A DNA stretch of 64,000 bases from Hyphomicrobiaceae bacterium (GTDB lineage Bacteria; Pseudomonadota; Alphaproteobacteria; Rhizobiales; Hyphomicrobiaceae), in the NCBI GenBank assembly GCA_022842785.1, contig JALHOW010000001.1:124001-188000 (forward strand), given 5' to 3'. The notes beneath the pieces are model-generated. The model worked only from the letters and a program-made list of their open reading frames with translations. It searched no databases and had not been told where the DNA came from. A program made the position numbers and the translations under genes. Positions 1-64,000 of this stretch are shown here, in pieces (position 1 is the stretch's first letter; each line of letters begins with the position of its first letter).

Positions 1-395
1 CGCGCATCGAGGCCCTCGCCGCCATTCCCGCCAGCCTTGTGCTCTTCGAATCGCCGGGCCGGATCGCCGACACGCTCGCCGATGTCTCAGCCGTCCTCGG
101 TGACCGCGAAGTCGTCGTTGCCCGCGAGCTGACCAAGCGCTTCGAGGAAGTGCGCCGCGGCTTGGCGCCAGTCCTCGCCGCCGAATTGGCCGCGAACCCG
201 GTCAAAGGCGAGGTCGTTCTCATCATCGCGCCCGCGCCAGCCCGCGAGATCGGCGATGCCGAGATTGAAGCTGCACTCCGTGCCGCGCTCGCCTCATCCA
301 GCCTGCGCGATGCCGTGCGCCTCGTGACTGACGACCTCGGCGCACCGCGTACGCGCGTCTATCAGATCGGCCTGCGCCTCAAGGACGAGGCATGA
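1..395 (+). CDS. rsmI: 16S rRNA (cytidine(1402)-2'-O)-methyltransferase RsmI, C-terminal part
   Basis: The reading frame is open from base 3 to the TGA at 393-395 and continues off the left edge, so only about 130 C-terminal residues are present. The start of the visible protein (A-S-L-V-L-F-E-S-P-G-R) matches the conserved RsmI segment following the SAM-binding region, and the tail carries the usual ELTKRFEE block. RsmI methylates the ribose of C1402 in the 16S rRNA decoding centre. The last codons overlap the yraN start (ATGA), so the two are probably co-translated. The rsmI-yraN-gshB order is common in alphaproteobacteria. I see no sign of disruption; the N-terminal half is simply outside the window. 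Confidence 0.88.
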   Translation, partial: RIEALAAIPASLVLFESPGRIADTLADVSAVLGDREVVVARELTKRFEEVRRGLAPVLAAELAANPVKGEVVLIIAPAPAREIGDAEIEAALRAALASSSLRDAVRLVTDDLGAPRTRVYQIGLRLKDEA

Positions 396-790
396 GGCCG
401 CCCAGCCCAGGAGATCCGGCAAGCGATCGCGTCGTCGAGCGCCGCAAACGCCTCGGACGCGGCCGCTGGGCCGAACTGACGGCAACCGCGCTCCTGCTCG
501 CCAGGGGCTATCGCATTCTCGCGCGCCGCCACGTCACGCCCTATGGCGAGGTCGACATCATCGCCGCTCGTCGCGACCGCATTGCCTTCATCGAGGTCAA
601 GCGCCGCACCACGATCGCCGATGCCGAAGCTGCGCTCACACCCGCCCAAGGCGACCGGATTGCCCGCGCGGCCGACTACTGGCTCTCGCGTCATTCGGCC
701 TATCTCGACCGCGAGGTCGGGCTCGACGCGGTGTTGGTTACGCCGCGCGGCTGGCCACGCCACATCCCGAATGCGCTGGATCGGATGTAG
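392..790 (+). CDS. YraN family (UPF0102) nuclease-fold protein
   Basis: This 132-residue protein starts with the ATG that overlaps the rsmI stop by four bases. It has the family layout: an N-terminal helix with G-R-W-A-E (residues 25-29), then G52-E53-x-D55-I-I and E68-V-K70, the acidic and lysine pattern of the Holliday-junction-resolvase/endonuclease fold. Length fits the family (about 120-130). Bacterial YraN proteins have no settled function; the fold suggests a nucleic-acid role, which is inference. It is translationally coupled to rsmI. The gene is followed by a repeat module rather than directly by gshB. Confidence 0.88.
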   Translation: MRPPSPGDPASDRVVERRKRLGRGRWAELTATALLLARGYRILARRHVTPYGEVDIIAARRDRIAFIEVKRRTTIADAEAALTPAQGDRIARAADYWLSRHSAYLDREVGLDAVLVTPRGWPRHIPNALDRM

Positions 791-794
791 CTGG

Positions 795-1003
795 TCGCGC
801 CTCCGGCGCGAGCGAGGGCCATGCCTCTGGCATGCCTCCGGCATGACCCCTCGCGCTCCCGATCGGGGGACACCCCCGAACCCCCGTCTTTTATGGACTT
901 GGAGAGTGCTGCGAGTGCGTTGTCATTAAAGGCGGGTGGATTCGGGAGGGTGTCCCTCCCGATGGGGGCCGGGGGGCTAGCCCCCGTCGCGCTAAAAGCG
1001 CGA
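795..1003. repeat. Intergenic repeat, two module-A copies head to head
   Basis: This non-coding stretch between yraN and gshB holds two inverted copies of the same module. Each has a small hairpin with TCGCGC/GCGCGA-type arms (795-811 and 987-1003 at the outer ends), a G/C-rich palindromic block near GGGGGACACCCCC, and a tail matching CCCCCGTCTTTTATGG (left copy, about 881-896). The left tail continues into ACTTGGAGAGTGCTGCGAG, which matches the corresponding stretch of the full copy at 19207-19523. Short open frames here encode proline-rich peptides only because of the repeat and are not genes. Confidence 0.75.
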
Positions 1004-1027
1004 ACTGACGGAAACATCCATCGCGTG

Positions 1028-1046
1028 ACGGATATATCCGTTGACA
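1028..1046. promoter_or_regulatory. 14-bp palindrome overlapping a -35-like hexamer before gshB
   Basis: ACGGATATATCCGT at 1028-1041 is a perfect palindrome in otherwise very GC-rich DNA. Its last T begins TTGACA (1041-1046), a consensus -35 hexamer; no convincing -10 lies 17 bp further on. It is 74 bases before the gshB start and could be an operator for gshB. The regulator is unknown, and chance occurrence cannot be excluded from one copy. Confidence 0.35.
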
Positions 1047-1119
1047 CCGCGTACGCCGCTCCGTTTGCATGGGCGCCAAATCAGAATGGCTGCGCGCCCG
1101 CGCTGGAGACCACACGCCG

Positions 1120-2076
1120 ATGGCCCTCAAGATTGCCTGCCAGATGGACCCGATCGACCGCATCGACATTCGTGGCGATTCGACCTTTGCGATGCTGCTC
1201 GAAGCCCAGAAGCGCGGCCACGAGCTGTTCTACTACACGCCGCAGAATATCGCGCTCGACGGCGACAAGCTGATCGCGCGCGGCCAGACGCTGACCGTCG
1301 AGGACAAGATCGGCGATCACTACAAGCTGTCGGATGCACGCAAGATCGATCTCGGCACGTGGGACGTGGTGCTGCTGCGCCAGGATCCGCCGTTCGACAT
1401 GGCCTACATCACGACGACGCATCTGCTCGAGCGCATTCATCCGCGCACGCTCGTCGTCAACGACCCGGCGCACGTGCGCAATGCGCCGGAGAAAGTGTGG
1501 GTGCTCGAGTTCCAGGACCTGATGCCGCCGACATTGGTCACGCGCAATCCCGAGGACGTGAAGGAGTTCCGCGCGCGCTACAAGGACATCATCCTGAAGC
1601 CACTCTACGGCAACGGTGGCTCAGGCGTCTTCCGCGTGCGCGAGGACGACACGAACCTGAACTCGCTCATCGAGCTGTTCCAGACGGTCTTCCGCGAGCC
1701 CTTCATGGTGCAGGAGTTCCGCCCCGAGGTCCGCGCGGGCGACAAGCGCATCATCCTCGTCGATGGCGAGGTGGCCGGCGCGATCAACCGCGTGCCAGCG
1801 GCGGACGAGACGCGATCCAACATGCACGTCGGCGGTCAGGCGACGCCAACCGAGCTGACGCCGCGCGATCTCGAAATCTGTGCCCGGCTCGGGCCACACC
1901 TCAAGGAGCGCGGTCTGATTTTTACCGGGATCGACGTGATCGGCCCTTACCTCACGGAGATCAACGTCACCTCGCCGACCGGCATCCGTCAGGTGAAAAA
2001 CTTCGGTGGCAACGATATCTCGGCCATGATCTGGGATGCGGTGGAACGCAAGGTGAAGGCCAACAGAGGCATGTGA
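1120..2076 (+). CDS. gshB: Glutathione synthetase
   Basis: The product (318 residues from the chosen start) joins gamma-glutamylcysteine to glycine with ATP in the cytoplasm, the last step of glutathione synthesis. It begins [15 protein letters not shown] and has the GshB N-terminal domain followed by an ATP-grasp domain with I-L-K160-P-L-Y-G and the glycine-rich G-G-S-G (166-169). The C terminus carries the conserved [17 protein letters not shown] metal/ATP site. An in-frame ATG exists 51 bases upstream (1069), but 1120 gives the family length and follows a GGAG at 1104-1107. gshA is not in the window. Confidence 0.95.
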
Positions 2077-2170
2077 TTCTCGAGCATCGTGAGTTGCTCG
2101 CGGAACCTGAAAACAGAGGAACCGGCAGGCTCGAGCGGGCGTTTGTCGACCACATCCTATGGAGGTCGAA

Positions 2171-2245
2171 ATGCCGATCGTTCTTTGGCTACTGGGAGTT
2201 CCGCTGTCGCTTGTGCTCGTTCTGATGCTGTTCGGCGCGGTCTGA
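2171..2245 (+). CDS. 24-residue hydrophobic peptide (single membrane helix)
   Basis: A short frame of 24 codons plus TGA begins with ATG at 2171, five bases after a perfect Shine-Dalgarno GGAGGT (2161-2166). The peptide reads MPIVLWLLGVPLSLVLVLM then LFGAV: almost entirely hydrophobic, with a W-L-L-G-V-P start and a central helix. Similar tiny W-L-L-G-x-P peptides are, to my recollection, widespread in alphaproteobacteria, but I know of no function. It lies 94 bases after gshB and 174 bases before lepA. The strong ribosome site and the sharp switch to hydrophobic codons support a real gene. Confidence 0.7.
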   Translation: MPIVLWLLGVPLSLVLVLMLFGAV

Positions 2246-2419
2246 GACCGTCCGCGGAGTTAATCATGGCTCGGCTGCCCCGCAGTCGGGCCATTTCCCT
2301 CCTAATTGGGCCCTGAACGCCCGCCGCACGCTGCGGCATTTGGCCGGCGGCCTCGGTAACCCTGCTGAATTCGGAAACCGGGCCTTTTGCGGTGCGGGGG
2401 GCGATGCTATCTAGCGCCC

Positions 2420-4222
<1,803 letters not shown>

Positions 4223-4224
4223 GG

Positions 4225-4249
4225 TTTGCCAGATCGATCCGTCGGCAAA
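4225..4249 (+). terminator. Weak stem-loop after lepA
   Basis: TTTGCC (4225-4230) pairs with GGCAAA (4244-4249) a few bases after the lepA stop, with a GATCGATC core in the loop. There is no clear T-tract, so this is a weak or Rho-assisted terminator at best. Confidence 0.35.
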
Positions 4250-4275
4250 TAGTTGTGCTGGATTGTTTCGTTAGG

Positions 4276-4294
4276 CTGTCATAAACTTCCCGTA
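4276..4294 (+). promoter_or_regulatory. Candidate PhoB (Pho box) half-site before ugpB
   Basis: CTGTCATAAACTTCCCGTA matches the PhoB consensus CTGTCAT perfectly in the first repeat, but only loosely in the second (CTTCCCG against CTGTCAC). It is 42 bases before the ugpB start. ugp operons are classic Pho-regulon members, which raises the prior; the weak second half keeps this tentative. Confidence 0.4.
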
Positions 4295-4335
4295 GAGCAA
4301 CCGCATCCAAGCGGTGACCGATGGGAGGTCTAATG

Positions 4336-5655
4336 ATGTTGCGACGTGTGAAGCACGCCCTTGCGGGCGTGGTGGCTGGTGCGTTTTTCGCGGTACCGGC
4401 ATCTGCTCAGCAGGAAATTCAGTGGTGGCACGCAATGGGTGGCGAGCTCGGCCAGAAGGTCGATGCAATCGCGGCCGGCTTCAATGCCACTCAGAAGGAA
4501 GTGAAGATCGTCCCCATCTACAAGGGGAACTACACCGAGACGATGACGGGCGCGATCGCAGCTTTCCGCGCCAAGCAGCACCCCCATATCGTTCAGGTCT
4601 TCGAGGTCGGTACGGCGACCCTGATGGCGGCCAAGGGCGCCGTTTATCCAGTCTATGAGCTCATGAAGGATCAGAACCTCCCGTTCGATCCGAAGAATTA
4701 TCTGCCGAGCGTGACCGGCTACTACAGCGACAGCGCCGGCAATATGCTGTCCATGCCGTTCAACAGCTCGACGCCGGTGATGTTCTACAACAAGACCCTC
4801 TTCCAGAAGGCAGGCCTCGATCCCAACAGCCCGCCGAAGACTTGGCCGGAGATCGAAGCCGCTTCGAAAAAGCTGCAGGCTTCGGGCGTCAAGTGCGGCT
4901 TCACGATCGGCTGGCCGTCGTGGGTTCTGATCGAGAACTTCTCGGCGCTCCACAATGTGCCGATCGCGACCAAGTCGAATGGCTTCGACGGCCTGGACAC
5001 CGAGTTCCAGATCAATTCACCGCTTCATGTGAAGATGATCACGGCCATGGGCGAGTGGCAGAAGTCGAAGATTTTCGACTACGGCGGTCGCCGCGCGGAC
5101 AGCGCGCCGAAGTTTTATACGCAGGAATGCGCGATGTACATGAACTCGTCGGCCTCTCAGGCTGGCGTGCGCGCCAATGCGAAGGACTTCGAGTTTGGCG
5201 TGGGCATGCTGCCCTATTGGCCGGACGTGAAGGGCGCACCGCAGAATTCGATCATCGGCGGCGCGACGCTCTGGGTCCTCGCCGGCCATGCGAAGGAAAG
5301 CTACAAGGGCGTCGGCCAGTTCTTCAACTATCTCTCGCAGCCCGATGTCCAGGCGAAGTGGCACCAGGAAACGGGTTACTTGCCGATCACGACGGCTTCG
5401 TATGAGCTCAGCAAGACTCAGGGCTTCTACGACAAGAATCCCGGCACGGACGTCTCGATCAAGCAGATGACGCTCAACCCGCCGACGGCCAACTCGAAGG
5501 GGCTGCGGTTCGGCAACTTCGTCCAGATCCGCGACATCATTGACGAGGAACTGGAAAGCGTGTGGTCCGGCAAAAAATCGGCCAAGGACGCCCTCGACGC
5601 CGCTGCGAGCCGCGGCAACGAGCTGCTCCGCCGCTTTGAAGCTGCCAACAAGTAA
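4336..5655 (+). CDS. ugpB: sn-Glycerol-3-phosphate ABC transporter, substrate-binding protein UgpB
   Basis: This periplasmic binding protein has 439 residues from the chosen start. After a signal peptide ending A-S-A-Q, the mature protein opens with E-I-Q-W-W-H-A-M-G-G-E-L-G and continues with V-P-I-Y-K-G-N-Y and Q-V-F-E-V-G-T-A-T, hallmarks of UgpB. It captures glycerol-3-phosphate or its diesters for UgpAEC. Three ATGs are close (4321, 4333, 4336); GGGAGG at 4323-4328 fits 4336 best. It is first in ugpBAEC. A strong hairpin follows it, as expected if the binding protein is made in excess over the permeases. A possible Pho box lies upstream. Confidence 0.93.
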   Translation: MLRRVKHALAGVVAGAFFAVPASAQQEIQWWHAMGGELGQKVDAIAAGFNATQKEVKIVPIYKGNYTETMTGAIAAFRAKQHPHIVQVFEVGTATLMAAKGAVYPVYELMKDQNLPFDPKNYLPSVTGYYSDSAGNMLSMPFNSSTPVMFYNKTLFQKAGLDPNSPPKTWPEIEAASKKLQASGVKCGFTIGWPSWVLIENFSALHNVPIATKSNGFDGLDTEFQINSPLHVKMITAMGEWQKSKIFDYGGRRADSAPKFYTQECAMYMNSSASQAGVRANAKDFEFGVGMLPYWPDVKGAPQNSIIGGATLWVLAGHAKESYKGVGQFFNYLSQPDVQAKWHQETGYLPITTASYELSKTQGFYDKNPGTDVSIKQMTLNPPTANSKGLRFGNFVQIRDIIDEELESVWSGKKSAKDALDAAASRGNELLRRFEAANK

Positions 5656-5665
5656 AGCGAATTGC

Positions 5666-5692
5666 AGGGCGGATACCTCGGGTGTCCGCCCT
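5666..5692 (+). terminator. Intercistronic 12-bp hairpin between ugpB and ugpA
   Basis: AGGGCGGATACC (5666-5677) pairs with GGTGTCCGCCCT (5681-5692) across a TCG loop, with one G-T wobble. CTTTCTAT follows. It sits 10 bases after the ugpB stop and probably attenuates readthrough or protects the ugpB mRNA 3' end. Confidence 0.75.
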
Positions 5693-5762
5693 CTTTCTAT
5701 GACCAACCCCAATCGCTCCCGCCGCCCGCGGTCGGAGCTTGCGCCGGCGGAACTGCACCCAC

Positions 5763-6644
5763 ATGGAGAAGCGCGCGGTCTTCCGGTCCTCGTGGTTGCC
5801 GCTTGCGCTTGTCATGCCGCAGCTCATCATCACTTTCGTATTCTTCGTCTGGCCCGCGAGCCAGGCGCTCTACCAGTCGTTGTTGCTTGAGGATCCATTC
5901 GGCCTCAAGAGCCAGTTCATCTGGTTCGACAACTTCACCGCCCTCTTCCGTAATCGCGATTACCTTGAATCCTTTCATCGCACGGCGATCTTCAGCGGGC
6001 TCGTCGCGGGCCTCGCCATGGGCATTGCGCTGCTGATGGCCGTGATGGCCGATCGCGTCATCAAGGGGGCGACCGGCTACAAGACCATGCTGATTTGGCC
6101 CTACGCCGTAGCCCCTGCCGTTGCTGGTGCGCTCTGGGTATTCATGTTCAATCCGCGCATCGGCATCGTCGCCTACGTACTGCACAGCTTTGGCTACGAC
6201 TGGAACCACCAGATCCGCGGCAACGATGCCTTCGCGCTGATCACCATCGCCGCCGTCTGGAAGCAGATCAGCTACAACTTCGTCTTCTTCCTTGCCGGTT
6301 TGCAGGCCATCCCGCGCTCGCTCATCGAGGCCGCCGCAATCGACGGCGCCGGACCGACCAAACGCTTCTGGACGATCGTTTTCCCGCTGCTCTCGCCGAC
6401 GACCTTCTTCCTGCTCGTCGTGAACATCGTCTATGCTTTCTTCGACACGTTCGGCATCGTCCATGCAACGACGAGCGGCGGTCCCGCCAAGGCAACCGAG
6501 ATCCTCGTCTATAAGGTCTTCAACGATGGCTTCATTGGGCTCGACCTCGGCAGTTCCGCGGCGCAGTCCGTGATCCTCATGGCCATCGTGATCGTGCTCA
6601 CCGTCGTCCAGTTCCGCTACATCGAGCGAAGGGTAGCCTACTGA
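5763..6644 (+). CDS. ugpA: Glycerol-3-phosphate ABC transporter permease UgpA
   Basis: An inner-membrane permease of 293 residues with about six hydrophobic segments, of the MalF/UgpA type. The cytoplasmic EAA loop is [16 protein letters not shown], which docks on the UgpC ATPase. A TTG 24 bases upstream is also in frame, but ATG 5763 gives the family length (E. coli UgpA has 295). The TGA overlaps the ugpE ATG by one base, so the permease pair is translationally coupled. No anomalies are seen. Confidence 0.92.
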
Positions 6645-7498
6645 TGGTCGAGCGCCGCCCCTTCGCAACATTCCTGGCGCACGTCGTGCTGATCCTCGGC
6701 ATTGTTGTCGTGGCCTTCCCGATCTGGGTGACGTTCGTCGCGTCGACGCACCACGCCAAGGACATCATGACGGCGCCGATCCCGCTTTGGCCCGGCACGC
6801 AGTTCTTCGAGAATTACCGCAAGCTCCTCTTCGAAGGCATGATCAACCCGACGGCGGGTGGCGTGCCCATGTGGCGCATGATGACCAACAGCTTCATCAT
6901 GGCCATGATCATCGCGCTTGGAAAAATCTTCGTCTCCTTCATCGCTGCGTTCGCGATCGTGTACTTCCGCTTTCCCTTCCGCATGGCTGTCTTCTGGATC
7001 ATCTTCATGACCCTGATGCTGCCCGTGGAAGTGCGCATCGTGCCCACCTTCAAGGTCGTCGCCGACCTCGGCCTCCTGAACTCCTACGCCGGCCTCACCA
7101 TCCCGCTGATCGCCTCGGCGACCGCAACGTTCCTCTTCCGCCAGTTCTTCCTGACCGTGCCGGATGAACTCGCCGAGGCCGCGCGCATCGACGGCGCTGG
7201 CCCTGTGAAGTTCATGAAGGATATTCTCCTTCCGCTCTCGCGCACCAATCTCGCGGCGCTCTTCGTGATCATGTTCACGTTCGGCTGGAACCAGTATCTC
7301 TGGCCGCTGCTCATGACCACGGATCGCCAGTACCTGACGGTCGTCATGGGCATTCAGCGCATGATTAACGTCGCCGATACCGACCCGCAGTGGCCACTCG
7401 TCATGGCCGCCGTCATCCTCGCGATGCTTCCCCCCGTCGCGGTCGTCCTCCTCATGCAGCGCTGGTTCATCAAAGGACTGGTGGATACGGAGAAGTAG
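6644..7498 (+). CDS. ugpE: Glycerol-3-phosphate ABC transporter permease UgpE
   Basis: The second inner-membrane permease, 284 residues, has six predicted transmembrane segments. It has the MalG/UgpE-type EAA loop [16 protein letters not shown] and the conserved W-N-Q-Y-L-W-P-L near the C terminus. It pairs with UgpA to form the channel. Its start overlaps the ugpA stop, and ugpC follows after four bases. The membership, order and spacing are those of a standard ugpBAEC operon. Confidence 0.93.
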
Positions 7499-7502
7499 CC
7501 GC

Positions 7503-8585
<1,083 letters not shown>

Positions 8586-8598
8586 TTTTTGCTTACTT

Positions 8599-8915
8599 GC
8601 CGCGGGCTGCTGGGAAGGGGCGCTTCGCAACCACTCCGTTGTGCTATGCCCGCGGCGGCCATGCGGACAGCGATCATGTGCGGCTCGCCACTCCCCCGCC
8701 CCCATTCCTTCAATGAGGAGAGGGCCGGGGTGAGGGGCGGTGGCACACGCAAACGTCGGCGCTTGGCGCCGCCCCTCATCCTAACCTTCTCCCCGTGTAG
8801 GACGGGGAGAAGGGATCTGTAGCATTCGCGGCTCGTTCCAAATCCATAAAGGGAAGGGGGTTCGGGGTCTCCCCGAGCGGTGTGGGCGGCAGCCCACTCG
8901 CGCTGAAGGCGCGAA
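8599..8915 (+). repeat. Composite dispersed repeat, copy 1 (modules B-C-A)
   Basis: About 317 bp of non-coding DNA homologous, module for module, to the reverse complement of 19207-19523. Module B (8599-8656) is a hairpin with perfect 9-bp arms GCCGCGGGC/GCCCGCGGC enclosing GCTGCTGGGAAG and GTTGTGCTAT. Module C (about 8695-8815) carries two inverted GAGGGGCGG/CCGCCCCTC-type blocks and a CTCCCC/GGGGAG stem. Module A (about 8825-8915) has TCCAAATCCATAAAG, a GGGG/CCCC stem, a GGGC/GCCC stem and a terminal TCGCGC/GCGCGA hairpin. It starts 14 bases after ugpC, next to a T-rich stretch. Confidence 0.8.
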
Positions 8916-9304
8916 TACAAGACTGGACGCACGCCAAATCACCGGTCGCGCTTCCGCGCCGGGCTCTATCGCTTGAAGGGGACGGGGCGGCGGCACCAGT
9001 CCGATGGGAAGAAAATGAGCGGCGCCTGCCGCCCCGCTTTGCCGCTCGCTTTCTCCACCTGCCAGACCGGTCGGTTCCGGCTCGCGCACGTGCGTCGCGT
9101 ACGGAGGCAGCAGGCCGGAGGCTTGGCTCCGGGAGCGGGCACATGCGGTGCGCTTCGGACGCCTCCGGAAGGGCCCCCTTGGTACCGCATGTGGTCGCGA
9201 CCATACGGCCGCCCGCGCGTGCGGGGACAAATGCTGCAATTCGCAACCTGTCCGCATGGCGCTCAGCAGCCCGCGGCAACGCGCTCCGCGCCGTCGCTAT
9301 GGCC
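8916..9304. other. Non-coding, repeat-degraded intergenic stretch
   Basis: No gene is convincing here: open frames on both strands encode Arg/Pro/Ala-rich peptides with no ribosome site. It contains fragments related to the repeats, including CAGCAGCCCGCGGC at about 9267-9280 (right arm of module B) and several short GC-rich hairpins. It looks like accumulated decayed repeat copies between ugpC and the SDR gene. Confidence 0.6.
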
Positions 9305-9386
9305 GCCGCGGGCATTCTCCTGGCGCGCCTCCGGCGCGACGCACCACCGCAGGAAGCGGTAGCACCTCTTCCCAGCAGCCCGCGGC
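9305..9386 (-). repeat. Module B repeat, copy 2, with internal hairpin insert
   Basis: Arms GCCGCGGGC (9305-9313) and GCCCGCGGC (9378-9386) are the same perfect 9-bp arms as in copy 1, in opposite orientation, with the conserved CACCTCTTCCCAGCA next to the right arm. The interior differs from other copies: the TAGCACAAC block is replaced by a longer segment holding a GCGCGC-CTCCG-GCGCG hairpin like that ending module A. With copy 1 it forms an inverted pair flanking 8599-9386. Confidence 0.72.
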
Positions 9387-9464
9387 ACTTAGACCAAAAT
9401 TGCATCTCGGCGCAGGAAGTGGTGAATTGCCGGCTGAACCGGCACTCCCCATCTCGGAGATCGA

Positions 9465-10235
9465 ATGTCACCCACCAACTTCTCGCTCGCTGGCCGCACC
9501 GCGCTCGTCACGGGCGCCTCCTCTGGTCTCGGCGAGCACTTCGCAACAGTTCTGGCTGCAGCCGGCGCCAAGGTCGTCGTCGCGGCGCGGCGCACGGATC
9601 GCCTCGAAGCTCTCAAGGCGCGCATCACGACAGCCGGCGGCACGGCGCACGCCGTGGCCATGGACGTCACGGATCGTGGTGATGTGGAGCGCGCGTTTGC
9701 GGAGGGAGAAGTCGCGCTCGGGCCGATCGCGATTTGCGTTAACAATGCCGGCATCACCGATCCCGCGTGGTTCACGCGCATGCGTGAGGATCAGTGGCGC
9801 AAGATCATGGATGTGAACCTCGACGGCGTATTCCACGTCGGGCAGGAGGCCGCGCGGCGCATGGTGGCTGCCGGCAAGGGCGGCTCGATCATCAACATCT
9901 CCTCGATCGTCGGTCTCGGCGCGATCAAGACGCTTTCCGCCTACTCCGCATCGAAGGCCGCTGTCATCGCGCTGACGCGCAACATGGCGCTGGAACTCGC
10001 GCGCGACCGCATTCGCGTCAACGCGATCGCCCCCGGCTACATCGCGACGGAGCTCAATGACGAGTTCTGGGATACGGAGCCCGGCAAACGCATGATCGCG
10101 CACGTGCCCATGCGCCGCCTCGGCTCTCTCGGTGAATTGGACGGCCCGCTGCTGCTGCTGGCCTCGGACGCGGGCTCCTTCATGACCGGGAGCGTGCTGA
10201 CCGTAGATGGCGGCCACCTCCTGCCGACCGAATGA
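9465..10235 (+). CDS. SDR family NAD(P)-dependent oxidoreductase
   Basis: This 256-residue classical short-chain dehydrogenase has the cofactor motif T-G-A-S-S-G-L-G (16-23), N-N-A-G (93-96), and the catalytic Ser about 146, Tyr160 and Lys164 (Y-S-A-S-K). R42-R43 after the second strand suggests NADP(H) preference. The substrate is unknown. It shares a four-base ATGA overlap with the phosphotransferase-like gene downstream, and DUF6285 follows in the same manner. Such SDR and phosphotransferase pairs often sit in acyl-CoA or fatty-acid catabolic operons, so a hydroxyacyl or short-chain alcohol substrate is plausible inference. Confidence 0.88.
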   Translation: MSPTNFSLAGRTALVTGASSGLGEHFATVLAAAGAKVVVAARRTDRLEALKARITTAGGTAHAVAMDVTDRGDVERAFAEGEVALGPIAICVNNAGITDPAWFTRMREDQWRKIMDVNLDGVFHVGQEAARRMVAAGKGGSIINISSIVGLGAIKTLSAYSASKAAVIALTRNMALELARDRIRVNAIAPGYIATELNDEFWDTEPGKRMIAHVPMRRLGSLGELDGPLLLLASDAGSFMTGSVLTVDGGHLLPTE

Positions 10236-11299
10236 CCATGGCATCAAGCTCCCGCTCGCGCACGCTCGACCCAGCCAATCTCGATCCACTGCAGCGCTGG
10301 CTCGCGCGAGCGGTGGAGGCCGATCGCGTAGAGATCACGCGCGCCGATCTTCTCTCCGGTGGTGCCGTCCAGGAAAACTGGCGTATCGACGCGAGCATCC
10401 ATGGCGGCTCGCGCGCCGGCCAGAATGCGCTGGTTCTGCGCACGGATGCCATCGCGCGGCTCCCCATGAGCCTCGATCGTCCACGCGAGTTCGCTTGCAT
10501 CAAGGCTGCGCACAGTGCCGGCGTTCTCGTTGCCGAGCCGATCGCGGAATGCGCGGACAAAACCGTCATCGGCGCGCCCTTCACGGTGCAGCGGTTGCTG
10601 TCCGGTACGGCTCAGGGGCGGCGCATCACGCGCGATCCCAAGCTCGGCGAGTTCGGTCCTGCGCTCGCGCGCGAGATTGGGGCGCAGCTCGCGCGCATTC
10701 ATACGATCCGGCCGCCGCACGAGGCGCTGGCCTTCCTGACGCGGCCCGAACCCGATGCGGTCGCTGCTGCAGTTGCCGAGATGCGTGGTGCACTCGACAA
10801 GGCGACCGAGCCGCGTCCTGCACTCGAATGCGTGCTCTCCTGGCTGCTCGCACACAAGCCGGCGCCGCGTCCGGTCTCGCTCGTGCACGGTGATTTCCGC
10901 ACAGGCAACTATCTCGTCGACGGAGGACGCCTCACGGGCATTCTCGACTGGGAGTTCTGTCACTGGGGTGATCCGCGCGAGGATCTCGGCTGGTTCTGCG
11001 CGCGCTGCTGGCGCTTCGGCAATGACGCGCTGGCTGCCGGCGGTATCGCGACACGCGCCGATCTGCTCGACGGCTACAACAGCGTGTCGGATGCGCCGAT
11101 TGCGGAGAGCGAACTCGCCTTCTGGGAGATCCTCGGCGCTGCCCGCTGGGCTGCGATCGCGCTTCTGCAGGGGCAGCGTTTTCTCACCGGCGGCGAGCGT
11201 TCGCTGGAACTCGCTCTCACTGGCCTCATGCCGGCCGAGATGGAGTTCGACGCACTCGAAGCCATTACCGCGCTCGAAGCGGGGAGACCCATCGCATGA
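10232..11299 (+). CDS. Phosphotransferase family protein (APH/choline-kinase fold)
   Basis: The 355-residue protein has the aminoglycoside-phosphotransferase fold: Brenner-type loop H219-G-D221-F-x-x-x-N226, then metal-binding I-L-D239-W240-E-F-C-H-W-G-D-P and the C-terminal D-L-G-W-F helix. Many members of this clade sit beside acyl-CoA dehydrogenases and may phosphorylate a hydroxy-acid or hydroxyacyl substrate rather than an antibiotic; the substrate here is unknown. Translation is coupled to the SDR upstream (ATGA) and the DUF6285 gene downstream (overlap 11296-11299). A second ATG at 10238 is also possible. Confidence 0.85.
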   Translation: MTMASSSRSRTLDPANLDPLQRWLARAVEADRVEITRADLLSGGAVQENWRIDASIHGGSRAGQNALVLRTDAIARLPMSLDRPREFACIKAAHSAGVLVAEPIAECADKTVIGAPFTVQRLLSGTAQGRRITRDPKLGEFGPALAREIGAQLARIHTIRPPHEALAFLTRPEPDAVAAAVAEMRGALDKATEPRPALECVLSWLLAHKPAPRPVSLVHGDFRTGNYLVDGGRLTGILDWEFCHWGDPREDLGWFCARCWRFGNDALAAGGIATRADLLDGYNSVSDAPIAESELAFWEILGAARWAAIALLQGQRFLTGGERSLELALTGLMPAEMEFDALEAITALEAGRPIA

Positions 11300-11655
11300 C
11301 CGCACGCCGCATCGATGCCGATGCTCTGCTCGATCTCGCAACTGAAATGCTCCGCGCGGATGTGCTGCCAGCGCTGCCACCCGAGCAACGCTACGCCGGC
11401 GCCATGATCGCCAATGCGCTGGAAGTAGCCCGCCGCGCACTCGCCGAGGAAGTCGAGGCCGCTGAGTGGACGCTGCTCGACAGTCTCTACGAGGAAGGCG
11501 AAGGTTCCACGGCGCAGCTCGCGCGCGACATTCGCTCAGGCACGCTGCCCGAAGGCAAGGCGCGCGGCTTGGCCGATGATTTGCGCACCCTGCTCATCGC
11601 CGAGCTGCGCGTCAGGAACCCGCGCTTTCTCGCATCGCGCGGTATCTCGGGTTGA
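11296..11655 (+). CDS. DUF6285 domain protein
   Basis: A 119-residue, mostly helical, acidic protein. Its N-terminal R-P/I-D-A-D-A-L-L-D-L-A pattern and the Y-A-G-A-M-I-A-N-A-L-E-V-A-R-R block match DUF6285 proteins as I recall them, which are typically encoded directly after APH-like phosphotransferases. No catalytic motif is evident. The four-base overlap with the upstream gene and the recurrent pairing suggest it is a partner or regulatory subunit of that kinase; this is inference. Confidence 0.75.
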   Translation: MTARRIDADALLDLATEMLRADVLPALPPEQRYAGAMIANALEVARRALAEEVEAAEWTLLDSLYEEGEGSTAQLARDIRSGTLPEGKARGLADDLRTLLIAELRVRNPRFLASRGISG

Positions 11656-11669
11656 AACTGGAGGCGGAC

Positions 11670-12083
11670 ATGACGGAAGCAGAATTGAAGTCGGCCTTCG
11701 CGGCATTCCGCGCCGAGTTCGAGAAGGCAATCGCCTCGCAGCTCGAGGGTAATTCCGAACCGTTCAAGGCACTGTGGTCGCACAAGCCCGATAGCATGAT
11801 CTTCGGCGCGCAGGGCGGCATGGAGAAGGGGTGGCCCGAAGTCGGTAACCGTCTCGACTGGGTCACGGGCAGGGTGCGCGCACGGCTGACAAGTCTCGAG
11901 AATGTCTCGACGGCGATGCACGGCACCATGGCCATGACTGCGGATTTCGAGCACATGATCCGCAGCCTCGATGGCTGCGAGTTCGAGCGCACATTGCGTG
12001 TGACGCAGGCCTATCGCTTCGAGGACGGCGCGTGGAGGATCTTCTATCGCCACGGCGACGAGTATTTCCCGTCCGGGCGTTGA
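11670..12083 (+). CDS. SnoaL/DUF4440-like (NTF2-fold) protein
   Basis: A 137-residue single-domain protein. The N-terminal helices (E-A-E-L-K-S-A-F...), the aromatic pocket segment W-S-H-K-P-D-S-M-I-F-G-A-Q-G-G and the C-terminal R-V-T-Q-A-Y-R-F-E-D-G-A-W-R-I-F-Y-R-H-G-D strand pattern are those of NTF2-like SnoaL proteins. Ligand and function are unknown. GGAGG at 11660-11664 places the start at ATG 11670. It follows DUF6285 by 14 bases and may belong to the same operon. Confidence 0.78.
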   Translation: MTEAELKSAFAAFRAEFEKAIASQLEGNSEPFKALWSHKPDSMIFGAQGGMEKGWPEVGNRLDWVTGRVRARLTSLENVSTAMHGTMAMTADFEHMIRSLDGCEFERTLRVTQAYRFEDGAWRIFYRHGDEYFPSGR

Positions 12084-12157
12084 GCGCTGGCTGGTCCGCC
12101 AGCAGAACGCGCGGAGTTTCGCAAGGAACCGATCGTCTGCGTTGCGCGTTTCTAGTG

Positions 12158-12388
12158 ATGCAGCCAAATCTGACAACGATAGAACGCGCCTTCCAGCTTG
12201 CGGAAGCGCGGAAATGTTCGACGATCGAAGAGCTTCGTAAGGCTCTTGGCGCCGAGGGATATTCCCCGAACCAGATCACGGGCCGCGCGCTGACCAAGCA
12301 GCTGCGTGATTTGATGAAGGGTGGGAATGAAAAGGCCCCCAAGCGCGATGGAAAGCTGGCGGGGGCTGATCCAACCGGAGAAAGCTAA
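12158..12388 (+). CDS. Small conserved-looking protein, unknown function
   Basis: A 76-residue protein starting MQPNLTTIERAFQLAEARK. It looks like one small helical domain (T-I-E-E-L-R-K-A-L-G-A-E-G-Y-S-P-N-Q-I-T-G-R-A-L) with a basic hydrophilic tail. The shape recalls small DNA-binding or adaptor domains, and similar short frames with F-Q-L-A...I-R-x-x-L...E-G-Y occur in other alphaproteobacteria, but I cannot name the family. The ribosome site is poor; a GTG at 12155 is an alternative start. Its 3' end overlaps the convergent epimerase gene by four bases. Confidence 0.65.
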   Translation: MQPNLTTIERAFQLAEARKCSTIEELRKALGAEGYSPNQITGRALTKQLRDLMKGGNEKAPKRDGKLAGADPTGES

Positions 12389-13356
12389 CCCCACAGCTCC
12401 CGCACGGGCGACTGCACGCGCGAGTCCGGGTAGATCAGCCCGTGCGGTCGATCTTTGGCGAGCAGTAGCGGCCCATCGAGATCGGCCCAATCGGCGGACT
12501 GAGCGACGAGCGTCGCTGGCGCCATGGCCAGTGACGTTCCGAGCATGCACCCGACCATGATCTTGAAACCGAGACGACGTGCTTCAGCTGACATCGTGAG
12601 CGCGCCGGTCAATCCGCCGGTCTTGTCGAGCTTGATGTTCACAGCATCGTAGCGGTCGCGCAGTGCCGCGAGCCCGTCGGCCGTGTGGGCAGACTCGTCG
12701 GCGCATACGGGTATAGGACGCCGTATATGCGCGAGCGCGCCGTCATTGTCGGCGTGCAGCGGCTGCTCGATCAGCTCGAATCCGGCCTCGGCGGCGACCG
12801 CGAGTAGCATCTCCAACTCATCGGGTTTCCAGGCCTCGTTGGCATCGGCGACGAGCCGCGCGTCTGGGCGCGCAGCGCGGATCGCACGCATGCGCTCAGC
12901 GTCCGCATCGCCACCACCGAGCTTGATCTTGAGAAGCGAGTGCTGCAGCGCTTGGCTTGCGCGCTTGGCCATCATCTCCGGCGTATCGAGGCTCAGCGTG
13001 TAGCAGGTGAGCGGCGGCTGATAAGGACCGAGGCCAGCCAGCTCCCACGCGCGACGGCCGACGCTCTTCGCCTCGATATCCCAGAGTGCACAGTCGATGG
13101 CGTTGCGCGCGGCGCCGGGCGGCAGCGCATTGGCAAGGGCCTCGCGCGATGTGATCGCGCCTACGTTCTCGATTGCCGCGACAACATCTTCGACCGTTTC
13201 GCCATAGCGCGCATAGGGCACGCACTCACCGCGTCCGAGGATGCCGTCACGTCGCGCTTCAACAAGCACGACGACCGCTTCTGTGCGCGCACCTCGCGAG
13301 ATGGTGAAGGCGCCGTCGATGGGCCAGCGTTCGACTTTTGCGCTCAGTGCTATCAT
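12385..13356 (-). CDS. Enolase-superfamily dipeptide/N-acyl amino acid epimerase
   Basis: This 323-residue enzyme belongs to the muconate-lactonizing branch of the enolase superfamily. It has a capping domain, then a barrel with the K-I-K lysine motif, metal ligands in A-D-A-N (Asp), I-E-Q-P (Glu) and C-A-D-E-S (Asp), and the opposite lysine in N-I-K-L-D-K. The pattern fits L-Ala-D/L-Glu epimerase or the related N-acyl-Glu racemase annotated in rhizobia. Racemising peptidoglycan dipeptides is the likely role; exact specificity cannot be read. ATG 13356 (MIALSAKVERW) is preferred over upstream starts at 13362 and 13383. Confidence 0.85.
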   Translation of the reverse strand: MIALSAKVERWPIDGAFTISRGARTEAVVVLVEARRDGILGRGECVPYARYGETVEDVVAAIENVGAITSREALANALPPGAARNAIDCALWDIEAKSVGRRAWELAGLGPYQPPLTCYTLSLDTPEMMAKRASQALQHSLLKIKLGGGDADAERMRAIRAARPDARLVADANEAWKPDELEMLLAVAAEAGFELIEQPLHADNDGALAHIRRPIPVCADESAHTADGLAALRDRYDAVNIKLDKTGGLTGALTMSAEARRLGFKIMVGCMLGTSLAMAPATLVAQSADWADLDGPLLLAKDRPHGLIYPDSRVQSPVRELWG

Positions 13357-13401
13357 GCCCATGAGACACCGGGCCTGGATCAAGACCGCAACACGCTATA
13401 C

Positions 13402-13455
13402 CCGCCGGCGTAGCACAACGTTGGAGGCAGAGTACCTCTTCCCAGCAGCCGGCGG
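13402..13455 (-). repeat. Module B repeat, copy 3, with changed but still paired arms
   Basis: Arms CCGCCGGC (13402-13409) and GCCGGCGG (13448-13455) pair perfectly. They differ from the CCGCGGGC/GCCCGCGG arms of the other copies on both sides in a compensating way. The interior keeps TAGCACAAC, GTTG and CTCTTCCCAGCA. It lies between the CitE-like gene (ends 13459) and the epimerase (starts 13356), in the direction of transcription. Confidence 0.72.
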
Positions 13456-13458
13456 ACT

Positions 13459-14337
13459 TCAGCTACGACTCGCTATCGCGTCCGCGATCGCAACCGTGCG
13501 CCGCGCCATATCCGCGTGCAGCAGCTCGACCATGCGGCCTTCGAGATTGATCACGCCCTTGCCTTTGTTCTCGGGCTGATCGAACGCTGTAATGATCTTG
13601 CGCGCGAACTCGACTTCGGCTGCGGGCGGCGAGAATACCTCGTTTGCGAGCGCGATCTGATCGGGATGGATGAGCGTCTTGCCGTCGAAGCCGAGCATCC
13701 GGCCCTGCCCGCACTCCTTCGCGTATCCGTCCATATCGCGGAAGTTGTTATAGACGCCGTCGAGTATCGTCAGACCGTGCGCGCGCGCTGCGGTGAGCGC
13801 AGCCGACAGCCAGTAGAGAGCGGACGTGCGCTCGCCGTCGAGAATGGCGCCCGTCTCCTTGATGAGGTCGTTGAGCCCGAGCACCAGAACCACAAGACGC
13901 GAGCCCGCGTGGCGCGCGGCGCCCGCGATCTCGTCGGCCTTCAGGATCGCGATTGGTGTCTCGATCATGGCCCAGAGCTGCATGTTCTCGCTCGCACCGG
14001 CCTGACGCATGGCGGCCGAGGCGCGCGTAATGTCGTCACTACTCGCAGCCTTCGGGATGAGGATTGCGTCCGGACCTGCCGCGACGGCGGCCTTGATGTC
14101 CTCGCCGCCCCAGGGCGTGTCGAGGCCGTTCACGCGGATCACCAGTTCGCGCGGGCCGTAGCCACCTGCCTTCACGGCATCGGTCACTTGCGTGCGCGCC
14201 TGAGCTTTGGCGTCCGGCGCCACGGCATCCTCGAGGTCGAGAATGAGTGCATCGGCGGGGAGAGTCTTGGCTTTTTCGAGTGCACGGGCATTGGCACCCG
14301 GCATGTAGAGGACACTGCGGCGCGGGCGCACGGTCAT
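13459..14337 (-). CDS. HpcH/HpaI aldolase / citrate lyase beta (CitE)-like protein
   Basis: The 292-residue CitE-family lyase opens with R-S-V-L-Y-M-P-G-A-N and D-A-L-I-L-D-L-E-D-A-V (CoA-ester and Mg site). It has the catalytic-region Glu in W-A-M-I-E-T-P and a conserved G-F-D-G-K-T-L-I-H-P-D-Q-I block. Relatives cleave malyl-, beta-methylmalyl- or citramalyl-CoA; the substrate here is not determined. A GGAG before ATG 14337 supports that start over 14367. It is followed by module B copy 3 and the epimerase, but no metabolic link between the two is obvious. Confidence 0.87.
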   Translation of the reverse strand: MTVRPRRSVLYMPGANARALEKAKTLPADALILDLEDAVAPDAKAQARTQVTDAVKAGGYGPRELVIRVNGLDTPWGGEDIKAAVAAGPDAILIPKAASSDDITRASAAMRQAGASENMQLWAMIETPIAILKADEIAGAARHAGSRLVVLVLGLNDLIKETGAILDGERTSALYWLSAALTAARAHGLTILDGVYNNFRDMDGYAKECGQGRMLGFDGKTLIHPDQIALANEVFSPPAAEVEFARKIITAFDQPENKGKGVINLEGRMVELLHADMARRTVAIADAIASRS

Positions 14338-14564
14338 GGAAGTCTCCGGTACGTCTCGTGGGCTCATGGATCCCGGCTGTTATCGCGCGCGTTTTCCACA
14401 CGTGCAACGGTCGGTGTTGGCGCTGTGTCGTGCGGACTGGTATTGCCTGATTGAATTTCGGGCGGTCATCCTCCAGGCGCGACGCTGCACCACAGAGGGG
14501 CCTGAGCACTTGGGGCGTATTCACCGGCTTCCACCCGCGCTCTCACCTTGAAGGCTAAGCGCGC

Positions 14565-15482
14565 ATGAGCGTCTATCTCCCGATCGCTGAACTCGCCATC
14601 GGCCTGCATGTGCTGATCGCGCTCGGGCTGGTGGTCGGCTTTCTCTCGGGCATGTTCGGCATCGGCGGCGGCTTCATTACGACGCCGTTCCTGATCTTCC
14701 TCGGGGTGCCGCCGGCCATAGCTGTCGGAACAGGCGCGAGTCAGGTCGTGGCCTCGTCCGTGTCTGGCGCGATCGCGCATTGGCAGCGCGGCAATGTCGA
14801 TCTCCGAATGGGCCTGCTGCTCATAGCCGGTGGCGTGGTCGGTGCGACGGCCGGCATCATGTTCCAGCGCGTGCTCAAGGCCGCTGGTCAGCTCGATTTC
14901 TTCATTGCCATGGCCTACGTGCTCCTGCTCGGCACGGTCGGCGGGCTCATGCTCGTCGAGAGCGTTCGTACGATGCGTCAGTCGGCGGGTCCGCTGAAGA
15001 CCACGAGTCGGCGCGGTGGCCAGCACATCTGGGTGCAGCGCCTGCCGGTGAAGATGCGCTTTCAGACAGCCAAGCTCTACATGAGTGCGATCCCGCCGGT
15101 GCTGATCGGCGCCGCAGTTGGCTTGCTGACGGCGATAATGGGCGTCGGCGGCGGCTTCATGCTCGTGCCGGCGCTGATCTACTTGCTGCGCGTGCCGACG
15201 CGCGTCGTGATCGGGACATCGCAGTTCCAGGTCGTCTTCATCACGGCCTTTGCGACGCTGCTGCAGGCAACGACCAATTTCACCGTGGACTTGCTGCTCG
15301 CTGCACCCTTGATGATCGCTGGCGTCTTCGGCGCGCAGTACGGCGTGAGGGCGAGCCAGCGTCTGAAAGCCGAGCAGCTTAGAGCGCTTCTAGCCATTCT
15401 CGTGCTCGCCGTGGCCATTCGTCTGGCCTTCGGGCTGGTCATCGTGCCCGAGGACCTTTATGAACTCGACGACCGTCCGTAA
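14565..15482 (+). CDS. Sulfite exporter TauE/SafE family permease
   Basis: A 305-residue inner-membrane protein with two homologous halves, each opening with a glycine-rich motif (G-M-F-G-I-G-G-G-F-I and I-M-G-V-G-G-G-F-M) followed by a P-x-L/A-I hydrophobic helix, as in TauE/SafE permeases. A hydrophilic loop (about residues 145-170) links the halves. These proteins export sulfite, sulfoacetate or other small anions; nothing nearby fixes the substrate. It has its own upstream region, divergent from the CitE-like gene. Confidence 0.87.
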   Translation: MSVYLPIAELAIGLHVLIALGLVVGFLSGMFGIGGGFITTPFLIFLGVPPAIAVGTGASQVVASSVSGAIAHWQRGNVDLRMGLLLIAGGVVGATAGIMFQRVLKAAGQLDFFIAMAYVLLLGTVGGLMLVESVRTMRQSAGPLKTTSRRGGQHIWVQRLPVKMRFQTAKLYMSAIPPVLIGAAVGLLTAIMGVGGGFMLVPALIYLLRVPTRVVIGTSQFQVVFITAFATLLQATTNFTVDLLLAAPLMIAGVFGAQYGVRASQRLKAEQLRALLAILVLAVAIRLAFGLVIVPEDLYELDDRP

Positions 15483-15616
15483 GAGGCGAGACCCGTGCGG
15501 ACCGGTCAGGCCTGACCTGCGCCAGCCGGCGCCGAGAACCGGGAAATTCCTTGCCTGGAAGCATCCCCACCCGTTATGTCAAGCCATATATAGCGCCTTG
15601 CCCTGAAGGAGCAGTC

Positions 15617-17053
15617 ATGACCGCTTACGAAACGCTCAATCACTACATTGATGGCCAGTGGGTTCAGCCGACGTCGGGCAAGTCGCAGGAGGTCATGAAC
15701 CCCGCGAAGAACACACCGCTCGCGACGCTCGGCTATGCCGGCCGCGCCGACCTCGACAAAGCGATCAAGGCTGCCGAAAAGGGCTTCGCCACGTGGCGCA
15801 AGGTGTCGGCCTTCGAGCGGTCCGGCGTTCTGCGCAAGGCGGCCAACCTCGTTCGCGAGCGCGCCGACGACATCGCCCGCGTGCTCACCATGGAGCAGGG
15901 CAAGATCCTCGCGGAAGCGAAGATGGAAGTGATGTCGGGTGCCGACGTCATCGACTGGTTCGCCGAGGAGGGCAAGCGCGCCTACGGCCGTATCATTCCG
16001 GCCCGCGCGGACGGCGTGCGCAACATGGTCATCCAGGAGCCGGTCGGCATCGTCGCCGGTTTCGCGCCGTGGAACTTCCCCGTTACGCAGGCCGTGCGCA
16101 AGATCGCGGCGTCGCTCGCGGCTGGCTGCTCGATCATCCTCAAGTGCCCCGAAGAGACCCCAGGCTCACCGATCGGTCTCGTGCGCTGCTTCCATGACGC
16201 AGGCGTGCCGGCGGGCGTGCTCAATCTCGTCTACGGTGTACCGGCGGAACTCTCGGAGTATCTGATCCCGCATCCCAGCATCCGCAAGATCTCGTTCACC
16301 GGCTCGGTTCCGGTCGGCAAGCATCTCGCCTCGCTGGCTGGCCTGCACATGAAGCGTGCGACCATGGAGCTCGGTGGTCATGCGCCGGTGATGATCTTCG
16401 ACGACGTCGATACGGATGCCGTAGCGGCGCTGACGTCGGGCCTCAAGTATCGCAATGCCGGCCAGGTCTGCATTTCGCCGACGCGCTTCTTCGTGCACGA
16501 GAAGGCCTACGACAAGTTCGTCGGCAAGTTCATCGATCTCGCCAAGGGCATCAAGGTCGGTGACGGTCTCGAAGCCGATAGCAAGATGGGTGCGCTCGCC
16601 AATCCGCGCCGCGTGAATGCCATGCAGTCGATCATCGCCGACGTGCAGGAGAAGGGCGGCAAGGTTGCCACCGGCGGCAACCGCATCGGCAACCAGGGCA
16701 ACTTCTTCGAACCGACGGTTGTCACCGACGTGCCGAAGAATGCGCGCATTCTCTCGGAGGAGCCGTTCGGTCCGGTCGCGGTCATGATCCGCTTCAAGGA
16801 CACCGACGAGATGATCAGCGAGGCGAACAGCCTGCCTTTCGGCCTCGCCAGCTACGCCTTCACGCACAATGCCAAGACGGCGACCAAGCTCGCCGACACC
16901 ATCGACGCCGGCATGCTCACGATCAACCACCAGGGCCTTGCGCTTCCCGAAATGCCGTTCGGCGGCATCAAGGACTCCGGCTATGGCCACGAAGGCGGCG
17001 CCGAGGGTCTTCAGGTCTACCTGTCGCAGAAGATCGTCAGCCAGCTCGGCTGA
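15617..17053 (+). CDS. NAD(P)-dependent aldehyde (succinate-semialdehyde type) dehydrogenase
   Basis: The 478-residue ALDH has the P-W-N-F-P cofactor segment, F-T-G-S-V-P-V-G-K, the general-base Glu in M-E-L-G-G-H-A-P and catalytic Cys in G-Q-V-C-I-S-P. The C-terminal [15 protein letters not shown] block is typical of SSADH-like enzymes. It probably oxidises succinate semialdehyde or a similar short aldehyde. AAGGAGCAGTC before ATG 15617 decides the start, although the frame is open further upstream. It appears monocistronic, with a good terminator after it. GABA transaminase is not nearby. Confidence 0.88.
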   Translation: MTAYETLNHYIDGQWVQPTSGKSQEVMNPAKNTPLATLGYAGRADLDKAIKAAEKGFATWRKVSAFERSGVLRKAANLVRERADDIARVLTMEQGKILAEAKMEVMSGADVIDWFAEEGKRAYGRIIPARADGVRNMVIQEPVGIVAGFAPWNFPVTQAVRKIAASLAAGCSIILKCPEETPGSPIGLVRCFHDAGVPAGVLNLVYGVPAELSEYLIPHPSIRKISFTGSVPVGKHLASLAGLHMKRATMELGGHAPVMIFDDVDTDAVAALTSGLKYRNAGQVCISPTRFFVHEKAYDKFVGKFIDLAKGIKVGDGLEADSKMGALANPRRVNAMQSIIADVQEKGGKVATGGNRIGNQGNFFEPTVVTDVPKNARILSEEPFGPVAVMIRFKDTDEMISEANSLPFGLASYAFTHNAKTATKLADTIDAGMLTINHQGLALPEMPFGGIKDSGYGHEGGAEGLQVYLSQKIVSQLG

Positions 17054-17085
17054 TCGGTTTTCGGTTCGCAGATCAGGTTGTGCAG

Positions 17086-17120
17086 CGGGATCGGGCCATG
17101 CCCGGTCCCGTTATATTTTT
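17086..17120 (+). terminator. Rho-independent terminator after the aldehyde dehydrogenase
   Basis: CGGGATCGGGC (17086-17096) pairs with GCCCGGTCCCG (17100-17110) over a CATG turn with one wobble, followed by TTATATTTTTT. The T-tract overlaps the 3' end of the convergent DUF599 gene. Confidence 0.88.
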
Positions 17121-17788
17121 TCGCCGAACAGCAGGCGGCGCGAACGCGAGAGGAAATCCCGCCGGATCAGGATTGTGAGCACCCACACGCTCGTAATCAT
17201 GAAGGCAATGGGGTGATAGAACCACGCGAGCGCTGCGATCGCCGCGTAGAACGCCCGGAGCCCGCTGTTTGAATGCTCGCCGGCAATGCCGATCAGGCGC
17301 GCGGTCCGGAGCGCGTGCTCGTCGCAGTCGGCTTGATTGTTGCCGTTCGCGATCGGCGTCGCGCCGATCATGATCGCGGTGTAGTGCGCCAGGCGAAAGG
17401 CCCACGCAAACTTGAAGAATGCGTAGATGAAGATCGTGATCAGCAGGATCAGCTTCATCTCCCATACGACCGGCGTCGATTGCGCCGCATAGGGCAGGCG
17501 CTCGAATAGCTTCTGCACCTCATCGCCGGATCCGATCATAGCCGCAAGCCCGCCGATGCCGATCGCCGATGTCGAGGCGAAGAACGCATTGCCCTGCGAG
17601 AGCGAGGCCAGCAACTGCGCATCGACGATCCTCACGTCGCGCGCGGCCATGTTCTGCATCCAGGCAACGCGCTGCGCCTGTACCGCGCCGACGATGCTGC
17701 GATCAACGAGTGGCCTGTAGCCCGTTATGATGTGATAGCCGCCGATCAAAACCACGAAAGTGATGAAGGCAATCAGGTCGAGCGACAA
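17111..17788 (-). CDS. DUF599 family membrane protein
   Basis: A 225-residue integral membrane protein with about four hydrophobic segments. It contains the DUF599 landmarks W-M-Q-N-M near residue 45, D-A-Q-L-L-A-S-L followed by F-F-A-S-T, and a polar N-x-x-N/H-S-N-S-G-L-R-A-F-Y motif before the last helices. Function is unknown. It follows nnrU on the minus strand by nine bases and is probably co-transcribed with it. Confidence 0.85.
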   Translation of the reverse strand: MSLDLIAFITFVVLIGGYHIITGYRPLVDRSIVGAVQAQRVAWMQNMAARDVRIVDAQLLASLSQGNAFFASTSAIGIGGLAAMIGSGDEVQKLFERLPYAAQSTPVVWEMKLILLITIFIYAFFKFAWAFRLAHYTAIMIGATPIANGNNQADCDEHALRTARLIGIAGEHSNSGLRAFYAAIAALAWFYHPIAFMITSVWVLTILIRRDFLSRSRRLLFGEKI

Positions 17789-17797
17789 GATGGAACC

Positions 17798-18367
17798 TCA
17801 GGAGATGAGCGGGACGCCGATGATCCAGGTATGGCCGCGCGTCAGCATGAAGGCGTAGACGAGCAGGCCGATGACGAGTGCGATGATGTCATTCCGCACG
17901 GGGCCACTCTTGATCGGCAAGGCGCGACGCTTGGCCGAGATGCGATCATAGACAGCCCAGGCGAGCAGCGCGCCGAACAGAATGAAATTGGCGAGCCGCG
18001 CCGAGACGAGCAGGTGCGCAAACGCCCAGAGCTTCACCGACAGCAGCATGGGATGCTTCACGGCGGCGCTGATGCGTCCCGGTAGGTACGCCGCGGCGAG
18101 CAGCACGAACACCGGCAGCATGAGCGTCATGGTCACATGGCGCGTCCACCGCGGCGGATCCCACAGCAGGGGATTGCCGCTTGCCGCGTATCTGGCCTGA
18201 CCGAAACCGTAGACGATCAGGAAGAGGCCGATGAACGCGATCAGCGTGAACAGGCCCTTGTAGGCACCCTCGCCGAAACGAGCGGTCAGATTTCCGCGCG
18301 TACTCGGGCACGTCGGCACGAGATGAATACCGATGAAAACGGCGAGCCCGAGAATGAGCGGGATCAT
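17798..18367 (-). CDS. nnrU: NnrU family protein
   Basis: A 189-residue polytopic membrane protein with the family start (I-L-G-L-A-V-F-I-G-I-H-L-V-P) and the W-D-P-P-R-W-T-R-H and A-A-V-K-H-P-M-L motifs of NnrU, related to the NnrU/isoprenylcysteine methyltransferase-like fold. NnrU was first met in denitrification gene regions, though its exact role is unclear. Here it lies between trmD and DUF599, far from the nar cluster at 58-64 kb. The 12-base gap to trmD suggests readthrough from it. Confidence 0.87.
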   Translation of the reverse strand: MIPLILGLAVFIGIHLVPTCPSTRGNLTARFGEGAYKGLFTLIAFIGLFLIVYGFGQARYAASGNPLLWDPPRWTRHVTMTLMLPVFVLLAAAYLPGRISAAVKHPMLLSVKLWAFAHLLVSARLANFILFGALLAWAVYDRISAKRRALPIKSGPVRNDIIALVIGLLVYAFMLTRGHTWIIGVPLIS

Positions 18368-18379
18368 AGGCGTGTCTCC

Positions 18380-19108
18380 TTAAGTCTTGGGCTTCGTGCT
18401 TCCGGTGATCAGATCGGGCCGGCGCTCGCGCGTGAGACGTTCGGCTTCGGCACGCCGCCAGGCGGCAATGCGCTTGTGATCACCGGACAGCAGGATGTCC
18501 GGAATGGCGCGGCCCTCCCAGTCACGCGGACGCGTGTACTGCGGATACTCGAGGAGGCCGCTCTCAAAACTCTCTTCGCTCAACGAGGCCTCCGCGCCGA
18601 GCACGCCGGGCAGCAACCGCACGCACGCGTCGATCAGCACCATGGCCGCAAGCTCGCCGCCCGAGAGTACGTAGTCGCCGATCGAGATTTCTTCGAGCCC
18701 GCGCGCCTCGATCACCCGCTCATCGACACCCTCGAAGCGCCCCGCGAGCAGGATCGCGCCGGGACCCGCGGCCAGCTCGCGGACGCGCGCCTGCGTCAGC
18801 GGACGCCCGCGCGGGCTCAGGTAGATGAGCGGTACTTCGGCCAAGTCCTCGCGTGCGTGATCGATCGCGGCCGCCAGCACATCCGCACGCATGACCATGC
18901 CCGCGCCGCCACCGGCCGGCGTGTCGTCGATGGTGCGGTGCTTCGTCAGGCCGAAGTCGCGGATATCCACGCAGTCGAGCTGCCAGATGCCGTTCTCCAG
19001 CGCCGTGCCCACGAGCGAAACGCCGAGCGGTCCCGGAAACATGTCCGGGAAGATCGTCAGCACGCGCGCGTGCCAAGGTGTTGTGTCGGATGTCGTATCG
19101 GAATTCAT
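18380..19108 (-). CDS. trmD: tRNA (guanine(37)-N1)-methyltransferase TrmD
   Basis: A 242-residue SPOUT methyltransferase that adds m1G37 to tRNAs reading CNN codons. The landmarks are [19 protein letters not shown], the knot segment Y-L-S-P-R-G, and E-G-V-D-E-R-V with Y-V-L-S-G-G-E-L-A. It normally lies in rpsP-rimM-trmD-rplS. Here rimM and rpsP are absent, rplS is 3.3 kb away upstream on the same strand, and rplQ is the adjacent gene across a 317-bp repeat copy. ATG 19108 is preferred; 19114 is also in frame. Confidence 0.95.
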
Positions 19109-19206
19109 CTGCAACTCGGATCAGTGCCTACTTTGGAATGGTAACATGATCCGCGGTGCGCTGTTGACGTCATCCACTTCGGTGAGGGCACTGCGTGTTG
19201 CGCGCA

Positions 19207-19523
19207 GTCGCGTCTTCGACGCGAGTGGGGCCTCGGCCCCACGCCCCAAGCGGGGGACACCCCCGCGCCCCCGTCTTTTATGAACTTGGAGCGAGCCGCG
19301 AGCGCACCGTCAGTCCCCTCTCCCTGCTTGCGGGGAGAGGGCTAGGGTGAGGGGCGGCGGCAAACACAAACGTCTGAGATGTGCCCGCCCCTCACCCCGA
19401 CCCTCTCCCCATTGAAGACAATGGGGAGAGGGGGAAGAGCGGCCCAACGCGCGAGCGCTGTCGCCGCCGCGGGCATAGCACAACTGAAGGGTTGCGAAGC
19501 ACCTCTTCCCAGCAGCCCGCGGC
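19207..19523 (-). repeat. Composite dispersed repeat, copy 2 (modules B-C-A, reversed)
   Basis: About 317 bp, the reverse complement of which aligns end to end with 8599-8915. Module B is at 19466-19523 with perfect arms GCCGCGGGC and GCCCGCGGC. Module C has paired GAGGGGCGG blocks and CTCCCC-ATT...AAT-GGGGAG near 19406-19430. Module A has CCCCCGTCTTTTATGAAC near 19269-19286, GGGGCC/GGCCCC, and the terminal hairpin TCGCGTC-TTC-GACGCGA (19208-19224). It fills the rplQ-trmD gap and begins directly after the rplQ terminator T-tract. Confidence 0.8.
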
Positions 19524-19524
19524 A

Positions 19525-19563
19525 CAAAAACAAAAGGCGCGGGGCCGAAGCCGCCGCGCCTTT
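19525..19563 (-). terminator. Rho-independent terminator after rplQ
   Basis: On the minus strand AAGGCGCGG pairs with CCGCGCCTT (19554-19562 with 19534-19542), followed by TTTTGTTTTTGT. This is a strong terminator for the rpsM-rplQ operon, 24 bases after the rplQ stop. Confidence 0.9.
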
Positions 19564-19586
19564 CGAATTCGGTGGGTGGTTCAGGC

Positions 19587-20021
19587 TCAGCCCGGACCGG
19601 CGCTTTCCTGCGCGGCCAGCTCGGCGGCGTGACGCTCGCGATCCTCGCGGCCCTTCACGCTCTCGTCGCGATCGACGAGCTCGATGACGGCGCGCGGCGC
19701 GCTGTCGCCATAGCGAAAGCCGGCCTTGAGCACGCGCGTGTAACCGCCATTGCGGTCCTTGTAGCGCGGTGCGAGGACGTCGAAGAGCTTCTTGACCATG
19801 TCGTCGTCGCGCAGGCGCGCAGCGGCGAGGCGGCGTGAGTTGAGGTCACCCTTCTTGGCGAGGGTGATGTACTTCTCGACGACGCGCTTCAGGTCCTTGG
19901 CCTTGGGCAGCGTGGTGACGATCTGCTCGTGCTTGATGAGCGAGGCGGCCATGTTCGAGAACATCGCCTGGCGATGGCCGCTGTCGCGGCTGAATCGGCG
20001 CCCTGCCTTTCCGTGTCGCAT
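19587..20021 (-). CDS. rplQ: 50S ribosomal protein L17
   Basis: The 144-residue L17 has the invariant start [20 protein letters not shown] and the [14 protein letters not shown] segment. The tail is charged and slightly extended relative to E. coli L17 (127 residues). It is the last gene of the alpha operon (rpsM-rpsK-rpoA-rplQ), 102 bases after rpoA, and is closed by a strong terminator. Confidence 0.97.
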
Positions 20022-20123
20022 GTGGTCTTCTCCTTACAGTTGTTGGCGGGGAGGTTCTTCGGCCTCTCCCTTGCTCTCACAGAATGGCGCTGCGAACGGT
20101 TTGGCGCTGCGCGTTCTGAATTC

Positions 20124-21149
20124 TCAGTACTGGTCCTCGAAGCGCTTTGCGAGGTCTTCGATGTTGTCCGGCGGCCAGTTCGGCACTTCCATGCCGAGAT
20201 GGAGGCCCATGGCGGCCAGCACTTCCTTGATCTCGTTGAGCGACTTGCGGCCGAAGTTCGGCGTGCGCAGCATCTCGGCTTCGGTCTTCTGGATGAGATC
20301 GCCGATGTAGACGATGTTGTCGTTCTTCAGGCAGTTTGCCGAACGGACCGACAGCTCGAGTTCGTCGACCTTCTTGAGCAGCGCCGCGTTGAACGACAGC
20401 TCGGGGTGTGCACGCTCCTCGACGGCCTTGCGCGGCTCCTCGAAGTTGATGAAGACCGTAAGCTGGTCCTGCAGGATGCGTGCGGCGAGCGCGACGGCAT
20501 CCTCGGCCTTCACCGAGCCATCGGTCTCGACGGACATGGTGAGCTTGTCATAGTCGAGGATCTGGCCTTCGCGCGTGTTCTCGACGCGGTAGGAGACCTT
20601 CTTGACCGGCGAGTAGAGGCTGTCGACCGGGATGAGGCCGATCGGCGCGTCCTCCGGGCGATTGCGCTCGGCCTGGACATAGCCCTTGCCCGTTGTCGCC
20701 GTGAACTCCATGCGGATCGACGCGCCCTGGTCGAGCGTGCAGATGACATGATCCGGGTTGAGGATCTCCACGTCCGAGGAAGCCTCGATGTCGCCGGCAG
20801 TGGCGGGGCCGGGGCCTTCCTTCTTGAGAACCATGCGCTTCACGCCCTCGGAATGGACGCGCAGCGCGATCTCCTTGATGTTCATGACGATGTCCGTCAC
20901 GTCCTCGCGGACGCCCGGAATCGACGAGAACTCGTGGAGCACGCCGTCAATGTGCACGCTCGTGATGGCGGCGCCCTGCAGCGACGACAGCAGCACGCGG
21001 CGCAGCGAATTGCCGAGTGTCATGCCAAAGCCGCGCTCCAGCGGCTCGGCGACGATGGTCGCCATGCGAGAGCTGTCCCGGCCGGTCTCGATACCGAGCT
21101 TGCCGGGCTTGATGAGGTCCTGCCAGTTCTTCTGCAACACGTTGGTCAA
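20124..21149 (-). CDS. rpoA: DNA-directed RNA polymerase subunit alpha
   Basis: The alpha subunit (341 residues) nucleates RNA polymerase assembly. The N-terminal domain has [16 protein letters not shown]; the C-terminal DNA-binding domain has R-S-A-N-C-L-K-N-D and G-R-K-S-L-N-E-I-K. The start is a TTG at 21149-21147, giving M-T-N-V-L-Q-K-N-W, placed seven bases after GAGGA (21157-21161). GTG or TTG codons just inside are alternatives. A non-ATG start for such an abundant protein is notable. The operon position, between rpsK and rplQ, is standard. Confidence 0.95.
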
Positions 21150-21277
21150 GGGACGATCCTCGTGTCTGGCCGCGCATCGGGCGCGGTGCGGTGAATATCT
21201 CGTGGGCTCTTCACGCCGACGTCCAGCCCGCGTTTTGAACGCGCCGGACGCCGCGGAGAGCCTCGAATGAACGCGTC

Positions 21278-21673
21278 TTAGACGCGGCGGCGCTTGCGGG
21301 GCCGGCAGCCGTTGTGCGGGATCGGCGTCACGTCGCGGATCGACGTGATCTGGAAGCCTACCGCCTGAAGTGCGCGCAGCGCCGACTCGCGGCCCGAACC
21401 TGGACCCGAAACTTCGACGTCGAGGTGCTTCATGCCGTGCTCGACAGCCTTCTTGCCGGCATCCTCGGCAGCCATCTGAGCGGCATAAGGCGTCGACTTG
21501 CGCGAGCCCTTGAAGCCCATCGTGCCCGACGAGGACCACGCGATCGTGTTGCCCTGAGCGTCGGTGATGGTGATCATCGTGTTGTTGAAGCTCGCGTTCA
21601 CGTGCGCGACGCCCGACGCGATGTTCTTCTTTTCGCGGCGCCGGACCTTCCCCCGCTGCTGCTCTTTGGCCAT
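21278..21673 (-). CDS. rpsK: 30S ribosomal protein S11
   Basis: S11 (131 residues) has the conserved [18 protein letters not shown] and the C-terminal [13 protein letters not shown]. It lies on the 30S platform near the mRNA exit and contacts the anti-Shine-Dalgarno region of 16S rRNA. It is second in the alpha operon, 90 bases after rpsM and 128 bases before rpoA. Confidence 0.98.
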
Positions 21674-21763
21674 GTAACTCTGCTCTCCGATGCCCCGCGC
21701 CGCGGCGTGGGCGTGTGTGGTGATGCTCGGGCCGCAGTGCGCGGCCCCGTGTCGTGCCGCTGA

Positions 21764-22144
21764 TTACTTCTTGGTCGCCTGCTTCTTGCCGGCGATCGCC
21801 TTGGCCGGGCCCTTGCGGGTACGGGCGTTGGTGTGCGTGCGCTGGCCGTTGACCGGCAGGCCGCGGCGATGGCGCAGGCCGCGATAGCAGCCGAGGTCCA
21901 TGAGCCGCTTGATGTTCATTGCAACTTCGCGACGGAGGTCACCTTCGACCATGTAGTCGCGGTCGATCGCCTCGCGGATCTGCAGCACTTCCGCGTCCGT
22001 CAGCTCGCTGACGCGGCGCTCCAACGGGAGGCCGACCCGCTCACAGATGTCCTTGGCGAACTTCGGGCCAATGCCATGGATGTACTGGAGCGCGATCTCG
22101 ACGCGCTTCTGGGTCGGGATGTTGACGCCTGCGATACGGGCCAC
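21764..22144 (-). CDS. rpsM: 30S ribosomal protein S13
   Basis: S13 (126 residues) starts [19 protein letters not shown], with the [16 protein letters not shown]-x-T-N-A-R-T-R-K-G motif and a lysine-rich tail that reaches the P-site tRNA. It is the first gene of the alpha operon here. Normally secY and adk precede it; instead rplS lies 217 bases upstream on the same strand, so this operon has lost its usual junction with the spc operon. Confidence 0.97.
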
Positions 22145-22293
22145 GTGCTTCTCCTAGAATTCTCGAAACTTGTGTTCGATCAGGTGGTTAGCCTGCCGAC
22201 TGGATGGATTGGCTTGCCGGGCGCCGAAACCGCGAAATGCCGATGCGGCCCGCCTCGAAGGCAGGGGCCGAACCGGCTTCAGCGTCGCGAAAG

Positions 22294-22310
22294 TGGGCTT
22301 TTCTAGCCCA
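22294..22310 (-). terminator. Small hairpin between rplS and rpsM
   Basis: TGGGCT (22294-22299) pairs with AGCCCA (22305-22310), and CTTTCG follows on the minus strand, 52 bases after the rplS stop. It is a weak terminator candidate. The rpsM promoter should lie between here and 22145, but I cannot place it. Confidence 0.4.
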
Positions 22311-22361
22311 AGCTCCGCAAAGCGTCAATCGCGACATCGTAACCATGACCACAGCCAGTTC

Positions 22362-23021
22362 TCAGGACTTGGCTTCGCCTTCGCCCTCGGCGGGTGCCTC
22401 GTCGGCAGTCGCCTCGGTGATGAGAGCCCGGGCCTGACCGACCCAGTCCTGCTTCTCGATCTGGCCCTCGAGCTTCAGCGCTTCTTCGATGTTCGCACTG
22501 TCCTCGTCCGAGAGGTTGGCGAGCTGGTCGTACTTGATGAGGTTCAGCTGGGCGAGGCGGGAAGCGAGCTCCGACGTGATGCCGTTGATCTTCGTGAGAT
22601 CGTCAGCTGCGCCCTTCTGCTTCTTGAAGCCCTTCCAGGCCGCATTGAGCTTCTTGGCGCGAGCGTCGGTGCGCTCCACGATGCGAGCGGCACGGCCGCG
22701 CAGGCCACGCAGGTAATAGAGCTTCGCGCGCCGGACGCGACCGCGGCGGAGCACGGTGATCTCAGCGATGAATGGCGAATAGACCGGGAAGACGCGCTCG
22801 ACGCCCTCGCCGTAGGAGATCTTGCGGACGGTGAAGTTCTCGTTCAGGCCCTGGCCCGAGCGGGCAATCACGACGCCCTCATAGGCCTGCAGGCGCTGGG
22901 TCGCGCCTTCGATGACCTTCACCATGACCTTCACGGTGTCGCCGGCCTGGAAGTCCGGCACCGCGCGCTTGGCGGAAATGGCGCGGATCTGCTCTTTCTC
23001 GAGCTCTGCGATGATGTTCAT
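22362..23021 (-). CDS. rplS: 50S ribosomal protein L19 with C-terminal helix-hairpin-helix extension
   Basis: The first 120 or so residues are ordinary L19, starting [15 protein letters not shown] and containing the [21 protein letters not shown] block and R-R-A-K-L-Y-Y-L-R. The protein then continues to 219 residues, nearly twice the usual length. The extension (about 140-195) reads [10 protein letters not shown]...[19 protein letters not shown], the pattern of the helix-hairpin-helix tail found on L21 in many rhizobia, and ends in an acidic tail. ATG 23021 gives the family start. It faces the divergent der gene. Confidence 0.93.
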
Positions 23022-23270
23022 TTTTGTTTTCCGTTCTGGCAGCCACAGCAGAGGAGCAGCTTGAAGCCATCCGATCGCCGGATGCTCAGCGCTCATGCAA
23101 CCCACTTTGTGGGGAAAGATTGGTGCGCGTCATACAGGAAACATTTGACGTTGTCGATGCCCCGATTGCGGCAAAAAACCCGGCTTTACCTTGCGCGGAG
23201 CGCCGCGAGGCCCTAACTCGGGCCGCATGAGCCTTCCCGGACTTGCCGGGGCCGCCCGAGGACCACTTCA

Positions 23271-24677
23271 ATGCCCACCATCGCCATCGTCGGCCGGCCG
23301 AACGTCGGCAAGTCGACGCTGTTCAACCGCCTGACAGGGCGACGGACGGCGTTGGTCTCGGATATGCCGGGCCTGACGCGCGATCGGCGCGAGGGCGAGG
23401 CGGACCTCGGTGGCCATATCGTACTGGTCGTCGATACGGCCGGTCTCGAGGAGGCTGATCGGGGTAGCATTGCAGATCGCATGCGCGGCCAGTCCGAGGT
23501 GGCGATACGAGACGCGGACGCCGTCGCCTTCGTCTTCGATGCCCGCGCCGGTGTGACGCCCACCGACAAGGCCTTCGCCAAGATCGTGCGCGCCTCGGGC
23601 CGGCCGGTCGTGCTGGTCGCCAACAAGTGCGAGGGCAGGGCCGGCACCGACGGTTTCTACGAAGCTTATGCCCTGGGCCTCGGCGAGCCCGTCGCGATTT
23701 CGGCCGAGCACGGTGAAGGCCTCGCCGAGTTGGAGAGCGAGCTGTTGGCTGCGATCGGTCTCAAGCCGATCGTGAAGGCGCGCCGTCGTCGCCGCGGTGA
23801 GGAACCCGAACCAGAGCCGGAGGCAGACCCACTCGAGGAAGCCGAGCCCGAGGAGGAGGATCCCGGCAAACCCATTCGCGTCGCGATTGTCGGCCGTCCG
23901 AACGCGGGAAAATCGACGCTGGTGAATGCCATCCTCGGCGAGGAGCGCATGATCACGGGGCCCGAGCCGGGCCTGACGCGCGACTCCATTTCGAGCGACA
24001 TCACCTGGCAGGGCCGCGCAATAAAACTGTTCGATACGGCCGGCCTGCGCCGCAAGGCGCGCATCGACGAGTTTGCCGAGAAGCTCGCCGCGAGCGACGC
24101 TGTCCGCGCGATCCGCTTTGCCGAGGTTGTCGTGCTGCTCATCGATGCCGAGCGTCCTTTCGAGCAGCAGGATCTGACAATCGGCAACATGATCCTCGAG
24201 GAAGGTCGCGCGCTCGTCATCGCGGTCAACAAGTGGGATCTGGTCGAGGACAAGCAGGCGACGCTGAAGGATCTGAAGGAGACCGCCGCGGAGAAGTTCG
24301 CGGAGGCCGCAGGCGTCACCGTGGTGACGATCTCCGCCGCCTCGGGTCGCAACATCGACAAGCTCATGAAGGGCATCCTCGACGCTCACGCTGTCTGGTC
24401 GCGTCGCATCTCGACGGCCGACATCAACCGCTGGCTCCAGGTCGCAGTCTCGCGTCATTCGCCGCCGCAGTCGAAGGGCCGGCGCATCCGCATTCGGTAC
24501 ATGACGCAGCCGTCCGCGCGCCCACCGACCTTCGTCGCCTTCTGCTCGCAGCCGGGCGGCATTCCGGAGTCGTACCTGCGCTATCTGACGAACAGTCTGC
24601 GCGAAGCGTTCGGCATGCCCGGGACGCCCATCCGCATTAATCTTCGCAAGGGCGCCAACCCCTACGCCGATAAATAG
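23271..24677 (+). CDS. der: Ribosome biogenesis GTPase Der (EngA)
   Basis: A 468-residue protein with two tandem G domains: G-R-P-N-V-G-K-S-T at residues 8-16 and G-R-P-N-A-G-K-S-T near residue 206, each followed by G-L-T-R-D, D-T-A-G-L and N-K-x-D/E. A C-terminal KH-like domain ends R-K-G-A-N-P-Y-A-D-K. The linker (about residues 172-200) carries an Arg-rich stretch and then a strongly acidic E/P-rich stretch, longer than in E. coli. Der assists late 50S assembly. It is transcribed alone, divergently from rplS. Confidence 0.96.
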   Translation: MPTIAIVGRPNVGKSTLFNRLTGRRTALVSDMPGLTRDRREGEADLGGHIVLVVDTAGLEEADRGSIADRMRGQSEVAIRDADAVAFVFDARAGVTPTDKAFAKIVRASGRPVVLVANKCEGRAGTDGFYEAYALGLGEPVAISAEHGEGLAELESELLAAIGLKPIVKARRRRRGEEPEPEPEADPLEEAEPEEEDPGKPIRVAIVGRPNAGKSTLVNAILGEERMITGPEPGLTRDSISSDITWQGRAIKLFDTAGLRRKARIDEFAEKLAASDAVRAIRFAEVVVLLIDAERPFEQQDLTIGNMILEEGRALVIAVNKWDLVEDKQATLKDLKETAAEKFAEAAGVTVVTISAASGRNIDKLMKGILDAHAVWSRRISTADINRWLQVAVSRHSPPQSKGRRIRIRYMTQPSARPPTFVAFCSQPGGIPESYLRYLTNSLREAFGMPGTPIRINLRKGANPYADK

Positions 24678-24860
24678 CGTCGTTCAGAGGCCTTCCGAAC
24701 GCATTTATGCCGTAAGGGCAGGACTTTTTCGCCTCGAAATACATGGATCCGACCACAGACAGCCGTAGTCCGGAGGACTAGACTTCGCTCACCCGGTCAG
24801 TTCCGGGGCAGGCATGGGCAAGGGCGGGCCGTCCGCCCAATCCAGTGGCAGGAGTCCACC

Positions 24861-25256
24861 ATGGGCATCTTCGATACAATCAAGAACGCAATCTTCGGAG
24901 CGTCGGACAGCGTGATCTCCACGCCGACAGCAGGCGCATCGGCAGCAGGTGGCGCGGCGCCGGCTGGATCGCCTGCCGCTGCGCCGAAGGGCGCTGTTTC
25001 CGCGGTCGATGTTGCCGCCAACCTCGACGCGCTCGCGAAGGCATCGAAGGAGAAGTTCGATTGGCGCAAGTCGATCGTCGATCTCATGAAGCTCTTGAAG
25101 CTCGACAGCAGCCTCACGGCCCGCAAGGAGCTGGCGAAGGAGCTCGGCTACACCGGCGATGCGAACGATAGTGCCACCATGAACGTCTGGCTGCACAAGC
25201 AGGTTATGACGAAGCTCGCGGCGAACGGCGGCAAGGTTCCCGACGAGCTGAAGTAG
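24861..25256 (+). CDS. DUF3597 domain protein
   Basis: A 131-residue protein starting MGIFDTIKNAIFG, followed by an Ala/Pro/Gly-rich linker (about 20-45) and a helical DUF3597 domain with D-W-R-K-S-I-V-D-L-M-K-L-L and R-K-E-L-A-K-E-L-G-Y-x-G. The end is W-L-H-K-Q-V-M-x-K-L-A-x-N-G-G-K-V-P-x-E-L-K. The function is unknown; the linker-plus-helical-domain design recalls LysM-like or stress proteins of this family. No operon partner. Confidence 0.85.
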   Translation: MGIFDTIKNAIFGASDSVISTPTAGASAAGGAAPAGSPAAAPKGAVSAVDVAANLDALAKASKEKFDWRKSIVDLMKLLKLDSSLTARKELAKELGYTGDANDSATMNVWLHKQVMTKLAANGGKVPDELK

Positions 25257-25275
25257 CGCTTGAACGCACTGCATA

Positions 25276-25320
25276 GACGAACGGCGGATCATGCGATGCA
25301 CGATCCGCCGTTCGTCGTTT
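25276..25320. terminator. Bidirectional terminator between DUF3597 and psiF-like genes
   Basis: A perfect 15-bp inverted repeat, GACGAACGGCGGATC (25276-25290) and GATCCGCCGTTCGTC (25302-25316), encloses 11 bases and is followed by GTTT on the plus strand. It sits between convergent genes and can serve both. Its core resembles the stem-loop at 26911-26947. Confidence 0.85.
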
Positions 25321-25333
25321 AGGCTCGAGTGAA

Positions 25334-25594
25334 TTACTTGCCGACGGCGTCAGTCACGCATTTCTTGGCGTAGCTGTTCTTCGCTGCGCCCGCGAGTTTC
25401 TTGTCGCTCGCCGACCTGTCGCAACTTGCTGACGCGTCCTTCTCGCACTTGGTCATGAAGGAGTTGAGCGCCGCGCCAGCGAGCTTCTTGGATGTCGCCT
25501 GCGCCTTGCACGATCCGGCGGGAGCTTGCGCGTAGGCCGCCGGCGAGGATCCGATCAGTAGGGCCGCAATTGCAATCGCACCTGAGTACTTCAT
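25334..25594 (-). CDS. PsiF repeat-containing secreted protein
   Basis: An 86-residue protein with a signal peptide (cleavage after A-Y-A) and two PsiF-type repeats, C-K-A-Q-A...K-K-L-A-G-A-A-L-N-S-F-M-T-K-C and C-D-R-S-A...K-K-L-A-G-A-A-K-N-S-Y-A-K-K-C. Each repeat has paired cysteines that could form disulfides in the periplasm. E. coli psiF is phosphate-starvation inducible and of unknown function; no Pho box is visible here. Start at ATG 25594 is supported by the signal peptide. Confidence 0.83.
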   Translation of the reverse strand: MKYSGAIAIAALLIGSSPAAYAQAPAGSCKAQATSKKLAGAALNSFMTKCEKDASASCDRSASDKKLAGAAKNSYAKKCVTDAVGK

Positions 25595-25738
25595 CGTTCG
25601 CTCCTGAAGCATGTACGACGGGGAACGCGGCGTAGGCCCAATCGGCATTCCGAGATAGCCGATCCTTCAGCGAAACTGTTTGTCCGGCGCGGCGATGGTC
25701 GCCCTGAAGCGACCTCCGCTCACGTAACTTTGCGCCGT

Positions 25739-26842
25739 TCAGTTCTTGCGCCAGGGCTCGATCATGACCTTGATCTGAGATTGCGGCTTGGCGAGATCGT
25801 CGAATGCGGTCGCGACGCCGTCGAGCCCGACGCGTGACGTGATGAGCGCACCGCCATCGACATCACCATCCGCCAGAAGTTTCAGCGCGACCTCGAACTC
25901 CGCGGCCGTGTAGGCAAACACGTACTGCAGGTTCAGCTCCTTGAAGATGGCGATCAGCGGCTCTTGGCTGTCCGTCTCCATGGAAACGCCGACGACGATC
26001 ACGCGCGAATCCTGCGCCGCGCCCTGGAAGATGTTTTGGATCATGCCCGGTACGCCGACGCATTCGAAGACCACCTGCGGCCGCACGGTCGCCGGCCCCG
26101 TTACTGCGGACGGCGGGATCTTCGCCGCTTCTTCGGGGGAGAGTTTCGCGTGCGCCGCCCAGGTCGTGTACGGCGACTCCTTCGCCGGATCGACGACAAC
26201 ATCCGCACCCATGATCGCCGCGATCTCGCGGCGCTTCGGGGAGAAATCCGAGGCGATGATCGGCCCGAGCTTGACGGTCTTGCGCTTCAAGCGCAGCGCC
26301 GCGATCACCGCGAGACCGACCGGCCCGCACCCGATCACGAGCGGAACCTCGCCATCCTGCAGGCGAGCCTTGGCGACAGCGTGCACGCCAACCGCTAGCG
26401 GCTCGCTCAAGGCGGCGTGCTCACTCGCGAGCCCATTCGGCACTTCGAGCAGGAACCGCTCGCTGAGCAACATGCGTTCGGCATATCCGCCGACATTGCG
26501 GTCCGAATAGCCCACGCCTTCGACGCGCCCATCCACGATCGTCCGCGGCACTGACGTGACGCGCGCGCCCTGCTTGAATCGGCCTTCCGTGCCCGGGCCG
26601 TTCTCGATGACTTCCGCGCAGAACTCGTGGCCGAAGACGATGTCCTTCGAGAGATCCATGCTCTTGCGCCAGGGCACATGCGCGAGCGACTTGTTCATGA
26701 GGTCCGCGTAAAGGCGCGCGTGCAGATCGGAGCCGCAGATGCCGCACGCCAAGGTCTTCACGAGCACCTGGCCCTGGCCCGGCTTGGGATCGGGCAGCGT
26801 ATCGACGACGATGTTTCCCTTCCGCAGGATCGCGGCACGCAT
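25739..26842 (-). CDS. Zinc-type (MDR) alcohol dehydrogenase family protein
   Basis: A 367-residue medium-chain dehydrogenase. It has the catalytic zinc site C-G-I-C-G-S-D-L-H and F-G-H-E-F-C-A-E, and the nucleotide-binding V-I-G-C-G-P-V-G-L-A-V. The four-cysteine structural zinc lobe is absent; in its place is a segment rich in hydrophobics, as in some threonine-dehydrogenase-like and quinone-reductase-like subgroups. The second half has V-F-E-C-V-G-V-P-G. The substrate is unknown. It is convergent with nothing nearby and stands alone between psiF-like and leuC genes. Confidence 0.86.
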   Translation of the reverse strand: MRAAILRKGNIVVDTLPDPKPGQGQVLVKTLACGICGSDLHARLYADLMNKSLAHVPWRKSMDLSKDIVFGHEFCAEVIENGPGTEGRFKQGARVTSVPRTIVDGRVEGVGYSDRNVGGYAERMLLSERFLLEVPNGLASEHAALSEPLAVGVHAVAKARLQDGEVPLVIGCGPVGLAVIAALRLKRKTVKLGPIIASDFSPKRREIAAIMGADVVVDPAKESPYTTWAAHAKLSPEEAAKIPPSAVTGPATVRPQVVFECVGVPGMIQNIFQGAAQDSRVIVVGVSMETDSQEPLIAIFKELNLQYVFAYTAAEFEVALKLLADGDVDGGALITSRVGLDGVATAFDDLAKPQSQIKVMIEPWRKN

Positions 26843-26910
26843 GGCGTTCTCTCCTCAGGCTGCTGCTTGTTGAGATGCAGTCTAGACGAGCTGTGAACAT
26901 CCATGAACGG

Positions 26911-26947
26911 CAAACGGCGGATAGCGCTTTGCGCGATCCGCCGTTTG
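26911..26947 (-). terminator. Stem-loop after leuC
   Basis: CAAACGGCGGAT (26911-26922) and ATCCGCCGTTTG (26936-26947) form a perfect 12-bp stem with an inner AGCGC-TTT-GCGC turn, 25 bases after the leuC stop. It lacks a T-tract on either strand, so it may protect or Rho-terminate the mRNA. Confidence 0.65.
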
Positions 26948-26971
26948 AAAACTCAGAAAGTGCCTGCGCGG

Positions 26972-28387
26972 TTACTTGAACGTCCTGATGTCGACGAAGC
27001 GGCCCGCAATCGCCGCTGCGGCCGCCATGGCCGGCGAGACGAGATGCGTGCGGCCCAGGCGACCCTGCCTGCCCTCGAAATTGCGGTTCGAGGTCGAGGC
27101 ACAGCGCTCGCGCGGGCTGAGCTGGTCCGGGTTCATGCCGAGGCACATGGAGCAGCCCGCTTCGCGCCAGTCGAAACCAGCGTCGATGAAGATCTTGGCA
27201 AGGCCTTCCGCCTCGGCCTGCTCCTTCACGAGGCCCGAGCCCGGCACGATCATGCCGCTCACGTTCGGATTGATCTTGTGGCCCTGAATGACGGCGGCTG
27301 CCGCGCGCAGATCCTCGATGCGCCCGTTCGTGCACGAGCCAATGAACACACGGTCGATCGTGATGTCGGTGATTTTCTCGCCGCCCTTGAGACCCATGTA
27401 GTCGAGCGCCCGCTGGATCGACGCGCGCTTCAGCTCGTTGTGCGCCTCTCCCGGTGTGGGCACGCGGCCACCGACCGAGATGACATCCTCGGGGCTCGTG
27501 CCCCAGGTCACGACGGGCGGCAGGTTCGCCGCATCGAGCGTCAGTACCTTGTCGAAGTGCGCGCCCTCATCGCTCCTGAGCTGCTCCCAGTAGCGCACGG
27601 CCAGATCCCAGGCCTGGCCCTTGGGCGACTTCGGTCGGCCCTTGAGATACTCGAACGTGATCTCGTCTGGCGCCACCATGCCGGCGCGTGCACCACCTTC
27701 GATGCACATATTGCAGACCGTCATGCGCCCTTCCATCGAGAGCGCCCGGATCGCGTCGCCGGTGTACTCGATGACGTGGCCCGTGCCACCGGCGGTACCG
27801 GTCTCGCCGATGATCGAGAGCGTGATGTCCTTCGCGGTCACGCCTTCGGGCAGCTTGCCCTTGACCTCGACCTTCATGTTCTTCATGCGCCGCTGCAGCA
27901 GCGTCTGCGTGGCGAGCACATGCTCGACCTCGCTCGTGCCGATGCCGTGCGCGAGCGCGCCGAACGCGCCATGCGTCGAGGTATGGCTGTCACCGCACAC
28001 GATGGTCGTGCCCGGCAGCGTGAAGCCCTGCTCCGGTCCGATCACGTGGACGATGCCCTGGCGCACGTCGAGCTCGTTGAAATACTCGATGCCAAAGTCC
28101 TTGGCATTCCGGGCCAGCGCCTCGACCTGGATGCGCGACTCCTCCTCCTTGATGCCGGCGCGGCGATCGGAGGTCGGCACATTGTGATCGACGACGGCGA
28201 GCGTCTTGTCGGGCGCCCGCACCTTGCGGCCCGCCAGCGCGAGGCCCTCGAAGGCCTGCGGCGAGGTCACCTCGTGTACGAGATGGCGGTCGATATAAAG
28301 CACGCACGTCCCGTCGGGCTGCTGGTCGACGATGTGATCGTCGAAGATCTTGTCGTAGAGCGTCTTCGGGGCGGTCGGGCTGGCCAT
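26972..28387 (-). CDS. leuC: 3-Isopropylmalate dehydratase large subunit
   Basis: LeuC (471 residues) with LeuD isomerises 2- to 3-isopropylmalate in leucine synthesis. The [4Fe-4S] ligands are visible in [10 protein letters not shown] and G-C-S-M-C-L-G-M-N, with the aconitase-family [15 protein letters not shown]. leuD is not adjacent; leuC and leuD are often separate in rhizobia. ATG 28387 gives the family start ([11 protein letters not shown]). It is divergent from the CoA-ligase operon across 247 bases. Confidence 0.97.
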
Positions 28388-28634
28388 GGGGTCGGGTTCT
28401 CTCTCGCAGCGGCATACGGACCAAGCCGGAAACCGGCGTGGCCGCTTTGAATGCTTCTCATATGCCCGATCCGTGCTGGACTTCAAGTCCGCGGGGCTCA
28501 TCCTTGCGGGATGGCAGCTCTGCCCGCCGGATCATGCCGCAGCGCACCATCGATCCTGCATCGCCACTCCGTTGCCAATGGTGTACGGCGCAACTAGTTT
28601 GACGGCTCATTGCACGGAGCAAAGCGCGGCCCTC

Positions 28635-30311
28635 ATGCCGATCGAGCGTCCCCTTCCCTGGGAGAAGAGCTATCCGCCGGGCGTCGTCTGGGACGCCCCC
28701 ATTGAGGTCGGCACGCTTCCTGCCCTGCTGGCCCGCGCCGTGGCGCAATGGGATCACAAGCCGGCTTTCGAATACCGTGAACAAAAGATCAGCTACGCCG
28801 ATTTCGGGCGCCGTGTTCAGGCGTTCGCCGCCGGTCTCCTGAGCCTCGGCATTGCCAAGGGCGATCGGGTCGCCCTCTACCTGCCGAACTGTCCCGCCCA
28901 GCCGGTGTCGCTTTTTGCCGTCGCGCAGATCGGTGGCATCGTCGTCAATCTCTCGCCGCTCGATGCCGAGCGCGAACTCGCCCACAAGCTCAAGGACTCG
29001 GGCGCCCGCACGCTCATCACGACAAACATCGGCCCCATGGCGGGCGTGGGCGTGAAGCTGAAGGCGGCCGGACACGTCGATCGCGTCATCGTCGCGGATG
29101 ATGCCGTGTGGGGGCCTTCGCCGGTCACTGCACCCCTGCCGCAAGAGGGAATTGAACGGTTCGACGACATTGCGTCCGCACCGCTGCCGGCCGCATGGCC
29201 CGAGGTCGTGCCGGACGACATCGCGCTCCTCCAGTACACCGGCGGCACCACGGGTCTCCCCAAGGGTGCGATCCTGAGCCACGCCAACCTCACGTCCGCC
29301 GTCGAGATCGGCAAGGCATGGTCCGCGCCACAGGCGACGCTTAAGCCGGGTGAGGGCCGCGTTATCTGCGTTCTCCCGCTCTTTCATATGTTTGCGATTA
29401 CCGCCTGCCTCACGCGCGGCCTCGACCAGGGTAACGAAATCCTCCTCCGCCTGCGCTTCGACGTTGAGCAAACGCTTCGCGACATCACCGAGAAAAGAGC
29501 GACGACCTTCTCCGGCGTGCCGACCATGTGGATCGCTGTCGCCAACCATCCGGGTGTCGAGAAGCTCGACTTCTCCTCGCTCAGAGGTGTTCATTCCGGC
29601 GGTGCCGCCGTCCCGATCGAGATCGAAAATCGCATCAAGAAAATCACCGGCCTCCAGCTCGGCGGCGGCTGGGGTATGACCGAAACATCGCCGGCCGGTG
29701 CCAACATCCCGTCGAACCGGCCCGATCTGCGCGGCAGCATCGGCTTGCCGCTCCCCGGCATTCTCATGGATGTGGTTGCGCTCGATGATCCACGTCGCAT
29801 TCTCCCGCCCGGCGAGATCGGTGAGATCCGTATCAAGGGCCCGAACGTCACGCGCGGCTACTGGAACCGGCCCGAAGAGACCGCTGCGGCCTTCGCCGAC
29901 GGCTATCTGCTGACCGGCGATATCGGCTACATGGATGCCGAAGGCTTCTTCTTCCTCACGGATCGCAAGAAGGACATGATCATCTCGGGCGGCTTCAATG
30001 TGTACCCGCGCATGATCGAGGAAGCCATCTACGAGCATGCCACCGTCGAAGAGGTCATCGTCATCGGCGTTCCCGACACCTATCGCGGTCAGGCGGCGAA
30101 GGCATTCATCAAGCTCAAGGCTGGTGTGGCGCCTTTCACGCTCGAGGAACTGCGCGATTTTCTCGCCGACAAGCTCGGTCGGCACGAACTGCCGTCGGCA
30201 ATCGAATTCCGCGAGAGCCTGCCGAAGACCGCCGTCGGCAAGCTCTCCAAAAAGGAGCTCGTCGCGGAAGAGGCGGCGCGTCGTGCCGCAGTCGAACCCG
30301 CCTCGACCTGA
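28635..30311 (+). CDS. pimA: Acyl/dicarboxylate-CoA ligase, PimA-like
   Basis: A 558-residue ANL-superfamily ligase that activates a carboxylic acid with ATP and CoA. It starts M-P-I-E-R-P-L-P-W-E-K-S-Y-P-P-G-V, a signature I associate with PimA and FadD-like ligases. Motifs are the P-loop Y-T-G-G-T-T-G-L-P-K-G-A, G-W-G-M-T-E-T-S-P, G-D-I-G-Y-M-D and the C-terminal P-K-T-A-V-G-K-L-S-K-K catalytic lysine. Two acyl-CoA dehydrogenase genes follow, as in the R. palustris pimelate operon. Medium-chain dicarboxylate or fatty acid substrates are both possible. ATG 28635 suits family length, though 28578 is also open. Confidence 0.82.
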   Translation: MPIERPLPWEKSYPPGVVWDAPIEVGTLPALLARAVAQWDHKPAFEYREQKISYADFGRRVQAFAAGLLSLGIAKGDRVALYLPNCPAQPVSLFAVAQIGGIVVNLSPLDAERELAHKLKDSGARTLITTNIGPMAGVGVKLKAAGHVDRVIVADDAVWGPSPVTAPLPQEGIERFDDIASAPLPAAWPEVVPDDIALLQYTGGTTGLPKGAILSHANLTSAVEIGKAWSAPQATLKPGEGRVICVLPLFHMFAITACLTRGLDQGNEILLRLRFDVEQTLRDITEKRATTFSGVPTMWIAVANHPGVEKLDFSSLRGVHSGGAAVPIEIENRIKKITGLQLGGGWGMTETSPAGANIPSNRPDLRGSIGLPLPGILMDVVALDDPRRILPPGEIGEIRIKGPNVTRGYWNRPEETAAAFADGYLLTGDIGYMDAEGFFFLTDRKKDMIISGGFNVYPRMIEEAIYEHATVEEVIVIGVPDTYRGQAAKAFIKLKAGVAPFTLEELRDFLADKLGRHELPSAIEFRESLPKTAVGKLSKKELVAEEAARRAAVEPAST

Positions 30312-30365
30312 ACGCCCGACCGGCCTAATGTGCCGCCAAATCACTTAAAGACCGAGGAGCCGCCC

Positions 30366-31571
30366 ATGGATTTGCGCTTCAGCCCTGAAGAGAACGCCTT
30401 CCGGCAGGAAGTACGGACATTCTTCCAGACCGAGATTTCGCTTTCGATCCGCTCGAAGTCGATCGAGGGCCGCCATCTCACGAAGGATGACATCGTCACC
30501 GCGCAGAAGACGCTGCATAAAAAGGGCTGGGCCGTCTACAACTGGCCGAAGGAATGGGGCGGTACTGATTGGACGCCCGTCCAGCAGTACATCTTCCTCG
30601 AGGAGATGCAGGCCAATGGCGTGCCGCCGCCGCTCGCCTTCAACACATCCATGAACGGGCCGGTGATCATCCAGTTCGGCACCGACGCGCAGAAGAAAAA
30701 GTTCCTTCCTCGCATGGCCTCGCTCGACGACTGGTGGTGCCAAGGATTCTCGGAGCCCGGCTCCGGCTCCGACCTCGCCTCGCTCACGACGACGGCGGTG
30801 AAGAAGGGCGACCACTACATCGTCAATGGCCAGAAGACCTGGACGACACTCGCCCAGTACGCCGACTGGATCTTCTGCCTCGTGCGCACGGATCCGAGCG
30901 CGAAAAAGCAGCTTGGCATTTCCTATATCGTCTTTCCGATGACCACGCCCGGCGTCACGCGGCGTCCAATCCAGCTCATCGACGGCGGCGCCGAGGTCAA
31001 CGAGATCTTCTTCGACGACGTTAAGGTGCCGGTCGAGAACCTCATCGGCGAGGAGCACCGCGGATGGGATTGCGCGAAGTTCCTGCTCGGCAACGAACGC
31101 TTCGGCATTGCCCGCGTCGGCGTTTCGAAGATGCGCGTCGGCCGCATCAAGGATTTGGCCAAGCGCGTTCCCGGCAGCACTGGCGGTTCGCTCATGGACG
31201 ATCCGCAGTTCGCCGAGAAGGTCGCGGCCGCCGAAGTCGAGCTCAAGGCTCTCGAGATGACGCAGATGCGTTTCCTCGCGGCCGAGCGCGGCAACAAGAG
31301 CGGAAAGCCCAATCCCGCGACGTCCATGCTCAAGCTCAAGGGCTCGGAGATCCAGCAGACGGTCACCGAGCTGCTCATGGAACTCGCCGGTCCGCTCGCC
31401 ATGCCGTTCGACCACGACGACGACGACCTGATCGGCCACAACGAGCCGGCTGGTGCCGAATGGGCCGCGCCCTTGGCGCCCATGTACTTCAACTATCGCA
31501 AGGTCTCGATTTACGGCGGCTCGAACGAGATCCAGCGCAACATCCTCGCGAAGGCCGTGCTCGGGTTCTGA
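30366..31571 (+). CDS. pimC: Acyl-CoA dehydrogenase, PimC-like (pimeloyl-CoA dehydrogenase large subunit)
   Basis: A 401-residue FAD acyl-CoA dehydrogenase starting MDLRFSPEENAFRQEVRTFF. It has Q-G-F-S-E-P-G-S-G-S-D-L-A-S, the flavin-binding W-T-T-L-A-Q-Y-A-D-W segment, and the C-terminal I-Y-G-G-S-N-E-I-Q-R-N-I-L-A-K. It closely recalls PimC, which works as a heteromer with PimD to dehydrogenate pimeloyl-CoA. Start ATG 30366 follows ACCGAGGAGCC. It lies 54 bases after the ligase and 53 before its pimD-like partner. Confidence 0.88.
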   Translation: MDLRFSPEENAFRQEVRTFFQTEISLSIRSKSIEGRHLTKDDIVTAQKTLHKKGWAVYNWPKEWGGTDWTPVQQYIFLEEMQANGVPPPLAFNTSMNGPVIIQFGTDAQKKKFLPRMASLDDWWCQGFSEPGSGSDLASLTTTAVKKGDHYIVNGQKTWTTLAQYADWIFCLVRTDPSAKKQLGISYIVFPMTTPGVTRRPIQLIDGGAEVNEIFFDDVKVPVENLIGEEHRGWDCAKFLLGNERFGIARVGVSKMRVGRIKDLAKRVPGSTGGSLMDDPQFAEKVAAAEVELKALEMTQMRFLAAERGNKSGKPNPATSMLKLKGSEIQQTVTELLMELAGPLAMPFDHDDDDLIGHNEPAGAEWAAPLAPMYFNYRKVSIYGGSNEIQRNILAKAVLGF

Positions 31572-31624
31572 TCCTCGGCACCACGATCCCACGTCGCATT
31601 CGCATCAGATAAGAAGAGTGAAAG

Positions 31625-32779
31625 ATGGATTTCGATCTCAGCGAGGAGCAGCAGCTTCTCAAGGACAACGTCGAGCGGCTCACGGCCAGCCGCTATGCCG
31701 AGCTCAAGGTGCGCACCGAGCTCATGAAGTCGCCGAAGGGCTACAGCGAGGCACTCTGGAAAGAGTTCGCCGAGATGGGCCTCCTCGCCATTCCCTTCGC
31801 CGAGGAGCACGGCGGCATCGGCCAGGGCGCCGTCGAGACCATGCTGGTCGGTGAAGCCTTCGGTAAAGCACAGGTTCTTGAGCCCTATTTCCCGACTGTG
31901 ATCCTTGCCGGATCAGCACTGCGCCTCGGCGCCAGCGAGGCCATGAAGGCTGCCGTCATTCCGGAGGTCGCGGCCGGCAAGATCACGCTCGCTTTTGCGC
32001 ATCAGGAACCGGAGGCGCGCTTCGACCTGTCCAATGTAGCGACGACGGCGAAGGCCGATGGCAAGGGCGGCTATGTTCTCGAGGGCGCGAAGTGCGTCGT
32101 GCTCGGCGGGGACACAGCAGACAAGTTCGTCGTCTCAGCGCGCGTCTCAGGTGACCGCACCAGCAAGGACGGTCTCGCACTCTTCCTCGTCGATGCCGAT
32201 GCAGCCGGTGTGACGCGCCGCGGCTATCCAATCCAGGACGGCACGCGCGCCGCCGATGTCACGCTCTCCGGCGTAAAGGTCGGGGCTGACGCAGTGATCG
32301 GCGAGCCCGGCAAGGCTTATTCCATCATCGAGCGTACGGTGCAGAACGGCATTGCCTATCTCGCCGCGGAGGCCGTTGGCGGCATGAACGCGCTGCATGA
32401 GCTGACTGTCGAGTACCTCAAGACGCGCAAGCAGTTCGGCGTGGCGATCGGCTCCTTCCAGGTGCTCCAGCATCGTTCGGTGGACATGTTCGTCTCTGTC
32501 GAGCAGGCCAAGAGCATGGCCTACTACGCCTGCGTCATGATCGACGAGCCGGACGAGATCGAGCGTCGCCGCGCCATGCACGCCGTCAAAGTGCAGATAG
32601 GCAAATCGGCCCGCCATGTCGGGCAGGAAGCCGTTCAGCTCCATGGTGGCATCGCCATGACGATGGAGTACAAGGGCGGCCACTACTTCAAGCGGCTCAT
32701 CATGATCGATCTCATGTTCGGCAACGCCGATCATCATCTGCGCGAGCTGTCGAAAGCTGGCGGCCTGCTGGCGGCATAA
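31625..32779 (+). CDS. pimD: Acyl-CoA dehydrogenase, PimD-like (pimeloyl-CoA dehydrogenase small subunit)
   Basis: A 384-residue acyl-CoA dehydrogenase homologue starting MDFDLSEEQQLLKDNVERL, with G-L-L-A-I-P-F-A-E-E-H-G-G and A-F-A-H-Q-E-P-E-A-R-F. The C terminus is Q-L-H-G-G-I-A-M-T-M-E-Y-K-G-G-H-Y-F-K-R-L. It differs from PimC-like subunits in the catalytic-base region, as expected for the second subunit of a heteromer. A hairpin terminator follows, so the operon seems to end here, without the thiolase and hydratase genes of a full pim operon. Confidence 0.87.
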   Translation: MDFDLSEEQQLLKDNVERLTASRYAELKVRTELMKSPKGYSEALWKEFAEMGLLAIPFAEEHGGIGQGAVETMLVGEAFGKAQVLEPYFPTVILAGSALRLGASEAMKAAVIPEVAAGKITLAFAHQEPEARFDLSNVATTAKADGKGGYVLEGAKCVVLGGDTADKFVVSARVSGDRTSKDGLALFLVDADAAGVTRRGYPIQDGTRAADVTLSGVKVGADAVIGEPGKAYSIIERTVQNGIAYLAAEAVGGMNALHELTVEYLKTRKQFGVAIGSFQVLQHRSVDMFVSVEQAKSMAYYACVMIDEPDEIERRRAMHAVKVQIGKSARHVGQEAVQLHGGIAMTMEYKGGHYFKRLIMIDLMFGNADHHLRELSKAGGLLAA

Positions 32780-32804
32780 AGTGCCCACAGTTTCGGCGTC
32801 AATG

Positions 32805-32832
32805 ACGGGAGCCACGCGGCTCCCGTTCTGCT
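32805..32832 (+). terminator. Hairpin terminator after pimD-like gene
   Basis: ACGGGAGCC (32805-32813) pairs perfectly with GGCTCCCGT (32818-32826) over an ACGC loop, followed by TCTGCT. It is 25 bases after the stop. The T-tract is poor but the stem is strong. Confidence 0.65.
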
Positions 32833-32870
32833 ATGGGACGCACGGCTTCGAGATCGATGGAGGGGAAGGC

Positions 32871-33566
32871 ATGTTCAATCTGCGCACAGTCGCCACCGGC
32901 GCGGTACTTGCGACGTCATCGCTGCTCGCGGGCTGCATCGATCTCACGAAGCAGGCGACTTTCCGCGAGGATGGCGGGGCGCGCGTCGAGCTGGAGATTG
33001 GATTGTCCGCGGAGCTCGCTGCGATGCTGTCCAATCCAGAATTGATCAAGCAGATGGGCGGCGGCGGCAAAACGCTCAATCCCATCGCCGACTGCGGGAA
33101 GCCCTGGCCCGCGGACGAGCCACTGCCGGACGGCGTGCGTTCGGCCGAGACCCGCAAAGGCAAGCGGGGCGATACGGAAACGTGCACGCTCATCTTCGAT
33201 GTCCCCGATCCGATAGCCGCGGTGGAGAGCGCCAACAAGGCCGAGATCCCCAACGCCGACGCCGTTCCAAAGCAGGATGTCTCGCTGACGCGTATCCCGT
33301 CCGGTTATCGCCTGCGCATGGGGATGACGCCGGCCAAGCAGCCGGAACTGCCGCCGGAAGCTGCCAAGATGGCTGCCGCCATGATGGCCGCGATGTTCGC
33401 GAACCGCTACCTGACGCTAACTGTTTCCGCGAAGCGCATCGAGAACACGAATGGCGAGCTTTCGGCGGGCAATAGCAAAGTGACGTGGCGCTTCCCGCTC
33501 GCGTCGCTCGCCAACCCCACGCCCGACAAGCCTGCCAAGATCGAGGCGGATGTCATCTATCGCTGA
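32871..33566 (+). CDS. Predicted lipoprotein, unknown function
   Basis: A 231-residue protein with a type II signal peptide: the lipobox S-S-L-L-A-G-C places the lipidated cysteine at residue 22. The mature part opens with Q-A-T-F-R-E-D-G-G-A-R-V-E-L-E-I, and has Met/Ala-rich stretches around residues 160-185 and a further Cys pair (about 79 and 104). The 'signal Cys, then F-x-x-D-G' arrangement vaguely recalls LppM/DUF3153-type lipoproteins, but I do not firmly recognise it. GGAGGGGAAGGC precedes the start. The following kptA gene begins 13 bases after it. Confidence 0.75.
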   Translation: MFNLRTVATGAVLATSSLLAGCIDLTKQATFREDGGARVELEIGLSAELAAMLSNPELIKQMGGGGKTLNPIADCGKPWPADEPLPDGVRSAETRKGKRGDTETCTLIFDVPDPIAAVESANKAEIPNADAVPKQDVSLTRIPSGYRLRMGMTPAKQPELPPEAAKMAAAMMAAMFANRYLTLTVSAKRIENTNGELSAGNSKVTWRFPLASLANPTPDKPAKIEADVIYR

Positions 33567-33579
33567 TGGCGGTGGGCGC

Positions 33580-34116
33580 ATGAGCAAGCAAACGAGCACG
33601 TTCCTCAGTCTCGTCCTGCGCCATGCGCCCGAGCGCATCGGGATCCTGCTCGATCCACAAGGCTGGACCTCCGTCGACGAGTTGATCGCGAAGGCGAACG
33701 CAGCGGGCGTAGCACTCGATCATGCGACAATCCTCGATATCGTCAGGACGAGTGACAAGCAGCGCTTCACGCTCTCGGCGGACGGCACGCGCATTCGCGC
33801 CGCGCAGGGCCATTCCGTCGAAGTGGATCTCGATCTGCCGTCATCCGTGCCGCCCGCTGTGCTCTTTCACGGCACAGCGCGCGCGAACATCGATGCCATC
33901 CTGGCTGAGGGTCTGAAGCCCGGCCGGCGTCGCCACGTGCACCTGTCATCGAATGAAGAGACGGCGCACCGCGTCGGGATGCGACACGGCACGCCGGTGA
34001 TTTTTCGAGTGGACACCGCGCGTATGCACGCTGATGGCCACACATTCTGGCAAGCCGACAACGGTGTCTGGCTGACCGACCATGTGGCGCCGATCTATCT
34101 GACGCTCATCGGCTAG
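33580..34116 (+). CDS. kptA: RNA 2'-phosphotransferase (KptA/Tpt1 family)
   Basis: A 178-residue enzyme homologous to yeast Tpt1, which moves a 2'-phosphate from RNA to NAD+. The N-terminal winged-helix lobe has F-L-S-L-V-L-R14-H15, and the ADP-ribosyl-transfer lobe has L-F-H-G-T-A, the R-R-R-H-V-H-L-S segment and V-I-F-R-V-D. The four-residue R-H-R-R catalytic set appears present. Bacteria lack the tRNA splicing pathway that makes the canonical substrate, so the natural role is open. It is probably co-transcribed with the lipoprotein gene. Confidence 0.92.
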   Translation: MSKQTSTFLSLVLRHAPERIGILLDPQGWTSVDELIAKANAAGVALDHATILDIVRTSDKQRFTLSADGTRIRAAQGHSVEVDLDLPSSVPPAVLFHGTARANIDAILAEGLKPGRRRHVHLSSNEETAHRVGMRHGTPVIFRVDTARMHADGHTFWQADNGVWLTDHVAPIYLTLIG

Positions 34117-34123
34117 CTCGAAA

Positions 34124-34290
34124 CTCCAAGTCAAAAAAGGAGGGGGTTCGGGGTCTCCCCGGTTGGGGTGTGGGGCGAAAGCCCCATCGCGCCGCAGGCG
34201 CGAACAGGCCTGCCGCCCTGTGACCCGCATCGCGCTGAAAGCGCGTGTCTTCGACACGACGGACACCCCCGGACCCCCGTCCTTTATGAT
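34124..34290. repeat. Intergenic repeat, two module-A copies tail to tail
   Basis: Between convergent kptA and bioY. The left copy runs CTCCAAGTC (34124-34132), GGGGGTTCGGGGTCTCCCC, GGGGC-GAAA-GCCCC and the hairpin CGCGCC-GCA-GGCGCG. The right copy starts with CGCGCTGAAAGCGCG, then GTGTC-TTC-GACAC, then ACACCCCCGGACCCCCGTCC and TTTATGA. It is the same pair architecture as 795-1003 and could act as a bidirectional terminator. Confidence 0.75.
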
Positions 34291-34878
34291 TTAAGTCGCT
34301 CGCTGAACCGTTGCCTTCATGGTTTTGAGGATGGCCGCACCAAGCGCCGACTTCACGATCGCGCCGAGGACGAAGGGGGCGACGCCGACCCAGAACGCTT
34401 TCTCCACACCGATCATGCCGGCCAGCCACGCGCCGCCGATGACGAGGCAGATCGCACTACCGATGAGCATGGCCGAGAACGAGCGAACCACGCGATCGCC
34501 CGTCCAGCCGCGTTCAGCAAGCCAGCCAGTCACGGCTGCCGCGATCGGGAAGGCGAAGAGATAGCCGGCTGTCGGTCCGGCGAGGCGAGCGATGCCGCCG
34601 GTTCCGTTGGAAAAGACGGGCATGCCAAGCGCGCCCTGCATCAGCCATACTGCGATGGTCAATGCGCCGAGCCGCCAGCCATAGAGCGCGCCGATCATCG
34701 TCGCGGCGAGCGTCTGCATGGTCATGGGCACGGGCAGCATCGGCACGGATACATAAGAGGAAGCGGTCATGAGCGCCGTCCCGAACAGCACGGCGGCCAC
34801 CTGCACTGCGAGCGTGCGCTCTTGCAGACGCAGGGGATTGAAATGCGTGGAAAGGGCGGCGGTCGTCGACTGGCTCAT
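34291..34878 (-). CDS. bioY: Biotin transporter BioY
   Basis: A 195-residue S-component with six hydrophobic helices, containing V-P-M-L-P-V-P-M-T-M-Q-T and the conserved G-G-x-A-R-L-A-G-P-T-A-G-Y-L-F-A-F-P substrate-site motif of BioY. No bioM/bioN (ECF ATPase and T component) is adjacent; solitary BioY is known in many bacteria. I looked for a BioR box in the 253-base upstream region and found none. Divergent from the metalloprotease gene. Confidence 0.93.
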   Translation of the reverse strand: MSQSTTAALSTHFNPLRLQERTLAVQVAAVLFGTALMTASSYVSVPMLPVPMTMQTLAATMIGALYGWRLGALTIAVWLMQGALGMPVFSNGTGGIARLAGPTAGYLFAFPIAAAVTGWLAERGWTGDRVVRSFSAMLIGSAICLVIGGAWLAGMIGVEKAFWVGVAPFVLGAIVKSALGAAILKTMKATVQRAT

Positions 34879-35131
34879 CTCGGTCTCCTGAGTTTCTTGA
34901 GCCTTGTTTCATAGCGCACTTTCATGCGCATGGAAGCCCAAGTAGGCAGAGGTCTGACATGCAGATCACTGCCCACGCGTGACGATCAAAAAAGTTCCAC
35001 AAGCGCGACAATCCGCCCACAAATCCGGGCTTGGCCATCGCCACAAAATCCCTACTGTGCGATACGCAACTCTGTGGTGCCTGAGAACTCCCGTGGGGCG
35101 GGAGTGAGATGAGGGGATCGGGGGGATACTC

Positions 35132-35824
35132 GTGAAAAGGTGGTTATTGGGCCTGGCGCTGGCTGGGCTGGTGGGAACCGGCGGCGTGCACGCTGCTGGC
35201 TACCTGGGGTTCCGACTGCTGGACTTCGACGGCGTTCTCGTACGCTGGGGTGGCAATAGCGAACCGTCGACTGTCACGTACGGCTTCGTCGAGCGCGAGG
35301 TAACCTTCAGCGACGCGCGCAATTGCCGAGCGATGGTGTCGATGGACGGTCTCCTGAAGCACTCCGGCATCGATCGTGCGACGCTGGAGCATGAGACCGA
35401 GGCGGCCTTCCGCATGTGGGAGCAGGTTGCCAATATCCGCTTCGAGGCCGCGGCGCCGGGTATGAAGCCGGACATCCTCATCGGCGCTCAGCGCGATCCG
35501 CTCGCATTTGCCTTTGCCGACGTGGCTTACGTGAAGGGCGATGGCGCGCTGCGCCCGATCGAGCGCTCGCTCGTATGCTTCAATCCGGCGAAGCGCTGGA
35601 AGGTCGGCTTCGACGGCAATCTCACCGTCTACGATCTGCGCTACACGCTCGCGCACGAGATCGGTCATGCGATCGGCCTCGATCATCCGGGACCGCACGG
35701 GCAGGTCATGTCGGTGCACTATCAGGAAGGGTTCCGTACGCTCCAGCCCGGTGACGTGAGCGGTGCCGTGCGCATCTACGGCCCACCCCGCCGCGATCAG
35801 CAGGCTGGACGCTTCGTGAAATAA
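35132..35824 (+). CDS. Secreted matrixin-like zinc metalloprotease
   Basis: A 230-residue protein with an N-terminal signal or anchor helix and a metzincin catalytic domain. The zinc motif H175-E176-x-x-H179-x-x-G-L-D-H185 and a downstream Met-turn M193 (Q-V-M-S-V-H-Y) identify the matrixin family. The domain before it carries two Cys (65, 149) that may pair in the periplasm or outside. The start is a GTG after GGGGGAT. The substrate is unknown, and there is no obvious inhibitor or secretion gene beside it. Confidence 0.85.
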   Translation: MKRWLLGLALAGLVGTGGVHAAGYLGFRLLDFDGVLVRWGGNSEPSTVTYGFVEREVTFSDARNCRAMVSMDGLLKHSGIDRATLEHETEAAFRMWEQVANIRFEAAAPGMKPDILIGAQRDPLAFAFADVAYVKGDGALRPIERSLVCFNPAKRWKVGFDGNLTVYDLRYTLAHEIGHAIGLDHPGPHGQVMSVHYQEGFRTLQPGDVSGAVRIYGPPRRDQQAGRFVK

Positions 35825-35908
35825 AGCTGCGCGATCGTGCTGCGCACCTCCCTCCGGATCGTGTAGACCAGGAAACACCGCTTCCTGCGTCGATGAACCG
35901 GAGGTCCC

Positions 35909-37057
35909 ATGCTCGCCGCGCAGCGCCATCTCTTCGACATGCCTCGCGAGGTCGCCTATTTCAATGCGGCCGGCTGGAGCCCTCTTCCGCTCACCACGCA
36001 GGAAGCCGCACGGCAGGCCGTCAGCCGCAAAGCCCAGCCCTGGAAACTCGATGCCGCCTTCGCCAACGCGCAGCATGAGCGGGCGCGAGCCGCCGCCGCG
36101 CGGCTGATCGGCGCAGATGCCGAGGACGTCGCGCTGATCTCGTCCGTCGGCTACGGCGTCGCGATCGCGGGCAAGGTGCTCGCGCCCGCCAAGGGCTCGC
36201 GTGTGCTCGTCCTCGAGAACGATCACACATCGCCTGTCCTCGAGTGGCAGACGCGCGCCGAGGCGCAAGGCTTCACGATTGAAACCGTACCGCAGCCCTC
36301 AGATGCGGACTGGACGCACGCCATTCTCGATGCCATCGAGCGGCCCGGTGCACGGCCGCTCTCGCTCTGCTCGATTTCCTCGGTGCACTGGTCGGACGGC
36401 GGCCTCATCGACATCGCGCGTGTGCAGGCGGCACTGAAGCGGCAGGGCGCAGCCTTTCTCGTGGATGCCACACATGGTGCGGGCGTCATCGCGACTGACG
36501 TGAAGCGCCTCGATCCCGACTTCCTGATCTTTCCGACCTACAAGTGGGTGCTCGGTCCTTATGGCCGCGCTTTCATATATGTAGCCAAGCGCCATCAGGG
36601 TGGCGTGCCGCTCGAGCAGACGGCATTCGGTCGCCGCGACGTCAAGGCGGAGAACGCCGTCTATTTCGCTGATACGCGTTACGTGCCCGATGCGCGCCGC
36701 TATGACATGGGCGAGCGCGATCATTTCATCTCGATGGAGATGGCCGCGATCGGCATGGAACTGATGGCGGCCTGGGGAAGCGATGCGGTCGTTGCGCGGC
36801 TCGCGATGCTGACGAGGCGCATTGCGGAGGGCGTCGCGGGACTGGCGATCACGTGCCCCGCCGAAAGCGTGCGCGCGCCGCACATTCTCAGTCTTGGATT
36901 TCCCAAGGGCATGCCCGACGGGTTTGTCGAGCGACTTGCAGCTGAGCAGATCTATGCGGCGCCGCGCCTCGGACGCCTGCGCATTTCGCCCCACGTCTAC
37001 AACGACGAGGCGGACTGCGATCGCCTCATTGCCGCGCTGCGGCGCGCACTCGGATAG
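35909..37057 (+). CDS. Class V aminotransferase-fold PLP enzyme
   Basis: A 382-residue fold-type I PLP protein of the cysteine desulfurase/kynureninase/isopenicillin-N epimerase class. The PLP-aspartate and histidine are in D187-A-T-H189-G, and the Schiff-base lysine is K212 in F-P-T-Y-K-W-V-L-G-P-Y-G. The motif T-Y-K-W-x-L-G-P-x-G, rather than a desulfurase S-x-H-K, favours the epimerase/kynureninase-like group. Specificity cannot be assigned. It is followed by a convergent small gene. Confidence 0.85.
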   Translation: MLAAQRHLFDMPREVAYFNAAGWSPLPLTTQEAARQAVSRKAQPWKLDAAFANAQHERARAAAARLIGADAEDVALISSVGYGVAIAGKVLAPAKGSRVLVLENDHTSPVLEWQTRAEAQGFTIETVPQPSDADWTHAILDAIERPGARPLSLCSISSVHWSDGGLIDIARVQAALKRQGAAFLVDATHGAGVIATDVKRLDPDFLIFPTYKWVLGPYGRAFIYVAKRHQGGVPLEQTAFGRRDVKAENAVYFADTRYVPDARRYDMGERDHFISMEMAAIGMELMAAWGSDAVVARLAMLTRRIAEGVAGLAITCPAESVRAPHILSLGFPKGMPDGFVERLAAEQIYAAPRLGRLRISPHVYNDEADCDRLIAALRRALG

Positions 37058-37084
37058 GATGCTGCAACTCAGGCGATTGCGCTC

Positions 37085-37459
37085 TCAGCGCAGGCCTTCC
37101 TGTGTCCGGTGGACGAGGCGGTCGTGCTGAAAGATGAGCACGACGCGCGAGCCGTCCGGGTTCGGCCAGGCATACACGGCGACGTTGCCGCCCTGCGAAA
37201 CGCCCATGTCGGCGGCCAGCGCCCAGCCCTCTGAATGCCCGACCGTGCCGAGCCTGCGCGCGGCATCATCGTAGGAAATGCCTTCGGGCAGCCCCAACAT
37301 ATCCGCCAGGGTATGGCGCTGGGGAACGGGCATCGCGGGCGCCGGGGCTGCGACGGGAGCTGGCGGGCTACTGGCGAGCAGATTGCTCGCAGCAAATGCC
37401 GCCGCGCCGAGCGAGATGACGCCAACGGCCGCTATCGCTGCCATGTAAGGTAGTTTCAT
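37085..37459 (-). CDS. Small membrane-anchored or secreted protein, unknown
   Basis: A 124-residue protein starting MKLPYMAAIAAVGVISLGAA, a signal peptide or N-terminal anchor, followed by a Pro/Ala linker (about 28-46). A compact domain follows, with T-L-A-D-M-L-G-L-P-E-G-I-S-Y-D-D-A-A-R-R-L and Y-A-W-P-N-P-D-G-S-R-V-V-L-I-F-Q-H-D-R-L-V. The second half resembles SmpA/BamE-like small beta proteins in rhythm only. I do not recognise the family. Confidence 0.65.
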   Translation of the reverse strand: MKLPYMAAIAAVGVISLGAAAFAASNLLASSPPAPVAAPAPAMPVPQRHTLADMLGLPEGISYDDAARRLGTVGHSEGWALAADMGVSQGGNVAVYAWPNPDGSRVVLIFQHDRLVHRTQEGLR

Positions 37460-37991
37460 TTTACGCAGACCCCTGACTGGTTCCGTGAAGTCGTAGCGTG
37501 TGCGCGGCAAGGAATCGCTAAACCCATTGGTAAGAATTGAATCGATTTGCTCGCCGTGTCCGCGCGTAGCCGGGCGCTCGTTGGCTGCGTCGTCGGGTTC
37601 GTGGCGATCTTCGAAGTCGCAGTGAATTAGCCTTCGGGGATAGTCAATATATTGATTTTACACGCTATATCGGTGATCTGCCGCGCTTGTCGGCGTCGCG
37701 AGGCGCGGTGATCCCGCCCAGCCGATGGTTTTCCGTTTGGTCGATAAGCTCTTGTTAAGCAGCCGTTCGGCGCCTTTGTCGCACGCACATTCTTTGCCCG
37801 CTGCACGGCAGTCGACTCGACTGACGAGCCGCTGTCGATAGCAAGCCCGATTTGCGGCATGGCTCCGTCATGGCGCCATGCCGAGCCCCATATTGTTGGG
37901 AGTGCCAAGTGCGCGCTATGGTGAATGCACGGGGTCCAGTTTCACACGACGGGTAAAACCTCAAAACAATTGCTCTGGGAGGAAATAAGCA
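37460..37991. other. 532-base intergenic leader with palindromes, no gene
   Basis: No supported coding frame. It is less GC-rich than its surroundings. It holds a perfect 12-bp palindrome TCAATATATTGA at 37644-37655 and an inverted repeat GGCATGGC/GCCATGCC at 37856-37882 that could form an RNA hairpin. A good ribosome site GGGAGGAAATAAGC ends it. It probably carries the promoter and control sites of the ABC transporter and methyltransferase genes. I compared it mentally with TPP, SAM and cobalamin riboswitch cores and saw no match. Confidence 0.55.
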
Positions 37992-38987
37992 ATGAACGAT
38001 AAGACTGCTGTTAGCGGTACCAAGTTCAAGCGTCGCACGGTTCTCGCCGGCCTTGGCGCGACCGTTGCCATGCCATGGGTTGCGCGCGCGCAAGGGTCGA
38101 ATGTGATCCGGATCGGTGTGCCGACGAAGACCTACTATCCGACGATCATCGCTGAGACGGCAATCCGCCAGAAGCTGTTCGAGAAGGAAGGCCTCAAGCC
38201 CGAGCTCACGATCTACCGCAGTGGCGCCGAGGGCTTCGAGGCGCTCGCCGCAGGTGCTGCGGACATCGTGATGAACTCGACGATGAGCGTTGCCGGCGGC
38301 CTGAAGCGCGGCGTCAATGCCCGCTGCGTCGCCAATGCCGCCAACGGCTACTACGGCTGGCAGCTCGTCGTGAAGGCCGACTCGCCGATCACCAAGCCGG
38401 CAGATCTCGCGGGCAAGAAGGTCGGCATTACGTCTGCCGGTTCCGGCACCGACATCCTGGCGCTGTGGACCACTGCCGAGCACAAGATCCAGTTCACGCG
38501 CGTGCCGCTCGGCGGCGGCGGACTCGTGCCGAACCTGCTGACGGGCAACATCGAAGCGACGGTCCTCTACTCACCGCTCACCTTCAAGGTGGTCGACGAG
38601 AAGGTCGCGCGCACGATCATCGACTATGGCCAGGCTGTCCCGGCGCACTCGACGGGCAGCTGGATCGCGACGGACAAGGTCATCAAGGAACGCCCGGAAG
38701 CCGTCCAGAAAGCGGTGAACGCGCTCTACGGTGGTGTCGCCTTCCTCGTCGACGACAAGAACCGCGATGCCGCCGTGAAGCTTGTTGCCGAGATCGACGA
38801 GATCCCCGACAAGATCGCGGCCTTCGAGCTCGACGGCAACCTCAAGCACATCTCGCGGACCGGTGAATTCAAGCTCGATTGGGTGGAGCGCGCGCTCGAC
38901 AACGCCCGTCTCATCGGCATGAAGGAACTCGCCGACGCGAAAGAGGTCTTCGTCGAGAACTTCAAGCCCGTTCCGACCAAGGCCTGA
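37992..38987 (+). CDS. NMT1/TauT-type ABC transporter substrate-binding protein
   Basis: A 331-residue periplasmic protein with a twin-arginine-like leader (F-K-R-R-T-V-L-A-G-L-G-A-T) ending A-R-A-Q. The mature part has the SsuA/NMT1 fold pattern (R-I-G-V-P-T...P-T-I-I-A-E-T-A-I-R, F-E-A-L-A-A-G-A-A-D-I-V-M, D-L-A-G-K-K-V-G-I-T). This group binds sulfonates, nitrate, thiamine precursors and other small organics; the ligand here is unknown. It heads the set SBP-permease-ATPase-permease-MetE-like, and a hairpin follows it. Confidence 0.87.
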   Translation: MNDKTAVSGTKFKRRTVLAGLGATVAMPWVARAQGSNVIRIGVPTKTYYPTIIAETAIRQKLFEKEGLKPELTIYRSGAEGFEALAAGAADIVMNSTMSVAGGLKRGVNARCVANAANGYYGWQLVVKADSPITKPADLAGKKVGITSAGSGTDILALWTTAEHKIQFTRVPLGGGGLVPNLLTGNIEATVLYSPLTFKVVDEKVARTIIDYGQAVPAHSTGSWIATDKVIKERPEAVQKAVNALYGGVAFLVDDKNRDAAVKLVAEIDEIPDKIAAFELDGNLKHISRTGEFKLDWVERALDNARLIGMKELADAKEVFVENFKPVPTKA

Positions 38988-39011
38988 TTTTCGTTTACGG
39001 CAGGCCATGAA

Positions 39012-39038
39012 CCGGCTGTGCGCGCGCCGCACAGCCGG
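39012..39038 (+). terminator. Intercistronic 10-bp hairpin after the binding-protein gene
   Basis: CCGGCTGTGC (39012-39021) pairs perfectly with GCACAGCCGG (39029-39038), 24 bases after the SBP stop and 32 before the permease start. It has no T-tract; probably an attenuator or mRNA-stabilising element. Confidence 0.7.
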
Positions 39039-39070
39039 ACGCGTTCAACGCTCGAACGGATTGATCTCTC

Positions 39071-39823
39071 GTGAAACGCTGGCAAATCATCGCCATTCGA
39101 TTGGCGATTCTGGCCGTGGTGCTCGGTGCATGGGAAATTGCGCCGCGCGCGGGGTTCGTCAATTCCATGCTCCTGCCGCCGCTCAGCGAAGTGCTGGCGA
39201 TGCTGATGACGCAGATCGCGCGTCCGGTCGTGCAGGAAGCCATCCTGATCACCGCATTGGAGGTGATCGTCGCGTTCATCATCGCCGTGCCGCTCGGCGC
39301 GGCCGCGGGAGTGGCTATCGCGGAGTTCCCGTACGCCGGCGCGATCTTCAAGCCGATGCTGTTCTACGTTTTCAGCATCCCTAAATCGATCTTCCTGCCG
39401 ATGTTCATCCTCATCTTCGGCATCGGCTTTCAGCAGAAAGTCGCCTACGCCGCTTTCACGACGGCCTTCGTCGTGCTCATGAGCGCGACAGCGGCCGTCG
39501 AGTCCGTCAAATCCGACTACATCCTGGTCGCCCGCTCGTTCGGCGCGACGCCCATGCAGATTCTGAGGCGCGTCTACGTGCCGAGCATGATGCCCGTCCT
39601 GCTCGAGACGCTGCGGATCTCCATGATCTTCAACTTCACCGGCGTGATGATCGCGGAGATGTACGCCTCGCGCACCGGCATAGGTCACCTCATTTCCAAC
39701 TGGGGTGAGAACTTCCAGATGCCGCAGCTTTTTGCCGGCGTCATCATGCTCGCGGTGGTCGCCATCGCATTCAACGAAACCGTGCGCTTTCTGGAGGCGA
39801 GATGCAGTACGTGGCGGACGTAA
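39071..39823 (+). CDS. ABC transporter permease (NitT/TauT type), first
   Basis: A 250-residue permease with about six hydrophobic segments and the cytoplasmic loop S-F-G-A-T-P-M-Q-I-L-R-R-V-Y-V-P-S in the EAA position, typical of the SsuC/TauC group. It starts with GTG (39071) after a weak ribosome site. The ATPase gene overlaps its end by 22 bases. With the second permease gene at 40611 the transporter would have a heterodimeric membrane part, whereas most TauC systems use a homodimer. Confidence 0.88.
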   Translation: MKRWQIIAIRLAILAVVLGAWEIAPRAGFVNSMLLPPLSEVLAMLMTQIARPVVQEAILITALEVIVAFIIAVPLGAAAGVAIAEFPYAGAIFKPMLFYVFSIPKSIFLPMFILIFGIGFQQKVAYAAFTTAFVVLMSATAAVESVKSDYILVARSFGATPMQILRRVYVPSMMPVLLETLRISMIFNFTGVMIAEMYASRTGIGHLISNWGENFQMPQLFAGVIMLAVVAIAFNETVRFLEARCSTWRT

Positions 39824-40602
39824 GGGGAGCCCAGACCGCGGGCGCAGCGATCGAGATCGATCGCGTGAGCCACGTGTATGCGGGGCCGGAGGGCGGCGTC
39901 CCCGCGCTCAGCAACGTCTCGATGAAGGTCGAATCCGGAAAATTCATCGTCATCGTCGGGCCGAGCGGCTGCGGCAAGACCTCACTGCTCATGATGATGG
40001 CGGGGCTGCGCGATCATACCGAAGGGCGCATCCATGTTCACGGCACGCCCATTCCGAAGCCCGATCCGGAGCGCGTCGGCGTGATCTTCCAGGAGGCGAG
40101 CCTCTTTCCCTGGCTCACGACCTTCGACAACATCGAGTTTCCGCTGAGCCTGCGCGGCATGTCGAAGGATGAGCGTCGCCGCAAATCGGAGCCCATGCTC
40201 TCGCTGGTCGGCCTCAATGGTTTCGGCGAGCGCTACCCGCATGAACTCTCCGGCGGCATGAAACAGCGCGTTTCGATCGCCCGCGGCCTCGTGCAGGACC
40301 CGCCCGTGCTGCTAATGGATGAGCCGTTCGCAGCCCTCGACGAGCAGACGCGCATGACCATGGGCCATGAGCTCCTGCGCATCTGGTCGACGACCAACAA
40401 GACCGTCGTCTTCATCACGCACAGCCTGACCGAGGCCGTGTATCTCGCCGACGAGGTCTACGTGATGTCGCCGCGCCCCGGGCGGATGATCGATCACATC
40501 ATGGTCGATCTCCCGCGCCCGCGGACTTACGAGATGATGGCGACCGATACCTTCGGGCGCCTGCGCGACCGCATCTGGCAGCAAATCCGCAAGTCCCACT
40601 GA
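39802..40602 (+). CDS. ABC transporter ATPase (NitT/TauT type)
   Basis: A 266-residue ATPase with Walker A G-P-S-G-C-G-K-T-S (53-61), the signature L-S-G-G-M-K-Q-R-V-S-I-A-R-G, Walker B L-L-M-D-E-P-F-A-A-L-D, and the switch histidine in F-I-T-H-S-L-T-E-A. It belongs to the SsuB/TauB/NrtD subfamily. ATG 39802 follows GGAGG (39793-39797) inside the end of the upstream permease gene. It energises uptake of the unknown ligand of the SBP at 37992. Confidence 0.92.
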   Translation: MQYVADVRGAQTAGAAIEIDRVSHVYAGPEGGVPALSNVSMKVESGKFIVIVGPSGCGKTSLLMMMAGLRDHTEGRIHVHGTPIPKPDPERVGVIFQEASLFPWLTTFDNIEFPLSLRGMSKDERRRKSEPMLSLVGLNGFGERYPHELSGGMKQRVSIARGLVQDPPVLLMDEPFAALDEQTRMTMGHELLRIWSTTNKTVVFITHSLTEAVYLADEVYVMSPRPGRMIDHIMVDLPRPRTYEMMATDTFGRLRDRIWQQIRKSH

Positions 40603-40610
40603 GGTCCTTC

Positions 40611-41432
40611 ATGCGACGTCCCGATCCCAAGACCGTCCGCTGGAGCATCCTGATCGCTCTGCTCGTCCTGTGGGAGGTCATCCCTATGACGGGGATGCTG
40701 CCGGAGCTGTTCCTGCCGCGTCTGTCGAAGACGCTCACTGTGCTTTGGATCGATCTCGACAAGTACTGGGCGGCGCTCCTCGTGACGCTCTACGAGGTCG
40801 TGCTCGCCATGGTCATCGCGTGCGGCTTCGGCATTGTTGCCGGCGCCACCATCGGCGGTATCGCGGTGCTGCGTGACCTGCTGCTGCCCGTGTTCTCGAG
40901 CCTTTACGCCATCCCGATCGTGATCCTCTATCCCATCTTCACAGCCTGGTTCGGCATCGGGTCTCAATCCAAGATCATGTTCGCGGGCATCTACGGCTTC
41001 TTCCCCGTCATGCTCTCGACGGCAGCTGGCATTCGCACCATCGATCCGCAGTTCCTGCTCGCCGCGCGCAGCATGGGTGCTACCGTCTACCAGCAGATCA
41101 CCAAGGTGATTATCCCCGCATCACTGCCGACCGTCTTCGGTGGTTTGCGCCTCGGCGGCGCGCTCGCGATCATCGGTGTCGTGGTCGCCGAGATGCTGAC
41201 GGCTTCGGCGGGTATCGGATACCTGGTGACGCTGAACCGCACTATTTTGGACAGCCCGCGCGTCTTCGCCGGGATTATTTGCATCCTGGTGCTGTCAGTC
41301 GCCTACGACATCTTCTCGCGCCGACTGGAGCGGCGCATGGTGGTCTGGCAGTCGGCCGGACGCAGCCAGCAACAGCAGCAGACAGCGCCACGCCCGGTGA
41401 GCCAAGGCACGCCGGCGCCCGCAGCAGCATGA
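40611..41432 (+). CDS. ABC transporter permease (NitT/TauT type), second
   Basis: A 273-residue permease of the same group as that at 39071, with the loop S-M-G-A-T-V-Y-Q-Q-I-T-K-V-I-I-P-A-S and about six transmembrane segments. The C terminus is a long hydrophilic Gln/Pro/Ala-rich tail (S-Q-Q-Q-Q-Q-T-A-P-R-P). The start is eight bases after the ATPase stop. The methyltransferase gene begins 34 bases after it, so it is likely one transcript. Confidence 0.88.
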   Translation: MRRPDPKTVRWSILIALLVLWEVIPMTGMLPELFLPRLSKTLTVLWIDLDKYWAALLVTLYEVVLAMVIACGFGIVAGATIGGIAVLRDLLLPVFSSLYAIPIVILYPIFTAWFGIGSQSKIMFAGIYGFFPVMLSTAAGIRTIDPQFLLAARSMGATVYQQITKVIIPASLPTVFGGLRLGGALAIIGVVVAEMLTASAGIGYLVTLNRTILDSPRVFAGIICILVLSVAYDIFSRRLERRMVVWQSAGRSQQQQQTAPRPVSQGTPAPAAA

Positions 41433-41466
41433 AACGATCTCGCTTACCCCCGCAGGGAGAACTCGC

Positions 41467-42501
41467 ATGACCAACAAGATCCTGCCCACAACCGTGGTCG
41501 GCAGCTACCCGCAGCCTGACTGGCTCGTGAACCGTGAGATGTTGTCGAAGCAGGTGCCGCGCGTGCGCCTGAACATCTGGCGCATTCCCGAGGCGCAGCT
41601 CGAGCAGGCGCAGGACGACGCTACGATCCTCGCCATTCGCGACATGGAACGCGCCGGCATCGACATCATTACCGACGGCGAAGCGCGTCGCGAAAGCTAC
41701 TCGAACCGCTTTGCCACGGCGCTCGAAGGCATCGATTCGAGTGAGGCCGGCGAAGTCATCGCGCGCACCGGCAATACGCGGACGCCTGTGCCCCGCGTCG
41801 TCGGGAAAATCCGTCGCACAGGCGCCGTGGAAGTGCGGGACATGGAGTTCCTGCGTAGGAATACGGATCGCCTCGCCAAGATCACGCTTCCCGGCCCGTT
41901 CACGATGAGCCAGCAAGCCAAGAACGAATTCTACAAGGACGCCGACGAGATGGTCATGGATTACGCCGCCGCGGTGAACGCGGAAGCCCATGATCTCGTG
42001 AGAGCCGGCGCCGATGTCATCCAGCTCGATGAGCCGTGGCTGCGCAATGATCCCGACGCCGCCAAGCGCATTGCCATCAAGGCCATCAACCGCGCACTCG
42101 AAGGCATCAAGGTGCCGACGGTCGTCCACCTCTGCTTCGGCTATGCGGCGGTCGTCCCTGGTTCGACGAAGCCCGTCGGTTACTCCTTCCTGCCCGAGCT
42201 CGCCGATACGGTCGCCGAGACGATCTCGATCGAGGCTGCCCAGCCCAAGCTGGATCTCGGCATTCTCAAGGAGCTGGCACCGAAGAAGGTCATGCTCGGC
42301 GTGCTCGATCTCGGCGACAAGACGGCCGAGACGCCGGAGAAGGTCGCCGAACGCATTCGCGCGGGCCTCAAGTTCATTGCCGCCGACAAACTCGTGCCGG
42401 CGCCGGATTGCGGCATGAAGTATATGTCGCGCGAGCTGGCATTCGCAAAGCTGAAGGCACTCGCGGATGGTGCTGCACTCGTCCGGGCCGAGCTTTCGTA
42501 G
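41467..42501 (+). CDS. MetE-core-like cobalamin-independent methyltransferase
   Basis: A 344-residue protein equal to the catalytic C-terminal half of cobalamin-independent methionine synthase; the N-terminal half of MetE is absent. All four MetE zinc ligands have counterparts: H221-x-C223 (H-L-C-F-G-Y), E256 (S-I-E-A-A-Q) and C315 (P-D-C-G-M-K-Y). D188-E189 follow I-Q-L. Such core enzymes use various methyl donors and thiol acceptors. Its place in a transcript with an ABC importer suggests the imported compound, or a product of it, is the methyl donor or acceptor; that is inference. Confidence 0.87.
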   Translation: MTNKILPTTVVGSYPQPDWLVNREMLSKQVPRVRLNIWRIPEAQLEQAQDDATILAIRDMERAGIDIITDGEARRESYSNRFATALEGIDSSEAGEVIARTGNTRTPVPRVVGKIRRTGAVEVRDMEFLRRNTDRLAKITLPGPFTMSQQAKNEFYKDADEMVMDYAAAVNAEAHDLVRAGADVIQLDEPWLRNDPDAAKRIAIKAINRALEGIKVPTVVHLCFGYAAVVPGSTKPVGYSFLPELADTVAETISIEAAQPKLDLGILKELAPKKVMLGVLDLGDKTAETPEKVAERIRAGLKFIAADKLVPAPDCGMKYMSRELAFAKLKALADGAALVRAELS

Positions 42502-42623
42502 GGCATGGCCTGAGCCGGACAGGTGCCCCGCCGGCATTTGGCGGGGCGCTGGCCAGCCGGAACACTCCGCTGCTATACCTGTTCCCCGGCCACGGCCGGT
42601 GAACACGGGCACTGGAGGCGCCG

Positions 42624-43538
42624 ATGCTGGAAAAGCTCGAGTTCATGATCGCGCTGGCCCGTGAGAAGCACTTCGGCCGCGCCGCCGAAAGCTGTGGCGT
42701 CGCGCAGCCGACGCTATCTCAGGGTATCCAGCAGCTCGAGGAGATGCTGAGCGTTCCGCTCGTCAAGCGCTCGTCGCGCTTCCTGGGCTTCACGCCGGAG
42801 GGAGAGCGCGTACTCGTTTGGGCGCGCCGCCTCGTCGGTGATGCGCAGGCCATGCGCCAGGAAATCCTCGCCATACAGCGGGGCCAAGGCGCGCAGTTGC
42901 GCATCGCCGCTATGCCGGCCGCCATGCCGCTCGTCGCATCGCTGACCGCGCCGTTCCAGCTCCACCACCCGACTGTGCGCTTCACGCTTCTTACGCGCAC
43001 ATCCGACGAGATCGTGAGCCTTCTCAATGCGCGCGAGATCGATGCAGGCGTCCGCTATATGGGCAGCGCCCCGAGTGACGAACTCGACGAGCTGCCGCTT
43101 TACGAGGAGCGCTATCTGTTGCTCACGACGGCTGGCGGCCGCTTCGGAGACAGCCCCGAGATTGCATGGTCGGAGCTGGCCTCACTGCCGCTCTGCCTTT
43201 TCGCCACGAGCCTCCAGCAGCGGCGTATCATCGATGAGGCGCTGCGCCGCCGCGGTGTCGAGGTCCGCCCGGCCATCGAGACCGATTCGATCCTGGCGCT
43301 CACGACCCATGTGCGCACCGGGCGCTGGGTGAGCGTCATTTCGAGCCTGGTCGGTGACGCGATCGATCTGACCGGTGCGCTGCGCACCGTGCCGATCGTC
43401 GATCCGGAAGTCGTGAGCACGATCGGCCTCGTGGTCTCGAAGCGATTTCCACTACAACCCGCCATGGCGCAGCTCATTGCCGAGGCGCGCCGCGGGTTCA
43501 CCTATGAGGCCCCCGCGGTGGCCGAGGTCGAGCCCTGA
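42624..43538 (+). CDS. LysR family transcriptional regulator
   Basis: A 304-residue LysR protein. The N-terminal helix-turn-helix (about 1-60) reads F-G-R-A-A-E-S-C-G-V-A-Q-P-T-L-S-Q-G-I-Q-Q-L-E, followed by the effector domain (R-I-A-A-M-P-A-A-M-P...). It is encoded in the same direction as the methyltransferase gene, 122 bases downstream. It may regulate the transporter set, but LysR regulators are more often divergent from their targets, so the link is uncertain. A hairpin GCCCC-GCAGCA-GGGGC follows at about 43626-43641. Confidence 0.87.
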   Translation: MLEKLEFMIALAREKHFGRAAESCGVAQPTLSQGIQQLEEMLSVPLVKRSSRFLGFTPEGERVLVWARRLVGDAQAMRQEILAIQRGQGAQLRIAAMPAAMPLVASLTAPFQLHHPTVRFTLLTRTSDEIVSLLNAREIDAGVRYMGSAPSDELDELPLYEERYLLLTTAGGRFGDSPEIAWSELASLPLCLFATSLQQRRIIDEALRRRGVEVRPAIETDSILALTTHVRTGRWVSVISSLVGDAIDLTGALRTVPIVDPEVVSTIGLVVSKRFPLQPAMAQLIAEARRGFTYEAPAVAEVEP

Positions 43539-43679
43539 ACGCGGCGACGTCGCGCGTCCATCCGTCGGCCGTGTTGCCCGCGAGCTGCTGACGAAGAGCC
43601 GCTAGCCGTTTACATCGGAGCAAAGCCCCGCAGCAGGGGCGGGCGAATATCGCCGTATCATCGATAAGTGTGGGGATAG

Positions 43680-45986
43680 ATGGATCAGATCAATCAGCGT
43701 ATTGCGTCGGAGCTTGGCGTCGCCGTGGGGCAGATCACGGCGGCAGTGGCGCTCATGGACGAAGGCGCGACCGTTCCGTTCATCGCCCGCTATCGCAAGG
43801 AAAAGACTGGTGGCCTCGACGACACGCAGTTGAGGACGCTGGAGGTGCGCATCGGATATCTTCGCGAACTCGAACAGCGCCGCGCAAGTGTCCTGAAAAG
43901 CATCGAGGAGCAGGGCAAGCTGACGCCCGACCTCGCACGCTCGATCAATGCCGCCGAAACCAAGGTCGAGCTCGAGGATTTGTATGCGCCGTTCAAGCCC
44001 AAGCGGCGTACGAAAGCGCAGATCGCACGTGAGGCCGGACTCGAACCCTTGAGCGACTTGCTTCTCAAGAATCCCACGCTGGTGCCCGAGAGGGAAGCTG
44101 AAAAATTCGTCGATGCCGAGAAGGGAATTGCCGACGCCAAGGCCGCGCTCGACGGCGCCCGCCACATCATCATCGAACGCATCGGCGAGGACGCGAAGCT
44201 TGTCGGCACATTGCGCGAATGGCTGTGGGAGGGCGGTGTCCTTACCTCAAAGGTGCTGAAGGGCAAGGACGCAGAAGGATCGAAATTCTCGGACTACTTC
44301 GACTTCGCCCAACGCATCAAGGACATCCCCTCGCACCGCGCGCTCGCCATGCTGCGTGGCCGTAACGAGGGCTTTCTCGATCTCGCCCTCGATATTCCGC
44401 ACGAGGCCGGCAAGACACATCCCGCCGAGCTCAGGGTTCGCTCTGCGTTCGAAATTGCCGATCGCGGCCGGCCTGCTGACGCGTGGCTCGTCGAAAGCGT
44501 TCGCTTGGCGTGGAAGGGGAAACTCTCGATTAGCCTCGAGGTCGATCTCGTCGTGCGGCTGAGAGAACGCGCCGAGGCGGCGGCCATCGTGGTCTTCTCG
44601 CGTAACATGAAGGATCTGCTGCTTGCGGCACCCGCCGGACCGCGCGTCACCATGGGGCTCGACCCTGGTTTCCGCACCGGCGTCAAGGTCGCGGTGGTCG
44701 ATCAGACCGGCAAGCTCGTCGATACGGCGACGATCTATCCGCACGAACCGCAGCGTGATTGGGACCGGTCGCTCGCGACGCTTGCGGCGCTCTGCATGAA
44801 GCACAAGGTCGATCTCGTCAGCGTCGGCAATGGTACGGCAAGCCGCGAGACCGACCGGCTCGTAGCCGATCTGACTGCAAAGATGCCCCAGCTGAAACTG
44901 ACGAAGGCCATGGTGTCGGAGGCGGGGGCTTCCGTCTACTCGGCGTCGGAGCTGGCGGCCCTGGAATTTCCGGGGCTCGATGTCACCCTGCGCGGCGCCG
45001 TGTCGATCGCGCGCCGACTGCAGGATCCGCTCGCCGAGCTGGTCAAGATCGAACCCAAGGCCATCGGTGTCGGACAATACCAGCACGACGTGGATCAGAC
45101 GGGCCTCGCCCGTTCGCTCGATGCCGTCGTCGAGGACTGCGTGAACTCGGTCGGTGTCGACGTCAACACGGCATCCGTGCCGTTGCTCGCGCGCGTGTCA
45201 GGCCTCAACAAGACGCTCGCATCGAACATCGTTGCATTCCGCGACGACAATGGCGCATTCAAGTCGCGCAGCGCGCTCAAGAAGGTGCCGCGCCTCGGGC
45301 CCAAAGCCTTCGAGCAGGCGGCTGGCTTCCTCAGGATCATGAGCGGCAAGAACCCGCTTGATGCCTCCGCTGTTCATCCCGAGGCGTATGCACTGGTCGA
45401 GAAAATTTCCGAGGCGACCAAGCGGCCCCTGCAATCCCTGATCGGGGACCGTGCACTTCTGAAATCCCTCAAGCCCGCCGCCTTCGCCGATGCCGAGTTC
45501 GGCATTCCGACCGTGACGGACATCCTGGCCGAGCTGGAAAAGCCCGGCCGCGATCCGCGCCCTGAGTTCAAAACCGCCGCCTTCCAGGAAGGTGTCGAGA
45601 AGATCTCCGATCTCAAGCCCGGCATGCAGCTCGAAGGTGTCGTCACGAACGTCACCGCGTTCGGCGCATTCGTGGATGTCGGCGTGCATCAGGATGGTCT
45701 GGTGCATATTTCCGAACTCTCCGACCGCTTCGTGAAAGACCCGCATGAGATCGTGAAGGCGGGCGATGTGGTGAAGGTGCGGGTGAAGGAAGTCGATGTC
45801 GCGCGCAAGCGCATTGCCCTCACCATGAAGTCCGGTGCGATCGACAGATCAACGCACGGCGATGCGCGCCCATCCGGCCCGCCCCAGGGCGCGCGCAGTA
45901 GTAGTGCTGCACCGAAGAAAGACCCCGAGGCACCCGCTGAAAATGCCTTTGCAGCTGCCTTGCGTCGTGCTCAGGAGCGTAAGTAG
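43680..45986 (+). CDS. Tex family RNA-binding transcription accessory protein
   Basis: A 768-residue Tex protein: an N-terminal helical region, a YqgF-like RNase H fold ([13 protein letters not shown]), helix-hairpin-helix repeats around residues 500-570 and a C-terminal S1 domain ([21 protein letters not shown]). The tail (720 on) is Ser/Pro/Ala-rich. Tex binds nucleic acid and influences transcription and stress survival. It is convergent with the phosphonate LysR gene, 10 bases apart. Confidence 0.95.
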
Positions 45987-45996
45987 CCCCTCGCGA

Positions 45997-46932
45997 TCAG
46001 GTGCGCCGCCGCTTTGATCGCGAAGCGGCGGCGAGAGATGCCGGCTCGCCCTTCGCAGCGCTTGGGAATGACGCAGTTGTGCGCACGACGTCCAGAAACG
46101 CCCTGATGAGGCGGCTGTGCGCGCGCTCGCGAAGATAGACGACATGCGCAGCCGTAAAGATTTCCGCATCGGAGATGCGCACGAGGCGCAATCGGGCGTC
46201 CGGGATGAATTCGGCCTCTGAGACGTAGCCAATGCCAATGCCGTGCATGACCGCCTCGCGGATGGCTTCGCGGCTGCCGATCTCGATGATTGTGCGCAGC
46301 TTGATGCCCCGATCCGCTGCAGCCGCCTCGAAAGCACGGCGCGTCGTCGAGCCCTGCTCCCGTGCAACAAAAGGCTCGTCCGCCAGCTCTTCCATGCGCA
46401 CGTTCTTGCGCCGCGCGAGCCTGTGATCGGCGGACATGAAGACCAGTACGGGATGGCGACGGTAAGGGATGGCGATGATGCGCTCGTCGGCATCGATGTG
46501 CGCAAGCACGGCGATATCGGACTTGTAGTCCAGCAGATCGCGCTGCACGGCCGATGAATTGCCGATCGACATGCTGAGCGTGATGCCAGGATAGCGCTGA
46601 TTGAAAGCGGCCAGCATCTCGGTGACGTGATAGGGACCGACGGCGCCGATGCGCAGTTGGCCTGTGCGTAGCCCTTTTGTTGCCGCCAGGAACTCGCGCG
46701 CCTCTTTCTCTTCCGCAAACAGTCGCAGCGTGATGGCGTGAAGATCGCGGCCCGAAGGCGTCAACTCGCTACGCCGGTTCCGCCGATAGAACAGCTCGAC
46801 GCCGAACTCCGCCTCCAGCGCCTTGATCTGCGCCGTAAGTGTGGGCTGGCTCACGTTGAGGGAGGTCGCGCCGGCGATAAAACCACCGGAACTCGCCACG
46901 GCATGAAACGATCTGAGCTGTGTTAGATTCAT
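45997..46932 (-). CDS. LysR family regulator of the phosphonate cluster
   Basis: A 311-residue LysR protein beginning M-N-L-T-Q-L-R-S-F-H-A-V-A. The DNA-binding domain has L-N-V-S-Q-P-T-L-T-A-Q-I-K-A-L-E, followed by an effector domain. It resembles LysR proteins associated with aminoethylphosphonate catabolism, in my judgement. It is divergent from the iron alcohol dehydrogenase gene, the normal arrangement for a LysR activator and its target. A GTG six bases upstream (46938) is an alternative start. A perfect ATAGA-N5-TCTAT palindrome overlaps the start codon, hinting at autoregulation. No Pho box is visible. Confidence 0.88.
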   Translation of the reverse strand: MNLTQLRSFHAVASSGGFIAGATSLNVSQPTLTAQIKALEAEFGVELFYRRNRRSELTPSGRDLHAITLRLFAEEKEAREFLAATKGLRTGQLRIGAVGPYHVTEMLAAFNQRYPGITLSMSIGNSSAVQRDLLDYKSDIAVLAHIDADERIIAIPYRRHPVLVFMSADHRLARRKNVRMEELADEPFVAREQGSTTRRAFEAAAADRGIKLRTIIEIGSREAIREAVMHGIGIGYVSEAEFIPDARLRLVRISDAEIFTAAHVVYLRERAHSRLIRAFLDVVRTTASFPSAAKGEPASLAAASRSKRRRT

Positions 46933-46945
46933 AGACACAATCTAT
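46931..46945. promoter_or_regulatory. LysR-type operator candidate (T-N11-A palindrome)
   Basis: ATAGACACAATCTAT is a 15-bp perfect inverted repeat (ATAGA, five bases, TCTAT) fitting the LysR T-N11-A rule. It covers the first bases of the lysR gene and lies 140 bases before the divergent alcohol dehydrogenase gene; TATCGATA overlaps its right end. It is a plausible binding site for autoregulation and activation of the cluster. Confidence 0.5.
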
Positions 46946-47084
46946 CGATAACGGCGGAAAAATCAATTTGTCGCAGATGGGGCATGATGAGAGCCTGATC
47001 CGGCCAGCTACAAGGTCTCCGCGACCGACGGGTCCATAGAGCCCCGAGCAGGCATCCCTTCGTGGTGGGGACTGGGCGGAACGC

Positions 47085-48170
47085 ATGTGGGCCTACAGCA
47101 ATCCCGTCAGGATCGAGTTTGGTGCCGGTGCCGCCGGCAAACTCGGCAAGATCATCGGCCGTCGCCGTTGGGCTCTCGTCACGTACGACATGCCCGTCTT
47201 TCGCGGGATCGCCGCCAGCATTCAGGCCGAAGCAGGCCCGCCGTCGGTCGTCATCGACAACATCGTCACCAATCCGGATGTCAGGGATCTGGCACTTTCC
47301 TGCCGGCAGTTCGCTGCGGCGCCGTCGAAACCCGAGGTGATCGTCGCGCTCGGGGGCGGATCGATCATCGATGCTGCAAAAGTCGTCGCTGCTGCCCAGG
47401 GTGATTTCGCGCGCGTGATGAATGCGCTGACCGGCGGCGCGGCTCTGGATGGCTCTACCTTCACGCCCATCATCGCCGTGCCGTCGACAGCAGGAACCGG
47501 CAGCGAAGTCACCTCCTGGGCCACCGTGTGGGACCAGGAGAGCGGCAACAAGTACTCGCTCGCCCACGGCGCGCTCTATCCCGAGGTCGCCATTGTCGAT
47601 CCTCAGCTCACGCTCGGCGCACCGCAGGGACTGACGCTCGCGACCGGTCTCGATGCGCTTTCGCACGCGCTCGAGAGCATATGGAACGTGAGCGCGAACC
47701 CGATCTCGTCCAATCATGCCGTCGCCGCCGCGCGCGAGATCCTGGACGTGCTCCCCAAGCTGATGAAGGATCTCGGTAACGCTGAGTTGCGCGAGCGCCA
47801 GGCGCGTGCTGCCCTGATGGCGGGGCTCGCCTTCTCGAATACAAAGACCGCGCTTGCTCACAATATCTCGTACGACATCACACTGCACGCGGGCACGGTG
47901 CACGGTATCGCGTGCTCGTTCTCGCTGCCGACGGTCATGCGCTGGTCTCTGGGCCGTAGCGCTGCTTGCGACGCGACGCTGCGGCGCATTCTCGGCGATG
48001 ATCTCACGGTTGGCGCAGAACGATTGACGGCATTCCTGGAAGGGCTCGGCGTGTCGACCCGTCCTTCATCTTACGGACTGTCCCCGGCGGACTGGCGGGC
48101 CCTCGTCACGAAGGCCTCGCAGGGTGAGAGGGGGCGCAACTTCATCGGACGGCACGATCTGGCCGATTGA
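47085..48170 (+). CDS. Phosphonate-associated iron-containing alcohol dehydrogenase
   Basis: A 361-residue group III alcohol dehydrogenase starting MWAYSNPVRIEFGAG. The NAD-binding G-G-G-S-I-I-D lies at 90-96, and metal ligands D190, H194, H259 and H273 have the spacing of FucO. The H273-G-I-A-C-S-F-S-L-P segment is typical of the phosphonate-associated subgroup as I recall it (phosphonoacetaldehyde reductase-like). Next to phnA and phnY, it most likely interconverts 2-hydroxyethylphosphonate and phosphonoacetaldehyde; running in the oxidative direction it would feed PhnY. It ends 11 bases before phnA. Confidence 0.87.
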   Translation: MWAYSNPVRIEFGAGAAGKLGKIIGRRRWALVTYDMPVFRGIAASIQAEAGPPSVVIDNIVTNPDVRDLALSCRQFAAAPSKPEVIVALGGGSIIDAAKVVAAAQGDFARVMNALTGGAALDGSTFTPIIAVPSTAGTGSEVTSWATVWDQESGNKYSLAHGALYPEVAIVDPQLTLGAPQGLTLATGLDALSHALESIWNVSANPISSNHAVAAAREILDVLPKLMKDLGNAELRERQARAALMAGLAFSNTKTALAHNISYDITLHAGTVHGIACSFSLPTVMRWSLGRSAACDATLRRILGDDLTVGAERLTAFLEGLGVSTRPSSYGLSPADWRALVTKASQGERGRNFIGRHDLAD

Positions 48171-48181
48171 GGGGGAAGAGC

Positions 48182-49426
48182 ATGGCAACGAGCACGGAAC
48201 CTGTCGTCGTCAATGGCCGCACCTACCGGCGCCCAGGTGCGCCGACCGTCGTCATTTGCATCGACGGCTCCGAACCCGGCTATATCGAGCGCACCATCGA
48301 GGCTGGCGTCGCGCCGACGTTCGCGCGCTTCATGAAGACGGGCGCAAACCTCATCGCCGAGTGCGTCATTCCGAGCTTCACCAATCCCAACAATCTCTCG
48401 ATCATCACTGGCCGCCCGCCGGCCGTGCACGGCATCGCAGGCAACTTCTTCTACGATCCTGCCAGCGGCACCGAAGTGATGATGAACGACCCCAAGTTCA
48501 TGCGTGCGCCGACCATCCTCGCGGGCTTCCACGGCGCGGGCTGTAAGGTCGCGATGGTAACGGCCAAGGATAAGCTGCGCCTGCTGCTTTCGAACGGTCT
48601 CGACTATGCAAGCGGGCGCGCGATTGCCTTCTCCTCCGAGCGCGCCGACAAGGCGAACAAGGCTGATAATGGCATCGAAAATGTCACGCGCTTCGTCGGT
48701 ATGGAGGTGCCAGACGTCTACTCCGCTGCGCTCTCGGAGTTCGTCTTCGCAGCAGGCGTCAAGCTGGCCGAGACCTTCCGCCCGGATCTCATGTATCTCT
48801 CGACGACGGACTACATTCAGCACAAGTGTGCGCCCGGATCCAGCATCGCCAACGATTTCTACGCGATGATCGACGGCTATCTCGCGCGCCTCGATGCACT
48901 CGGCTGCACCATCGTCGCGACCGCCGACCATGGCATGAACGACAAGCATCTCGCCGACAAAACGCCCGACGTCCTCTACCTTGAGCCGCTATTTGAAGGC
49001 TGGATCGGCGCGGAGAAGGCACGCGTCATCCTGCCGATCACTGATCCTTACGTCGTGCATCACGGTGCGCTCGGCTCGTTCGCGACCGTTTACCTGCCGC
49101 AGGGCACGAATGTCGCCGAACTCATTTTGAAGCTCAAGTCAACGCCGGGCGCGGAGCGTGCGCTCACCCGTGCGGAAGCGTGCGCGGAGTTCGAGCTGCC
49201 GCCGGATCGTATCGGCGACATCGTCGTCATATCGACTCGGAACAAGACGCTCGGAACGGCGCCAGCCAAGCACGATCTCTCAGGCTTGACCGAGCCGCTG
49301 CGGTCGCACGGCGGCCTCACCGAGCAGCGTGTGCCCATGATCTCGAACCGCAAGATCAAGCTCACGCCGGGGCATCGCCTTCGCACGTTCGATGTATTCT
49401 CCGTCGCGCTCAACGACACGTATTGA
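48182..49426 (+). CDS. phnA: Phosphonoacetate hydrolase
   Basis: A 414-residue enzyme of the alkaline phosphatase superfamily that splits phosphonoacetate into acetate and phosphate using two zinc ions. The expected catalytic set is visible: D28, nucleophile T67 (S-F-T-N-P-N-N), D210, H214 (T-T-D-Y-I-Q-H-K), D249, H250 (A-D-H-G-M-N-D) and H376 (S-H-G-G-L-T-E). From memory these match S. meliloti PhnA (29, 68, 211, 215, 250, 251, 377) with a constant shift of one. GGGGGAAGAGC precedes the ATG. phnY follows after nine bases. Confidence 0.95.
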   Translation: MATSTEPVVVNGRTYRRPGAPTVVICIDGSEPGYIERTIEAGVAPTFARFMKTGANLIAECVIPSFTNPNNLSIITGRPPAVHGIAGNFFYDPASGTEVMMNDPKFMRAPTILAGFHGAGCKVAMVTAKDKLRLLLSNGLDYASGRAIAFSSERADKANKADNGIENVTRFVGMEVPDVYSAALSEFVFAAGVKLAETFRPDLMYLSTTDYIQHKCAPGSSIANDFYAMIDGYLARLDALGCTIVATADHGMNDKHLADKTPDVLYLEPLFEGWIGAEKARVILPITDPYVVHHGALGSFATVYLPQGTNVAELILKLKSTPGAERALTRAEACAEFELPPDRIGDIVVISTRNKTLGTAPAKHDLSGLTEPLRSHGGLTEQRVPMISNRKIKLTPGHRLRTFDVFSVALNDTY

Positions 49427-49435
49427 GGTGCAGAC

Positions 49436-50887
49436 ATGACCATCATGCCGAAACTCCCCGCCCGCTCCGAAGCCATGCGCATCGCTGGCAAGCGCGTCAC
49501 GACCGACGACGTCATCGAGGTGCGCAATCCCTACGACAAATCGCTCGTCGGCACCGTGCCGATGGCCCGCCCAGAGCACGTGCGCGAGGCGTTCGCCAAG
49601 GCCAAGGCCTACAAGCCGAAGCTCTCACGCTACGAGCGTCAGCAGATCCTGCTGAAGACGGCCGATATTCTCGCCGCGCGCCGCGAAGAGTTCGCGAAGC
49701 TCATCTCGGCGGAGTCGGGCCTTTGCTGGAAGGACGCCATCTACGAGGCGACGCGCGCTTATGACGTGTGGTCCTTTGCTGGCCAGCTCTCGATCCGCGA
49801 CGATGGCGAGCAGTTCTCCTGCGACATCTCTCCCAATGGCAAGGCGCGCAAGATCTTCACGACGCGCGTGCCGCTGCTCGGTGTGATCTCGGCCATCACG
49901 CCCTTCAATCATCCTCTCAACATGGTGAGCCACAAGCTCGCGCCAGCCATCGCGACCAACAACCGCCTTGTGCTGAAGCCGACCGAGCTGACGCCTCTGA
50001 CGGCGCTCGCGCTCGCCGATGTGATCTACGAGGCGGGGCTGCCGCCCGAGATGCTGTCCGTGGTGACGGGCAATCCCGGGACCATGGGCGACTCCATGAT
50101 CACCGATCCCGACTGCGATCTGATCACCTTCACGGGGTCCGTGCGCGTCGGCAAGTACATCGCGGAGAAGGCCGGCTACCGTCGCCTCGTGCTCGAGCTC
50201 GGCGGAAACGATCCGCTGATCGTCATGGAGGATGCCGACCTCGACAAGGCCGCCGAGCTGGCCGTTCAGGGCGCGACCAAGAACTCGGGCCAGCGCTGCA
50301 CAGCGGTGAAACGCATACTCGTCGTGGAGTCCGTAGCAGACGCATTCTCGAAGCTGGTCGTCGAGAAGGCGAAGAAGATCAAGTTCGGCAATCCGGCCGA
50401 TTCTTCCATCGATGTCGGGACCGTCATTCACGAGCGTGCGGCGAAGCTATTCGAGGAGCGCGTAAACAGCGCCGTAGCGGAGGGCGCCAAGGTTCTCTAT
50501 GGCGCCAAGCGTGAGGGCGCGCTCTTTCCGCCGACCGTAGTCGACCACATTCCCTATATGGCCGAGCTCGTGCACGAGGAGACGTTCGGGCCGGTCATCC
50601 CGATCATTCGCGTGCCCGACAACATCGACGATGTCATTCGCATCTCGAACTCGACGGCTTACGGGCTGTCGTCGGGCGTCTGCACCAACCGTCTCGACTA
50701 CATCACGCGCTTCATCGCCGAACTCGACGTCGGCACCGTGAACATCTGGGAAGTGCCGGGCTATCGCATCGAGATGTCGCCCTTCGGCGGCATCAAGGAT
50801 TCGGGCCTCGGCTACAAGGAAGGTGTGTGGGAAGCCATGAAGAGCTTCACCAACGTGCGCACGTACTCGCTCCCCTGGAGCGCGTGA
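49436..50887 (+). CDS. phnY: Phosphonoacetaldehyde dehydrogenase
   Basis: A 483-residue aldehyde dehydrogenase that oxidises phosphonoacetaldehyde to phosphonoacetate with NAD+. It has N159 in P-F-N-H-P, general base E254, and R287-C288 in G-Q-R-C-T-A-V-K-R. Arginines 107, 287 and 444 line up with the phosphonate-binding arginines reported for S. meliloti PhnY (108, 290, 447), which sets it apart from ordinary ALDHs. The gene follows phnA closely. The TRAP genes start 134 bases later, and no terminator is visible between them. Confidence 0.93.
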
Positions 50888-51021
50888 GCGCATTGCGTAT
50901 CGTCAGACAGTCGGAGATCTCGAGCACGAAATCCTGAGCAAAACCGTCCAGAGCCGCCAACGAAGGCGGTCAGAAGACGGATCGGAAACAAGCAGAAGCA
51001 GCACCAGGAGGAAACCGAAAG

Positions 51022-52125
51022 ATGCTACGCCGAAGCTTTCTGATGGCGGCCGGAGCCGCCTTTGCCGTCGTCGCCATGGCAGCCGCACCTGCGCTCGCTC
51101 AGCAGGGACAGTTCAAGTGGAAGCTGCAGAGCGCGAACCCGACGGGGACGCCCCACGACGTGCTTCTGAAGACACTCGCGACGAACGTCGACAAGATGTC
51201 GGCCGGGCGCCTCAAGATCGAGATCATGCCGAGCGGCGCGGTCGTCAATCCCAACGAGATCCTCGACGCCGTGAACAAGGGACTCGTCGATGCAGGCCAG
51301 TGGTGGACTCACTACGCCATCGGCAAGCATCCCGCGGGCGGCCTGTTCAGCGCGCCGCTCGGCGGCTCCGCGAGTGGGCTCGATCAGAACTCGCATATTG
51401 CCTGGTATTTGAAGGGCGGCGGCCGCGATCTCTACATCGAATACTACACGAAGATGCTGCGCGCGGACGTCATGCCGTTCCTCTACGCCCCAGATGGCCC
51501 CGAGGCGCTCGGCTGGTTCAAGAAGCCGGTCACGTCGGTCGAGGATTTCAAGAAGCTGCGTTTCCGTATTTCATCCGGCTTGCCGAGCCAGGTGCTCAAG
51601 GAACTCGGCGGCGTTCCGATGAATCTCGCGGCTGCTGAGCTCATTCCGGCAGCCGAGCGCGGCGTCATCGATGGCGTCGAGTGGATCAATCCTGCGAACG
51701 ACCTCAAAGTTGGCCTGCAGGATGTTTTCAAGTTCTACTCGATCCAGGGATTGCATCAGGCGATCGATATTGCCGACATCGTCATCAATGGCAAGAAGTG
51801 GCGCGAGCTACCGCCGGACCTCCAGGCTATCGTCGAAGTCGCCATGATGGCCTCGCTCTACGAGGCACAGATCTACTTCATCCACGAGAACGCCAAGGCG
51901 CTGCAGGAGTTGCAGGCCAAGGGCGTGACGATGTTCGATGCGCCGGCCGACTATGCACCGGCGTGGATTGCGGCATCGAAGAAAGTTCTGGGGCAGCTCG
52001 AGGAGAAGAACGAGTTCTTCAAGAAAGTCCTCGATTCACAGCGTGCCTTCGCGAAGGTCGTCGTGCCCTACACGCGCGAGACCTCGAAACTCTCGACGCT
52101 GATCGCGGGCGCTGCTGCTCAGTAG
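51022..52125 (+). CDS. TRAP transporter substrate-binding protein (DctP family)
   Basis: A 367-residue periplasmic binding protein with a signal peptide (R-R-S-F-L-M-A-A-G-A-A, ending A-L-A-Q). The DctP fold shows in W-K-L-Q-S-A-N-P-T-G-T-P, M-S-A-G-R-L-K-I-E-I-M-P-S-G-A-V-V, and the ligand-binding R-F-R-I-S-S-G and E-L-I-P-A-A-E-R-G-V-I-D-G-V-E-W. DctP proteins bind a carboxylate or similar anion through a conserved arginine, so an anionic phosphonate fits. Placement after phnA-phnY suggests it captures the phosphonate substrate. CAGGAGGAAACC precedes the ATG. Confidence 0.9.
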   Translation: MLRRSFLMAAGAAFAVVAMAAAPALAQQGQFKWKLQSANPTGTPHDVLLKTLATNVDKMSAGRLKIEIMPSGAVVNPNEILDAVNKGLVDAGQWWTHYAIGKHPAGGLFSAPLGGSASGLDQNSHIAWYLKGGGRDLYIEYYTKMLRADVMPFLYAPDGPEALGWFKKPVTSVEDFKKLRFRISSGLPSQVLKELGGVPMNLAAAELIPAAERGVIDGVEWINPANDLKVGLQDVFKFYSIQGLHQAIDIADIVINGKKWRELPPDLQAIVEVAMMASLYEAQIYFIHENAKALQELQAKGVTMFDAPADYAPAWIAASKKVLGQLEEKNEFFKKVLDSQRAFAKVVVPYTRETSKLSTLIAGAAAQ

Positions 52126-52136
52126 CGCGCCGGACA

Positions 52137-52181
52137 TCATGACATCCCGGGGCCCGCACGAACGGGCTCCGGTTCCCATGA
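52137..52181 (+). terminator. Intercistronic hairpin between dctP and dctQ genes
   Basis: CCGG/GGCCCG (52147-52156) pairs with CGGGCT/CCGG (52163-52172) over CACGAA, and TCATG (52137-52141) with CATGA (52177-52181) at the base. It starts 11 bases after the dctP stop and lacks a T-tract. It probably limits readthrough or stabilises dctP mRNA. Confidence 0.65.
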
Positions 52182-52249
52182 CAGATTGTTTGCCTGTCGC
52201 TACCGGTCGCCAAGGCGCGCTTCGGGAGCGAAGGAGAAGGGCAGCGCTC

Positions 52250-52786
52250 ATGAATGCCGTCGATCGCGTGACCCATGTCATCGACCAGATCAGCATCTGG
52301 ACGGGCAAGACCGTCGCCTGGCTGATCTTTCCGATGTTCGGAGTCCTGGTCTTCGAGGTACTCGTTCGTAAGCTTTATCAGCCGACGATCTGGGCGAACG
52401 ACGTAGCTACGATGGCGTACGGGGCGCACTTCTCGCTTGCTGCCGCCTATGCGCTCAGCCTGCAGAAGCACATCCGCACGGACTTCCTCACGCAATACCT
52501 CTCGCTGCGTGCGCAGCTCTGGCTGGATATCGTGCAGTACGTCGTGTTCTTCCTGCCGGGCATGATGATGTTCCTGTGGCTCAGCTGGGAGTTCGCGGAG
52601 GAATCCTGGTTCTTCCGGGAAGAGCTCATCACGTCGTGGCGTCCGCCCGCCTACTGGTACAAGACCGTCATTCCGGTCACGGCCGCGCTTCTTCTCCTGC
52701 AAGGCATCGCCGAGGTTTTGAAGTGCTTCCGAGCGCTGCAGACCGGCGTCGACTACCGCAAGGTCGAGCCGACCGAGGTCACCTGA
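52250..52786 (+). CDS. TRAP transporter small permease (DctQ family)
   Basis: A 178-residue membrane protein with four hydrophobic helices, the topology of DctQ. It has R-K-L-Y-x-P-T-I-W-A-N-D-V-A-T near the second helix, a DctQ hallmark, and K-H-I-R-T-D-F-L in the loop. It pairs with the large permease at 52837. The frame is open further upstream, but AAGGAGAAGGG before ATG 52250 fixes the start. Confidence 0.88.
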   Translation: MNAVDRVTHVIDQISIWTGKTVAWLIFPMFGVLVFEVLVRKLYQPTIWANDVATMAYGAHFSLAAAYALSLQKHIRTDFLTQYLSLRAQLWLDIVQYVVFFLPGMMMFLWLSWEFAEESWFFREELITSWRPPAYWYKTVIPVTAALLLLQGIAEVLKCFRALQTGVDYRKVEPTEVT

Positions 52787-52836
52787 ATGACCTCGCGCCC
52801 GCCCTTTGGTGAAACAGGCATTCCCGAGTGCAATCC

Positions 52837-54153
52837 ATGAGCCTCGAAGTCCTCGGCCTCGTCTTGATCGGTATCCTGTTCCTGGTGATCCTGGCGGGCT
52901 TTCCGATCTCCTTCACACTGTTCTTCCTGGGTATGGCCTTCGGCTACTACGGGCTCGGGGATCGCGTCTTTCACCTCATGACCTACCAGTACTTCTCCAC
53001 CATGATGGAGACGGTGCTGGCAGCGGTCGCGCTCTTCACGTTCATGGGGTACGTGCTTGAAAGCTCGGGCCTCATGGGCCGGCTCTTCCATGCCATTCAG
53101 CTCGCCTTCGGTCGCCGTCACGGCTCGCTCTACATCGCCACGATCTTCACAGCGACGCTGTTCGCCGCTGCCACAGGGATCGTCGGCGCTTCGGTCGCCA
53201 TCATCGGACTGATGGCCGGCCCGATCATGCTGAAACGCGGCTACGATCCGGCGCTCTCAGCGGGGACGATCACGGCCGGCGGCACCCTCGGCATTCTGCT
53301 CCCGCCGAGCGTGATGCTGGTCGTCATGGGACCGTCGTTCCAAGTATCGATCGCCCGGCTCTACGCCGCCGCCATCATTCCCGGCCTGCTGCTGTCGTTC
53401 CTGTATCTGGCCTATACGCTCGGCCGCACGTGGCTGAGGCCGCAGCTCGGTCCGCCCCTGCCGCCCGAAGAGCTGAACGTCGCCAAGGGCTATATCTTCA
53501 AGGAACTCGTCCTCGGATTTCTCCCGCCTACGTTCCTCATCCTCCTGACGCTCGGCGCGATCATTTCCGGCTGGGCGACGCCCACAGAGGGTGCAGCGCT
53601 CGGTTGCGTGGGCGCGATCGTCATCACGGGCCTCAACGGCCAGCTCACCTTTGCCGTGATGAAGGATGCCGCCTTCCGCACGGCCCAGACCACGGCGATG
53701 GTCATGATCCTGCTCGCCGCGTCGACATTCATGGGGTCGGTATTCTCGGCTTTCGGCACGCCGAAATTCCTGGCCGATACGATCCTGGCCTGGGACATCC
53801 CCGCCGGTCTGCTCATCGTGAGCATTCTGGCGGTCTGCTTCCTCCTCGGGTGGCCCCTGGAGTGGGTGCCGATCGTGGTGATTATCGTTCCGATCTTCCT
53901 GCCGCTGCTCCAGGGCCTGCAGATCGACATGCTCTGGTTCAGCATTCTGGTGGCGGTCACGCTCCAGACCTGCTGGCTCTCACCGCCAGTCGCGCTATCG
54001 GCCTACTATTTGAAGGCCGTAGTGCCGTCGTGGGACCTCTGGCAGATCTATCGCGGCATGATGCCGTTCATGATCCTGCAGTGGATCTGCGTGCTGCTCA
54101 TATACTTCTTCCCGGATATTGCATTATTCCTGCCCAACCTTTGGTACAAATAG
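52837..54153 (+). CDS. TRAP transporter large permease (DctM family)
   Basis: A 438-residue permease with about 11-12 transmembrane helices, with A-G-F-P-I-S-F-T-L, G-I-V-G-A-S-V-A-I-I-G and L-G-I-L-L-P-P-S-V-M-L near the first half. The C terminus has L-Q-T-C-W-L-S-P-P-V-A-L-S-A-Y-Y-L-K. It carries the Na+-driven transport step. A GTG nine bases upstream (52828) is an alternative start. It is 63 bases before the Na/Pi gene, on the same strand, without a visible terminator. Confidence 0.92.
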   Translation: MSLEVLGLVLIGILFLVILAGFPISFTLFFLGMAFGYYGLGDRVFHLMTYQYFSTMMETVLAAVALFTFMGYVLESSGLMGRLFHAIQLAFGRRHGSLYIATIFTATLFAAATGIVGASVAIIGLMAGPIMLKRGYDPALSAGTITAGGTLGILLPPSVMLVVMGPSFQVSIARLYAAAIIPGLLLSFLYLAYTLGRTWLRPQLGPPLPPEELNVAKGYIFKELVLGFLPPTFLILLTLGAIISGWATPTEGAALGCVGAIVITGLNGQLTFAVMKDAAFRTAQTTAMVMILLAASTFMGSVFSAFGTPKFLADTILAWDIPAGLLIVSILAVCFLLGWPLEWVPIVVIIVPIFLPLLQGLQIDMLWFSILVAVTLQTCWLSPPVALSAYYLKAVVPSWDLWQIYRGMMPFMILQWICVLLIYFFPDIALFLPNLWYK

Positions 54154-54216
54154 CTGAGGAGAGTCGGGTGGCGTGCCTGAATTGGGCGCGCTGCCGATGG
54201 TCCTGGAGGTGCCTAT

Positions 54217-55944
54217 ATGGAAGGAAGCGGGCTGCTCATAACTCTCATGGGCGGCGTGGCCTTGCTCCTATGGAGCGTACGGATGGTGCGGACGGGGATG
54301 ACGCGCGCCTTCGGCGCCTCCCTGCGTCTGCTGATCAGCAAGGCCTGCGCGAACCGCTTCAAGGCTTTTGCCACCGGCGTCGGCGTCACCGGCGTTCTTC
54401 AAAGCGCGACGGCCACGGCCCTGCTGCTGGCCTCATTTGCGAGCCGCAAACTCGTCACGCTCCCGCTCGCACTGGCGCTCATGCTCGGCGCCGACGTTGG
54501 CACGGCGCTCGTCACGCAGATCTACGCCTTCGACATCAAGTGGATCTGGGCCGGACTGCTGTTCCTCGGCGTCATCCTCTTCAATGCCTCCGAGAAGGAC
54601 GAGGTGCGCGGGACGGGACGCGTCCTGATCGGCTTCGGTTTGATGCTGCTCGGCCTCACCATCATCGGCCAGGTGTCCACCCAGCTGCGCGACAGTCAGA
54701 TCCTGCATCTCGTGCTGTCGTCGCTCGGCTCCGAGAAAATTCCGCTGTTGGCCGTCCTCGTCGCTGCCGCCATGACCTGGCTTGCGCATTCGAGCCTCGC
54801 CATTGTGCTGTTCATCATGTCGCTCGCGGGTGGCGGCGTGATCGACGGACGTCTTGCGGTCGCGCTCGTGCTCGGTGCGAACCTGGGTGGCGCGATCGTC
54901 CCCTATGTCGCGCTCTCGGGCTCGGCGCCTGCTGCGCGCCGCGTCGTACTCGGCAATCTGCTCATCCGGGCAGCGTGCGTTGTGGTCGCATTGCCCTTCG
55001 CAGCTGTGATTGCGGATACCCTGAGCGCCATCTCGTCCGACGCCGCACGCCTAGCCGTCAATTTCCATCTGGCCTTCAATCTCGTCCTGGCCGCGCTGGC
55101 CATGCCGTTTCTCGGATATGTGGCGGCGCTCGTCACGCGGCTGCTGCCGGATCCGGTTGCGAACCACGATCGCAGCACGCCACGCCACCTCGATCCGAGT
55201 GCGCTCGACACGCCGTCGGAAGCGCTCGCCTGTGCCATGCGCGAGACCCTGGTCATGGGTGACCTCGTGCTGGAGATGTTGAACCGATCACTGCCGGCCA
55301 TCGAGGGATCGGACATCAAGGCCGTGCGCGACGTCGAGCGCGCGGACAACGAGGTCGACGGACTGCACGAAGCCATCAAGCTCTATCTGATCCGCGCCTC
55401 GAAGGCCGACATGGGCCAGGAGGACAGCCGCCGCTATGTCGAGATCCTGACGTTCACCACGAACCTCGAGCACATCGGCGACATAATCGACAAGAACCTG
55501 ATGGAGCTTGCCGCGAAGAAGATCAAAAAGCGCTATGCCTTCTCGCCCGAAGGTGCCGCCGAGCTGCGCAAATTCCACGGCCAGGTCGTGGATCACATGC
55601 GCCTCGCGCTCAATGTGTTTGCGACGCGCGACGTGGCGCTCGCACGTCGGCTGCTGCGCGGGAAGACGACGGTGCGTACGGCCGAGTTCGAGGCGACCGA
55701 CCGACATTTCTCGCGGCTCAGGGAAGGGCGCTCGCAATCCATCGAGACGAGTTCGATCCATCTCGACATCATTCGCGACCTCAAGCGCATAAGCTCGCAC
55801 CTTACGTCGGTGGCCTATCCAATTCTCGAGGCGGTCGGGGAGCTCGCCCAGTCGCGGTTGCTGGACACCGCAGCTGCTGCTGGTAGCGATCCGGCGACGG
55901 CGCCTCAGGGCGAAGGCTTGCCCCATCCTGGCTCGGCCACCTGA
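54217..55944 (+). CDS. Na/Pi-cotransporter family protein with PhoU domain (YjbB-like)
   Basis: A 575-residue protein: two Na/Pi-cotransporter repeats (G-V-T-G-V-L-Q-S-A-T-A-T-A and T-W-L-A-H-S-S-L-A-I-V-L, the paired Q-S-S/T-type motifs) over about eight helices, then a C-terminal PhoU-like helical domain (from about 340) with E-H-I-G-D-I-I-D-K-N. This is the layout of E. coli YjbB, which exports phosphate. Behind phnA-phnY-TRAP, export of the phosphate set free by PhnA is the natural reading; import is the alternative. TGGAGG precedes the ATG. Confidence 0.9.
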   Translation: MEGSGLLITLMGGVALLLWSVRMVRTGMTRAFGASLRLLISKACANRFKAFATGVGVTGVLQSATATALLLASFASRKLVTLPLALALMLGADVGTALVTQIYAFDIKWIWAGLLFLGVILFNASEKDEVRGTGRVLIGFGLMLLGLTIIGQVSTQLRDSQILHLVLSSLGSEKIPLLAVLVAAAMTWLAHSSLAIVLFIMSLAGGGVIDGRLAVALVLGANLGGAIVPYVALSGSAPAARRVVLGNLLIRAACVVVALPFAAVIADTLSAISSDAARLAVNFHLAFNLVLAALAMPFLGYVAALVTRLLPDPVANHDRSTPRHLDPSALDTPSEALACAMRETLVMGDLVLEMLNRSLPAIEGSDIKAVRDVERADNEVDGLHEAIKLYLIRASKADMGQEDSRRYVEILTFTTNLEHIGDIIDKNLMELAAKKIKKRYAFSPEGAAELRKFHGQVVDHMRLALNVFATRDVALARRLLRGKTTVRTAEFEATDRHFSRLREGRSQSIETSSIHLDIIRDLKRISSHLTSVAYPILEAVGELAQSRLLDTAAAAGSDPATAPQGEGLPHPGSAT

Positions 55945-55975
55945 GCGCGCGCACTGTCGTATTCGCCTTGGCCGC

Positions 55976-57157
55976 CTAGGCGTGACGTCGCAGCAGTAGC
56001 GGCGCAAAGACAGCGACGAAGCCGCCGAATGCCCCGATCCACGCTGCCGCCGAAAGAGAAAGCATCGGCTCGCGGAGGACGTCGAAGGCGACCGTGATCC
56101 GCGAGAGGGCAGCCAATATCGCCGCAAGGTAGATGAGCTGGATCGCGCGTGTGGCGACAAGCGGTCGCCCTGTGTGCCCGAGGCTTGCGCGCGTCATGAC
56201 GGCCAGCGTCATGAGGCCGATAGCGCCAGTCGTCCAGCCGTGCAGCGCACCTGACGATGTGATGAGATCGGGGTGCAAAATGCCGAGTGCGAGCAAGAGA
56301 AAGCCGATGGGAATGAAGGCATAGGCGACGTGGAGAACGAGGACGAGCGGCTCGCCGGTTGTGCGCTCGCCGGCCCAGCGTCCGAGCCGCGCGAAGTTCA
56401 ATCCGGCGGCGGCGAGAGCCAATGCCGCCGTCGCTGCCGCATCCGGCGCAATGATCCAGCTTGCCAGAGCCAGAGCGCTCAAGGCCATGCTGACAGCATC
56501 GAAGCGCCCGAATGGAATTGGCAACCGCCCGGCAGATGAGCGCGCGAGCCAGTTATGGGTGAAACTCGGAATGATGCGCCCGCCGATCAGCATGATCAGC
56601 AGGACGGTGGCAGAGATGCCGAGGCGCATCCCGTGGCCGTCGCCGATGCCAGCCGCCCACTCGAGATGAAAGAGCACGTTGCCCGCGAGCAGTAGCGCGA
56701 CACCTGCGAGCACCTTCAGATTTCGCGTGTTTCCGCTTGCGATGATCTCGCGCGCGACGACGCTGCCGAGCGCAGCAAGGAAAGCAAGGTCGATCACGAT
56801 CGCGATGACTGCGCCAAGCCAGAGTGAGAAGAAGATCGCCATGCGACCGGCAACCCAGAGCCCGAAAAGGAACCCCAGTCGCGATCCGACGACGGGCAGG
56901 CGGCCCGTCCAGTTCGGTACGGCCGTCAGAAGGAAGCCTGCGACAATCGCGGGAACATAGCCGTAGACGAGTTCGTGGACGTGCCACTCGATGGGGCCGA
57001 GAGCGCTCGGCAGGACGATGTGTCCGCTCAACATGGGCAGCCAGAGGGCAACGGCGAGCGCGGCCCATAGGGCCCCGAACAGGAAGAATGGCCGGAAGCC
57101 ATAGCTCAGCAGTGCCGGTCCCTTGAAGGCGCGGATCTGCGCGGCGCTCGTCGTCAT
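55976..57157 (-). CDS. nnrS: NnrS family heme-copper membrane protein
   Basis: A 393-residue protein with about 12 transmembrane helices. NnrS landmarks are present: L-L-S-Y-G-F-R-P-F-F-L, W-H-V-H-E-L-V-Y-G-Y (metal/heme histidines), A-V-P-N-W-T-G and F-T-H-N-W-L. NnrS is linked to nitric oxide tolerance during denitrification. It follows DUF2478 on the minus strand in the nar region, and GAGGA before ATG 57157 sets the start. It ends 31 bases from the convergent Na/Pi gene. Confidence 0.92.
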   Translation of the reverse strand: MTTSAAQIRAFKGPALLSYGFRPFFLFGALWAALAVALWLPMLSGHIVLPSALGPIEWHVHELVYGYVPAIVAGFLLTAVPNWTGRLPVVGSRLGFLFGLWVAGRMAIFFSLWLGAVIAIVIDLAFLAALGSVVAREIIASGNTRNLKVLAGVALLLAGNVLFHLEWAAGIGDGHGMRLGISATVLLIMLIGGRIIPSFTHNWLARSSAGRLPIPFGRFDAVSMALSALALASWIIAPDAAATAALALAAAGLNFARLGRWAGERTTGEPLVLVLHVAYAFIPIGFLLLALGILHPDLITSSGALHGWTTGAIGLMTLAVMTRASLGHTGRPLVATRAIQLIYLAAILAALSRITVAFDVLREPMLSLSAAAWIGAFGGFVAVFAPLLLRRHA

Positions 57158-57194
57158 GTCGCAATCCTCGGGAGCGTGACGCTCCCATTTCAGT

Positions 57195-57782
57195 TCACAC
57201 GTACGCCCGTGTGCGTGATTGAGCACACACACGCTCGGCGGTGGCGGATCGCGCGAGGCTGAGGCGTCCGCACAAGCGCGCGCCATCCGCCGGTAGGTCG
57301 TCCATGTCGTGTTCGATCGCGAGTTCGCCGGCAAAGTGGCGCCAGCTCTCGAGATTGGCGCGGGGGACAGCGACGACGACGGGCACGCCGGTTTCGACCG
57401 CCTCGGCGATCAAGCTGCGGCAACCACCACCTTCGCACTCCGTCTTGCCGAACTTGTTGACGATAAGCAGATCCGGTTGTGTCGCCAGCGCGTGACGCAC
57501 GCGCGCGGCCGCATTGATCAGCGCTTCGACGTCGAGTCTGCAGCCCCGCGCTCCCTCTCCGCGATCTTGCGATACAGCCATCTGCTCCCCGGTCGTCAAA
57601 TCCTCCATGAGCATGTCGCAACGTGAGCGGCCTGCACGTATCCTCTCGCGCTGAACGAGCCCAGCAAGTCTGCAGCCCTCGGACACCAGATGATCGATGA
57701 TGCTGTCGATTGTCGGAGCGACGCGCGCGCCGTCCCCATAGACGATGGCAGTGATTGGGGCGGTTGGCTTCAGTTGTGACAT
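57195..57782 (-). CDS. DUF2478 family protein
   Basis: A 195-residue soluble protein with a G-L-V-Q-R-E segment and a cysteine-bearing N-K-F-G-K-T-E-C-E-G-G-G-C-R-S-L block. This fits DUF2478, a P-loop-like family often found beside molybdate or nitrate-reduction genes. No function is established; a nucleotide-binding or molybdenum-related role is suggested by context only. It lies between carbonic anhydrase and nnrS in the same direction. Confidence 0.8.
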   Translation of the reverse strand: MSQLKPTAPITAIVYGDGARVAPTIDSIIDHLVSEGCRLAGLVQRERIRAGRSRCDMLMEDLTTGEQMAVSQDRGEGARGCRLDVEALINAAARVRHALATQPDLLIVNKFGKTECEGGGCRSLIAEAVETGVPVVVAVPRANLESWRHFAGELAIEHDMDDLPADGARLCGRLSLARSATAERVCAQSRTRAYV

Positions 57783-57804
57783 GGCTTAGCTCACGAATGT
57801 TGCT

Positions 57805-58587
57805 TCAATCAGGTAGCGCCGATGGCGTAGGCGATGCACTCTCCGATCTTATGCAGCAGGAGCATGAGGCGGCCTCGTGCAGATCGAGTTTGGCGAACAC
57901 ATCCATGGCCTGACGGCGCATGGCGCTCACCGGCTCGACGGGATCGACTACGCGCTGGTCGATGGACGGCAATGCATCCCGTTCATCGATAGACGAGAGA
58001 TGCGGGCCGAGATCACGGAGAAGGCCGTCATGGATGGCATAGATCCAGCCATGCAAGTGTAGCGGCTGCCCGCGCGCCCAAGCGTTCTCGACGATCGGCG
58101 TCGCGGCAACGCGACGAACCTGCATCTCGACATTGATCTCACACAGCCGATCGAGGCGCGCAGCTTCGCCCGGGATCGCATTTATGCGCGCGCGGTGCTT
58201 GTGGTACATCATCGTCAGTGGCTGAAGCCAGTGATCGAGCATCGAGCCGCGTGTCTGTGCGAGCGCCTGCTGTACACCGCCGCATCCATAGTGGCCACAG
58301 ACGACCACATGCTCGACCTGCAGATGATCCACGGCAAACTCCAGCACCGAGAGAATGTTCATGTCGCTCGTGTGCACCATGTTGGCGATGTTGCGATGAA
58401 CGAAGATCTCGCCTGGATCCATGCCGAGGACATCATTGGCCGGTACGCGGCTGTCCGAGCAGCCGAGCCAGAGAAAACGCGGCGCCTGCTGCTCGGCCAT
58501 GCGACGGAAGAAGCCCGGATCGAGGCGCGTCTTGCGATGTGCCCATTCGACGTTCTGATCGAAGAGATAGTCGAGTGTGCGGGACAT
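57805..58587 (-). CDS. Beta-class carbonic anhydrase
   Basis: A 260-residue enzyme with zinc ligands C43 (G-C-S-D45-S-R47), H99 and C102 (C-G-H-Y-G-C-G-G), the canonical beta-CA set. It interconverts CO2 and bicarbonate. The C-terminal tail (about 230-260) carries a C-S-C-C cluster and is longer than usual. It is embedded in the nar accessory genes, an association I have no firm mechanistic explanation for; pH or bicarbonate balance during nitrate respiration is inference. ATG 58587 gives the normal start. Confidence 0.92.
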   Translation of the reverse strand: MSRTLDYLFDQNVEWAHRKTRLDPGFFRRMAEQQAPRFLWLGCSDSRVPANDVLGMDPGEIFVHRNIANMVHTSDMNILSVLEFAVDHLQVEHVVVCGHYGCGGVQQALAQTRGSMLDHWLQPLTMMYHKHRARINAIPGEAARLDRLCEINVEMQVRRVAATPIVENAWARGQPLHLHGWIYAIHDGLLRDLGPHLSSIDERDALPSIDQRVVDPVEPVSAMRRQAMDVFAKLDLHEAASCSCCIRSESASPTPSALPD

Positions 58588-58617
58588 GAAACCGGGCCTC
58601 GCGTGGCGCATCAGCTC

Positions 58618-58974
58618 TCAGTGAGCGGCCTCGTGGCAACCGCCATGGCCGCTGCCGCATGAGCATTGGCCTGCCGGTTGTTGCGTACCCTCGGCTGCAT
58701 CGCGTGCGAGCGACCAGCGGATCATGCGCACGAGTGCCGCCCGCGCTGGGACATCACTGCGCTCCATGATCGTCATCAGGTTCAGCCAGTCCTCGTCGCT
58801 GGCTTGCGTGGCAAAGCGGCTGGCCGCACCGGCCACGTATGCGCCGGGTGTTTCATCGAAGCGCTCGCCCACGGTCTGGACCGCGGTGAAGAGGACGATG
58901 TCGCCGAGTGCCTCGAGGGCGGCGGCAGCATCGTCCTCGAACTCGAGATGATCCATGAGTGTGCCGAGCTGCAT
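58618..58974 (-). CDS. Small Cys/His-tailed protein in the nar operon, unknown
   Basis: A 118-residue helical protein starting MQLGTLMDHLEFEDDAAAAL, with an E-x-F-x-E-T-P-G-A-Y-V-A-G-A and W-L-N-L-M-T-I-M-E-R block. It ends in a metal-binding-looking tail C-S-C-G-S-G-H-G-G-C-H-E-A-A-H. AGGAGGCGCATC precedes the ATG. Position directly after ppiC in the narGHJI transcript suggests a role in maturing or monitoring nitrate reductase. I do not recognise the family. Confidence 0.75.
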   Translation of the reverse strand: MQLGTLMDHLEFEDDAAAALEALGDIVLFTAVQTVGERFDETPGAYVAGAASRFATQASDEDWLNLMTIMERSDVPARAALVRMIRWSLARDAAEGTQQPAGQCSCGSGHGGCHEAAH

Positions 58975-58984
58975 GATGCGCCTC

Positions 58985-59836
58985 CTATTGCACGAGTGGT
59001 GTGGTGCTGCCGTCGAGAGCGATGCCGGTGATCTCGGCACGGCCGGCGAGCAGCGAGATGTATTGGCGGATGGCGACGCGGCGTACCTTCTCGTCAAGCC
59101 ATGCCGCAATGCGAGGCTGCGCGATCTCATAAGGCAGATCGCGGCCTTCGATGCGCCGATCGACTCGCACGACGTGAAAGCCGTAGCGTGTCTCGATCGG
59201 TTCGCGAGCGACCTCTCCAACCGGGGCCGATATGAGCGCGCGCTCGAACTCCGGCACCGTTTGTCCTGGTCCGATCTGACCGAGATTGCCGCCAGTCTTA
59301 CCCGATGGACACGCGGAAACCGTTCGCGCCAGCTCATCGAACACCGATGGCTCCGCCCTCAAGGCGCCGATGATGGCGTCGGCCCGAATGCGCACTTCCT
59401 TACGTGCCGTCCGATCGCCCGGCGGGGCTGCGAGAAGTATGTGCCGCACCTCGTACAGATCCGGCGAGCGAAGCCGTTTGCGGTTCATCTCGTAGGTGCG
59501 TTGGCAGGCTGCGTCATCGGCCTCGGGCGTCACCACTTCCTGTTCGATGAGCCGACGCACGAGTGATTCTTCATCTGTTTCGCGCCGTCCTTCAGCATCC
59601 TCGATCGGCTGAGGAGTGATGGCGATGCGCCGTGCCTCCTGCAGAAGCAGCTCTCGCACGACCAGCGCGCGAGCGGCAGCCATCCAGGCCTCGATAGGCT
59701 TGGACGCAGGATGGTTCTGCGTCTCGCGCGCGATTGCGGTCCGCGGAATGGCGACGCCATTGACGCTCACCACCTTCTGCTTCGTCGTGATTACCGGCTT
59801 GATCGCGCAGCCGGCAGATGCAGCATGAGTGCTCAT
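58985..59836 (-). CDS. PpiC-type peptidyl-prolyl isomerase of the nar operon
   Basis: A 283-residue parvulin-family protein. An N-terminal helical arm (about 30-110) precedes the PpiC domain (V-R-H-I-L-L-A, C-P-S-G-K-T-G-G-N-L-G-Q-I-G-P-G-Q-T-V-P-E-F-E, T-R-Y-G-F-H-V-V-R-V-D). No signal peptide is evident, so it is probably cytoplasmic like NifM. ppiC genes after narI are known in other nar operons and likely help NarG/NarH folding. CGGAGT precedes ATG 59836; a GTG at 59845 overlaps narI. Confidence 0.87.
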   Translation of the reverse strand: MSTHAASAGCAIKPVITTKQKVVSVNGVAIPRTAIARETQNHPASKPIEAWMAAARALVVRELLLQEARRIAITPQPIEDAEGRRETDEESLVRRLIEQEVVTPEADDAACQRTYEMNRKRLRSPDLYEVRHILLAAPPGDRTARKEVRIRADAIIGALRAEPSVFDELARTVSACPSGKTGGNLGQIGPGQTVPEFERALISAPVGEVAREPIETRYGFHVVRVDRRIEGRDLPYEIAQPRIAAWLDEKVRRVAIRQYISLLAGRAEITGIALDGSTTPLVQ

Positions 59837-59841
59837 GGTAG

Positions 59842-60570
59842 TCACTCCGCAGGTTTCATGGGACGCCGCGCGCCACTAGAGGTCAGCGGTTTGCGCGTGC
59901 GCACGACCTGATAACCGCGCCGTCCGAGATACCAGACGGGCGCCGACCAGATGTGCACGAGACGGGAGAACGGAAACACGAGGAAGATCGTCATCCCGAG
60001 CACGAGATGCGCGAGGAATGGCCACTCTAGTCCCTGAAGTGTCGTGGGATCGACGGGCGCAAGCGTGACGATGCCTTGCGCCCAATGCGACAGGGTGAGC
60101 ATGGCCGAGCCATCACGATGCCCGAGCGAGAAGGGCAGCGTTATGAGGCCGAGTATCAGCTGAACCCAGAGAATGAGCAGAACGGCAATATCCATCGCCG
60201 TGGATGTCTGTCGAATGCGCGCGTCGAAGAGGCGGCGATGCAGCAGCAGCGTGAGGCCGACGAAGCAGGCAATGCCTGCGATGCCGCCGGCGATCACCGC
60301 AATGAGCTGCTTCTGCGGCACGGTCATCACGAGGGTGTAGACGGATGTCGGCGTGAGCAGGCCGACGGTGTGCCCGAAGACGAGGAACAGGATGCCGAAA
60401 TGGAAGAGGTTCGAGCCCCAGTAGAGCTGCCGCTTGCGCAGCATCTGGCTCGAGCTCGCTTTCCAGCTGTACTGATCACGATCGAAGCGGATCAGACTGC
60501 CGATGATGAAAGTCGTCAGGCAGAAGTAGGGATACCAGACGAAGAGAATGCGGAAGATCACGTCGCGCAT
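59842..60570 (-). CDS. narI: Respiratory nitrate reductase gamma subunit (cytochrome b)
   Basis: The 242-residue membrane anchor of NarGHI has five predicted helices and two pairs of heme-ligand histidines (W-G-S-N-L-F-H-F-G-I-L/F-G-H in the second helix, and the later H-W-A-Q-G/H-L-V-L-G region). It takes electrons from quinol to NarH. It begins MRDVIFRILFVWYPYF after AAGGAGCCACACC. It is 11 bases after narJ in the operon. Confidence 0.93.
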   Translation of the reverse strand: MRDVIFRILFVWYPYFCLTTFIIGSLIRFDRDQYSWKASSSQMLRKRQLYWGSNLFHFGILFLVFGHTVGLLTPTSVYTLVMTVPQKQLIAVIAGGIAGIACFVGLTLLLHRRLFDARIRQTSTAMDIAVLLILWVQLILGLITLPFSLGHRDGSAMLTLSHWAQGIVTLAPVDPTTLQGLEWPFLAHLVLGMTIFLVFPFSRLVHIWSAPVWYLGRRGYQVVRTRKPLTSSGARRPMKPAE

Positions 60571-60581
60571 GGTGTGGCTCC

Positions 60582-61334
60582 TTACGCGCGGTGGGCTGGC
60601 GAAGTCGTGACGACGGTGCGCGGGCCGGTGCCTTGAACCGACTCGGTGCCAGGCGCTGGGCGCCGGGCCTGCCGCAGCTTCGAGGCAAGACTGTCGACGC
60701 CGCACGCGTTCTTCGCGGCGCCGGGGCCGAACGTGACCTCCTCGTCCTCCCACGCCGCATCGAGCGCCTCGAGGTCATCGGGCTCAGGATCGGGTTCCTC
60801 GCGAAGGGCCGCCAGCGCAGCTTCGTCGAGCTTGGCTTTCGAGAGAGCGACGAGCGCAGCAAACACGGCCTCGTAGGGTGATTTGCGCTTTGCCAGTCGC
60901 TCACGCAGCGCGGCGAAGACATGCCCGGTCTGACCGATCAGCTCGAGGGCCTCGGCCGGTGCGCGTGTCGCCGCATACTCGAGGAAGAGCGGCAGGAAAT
61001 CCGGCAGTTCTGTTGTCGTTGGCGAATAGCCGCCGTCCTCGTAGAGCTTGATCAGATCGACCATGGCCTGCCCGCGATCGCGACTTTCGCCGTGCACGTG
61101 CTCGAACAGATGAAGCGACAGGGAGCGCGTCCGATCGAACAGCAGAATGAAGCGCTCCTGCGCATCGAAGAGATCGCGCGCGGCAATGTCGTCGATGAGG
61201 GCGCAGATGGCTGCGCGATGGCGCTCCGGCAGAACGGCCTCCTTGGCCAGGATCGACTTGAGATCGGCTGCCGCGACCTTCAGCTCCTCCGAAGGATAAG
61301 TCAGCAGGGCCGAGAGAACTTTGAGCGTCCGCAT
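60582..61334 (-). CDS. narJ: Nitrate reductase molybdenum cofactor assembly chaperone
   Basis: NarJ (250 residues) is a cytoplasmic chaperone that inserts the molybdenum cofactor into apo-NarG. It starts MRTLKVLSALLTYPSEEL, with the family's E-R-F-I-L-L-F-D-R-T-R-S-L-S-L-H-L-F-E-H-V-H-G-E-S-R-D-R-G-Q-A-M and P-D-F-L-P-L-F-L-E-Y. The tail is acidic, then Pro/Ala-rich. Three bases separate it from narH. Confidence 0.95.
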   Translation of the reverse strand: MRTLKVLSALLTYPSEELKVAAADLKSILAKEAVLPERHRAAICALIDDIAARDLFDAQERFILLFDRTRSLSLHLFEHVHGESRDRGQAMVDLIKLYEDGGYSPTTTELPDFLPLFLEYAATRAPAEALELIGQTGHVFAALRERLAKRKSPYEAVFAALVALSKAKLDEAALAALREEPDPEPDDLEALDAAWEDEEVTFGPGAAKNACGVDSLASKLRQARRPAPGTESVQGTGPRTVVTTSPAHRA

Positions 61335-61337
61335 GTG

Positions 61338-62861
61338 TCAGGCCTCCACTTTCTTGCGGTCGTTCTTGAGCTTCACGCCGCCGAACAGATTGACCTTGTT
61401 GTCGCTCGGCATGCAGCCGTCGCCGAACGTGAAGCCGCACTGGCCGCGCAGCTCGTAGGCATCCTCCGTGACCTCCCGATGCGTTGTCGGAATCACGAAA
61501 CGATCCTCGTAGTTGGCGATCGCCATGATGTGGTACATCTCCTCGATCTGCTGGCCGGTCAGCCCGACCTTTTGCGCGATCGCCTCATCGATCACGCCGT
61601 CGATCGTCTTCGCCCGCATGTAGGCGCGCATCGCGAGCATGCGCTCGAGCCCCGTCGCGACGGGTTTCTCATCACCGGCCGTCAGCAGGTTCGCGAGATA
61701 CTTGAGCGGAATGCGCAGCGAGCGCACATCCGGCATGGCGCCGTCGATGCCCATCTTGCCGGCCTCCGCCGCTGCCGTGATCGGCGAGAGCGGCGGCACG
61801 TACCAGACCATGGGCAATGTGCGGTACTCGGGATGAAGCGGGAAGGCGACCTTCCATTCCATGGCCATCTTCCAGATTGGCGACTTGCGCGCTGCCTCAA
61901 GCCAGGCATCGGGCACGCCATCCGCGCGCGCCTGTGCGATCACGCTTGGATCGCTCGGGTCTAGAAACAAGCCGAGCTGTGCCTCGTAGAGGTCCTTCTC
62001 GTCGGGAGCGCTTGCAGCTTCCTCGATGCGGTCGGCGTCATAGAGAACGACGCCGAGATAGCGGATACGTCCGACGCATGTTTCGGAGCAGACAGTCGGC
62101 TGGCCTGCCTCGATGCGCGGGTAGCAGAAGATGCACTTCTCGCTCTTGCCGCTCGACCAGTTGAAATAGATCTTCTTGTAAGGGCAGCCGGACACGCACA
62201 TGCGCCAGCCGCGGCACTTGTCCTGATCGATGAGGACGATGCCGTCCTCCTCGCGCTTATAGATGGCGCCGGACGGGCACGAGGCGACACATGTCGGATT
62301 GAGGCAGTGCTCGCAGAGGCGCGGCAGATACATCATGAACGTGTTTTCGAACTGCCCGTAGATTTCCTTCTGCACGCCCTCGAAATTCACGTCTGCCGAG
62401 CGCTTGGAGAACTCGCCGCCCAGGATCTCCTCCCAGTTCGGGCCCCACTCGATCTTCTCCATGCGTTCGCCCGAAACCAGCGAGCGTGGACGCGCGGTGG
62501 GAAACGCCTGGAGCTCCGGCGCTTTCTGCAGGTGCTCGTAGTCGAAGGTGAAAGGCTCGTAGTAGTCGTCGAGCTCGGGCAGATCCGGATTGGCAAAGAT
62601 GTTGGCGAGGATGCGCCACTTGCCGCCGATCTTCGGCTCGATCTTGCCGTTGCGCTTGCGCTTCCAACCGCCGTTCCAGCGGTCCTGGTTCTCCCATTCC
62701 TTTGGATAGCCGATGCCGGGCTTCGTCTCGACGTTGTTGAACCAGGCGTATTCCATGCCTTCGCGGCTGGTCCATACGTTCTTGCACGTCACCGAGCACG
62801 TATGACAGCCGATGCATTTGTCGAGATTGAGTACCATCGCAATTTGAGCGCGGACCTTCAT
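61338..62861 (-). CDS. narH: Respiratory nitrate reductase beta subunit
   Basis: A 507-residue iron-sulfur subunit that relays electrons from NarI to NarG. The first cluster motif is C16-x-x-C19-x-x-C22-x-x-x-C26, and further clusters are held by C-E-H-C-L-N-P-T-C-V-A-S-C-P, C-R-G-W-R-M-C-V-S-G-C-P and C-I-F-C-Y-P-R. The tryptophan in C-R-G-W fits the [3Fe-4S] site. ATG 62861 gives the family start MKVRAQIAMVLNLDKC. It lies 14 bases after narG. Confidence 0.97.
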   Translation of the reverse strand: MKVRAQIAMVLNLDKCIGCHTCSVTCKNVWTSREGMEYAWFNNVETKPGIGYPKEWENQDRWNGGWKRKRNGKIEPKIGGKWRILANIFANPDLPELDDYYEPFTFDYEHLQKAPELQAFPTARPRSLVSGERMEKIEWGPNWEEILGGEFSKRSADVNFEGVQKEIYGQFENTFMMYLPRLCEHCLNPTCVASCPSGAIYKREEDGIVLIDQDKCRGWRMCVSGCPYKKIYFNWSSGKSEKCIFCYPRIEAGQPTVCSETCVGRIRYLGVVLYDADRIEEAASAPDEKDLYEAQLGLFLDPSDPSVIAQARADGVPDAWLEAARKSPIWKMAMEWKVAFPLHPEYRTLPMVWYVPPLSPITAAAEAGKMGIDGAMPDVRSLRIPLKYLANLLTAGDEKPVATGLERMLAMRAYMRAKTIDGVIDEAIAQKVGLTGQQIEEMYHIMAIANYEDRFVIPTTHREVTEDAYELRGQCGFTFGDGCMPSDNKVNLFGGVKLKNDRKKVEA

Positions 62862-62875
62862 CTGCCTCGTTCCTT

Positions 62876-64000
62876 TTATTCGGCGGCCTGGACGGCGGGC
62901 GCGGTTTCTAGCGGACGCTCGAGCCAATCGACGTTGCTGAGTTTGCGGACGACGACGAACTCGTCGCGGTTCGTCCCGATCGTGCCGTAGTAGTTGAAGC
63001 CATAGGCAAGCTGGACATACCCGCCGATCATGTGGGTCGGCTTCAGCACGGCGCGCGTCACCGAGTTATGGATGCCGCCGCGCTGGCCGGTCATCTCGGA
63101 GCCCGGCACGTTCACGATCTTCTCCTGCGCGTGGTACATGAAGATCGTACCTTCCTTCATGCGCTGAGAGACGACCGCACGCGCCACCAGCGCGCCGTTG
63201 CTGTTGTAGGCCTCAACCCAATCGTTATCGACGATACCCGCCTTGCGCGCGTCGACCTCGGAGAGCCACACGATCGGGCCGCCACGCGACAGCGTCAGCA
63301 TGAGCAGGTTGTCGGTGTAGGTGGAGTGGATGCCCCACTTCTGGTGCGGCGTGATGAAGTTCAGAACGACTTCCTTCTCGCCATTGGGCTTCATGCCCTG
63401 CACCGGCTTGATCGTGCGCAGGTCGACGGGCGGGCGATAGACGCAGAAGCCCTCACCGAAGGCGCGCATCCAGAGGTGATCCTGATAGAGCTGCTGACGG
63501 CCGGTCAGCGTGCGCCATGGGATTAGCTCGTGGACGTTCGTGTATCCGGCGTTGTAGCAAACCTTCTCGCTCTCGAGGCCGGACCAGGTCGGCGCGGAGA
63601 TGATCTTGCGCGGCTGCGCGACCACATCGCGGAAACGGATCTTCTCATCCTCCTTGGGCAGCGCGAGGTGCGCGTGCTCGCGGCCGGTCGTCTTCGAGAG
63701 CGCTTCCCAGGATTTTACGGCGACCTCGCCGTTGGTCTCTGGCGCAAGCATGAGTAGGACTTCCGCCGCATCGATGTCGCTCTCGATGCGCGCCATGCCC
63801 TTGGTCGCGCCCTCCTCGGTCACGACACCGTTGAGATGCTTCAGATGCTCGACCTCGTGCCCGGTCTGCCACGCAATGCCCTTGATGCCGTTGCCGACCT
63901 TCTCCATGAGCGGCCCGAGGGCGGTGAAGCGCTTGTAGAGGTTCGGGTAGTCGCGCTCGACCACGGTCACAGCGGGCATGGTCTTGCCCGGGATCGGCTC
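62876..64000 (-). CDS. narG: Respiratory nitrate reductase alpha subunit, C-terminal part
   Basis: The frame runs off the right edge; about 374 C-terminal residues of the roughly 1,240-residue NarG are present. They contain V-N-L-F-/N-F-I-T-P-H-Q-K-W-G-I-H-S-T-Y-T-D-N, the molybdopterin-binding W-L-S-E-V-D-A-R-K and M-T-G-Q-R-G-G-I-H-N-S-V-T-R-A-V-L-K-P-T-H-M-I-G-G-Y, all standard. NarG reduces nitrate to nitrite facing the cytoplasm. The N-terminal Asp ligand and any narK lie outside the window. Confidence 0.95.
   Translation of the reverse strand, partial: EPIPGKTMPAVTVVERDYPNLYKRFTALGPLMEKVGNGIKGIAWQTGHEVEHLKHLNGVVTEEGATKGMARIESDIDAAEVLLMLAPETNGEVAVKSWEALSKTTGREHAHLALPKEDEKIRFRDVVAQPRKIISAPTWSGLESEKVCYNAGYTNVHELIPWRTLTGRQQLYQDHLWMRAFGEGFCVYRPPVDLRTIKPVQGMKPNGEKEVVLNFITPHQKWGIHSTYTDNLLMLTLSRGGPIVWLSEVDARKAGIVDNDWVEAYNSNGALVARAVVSQRMKEGTIFMYHAQEKIVNVPGSEMTGQRGGIHNSVTRAVLKPTHMIGGYVQLAYGFNYYGTIGTNRDEFVVVRKLSNVDWLERPLETAPAVQAAE

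Follow-up and report, generated by a model that had tools for sequence, protein, structure and literature searches.

The cluster examined here places a complete TRAP transporter beside phnA and phnY, which raises the question of what the transporter brings in and what the cluster as a whole is for. By the window we mean the whole stretch of DNA analysed, 64,000 nucleotides from a Hyphomicrobiaceae bacterium; the cluster occupies positions 45997-55944 and consists of seven co-directional genes (the initial annotation had said six or seven) facing away from a divergent LysR gene. Known phosphonate importers had been summarised there as mainly ABC or MFS-type, which fits a 2023 review listing ABC systems and symporters or antiporters, and the pairing of a TRAP transporter with phnA-phnY had been called undescribed; no TRAP phosphonate importer was found in the literature that we searched.

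Gene content and control region

The genes run LysR | Fe-ADH, phnA, phnY, dctP, dctQ, dctM, Na/Pi-PhoU, with gaps of 9-134 bases in the co-directional run (dctQ counted from 52250). Profile matches return the families and coordinates first assigned:

45997..46938, minus strand: LysR-type regulator (PF00126 and PF03466)
46931..46945, no strand: candidate LysR-type dyad ATAGA-N5-TCTAT, of T-N11-A form, near the LysR start
47085..48170, plus strand: iron-containing alcohol dehydrogenase, Fe-ADH (TIGR03405 Phn_Fe-ADH, 440 bits, cut-off 424)
48182..49426, plus strand: PhnA, phosphonoacetate hydrolase (TIGR02335, 522 bits, cut-off 408; catalytic residues)
49436..50887, plus strand: PhnY, phosphonoacetaldehyde dehydrogenase (TIGR03250, 810 bits, cut-off 636)
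51022..52125, plus strand: DctP, TRAP substrate-binding protein of a phosphonate-linked clade (PF03480; tree)
52250..52786, plus strand: DctQ, TRAP small permease (PF04290 on 52139-52786)
52828..54153, plus strand: DctM, TRAP large permease (PF06808)
54217..55944, plus strand: Na/Pi-cotransporter with PhoU domain, putative phosphate exporter (PF02690 and PF01895; recurs beside phnA)

The three enzymes thus score above the cut-offs of phosphonate-specific families. Fe-ADH carries D190, H194, H259 and H273 at the motif positions, which we take to fit the known metal ligands of such enzymes. The seven catalytic residues first proposed for PhnA (D28, T67, D210, H214, D249, H250 and H376) all stand at these numbers and have the same letter in the solved phosphonoacetate hydrolase 3szy (alignment judged by eye), giving the two-metal/Thr catalytic set. 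All three TRAP profiles are over cut-off. The DctQ frame is open from 52139, but its start is most likely the ATG at 52250, giving 178 aa, because orthologues are 178-179 aa long.

The LysR gene probably begins at 46932 (MNLTQ), as in L151. On its score it falls outside the aminoethylphosphonate LysR family (TIGR03339 phn_lysR, its best phosphonate-type model, 304 bits against a cut-off of 341) and is named a LysR-type regulator only. The core of the dyad near its start, ATAG-N7-CTAT, has its single match in the 64 kb here, against 0.08 expected. Both of the close relatives in the alignment, L082 and L151, retain it, and the two Burkholderiales loci aligned do not. No Pho box with up to three mismatches lies inside the cluster, as had been claimed, while the 64 kb hold four matches, each with three mismatches, against 3.7 expected, for the consensus used here. 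Promoter scanning returned no promoter-like site, and terminator scanning two terminator-like sites against 5.7 expected. The phosphate-independent, substrate-induced control that had been proposed is consistent with the missing Pho box, the conserved dyad and the separate C-P lyase carried by this genome.

Recurrence of the linkage and the phosphate transporter

DctP orthologues, 52-92% identical, were found in 16 genomes: that of the window, L082 (=L125), L083, G744, L084, L088, L170, L171, L068 (=L085), L062 (=L093), L091, L086, L087, L089, L090 and L092. Duplicate loci among these were verified as identical, many of the compared genomes are MAGs, the G744 operon is split across two contigs (L126 and L151), and the remainder of the L062 TRAP set is probably on L127. 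Two 25-26% matches (L094, L095) were discarded as distant paralogues. In a tree of 26 rows the orthologues form one group with support of 100/99 (12 rows from 12 of the 16 genomes, against 14 paralogue rows; the partial or repeated rows L062/L127, L090, L091 and L126 were left out), and its labels place the clade in Pseudomonadota, Thermodesulfobacteriota and Myxococcota. Among 398 genomes drawn phylum-wide, with at most five candidates scored per genome, the window genome alone matches DctP at E 1e-100, and the system therefore looks rare; plasmid records gave no DctP match at E 1e-60.

A phosphonate-type alcohol dehydrogenase lies on the DctP contig in 14 of the 16 genomes, G744 and L092 being the exceptions. 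Seven have a TIGR03405 Fe-ADH and seven an HpnZ-like protein, a term used here for proteins that score best against TIGR03366 HpnZ and for those 95-100% like such a protein. The full-length HpnZ-like proteins of L068, L086, L087, L089 and L091, and that of the phnA locus L046, have TIGR03366 as best family at 284-319 bits, below its cut-off of 328. PhnA or PhnX is on the contig in 9/16 (window, L082, L083, L171, L068, L062, L091, L088 and L084, the last cut off by the contig end). In L089 a PhnA-like protein scores 223 bits, less than the cut-off, and the stretches read in L086, L087, L090 and L170 gave no PhnA or PhnX match, the L086 genome having PhnX on a different contig (254 bits). Linkage of TRAP and Na/Pi genes with phosphonate genes thus recurs in relatives, as the initial annotation expected of a real unit, and this recurrence rules out chance linkage. 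What calls for revision is the centring of that unit on phnA-phnY: the transporter tracks the alcohol dehydrogenase instead, since Fe-ADH and TRAP stay together where PhnX replaces PhnA-PhnY (L084, L088). L089 also has PbfA and L087 PhnW, so the transporter is not always beside an alcohol entrance alone. The Fe-ADH is likewise not bound to TRAP, having a PhnD-like ABC binding protein beside it in L148-L150, L172-L176 and L178; the first three gave no PhnA, PhnY or PhnX match.

A Na/Pi gene is on the DctP contig in five of the 16 genomes (window, L082, G744, L083 and L171; those of L082 and G744 are cut by contig ends). The window protein has the YjbB-like domain pair, Na/Pi plus PhoU, which is presumably the architecture of YjbB itself. 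The Na/Pi family includes importers, and sequence does not reveal direction, so this gene might import phosphate or be a neighbour outside the pathway, a reading that we consider somewhat unlikely. Across 46 phnA loci, 11 have a Na/Pi or PiT transporter against 0 of 14 control loci, a modest enrichment (p 0.039) in which the controls are a small, non-random convenience set around DctP paralogues (L128-L141; 222,795 bases against 751,647 for the phnA loci), kinship is uncorrected and one PiT query came from L066, itself among the 46. The recurring transporters nonetheless belong to two unrelated families, and a Na/Pi gene of 40% identity also closes the rearranged L171 operon. YjbB, moreover, is described as a phosphate exporter (PMC11389368). 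The phosphate exit suggested at the outset therefore gains a recurring association with phnA, and from this linkage and from YjbB we infer that the protein probably exports surplus phosphate.

The substrate of the transporter

Two betaproteobacterial loci, L084 and L088, pair Fe-ADH and TRAP with PhnX. L088 is ordered LysR|Fe-ADH-DctQ-DctM-DctP-PhnX, its PhnX scoring 230-231 bits (TIGR01422, cut-off 220). L084 is arranged likewise, the PhnX start lying at the contig end; the 43 first positions, all that the contig holds, score 61 bits against that cut-off, and the fragment matches L088 PhnX at 60% over 40 residues. The substrate of PhnX is phosphonoacetaldehyde, not phosphonoacetate, and phosphonoacetaldehyde is the only compound common to PhnX and PhnY. 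L171 (LysR|Fe-ADH-DctQ-DctM-DctP-PhnA-PhnY-NaPi) is neighboured by an ABC importer of the 2-aminoethylphosphonate (AEP) type (TIGR03261, 485 bits against a cut-off of 393) and by PhnW (597, cut-off 296), and L170 has the same neighbours (PhnW 603); AEP therefore has its own entrance in these two loci. Because of the PhnX swap and these neighbours, phosphonoacetaldehyde is singled out as the intermediate that the TRAP loci appear to share, and the likeliest substrate of the transporter, which had been left open before, would be 2-hydroxyethylphosphonate (HEP) and not phosphonoacetate or AEP. AEP was rejected on these separate importers and on the window genome, where PhnW reaches at best 141 bits (cut-off 361) in the cluster or elsewhere; PhnX there reaches 52 (cut-off 220) and PEP mutase 136 (cut-off 320).

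The phnA loci were also compared for their entrances. PhnW occurs in 26/46 (25 over cut-off; that of L044 is cut by the contig end) and a phosphonate-type alcohol dehydrogenase in six (L046, L062, L066, L068, L077 and L078), with both together in none (Fisher p 0.004, kinship uncorrected, with thresholds of at least 41% for Fe-ADH and at least 59% for HpnZ chosen after the hits were seen). L066 alone of the six is over its family cut-off (458), those below including L077 (377) and L078 (385), against 424, and L046 (310), against 328. These thresholds exclude Fe-ADHs at 28-30% (L051, L065 and L067, which score best against 4-hydroxybutyrate dehydrogenase) and HpnZ matches at 31-34% (L070, with TIGR03366 as best family at 223 bits, and L072); PhnW is present in L065 and L067 and absent from L070 and L072.

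The binding protein itself bears on the choice of ligand. Its nearest solved structure is 2hzk (E 2.5e-39), which we take to be the keto-acid binder TakP; the predicted structure was poor (mean pLDDT 64.9) and was left unused. It counts against HEP that it has no carboxylate group, since most ligands of TRAP binding proteins are carboxylates. The ligand-site arginine R182 and E220 are present in 12/12 orthologues and 14/14 paralogues aligned, and W221 in 11/12 and 14/14. This conservation and the carboxylate of phosphonoacetate would suit import of the latter, with PhnA doing the work and Fe-ADH and PhnY serving other compounds. We think this improbable, however, given that TRAP and Fe-ADH stand beside PhnX, which is not a phosphonoacetate enzyme, and that an alcohol dehydrogenase accompanies TRAP in nearly all the genomes. 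TRAP proteins binding isethionate (PMC11668362, PMC6453916) and glycerol-phosphate exist, and 4p47, given there as the nearest solved relative of the isethionate protein IseP, matches the window DctP at E 5e-10 only.

It is similarly doubtful that the transporter takes R-HAEP or a hydroxyalkyl phosphonate other than HEP, for instance a dihydroxyethyl compound, or serves C2 phosphonates and sulfonates broadly. PbfA in L089 would suit such a role, as would L092, a Clostridia locus with no Fe-ADH or HpnZ match, whose DctP (52% identical) lies near a sulfonate-type glycyl-radical enzyme of the isethionate/sulfopropanediol kind; the window operon, however, has neither PbfA nor PhnW, and the simplest alcohol precursor of the aldehyde taken by both PhnX and PhnY is HEP. 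Equilibria of Fe-ADHs often favour reduction. That the enzyme here makes HEP from phosphonoacetaldehyde, as proposed for the phpC Fe-ADH of AEP operons (Lockwood et al. 2022, PMC9381506), with TRAP incidental, is nevertheless very improbable: in the window genome neither PhnW nor PEP mutase, which could supply the aldehyde, exceeds its cut-off, importer and C-P hydrolase share the operon, and the TRAP clade tracks the alcohol dehydrogenase.

Proposed pathway and related systems

We favour, with reasonable confidence, the reading that the cluster is an inducible operon for the use of HEP, which would probably supply carbon and energy. DctPQM would bring in HEP, Fe-ADH, to judge from its family, would oxidise it to phosphonoacetaldehyde, and PhnY and PhnA, by the established reactions of their families, would convert this to phosphonoacetate and then to acetate and phosphate. 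The Na/Pi-PhoU protein may release the surplus phosphate, and the divergent LysR protein may activate the operon in response to the substrate or to an intermediate. If so, HEP would be a carbon source used regardless of phosphate hunger, its phosphate going back to the surroundings; TRAP transporters would gain a phosphonate substrate; TIGR03405 and HpnZ-like dehydrogenases would have a named role; and the role that has been published for the Fe-ADH genes of AEP operons would be reversed.

More tentatively, at somewhat short of even chances, the TRAP clade may be the first phosphonate-specific TRAP importer family, dedicated to HEP and serving a modular, C-P-lyase-independent route in the three phyla, in which the alcohol dehydrogenase (Fe-ADH or HpnZ-like), the C-P hydrolase (PhnYA or PhnX) and the phosphate transporter can be swapped. 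The clade would descend from a sulfonate importer, for example one for isethionate, or have a common ancestor with it, and L092 would be a trace of this. In that case, the Fe-ADHs of catabolic operons that are at present taken to produce HEP would consume it.

The PhnWAY and PhnWX pathways for AEP, with AepXVW or AepP importers (PMC8316502, PMC10574752), share with this route phosphonoacetaldehyde passing to PhnY/PhnA or PhnX, LysR-type control and a use possibly independent of phosphate supply. The window operon differs in its entrance, an alcohol dehydrogenase instead of the transaminase PhnW, in its importer, TRAP instead of ABC or MFS, and in including a phosphate transporter gene. IsePQM and IseKLM (PMC11668362, PMC6453916) similarly use TRAP import for a C2 compound bearing a hydroxyl and a tetrahedral acid group, namely isethionate, the sulfonate counterpart of HEP, whereas the window DctP lies nearer to 2hzk than to 4p47, the relative of IseP. 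PhpC-type phosphonoacetaldehyde reductases, likened by description, are also Fe-ADHs linking HEP and phosphonoacetaldehyde, but the window enzyme would be oxidative, in a breakdown operon. The YjbB exporter (PMC11389368) resembles the Na/Pi-PhoU protein in family, by assumed architecture, though the window gene sits within a phosphonate operon. C-P lyase acts on the same proposed substrate (PMC5649143), freeing phosphorus under phosphate limitation with the formation of ethylene, whereas the route proposed here would give acetate and phosphate.

Organisation of the cluster and its control sequences

The gene set and order originally proposed for positions 45997-55944 of the window proved correct.

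Gene run at 45997-55944, in order
Minus strand: LysR gene
Plus strand: iron-containing alcohol dehydrogenase (Fe-ADH)
Plus strand: phnA
Plus strand: phnY
Plus strand: dctP, TRAP transporter subunit
Plus strand: dctQ, TRAP transporter subunit
Plus strand: dctM, TRAP transporter subunit
Plus strand: Na/Pi-PhoU, putative phosphate exporter, YjbB-like

Gaps within the plus-strand run are 11, 9, 134, 124, 41 and 63 bases, figures for which the dctQ start was shifted to the ATG at 52250. The unit is delimited by a Tex gene upstream and, on the opposite strand, an NnrS gene downstream. Each of Fe-ADH, PhnA and PhnY scores above the curated threshold of a phosphonate-specific NCBIfam model, and PhnA aligns with 3szy over almost its full length and carries all seven of the catalytic residues initially ascribed to it. 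The LysR protein scores under the threshold set for the LysR family of aminoethylphosphonate.

A consensus scan of the cluster found no Pho box, in agreement with the initial annotation. The dyad ATAGACACAATCTAT at 46931-46945 overlaps the probable LysR start; nothing else in the window matches its pattern, for which 0.08 occurrences would be expected. Alignment with two close relatives shows the outer half-sites conserved in both, and from the Burkholderiales loci no more than an AATTTG-type stretch could be aligned with the dyad region. We regard the dyad as a candidate regulatory site at most. When DctP is compared with 2hzk, from which we take R182, E220, W221 and E161 to mark the ligand site, R182 and E220 are kept in 12/12 orthologues and W221 in 11/12, whilst E161 stands where 2hzk has a glutamine. 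The orthologues share 18 residues, invariant across all 12, that none of 14 paralogues has; R135, D158 and N223, near the ligand region, are among them. These residues are leads rather than proof.

The TRAP genes and their companions

Linkage of the TRAP genes to phosphonate genes recurs outside the window, the DctP orthologue being carried by 16 genomes. Among 385 genomes of the class, a DctP of at least 70% occurs only in the window's genome, G122 and G044, and phnA adjoins it in all three; in the next group (at most 49%), none of the 14 loci fetched has PhnA, Fe-ADH, Na/Pi or PiT, and the contexts are other ones. When the genomes of 84,980 species were scanned by pattern, a method that can overlook carriers, 14 loci emerged, of which 12 are close relatives. 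The tree separates 12 orthologues from the 14 paralogues with support of 100/99, although L092 and L139 are long branches whose joins may be false.

The TRAP genes keep an alcohol dehydrogenase in 14 of the 16 genomes, whereas the C-P hydrolase varies between PhnYA and PhnX, and even the dehydrogenase is not always of one type. Gene by gene, L082 and L083 match the window's operon at 84-97%; the contig of L083 begins within Fe-ADH, hence no LysR is visible there. In G744 a window-type operon is divided between two contigs. The betaproteobacterial MAG loci L084 and L088 have LysR beside Fe-ADH-DctQ-DctM-DctP-PhnX, with only the first ~43 residues of PhnX on the L084 contig. Upstream of LysR in L084, which now has PhnX, a short broken phnA remnant (346-594) suggests that one C-P hydrolase was replaced by another. 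L171 has LysR beside Fe-ADH-DctQ-DctM-DctP-PhnA-PhnY-NaPi and, on the far side of LysR, an ABC importer of the 2-aminoethylphosphonate (AEP) type together with PhnW. L170 resembles it in its AEP-type importer and PhnW, has by eye an apparent peptide ABC system downstream, and shows no hydrolase in 19.9 kb.

In L068, L062 and L091, PhnA is 48-49% identical to the window's and over cut-off (549, 556 and 528 bits), accompanied by an HpnZ-like (TIGR03366) zinc alcohol dehydrogenase and by an aldehyde dehydrogenase of a different kind. An HpnZ-like gene also stands immediately after DctM in four deltaproteobacterial MAG loci (L086, L087, L089 and L090). The hydrolase absent from the TRAP locus of L086, from Desulfobacteraceae, may be elsewhere in that genome; another of its contigs (L158, G803:C189) holds a PhnX over cut-off at 254 bits. 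In two anaerobe MAGs (L087 17245-20677; L089 1789-9211), TRAP-HpnZ genes lie near SauS-like acylating dehydrogenases, below cut-off, and HAD hydrolases, with a PhnW-type gene in L087 (417 bits, cut-off 361). L089 has PbfA (722, cut-off 525), citryl-CoA-lyase-like genes and a PhnA-like protein that scores below cut-off. These neighbours hint at a CoA-linked phosphonate route via phosphonoacetyl-CoA. The Clostridia MAG locus L092 has no Fe-ADH or HpnZ match; there (2557-12997) a 52%-identical TRAP set lies ~3.8 kb from an isethionate/sulfopropanediol-type glycyl-radical enzyme and its activase. The nearest solved structures to this glycyl-radical enzyme are 5ymr, presumably the isethionate lyase IseG, and 7kq3 (isethionate sulfite-lyase); among NCBIfam models, that of the sulfopropanediol dehydratase HpsG fits it best.

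Dehydrogenase, phnA and phosphate transporter loci

The Fe-ADH family TIGR03405 is present at E 1e-100 in 12 of 349 genomes of L088's order, 11 over cut-off. These loci include the TRAP in three (L088, L170, L171), PhnA with PhnY in five (L168, L171-L174), PhnX in three (L088, L175, L176) and, within the stretch read, neither hydrolase in four (L169, L170, L177, L178). A PhnD-like binding protein replaces the TRAP in L172-L176 and L178, those of L175 and L178 scoring above the cut-off for PhnD. Six of the 60 nearest relatives compared with the window's genome have Fe-ADH, three of them (L148-L150) with LysR and a PhnD-like protein and with no TRAP, PhnA, PhnY or PhnX match. PhnD-like proteins also occur in L066, slightly under cut-off, and L077. 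The importer, therefore, is exchangeable too, and a hydrolase does not always accompany Fe-ADH.

At E 1e-100, phnA is over cut-off in 44 of the 385 class genomes, the window's included, giving 46 loci. PhnW is found in 26 of these (25 over cut-off in individual scans, L044 being cut by the contig end) and a phosphonate-type alcohol dehydrogenase in six, the two never occurring together (Fisher p 0.004, kinship uncorrected). The dehydrogenase of L066 exceeds the TIGR03405 cut-off; those of L077 and L078 have this as best family (377 and 385 bits, cut-off 424), those of L046 and L068 have TIGR03366, under its cut-off, and that of L062 is 95% like L068's. Window-type TRAP orthologues adjoin phnA in two of the six, L068 and L062, the latter cut by a contig end. 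In L046 (8894-11574) a divergent PhnA occurs with a PhnD-like protein and an HpnZ-like dehydrogenase scoring 310 bits; the enzyme set closely resembles that of L068, an ABC-type binding protein taking the place of the TRAP. One of the 46 loci is a second phnA of the window's genome (L081 9000-10232, G000:C5; 526 bits, 73% to the first), whose surroundings gave no match to phnY, PhnW or TRAP; by eye, its cluster of reductase-, acyl-CoA dehydrogenase- and GntR-like genes resembles organic-acid catabolism.

The cluster had also been credited with its own phosphate exit. A phosphate transporter does recur beside phnA, in 11/46 loci (Na/Pi-PhoU in seven, PiT in four) vs 0/14 control loci around DctP paralogues (one-sided Fisher p 0.039, with kinship uncorrected and the controls few and non-random), the putative direction of transport being outward. 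The four PiT loci, L066 (5717-7420), L077 (11226-12871), L079 and L080, had no Na/Pi match, as if an unrelated transporter had taken its place; the genes of L066 and L077 were checked as PF01384 with a DUF47 partner. Among the TRAP genomes the Na/Pi gene occurs in five (window, L082, L083, G744, L171), and L087 has PiT with DUF47 ~6 kb upstream of DctP, other genes intervening. YjbB is termed a phosphate exporter in PMC11389368, and PMC8316502 notes that phosphate is exported while AEP is used.

The likely substrate and known phosphonate pathways

Phosphonoacetaldehyde is the substrate of both PhnX and PhnY, and phosphonoacetate would be useless in the PhnX loci. The simplest alcohol precursor of phosphonoacetaldehyde is 2-hydroxyethylphosphonate (HEP). 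Judged from gene content, the most likely reading is thus an operon for import, oxidation and cleavage of HEP, plus a phosphate transporter: the TRAP would bring in HEP and Fe-ADH would oxidise it to phosphonoacetaldehyde, with subsequent cleavage of the C-P bond. Given that a separate importer and transaminase serve AEP in L170 and L171, the TRAP and Fe-ADH can be read as a second entrance to a common trunk. The window's genome (98.97% complete) has no PhnW, PhnX or PEP mutase over cut-off, which makes AEP and home-made phosphonates unlikely sources there. It does encode a C-P lyase PhnJ elsewhere (G000:C1:294991-295803, 488 bits); this lyase might already cover phosphorus needs, which fits, and does not prove, a carbon role for the operon.

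That a TRAP transporter linked to phnA-phnY is undescribed, as initially supposed, agrees with our search of full-text literature, in which subscription journals are thinly covered and no TRAP phosphonate importer was found. In the portions seen of a 2023 review, phosphonate importers are ABC or symporter/antiporter systems and TRAP is named merely as another user of binding proteins (PMC10574752). In AEP operons, phpC has been proposed to make HEP from AEP (PMC9381506), and HEP oxidation to phosphonoacetaldehyde appears as a less likely hypothesis for PbfF (PMC12366243). With an entrance and importer that we did not find described, and with enzymes that are themselves known, the operon is a variant of the known hydrolytic phosphonate pathways.
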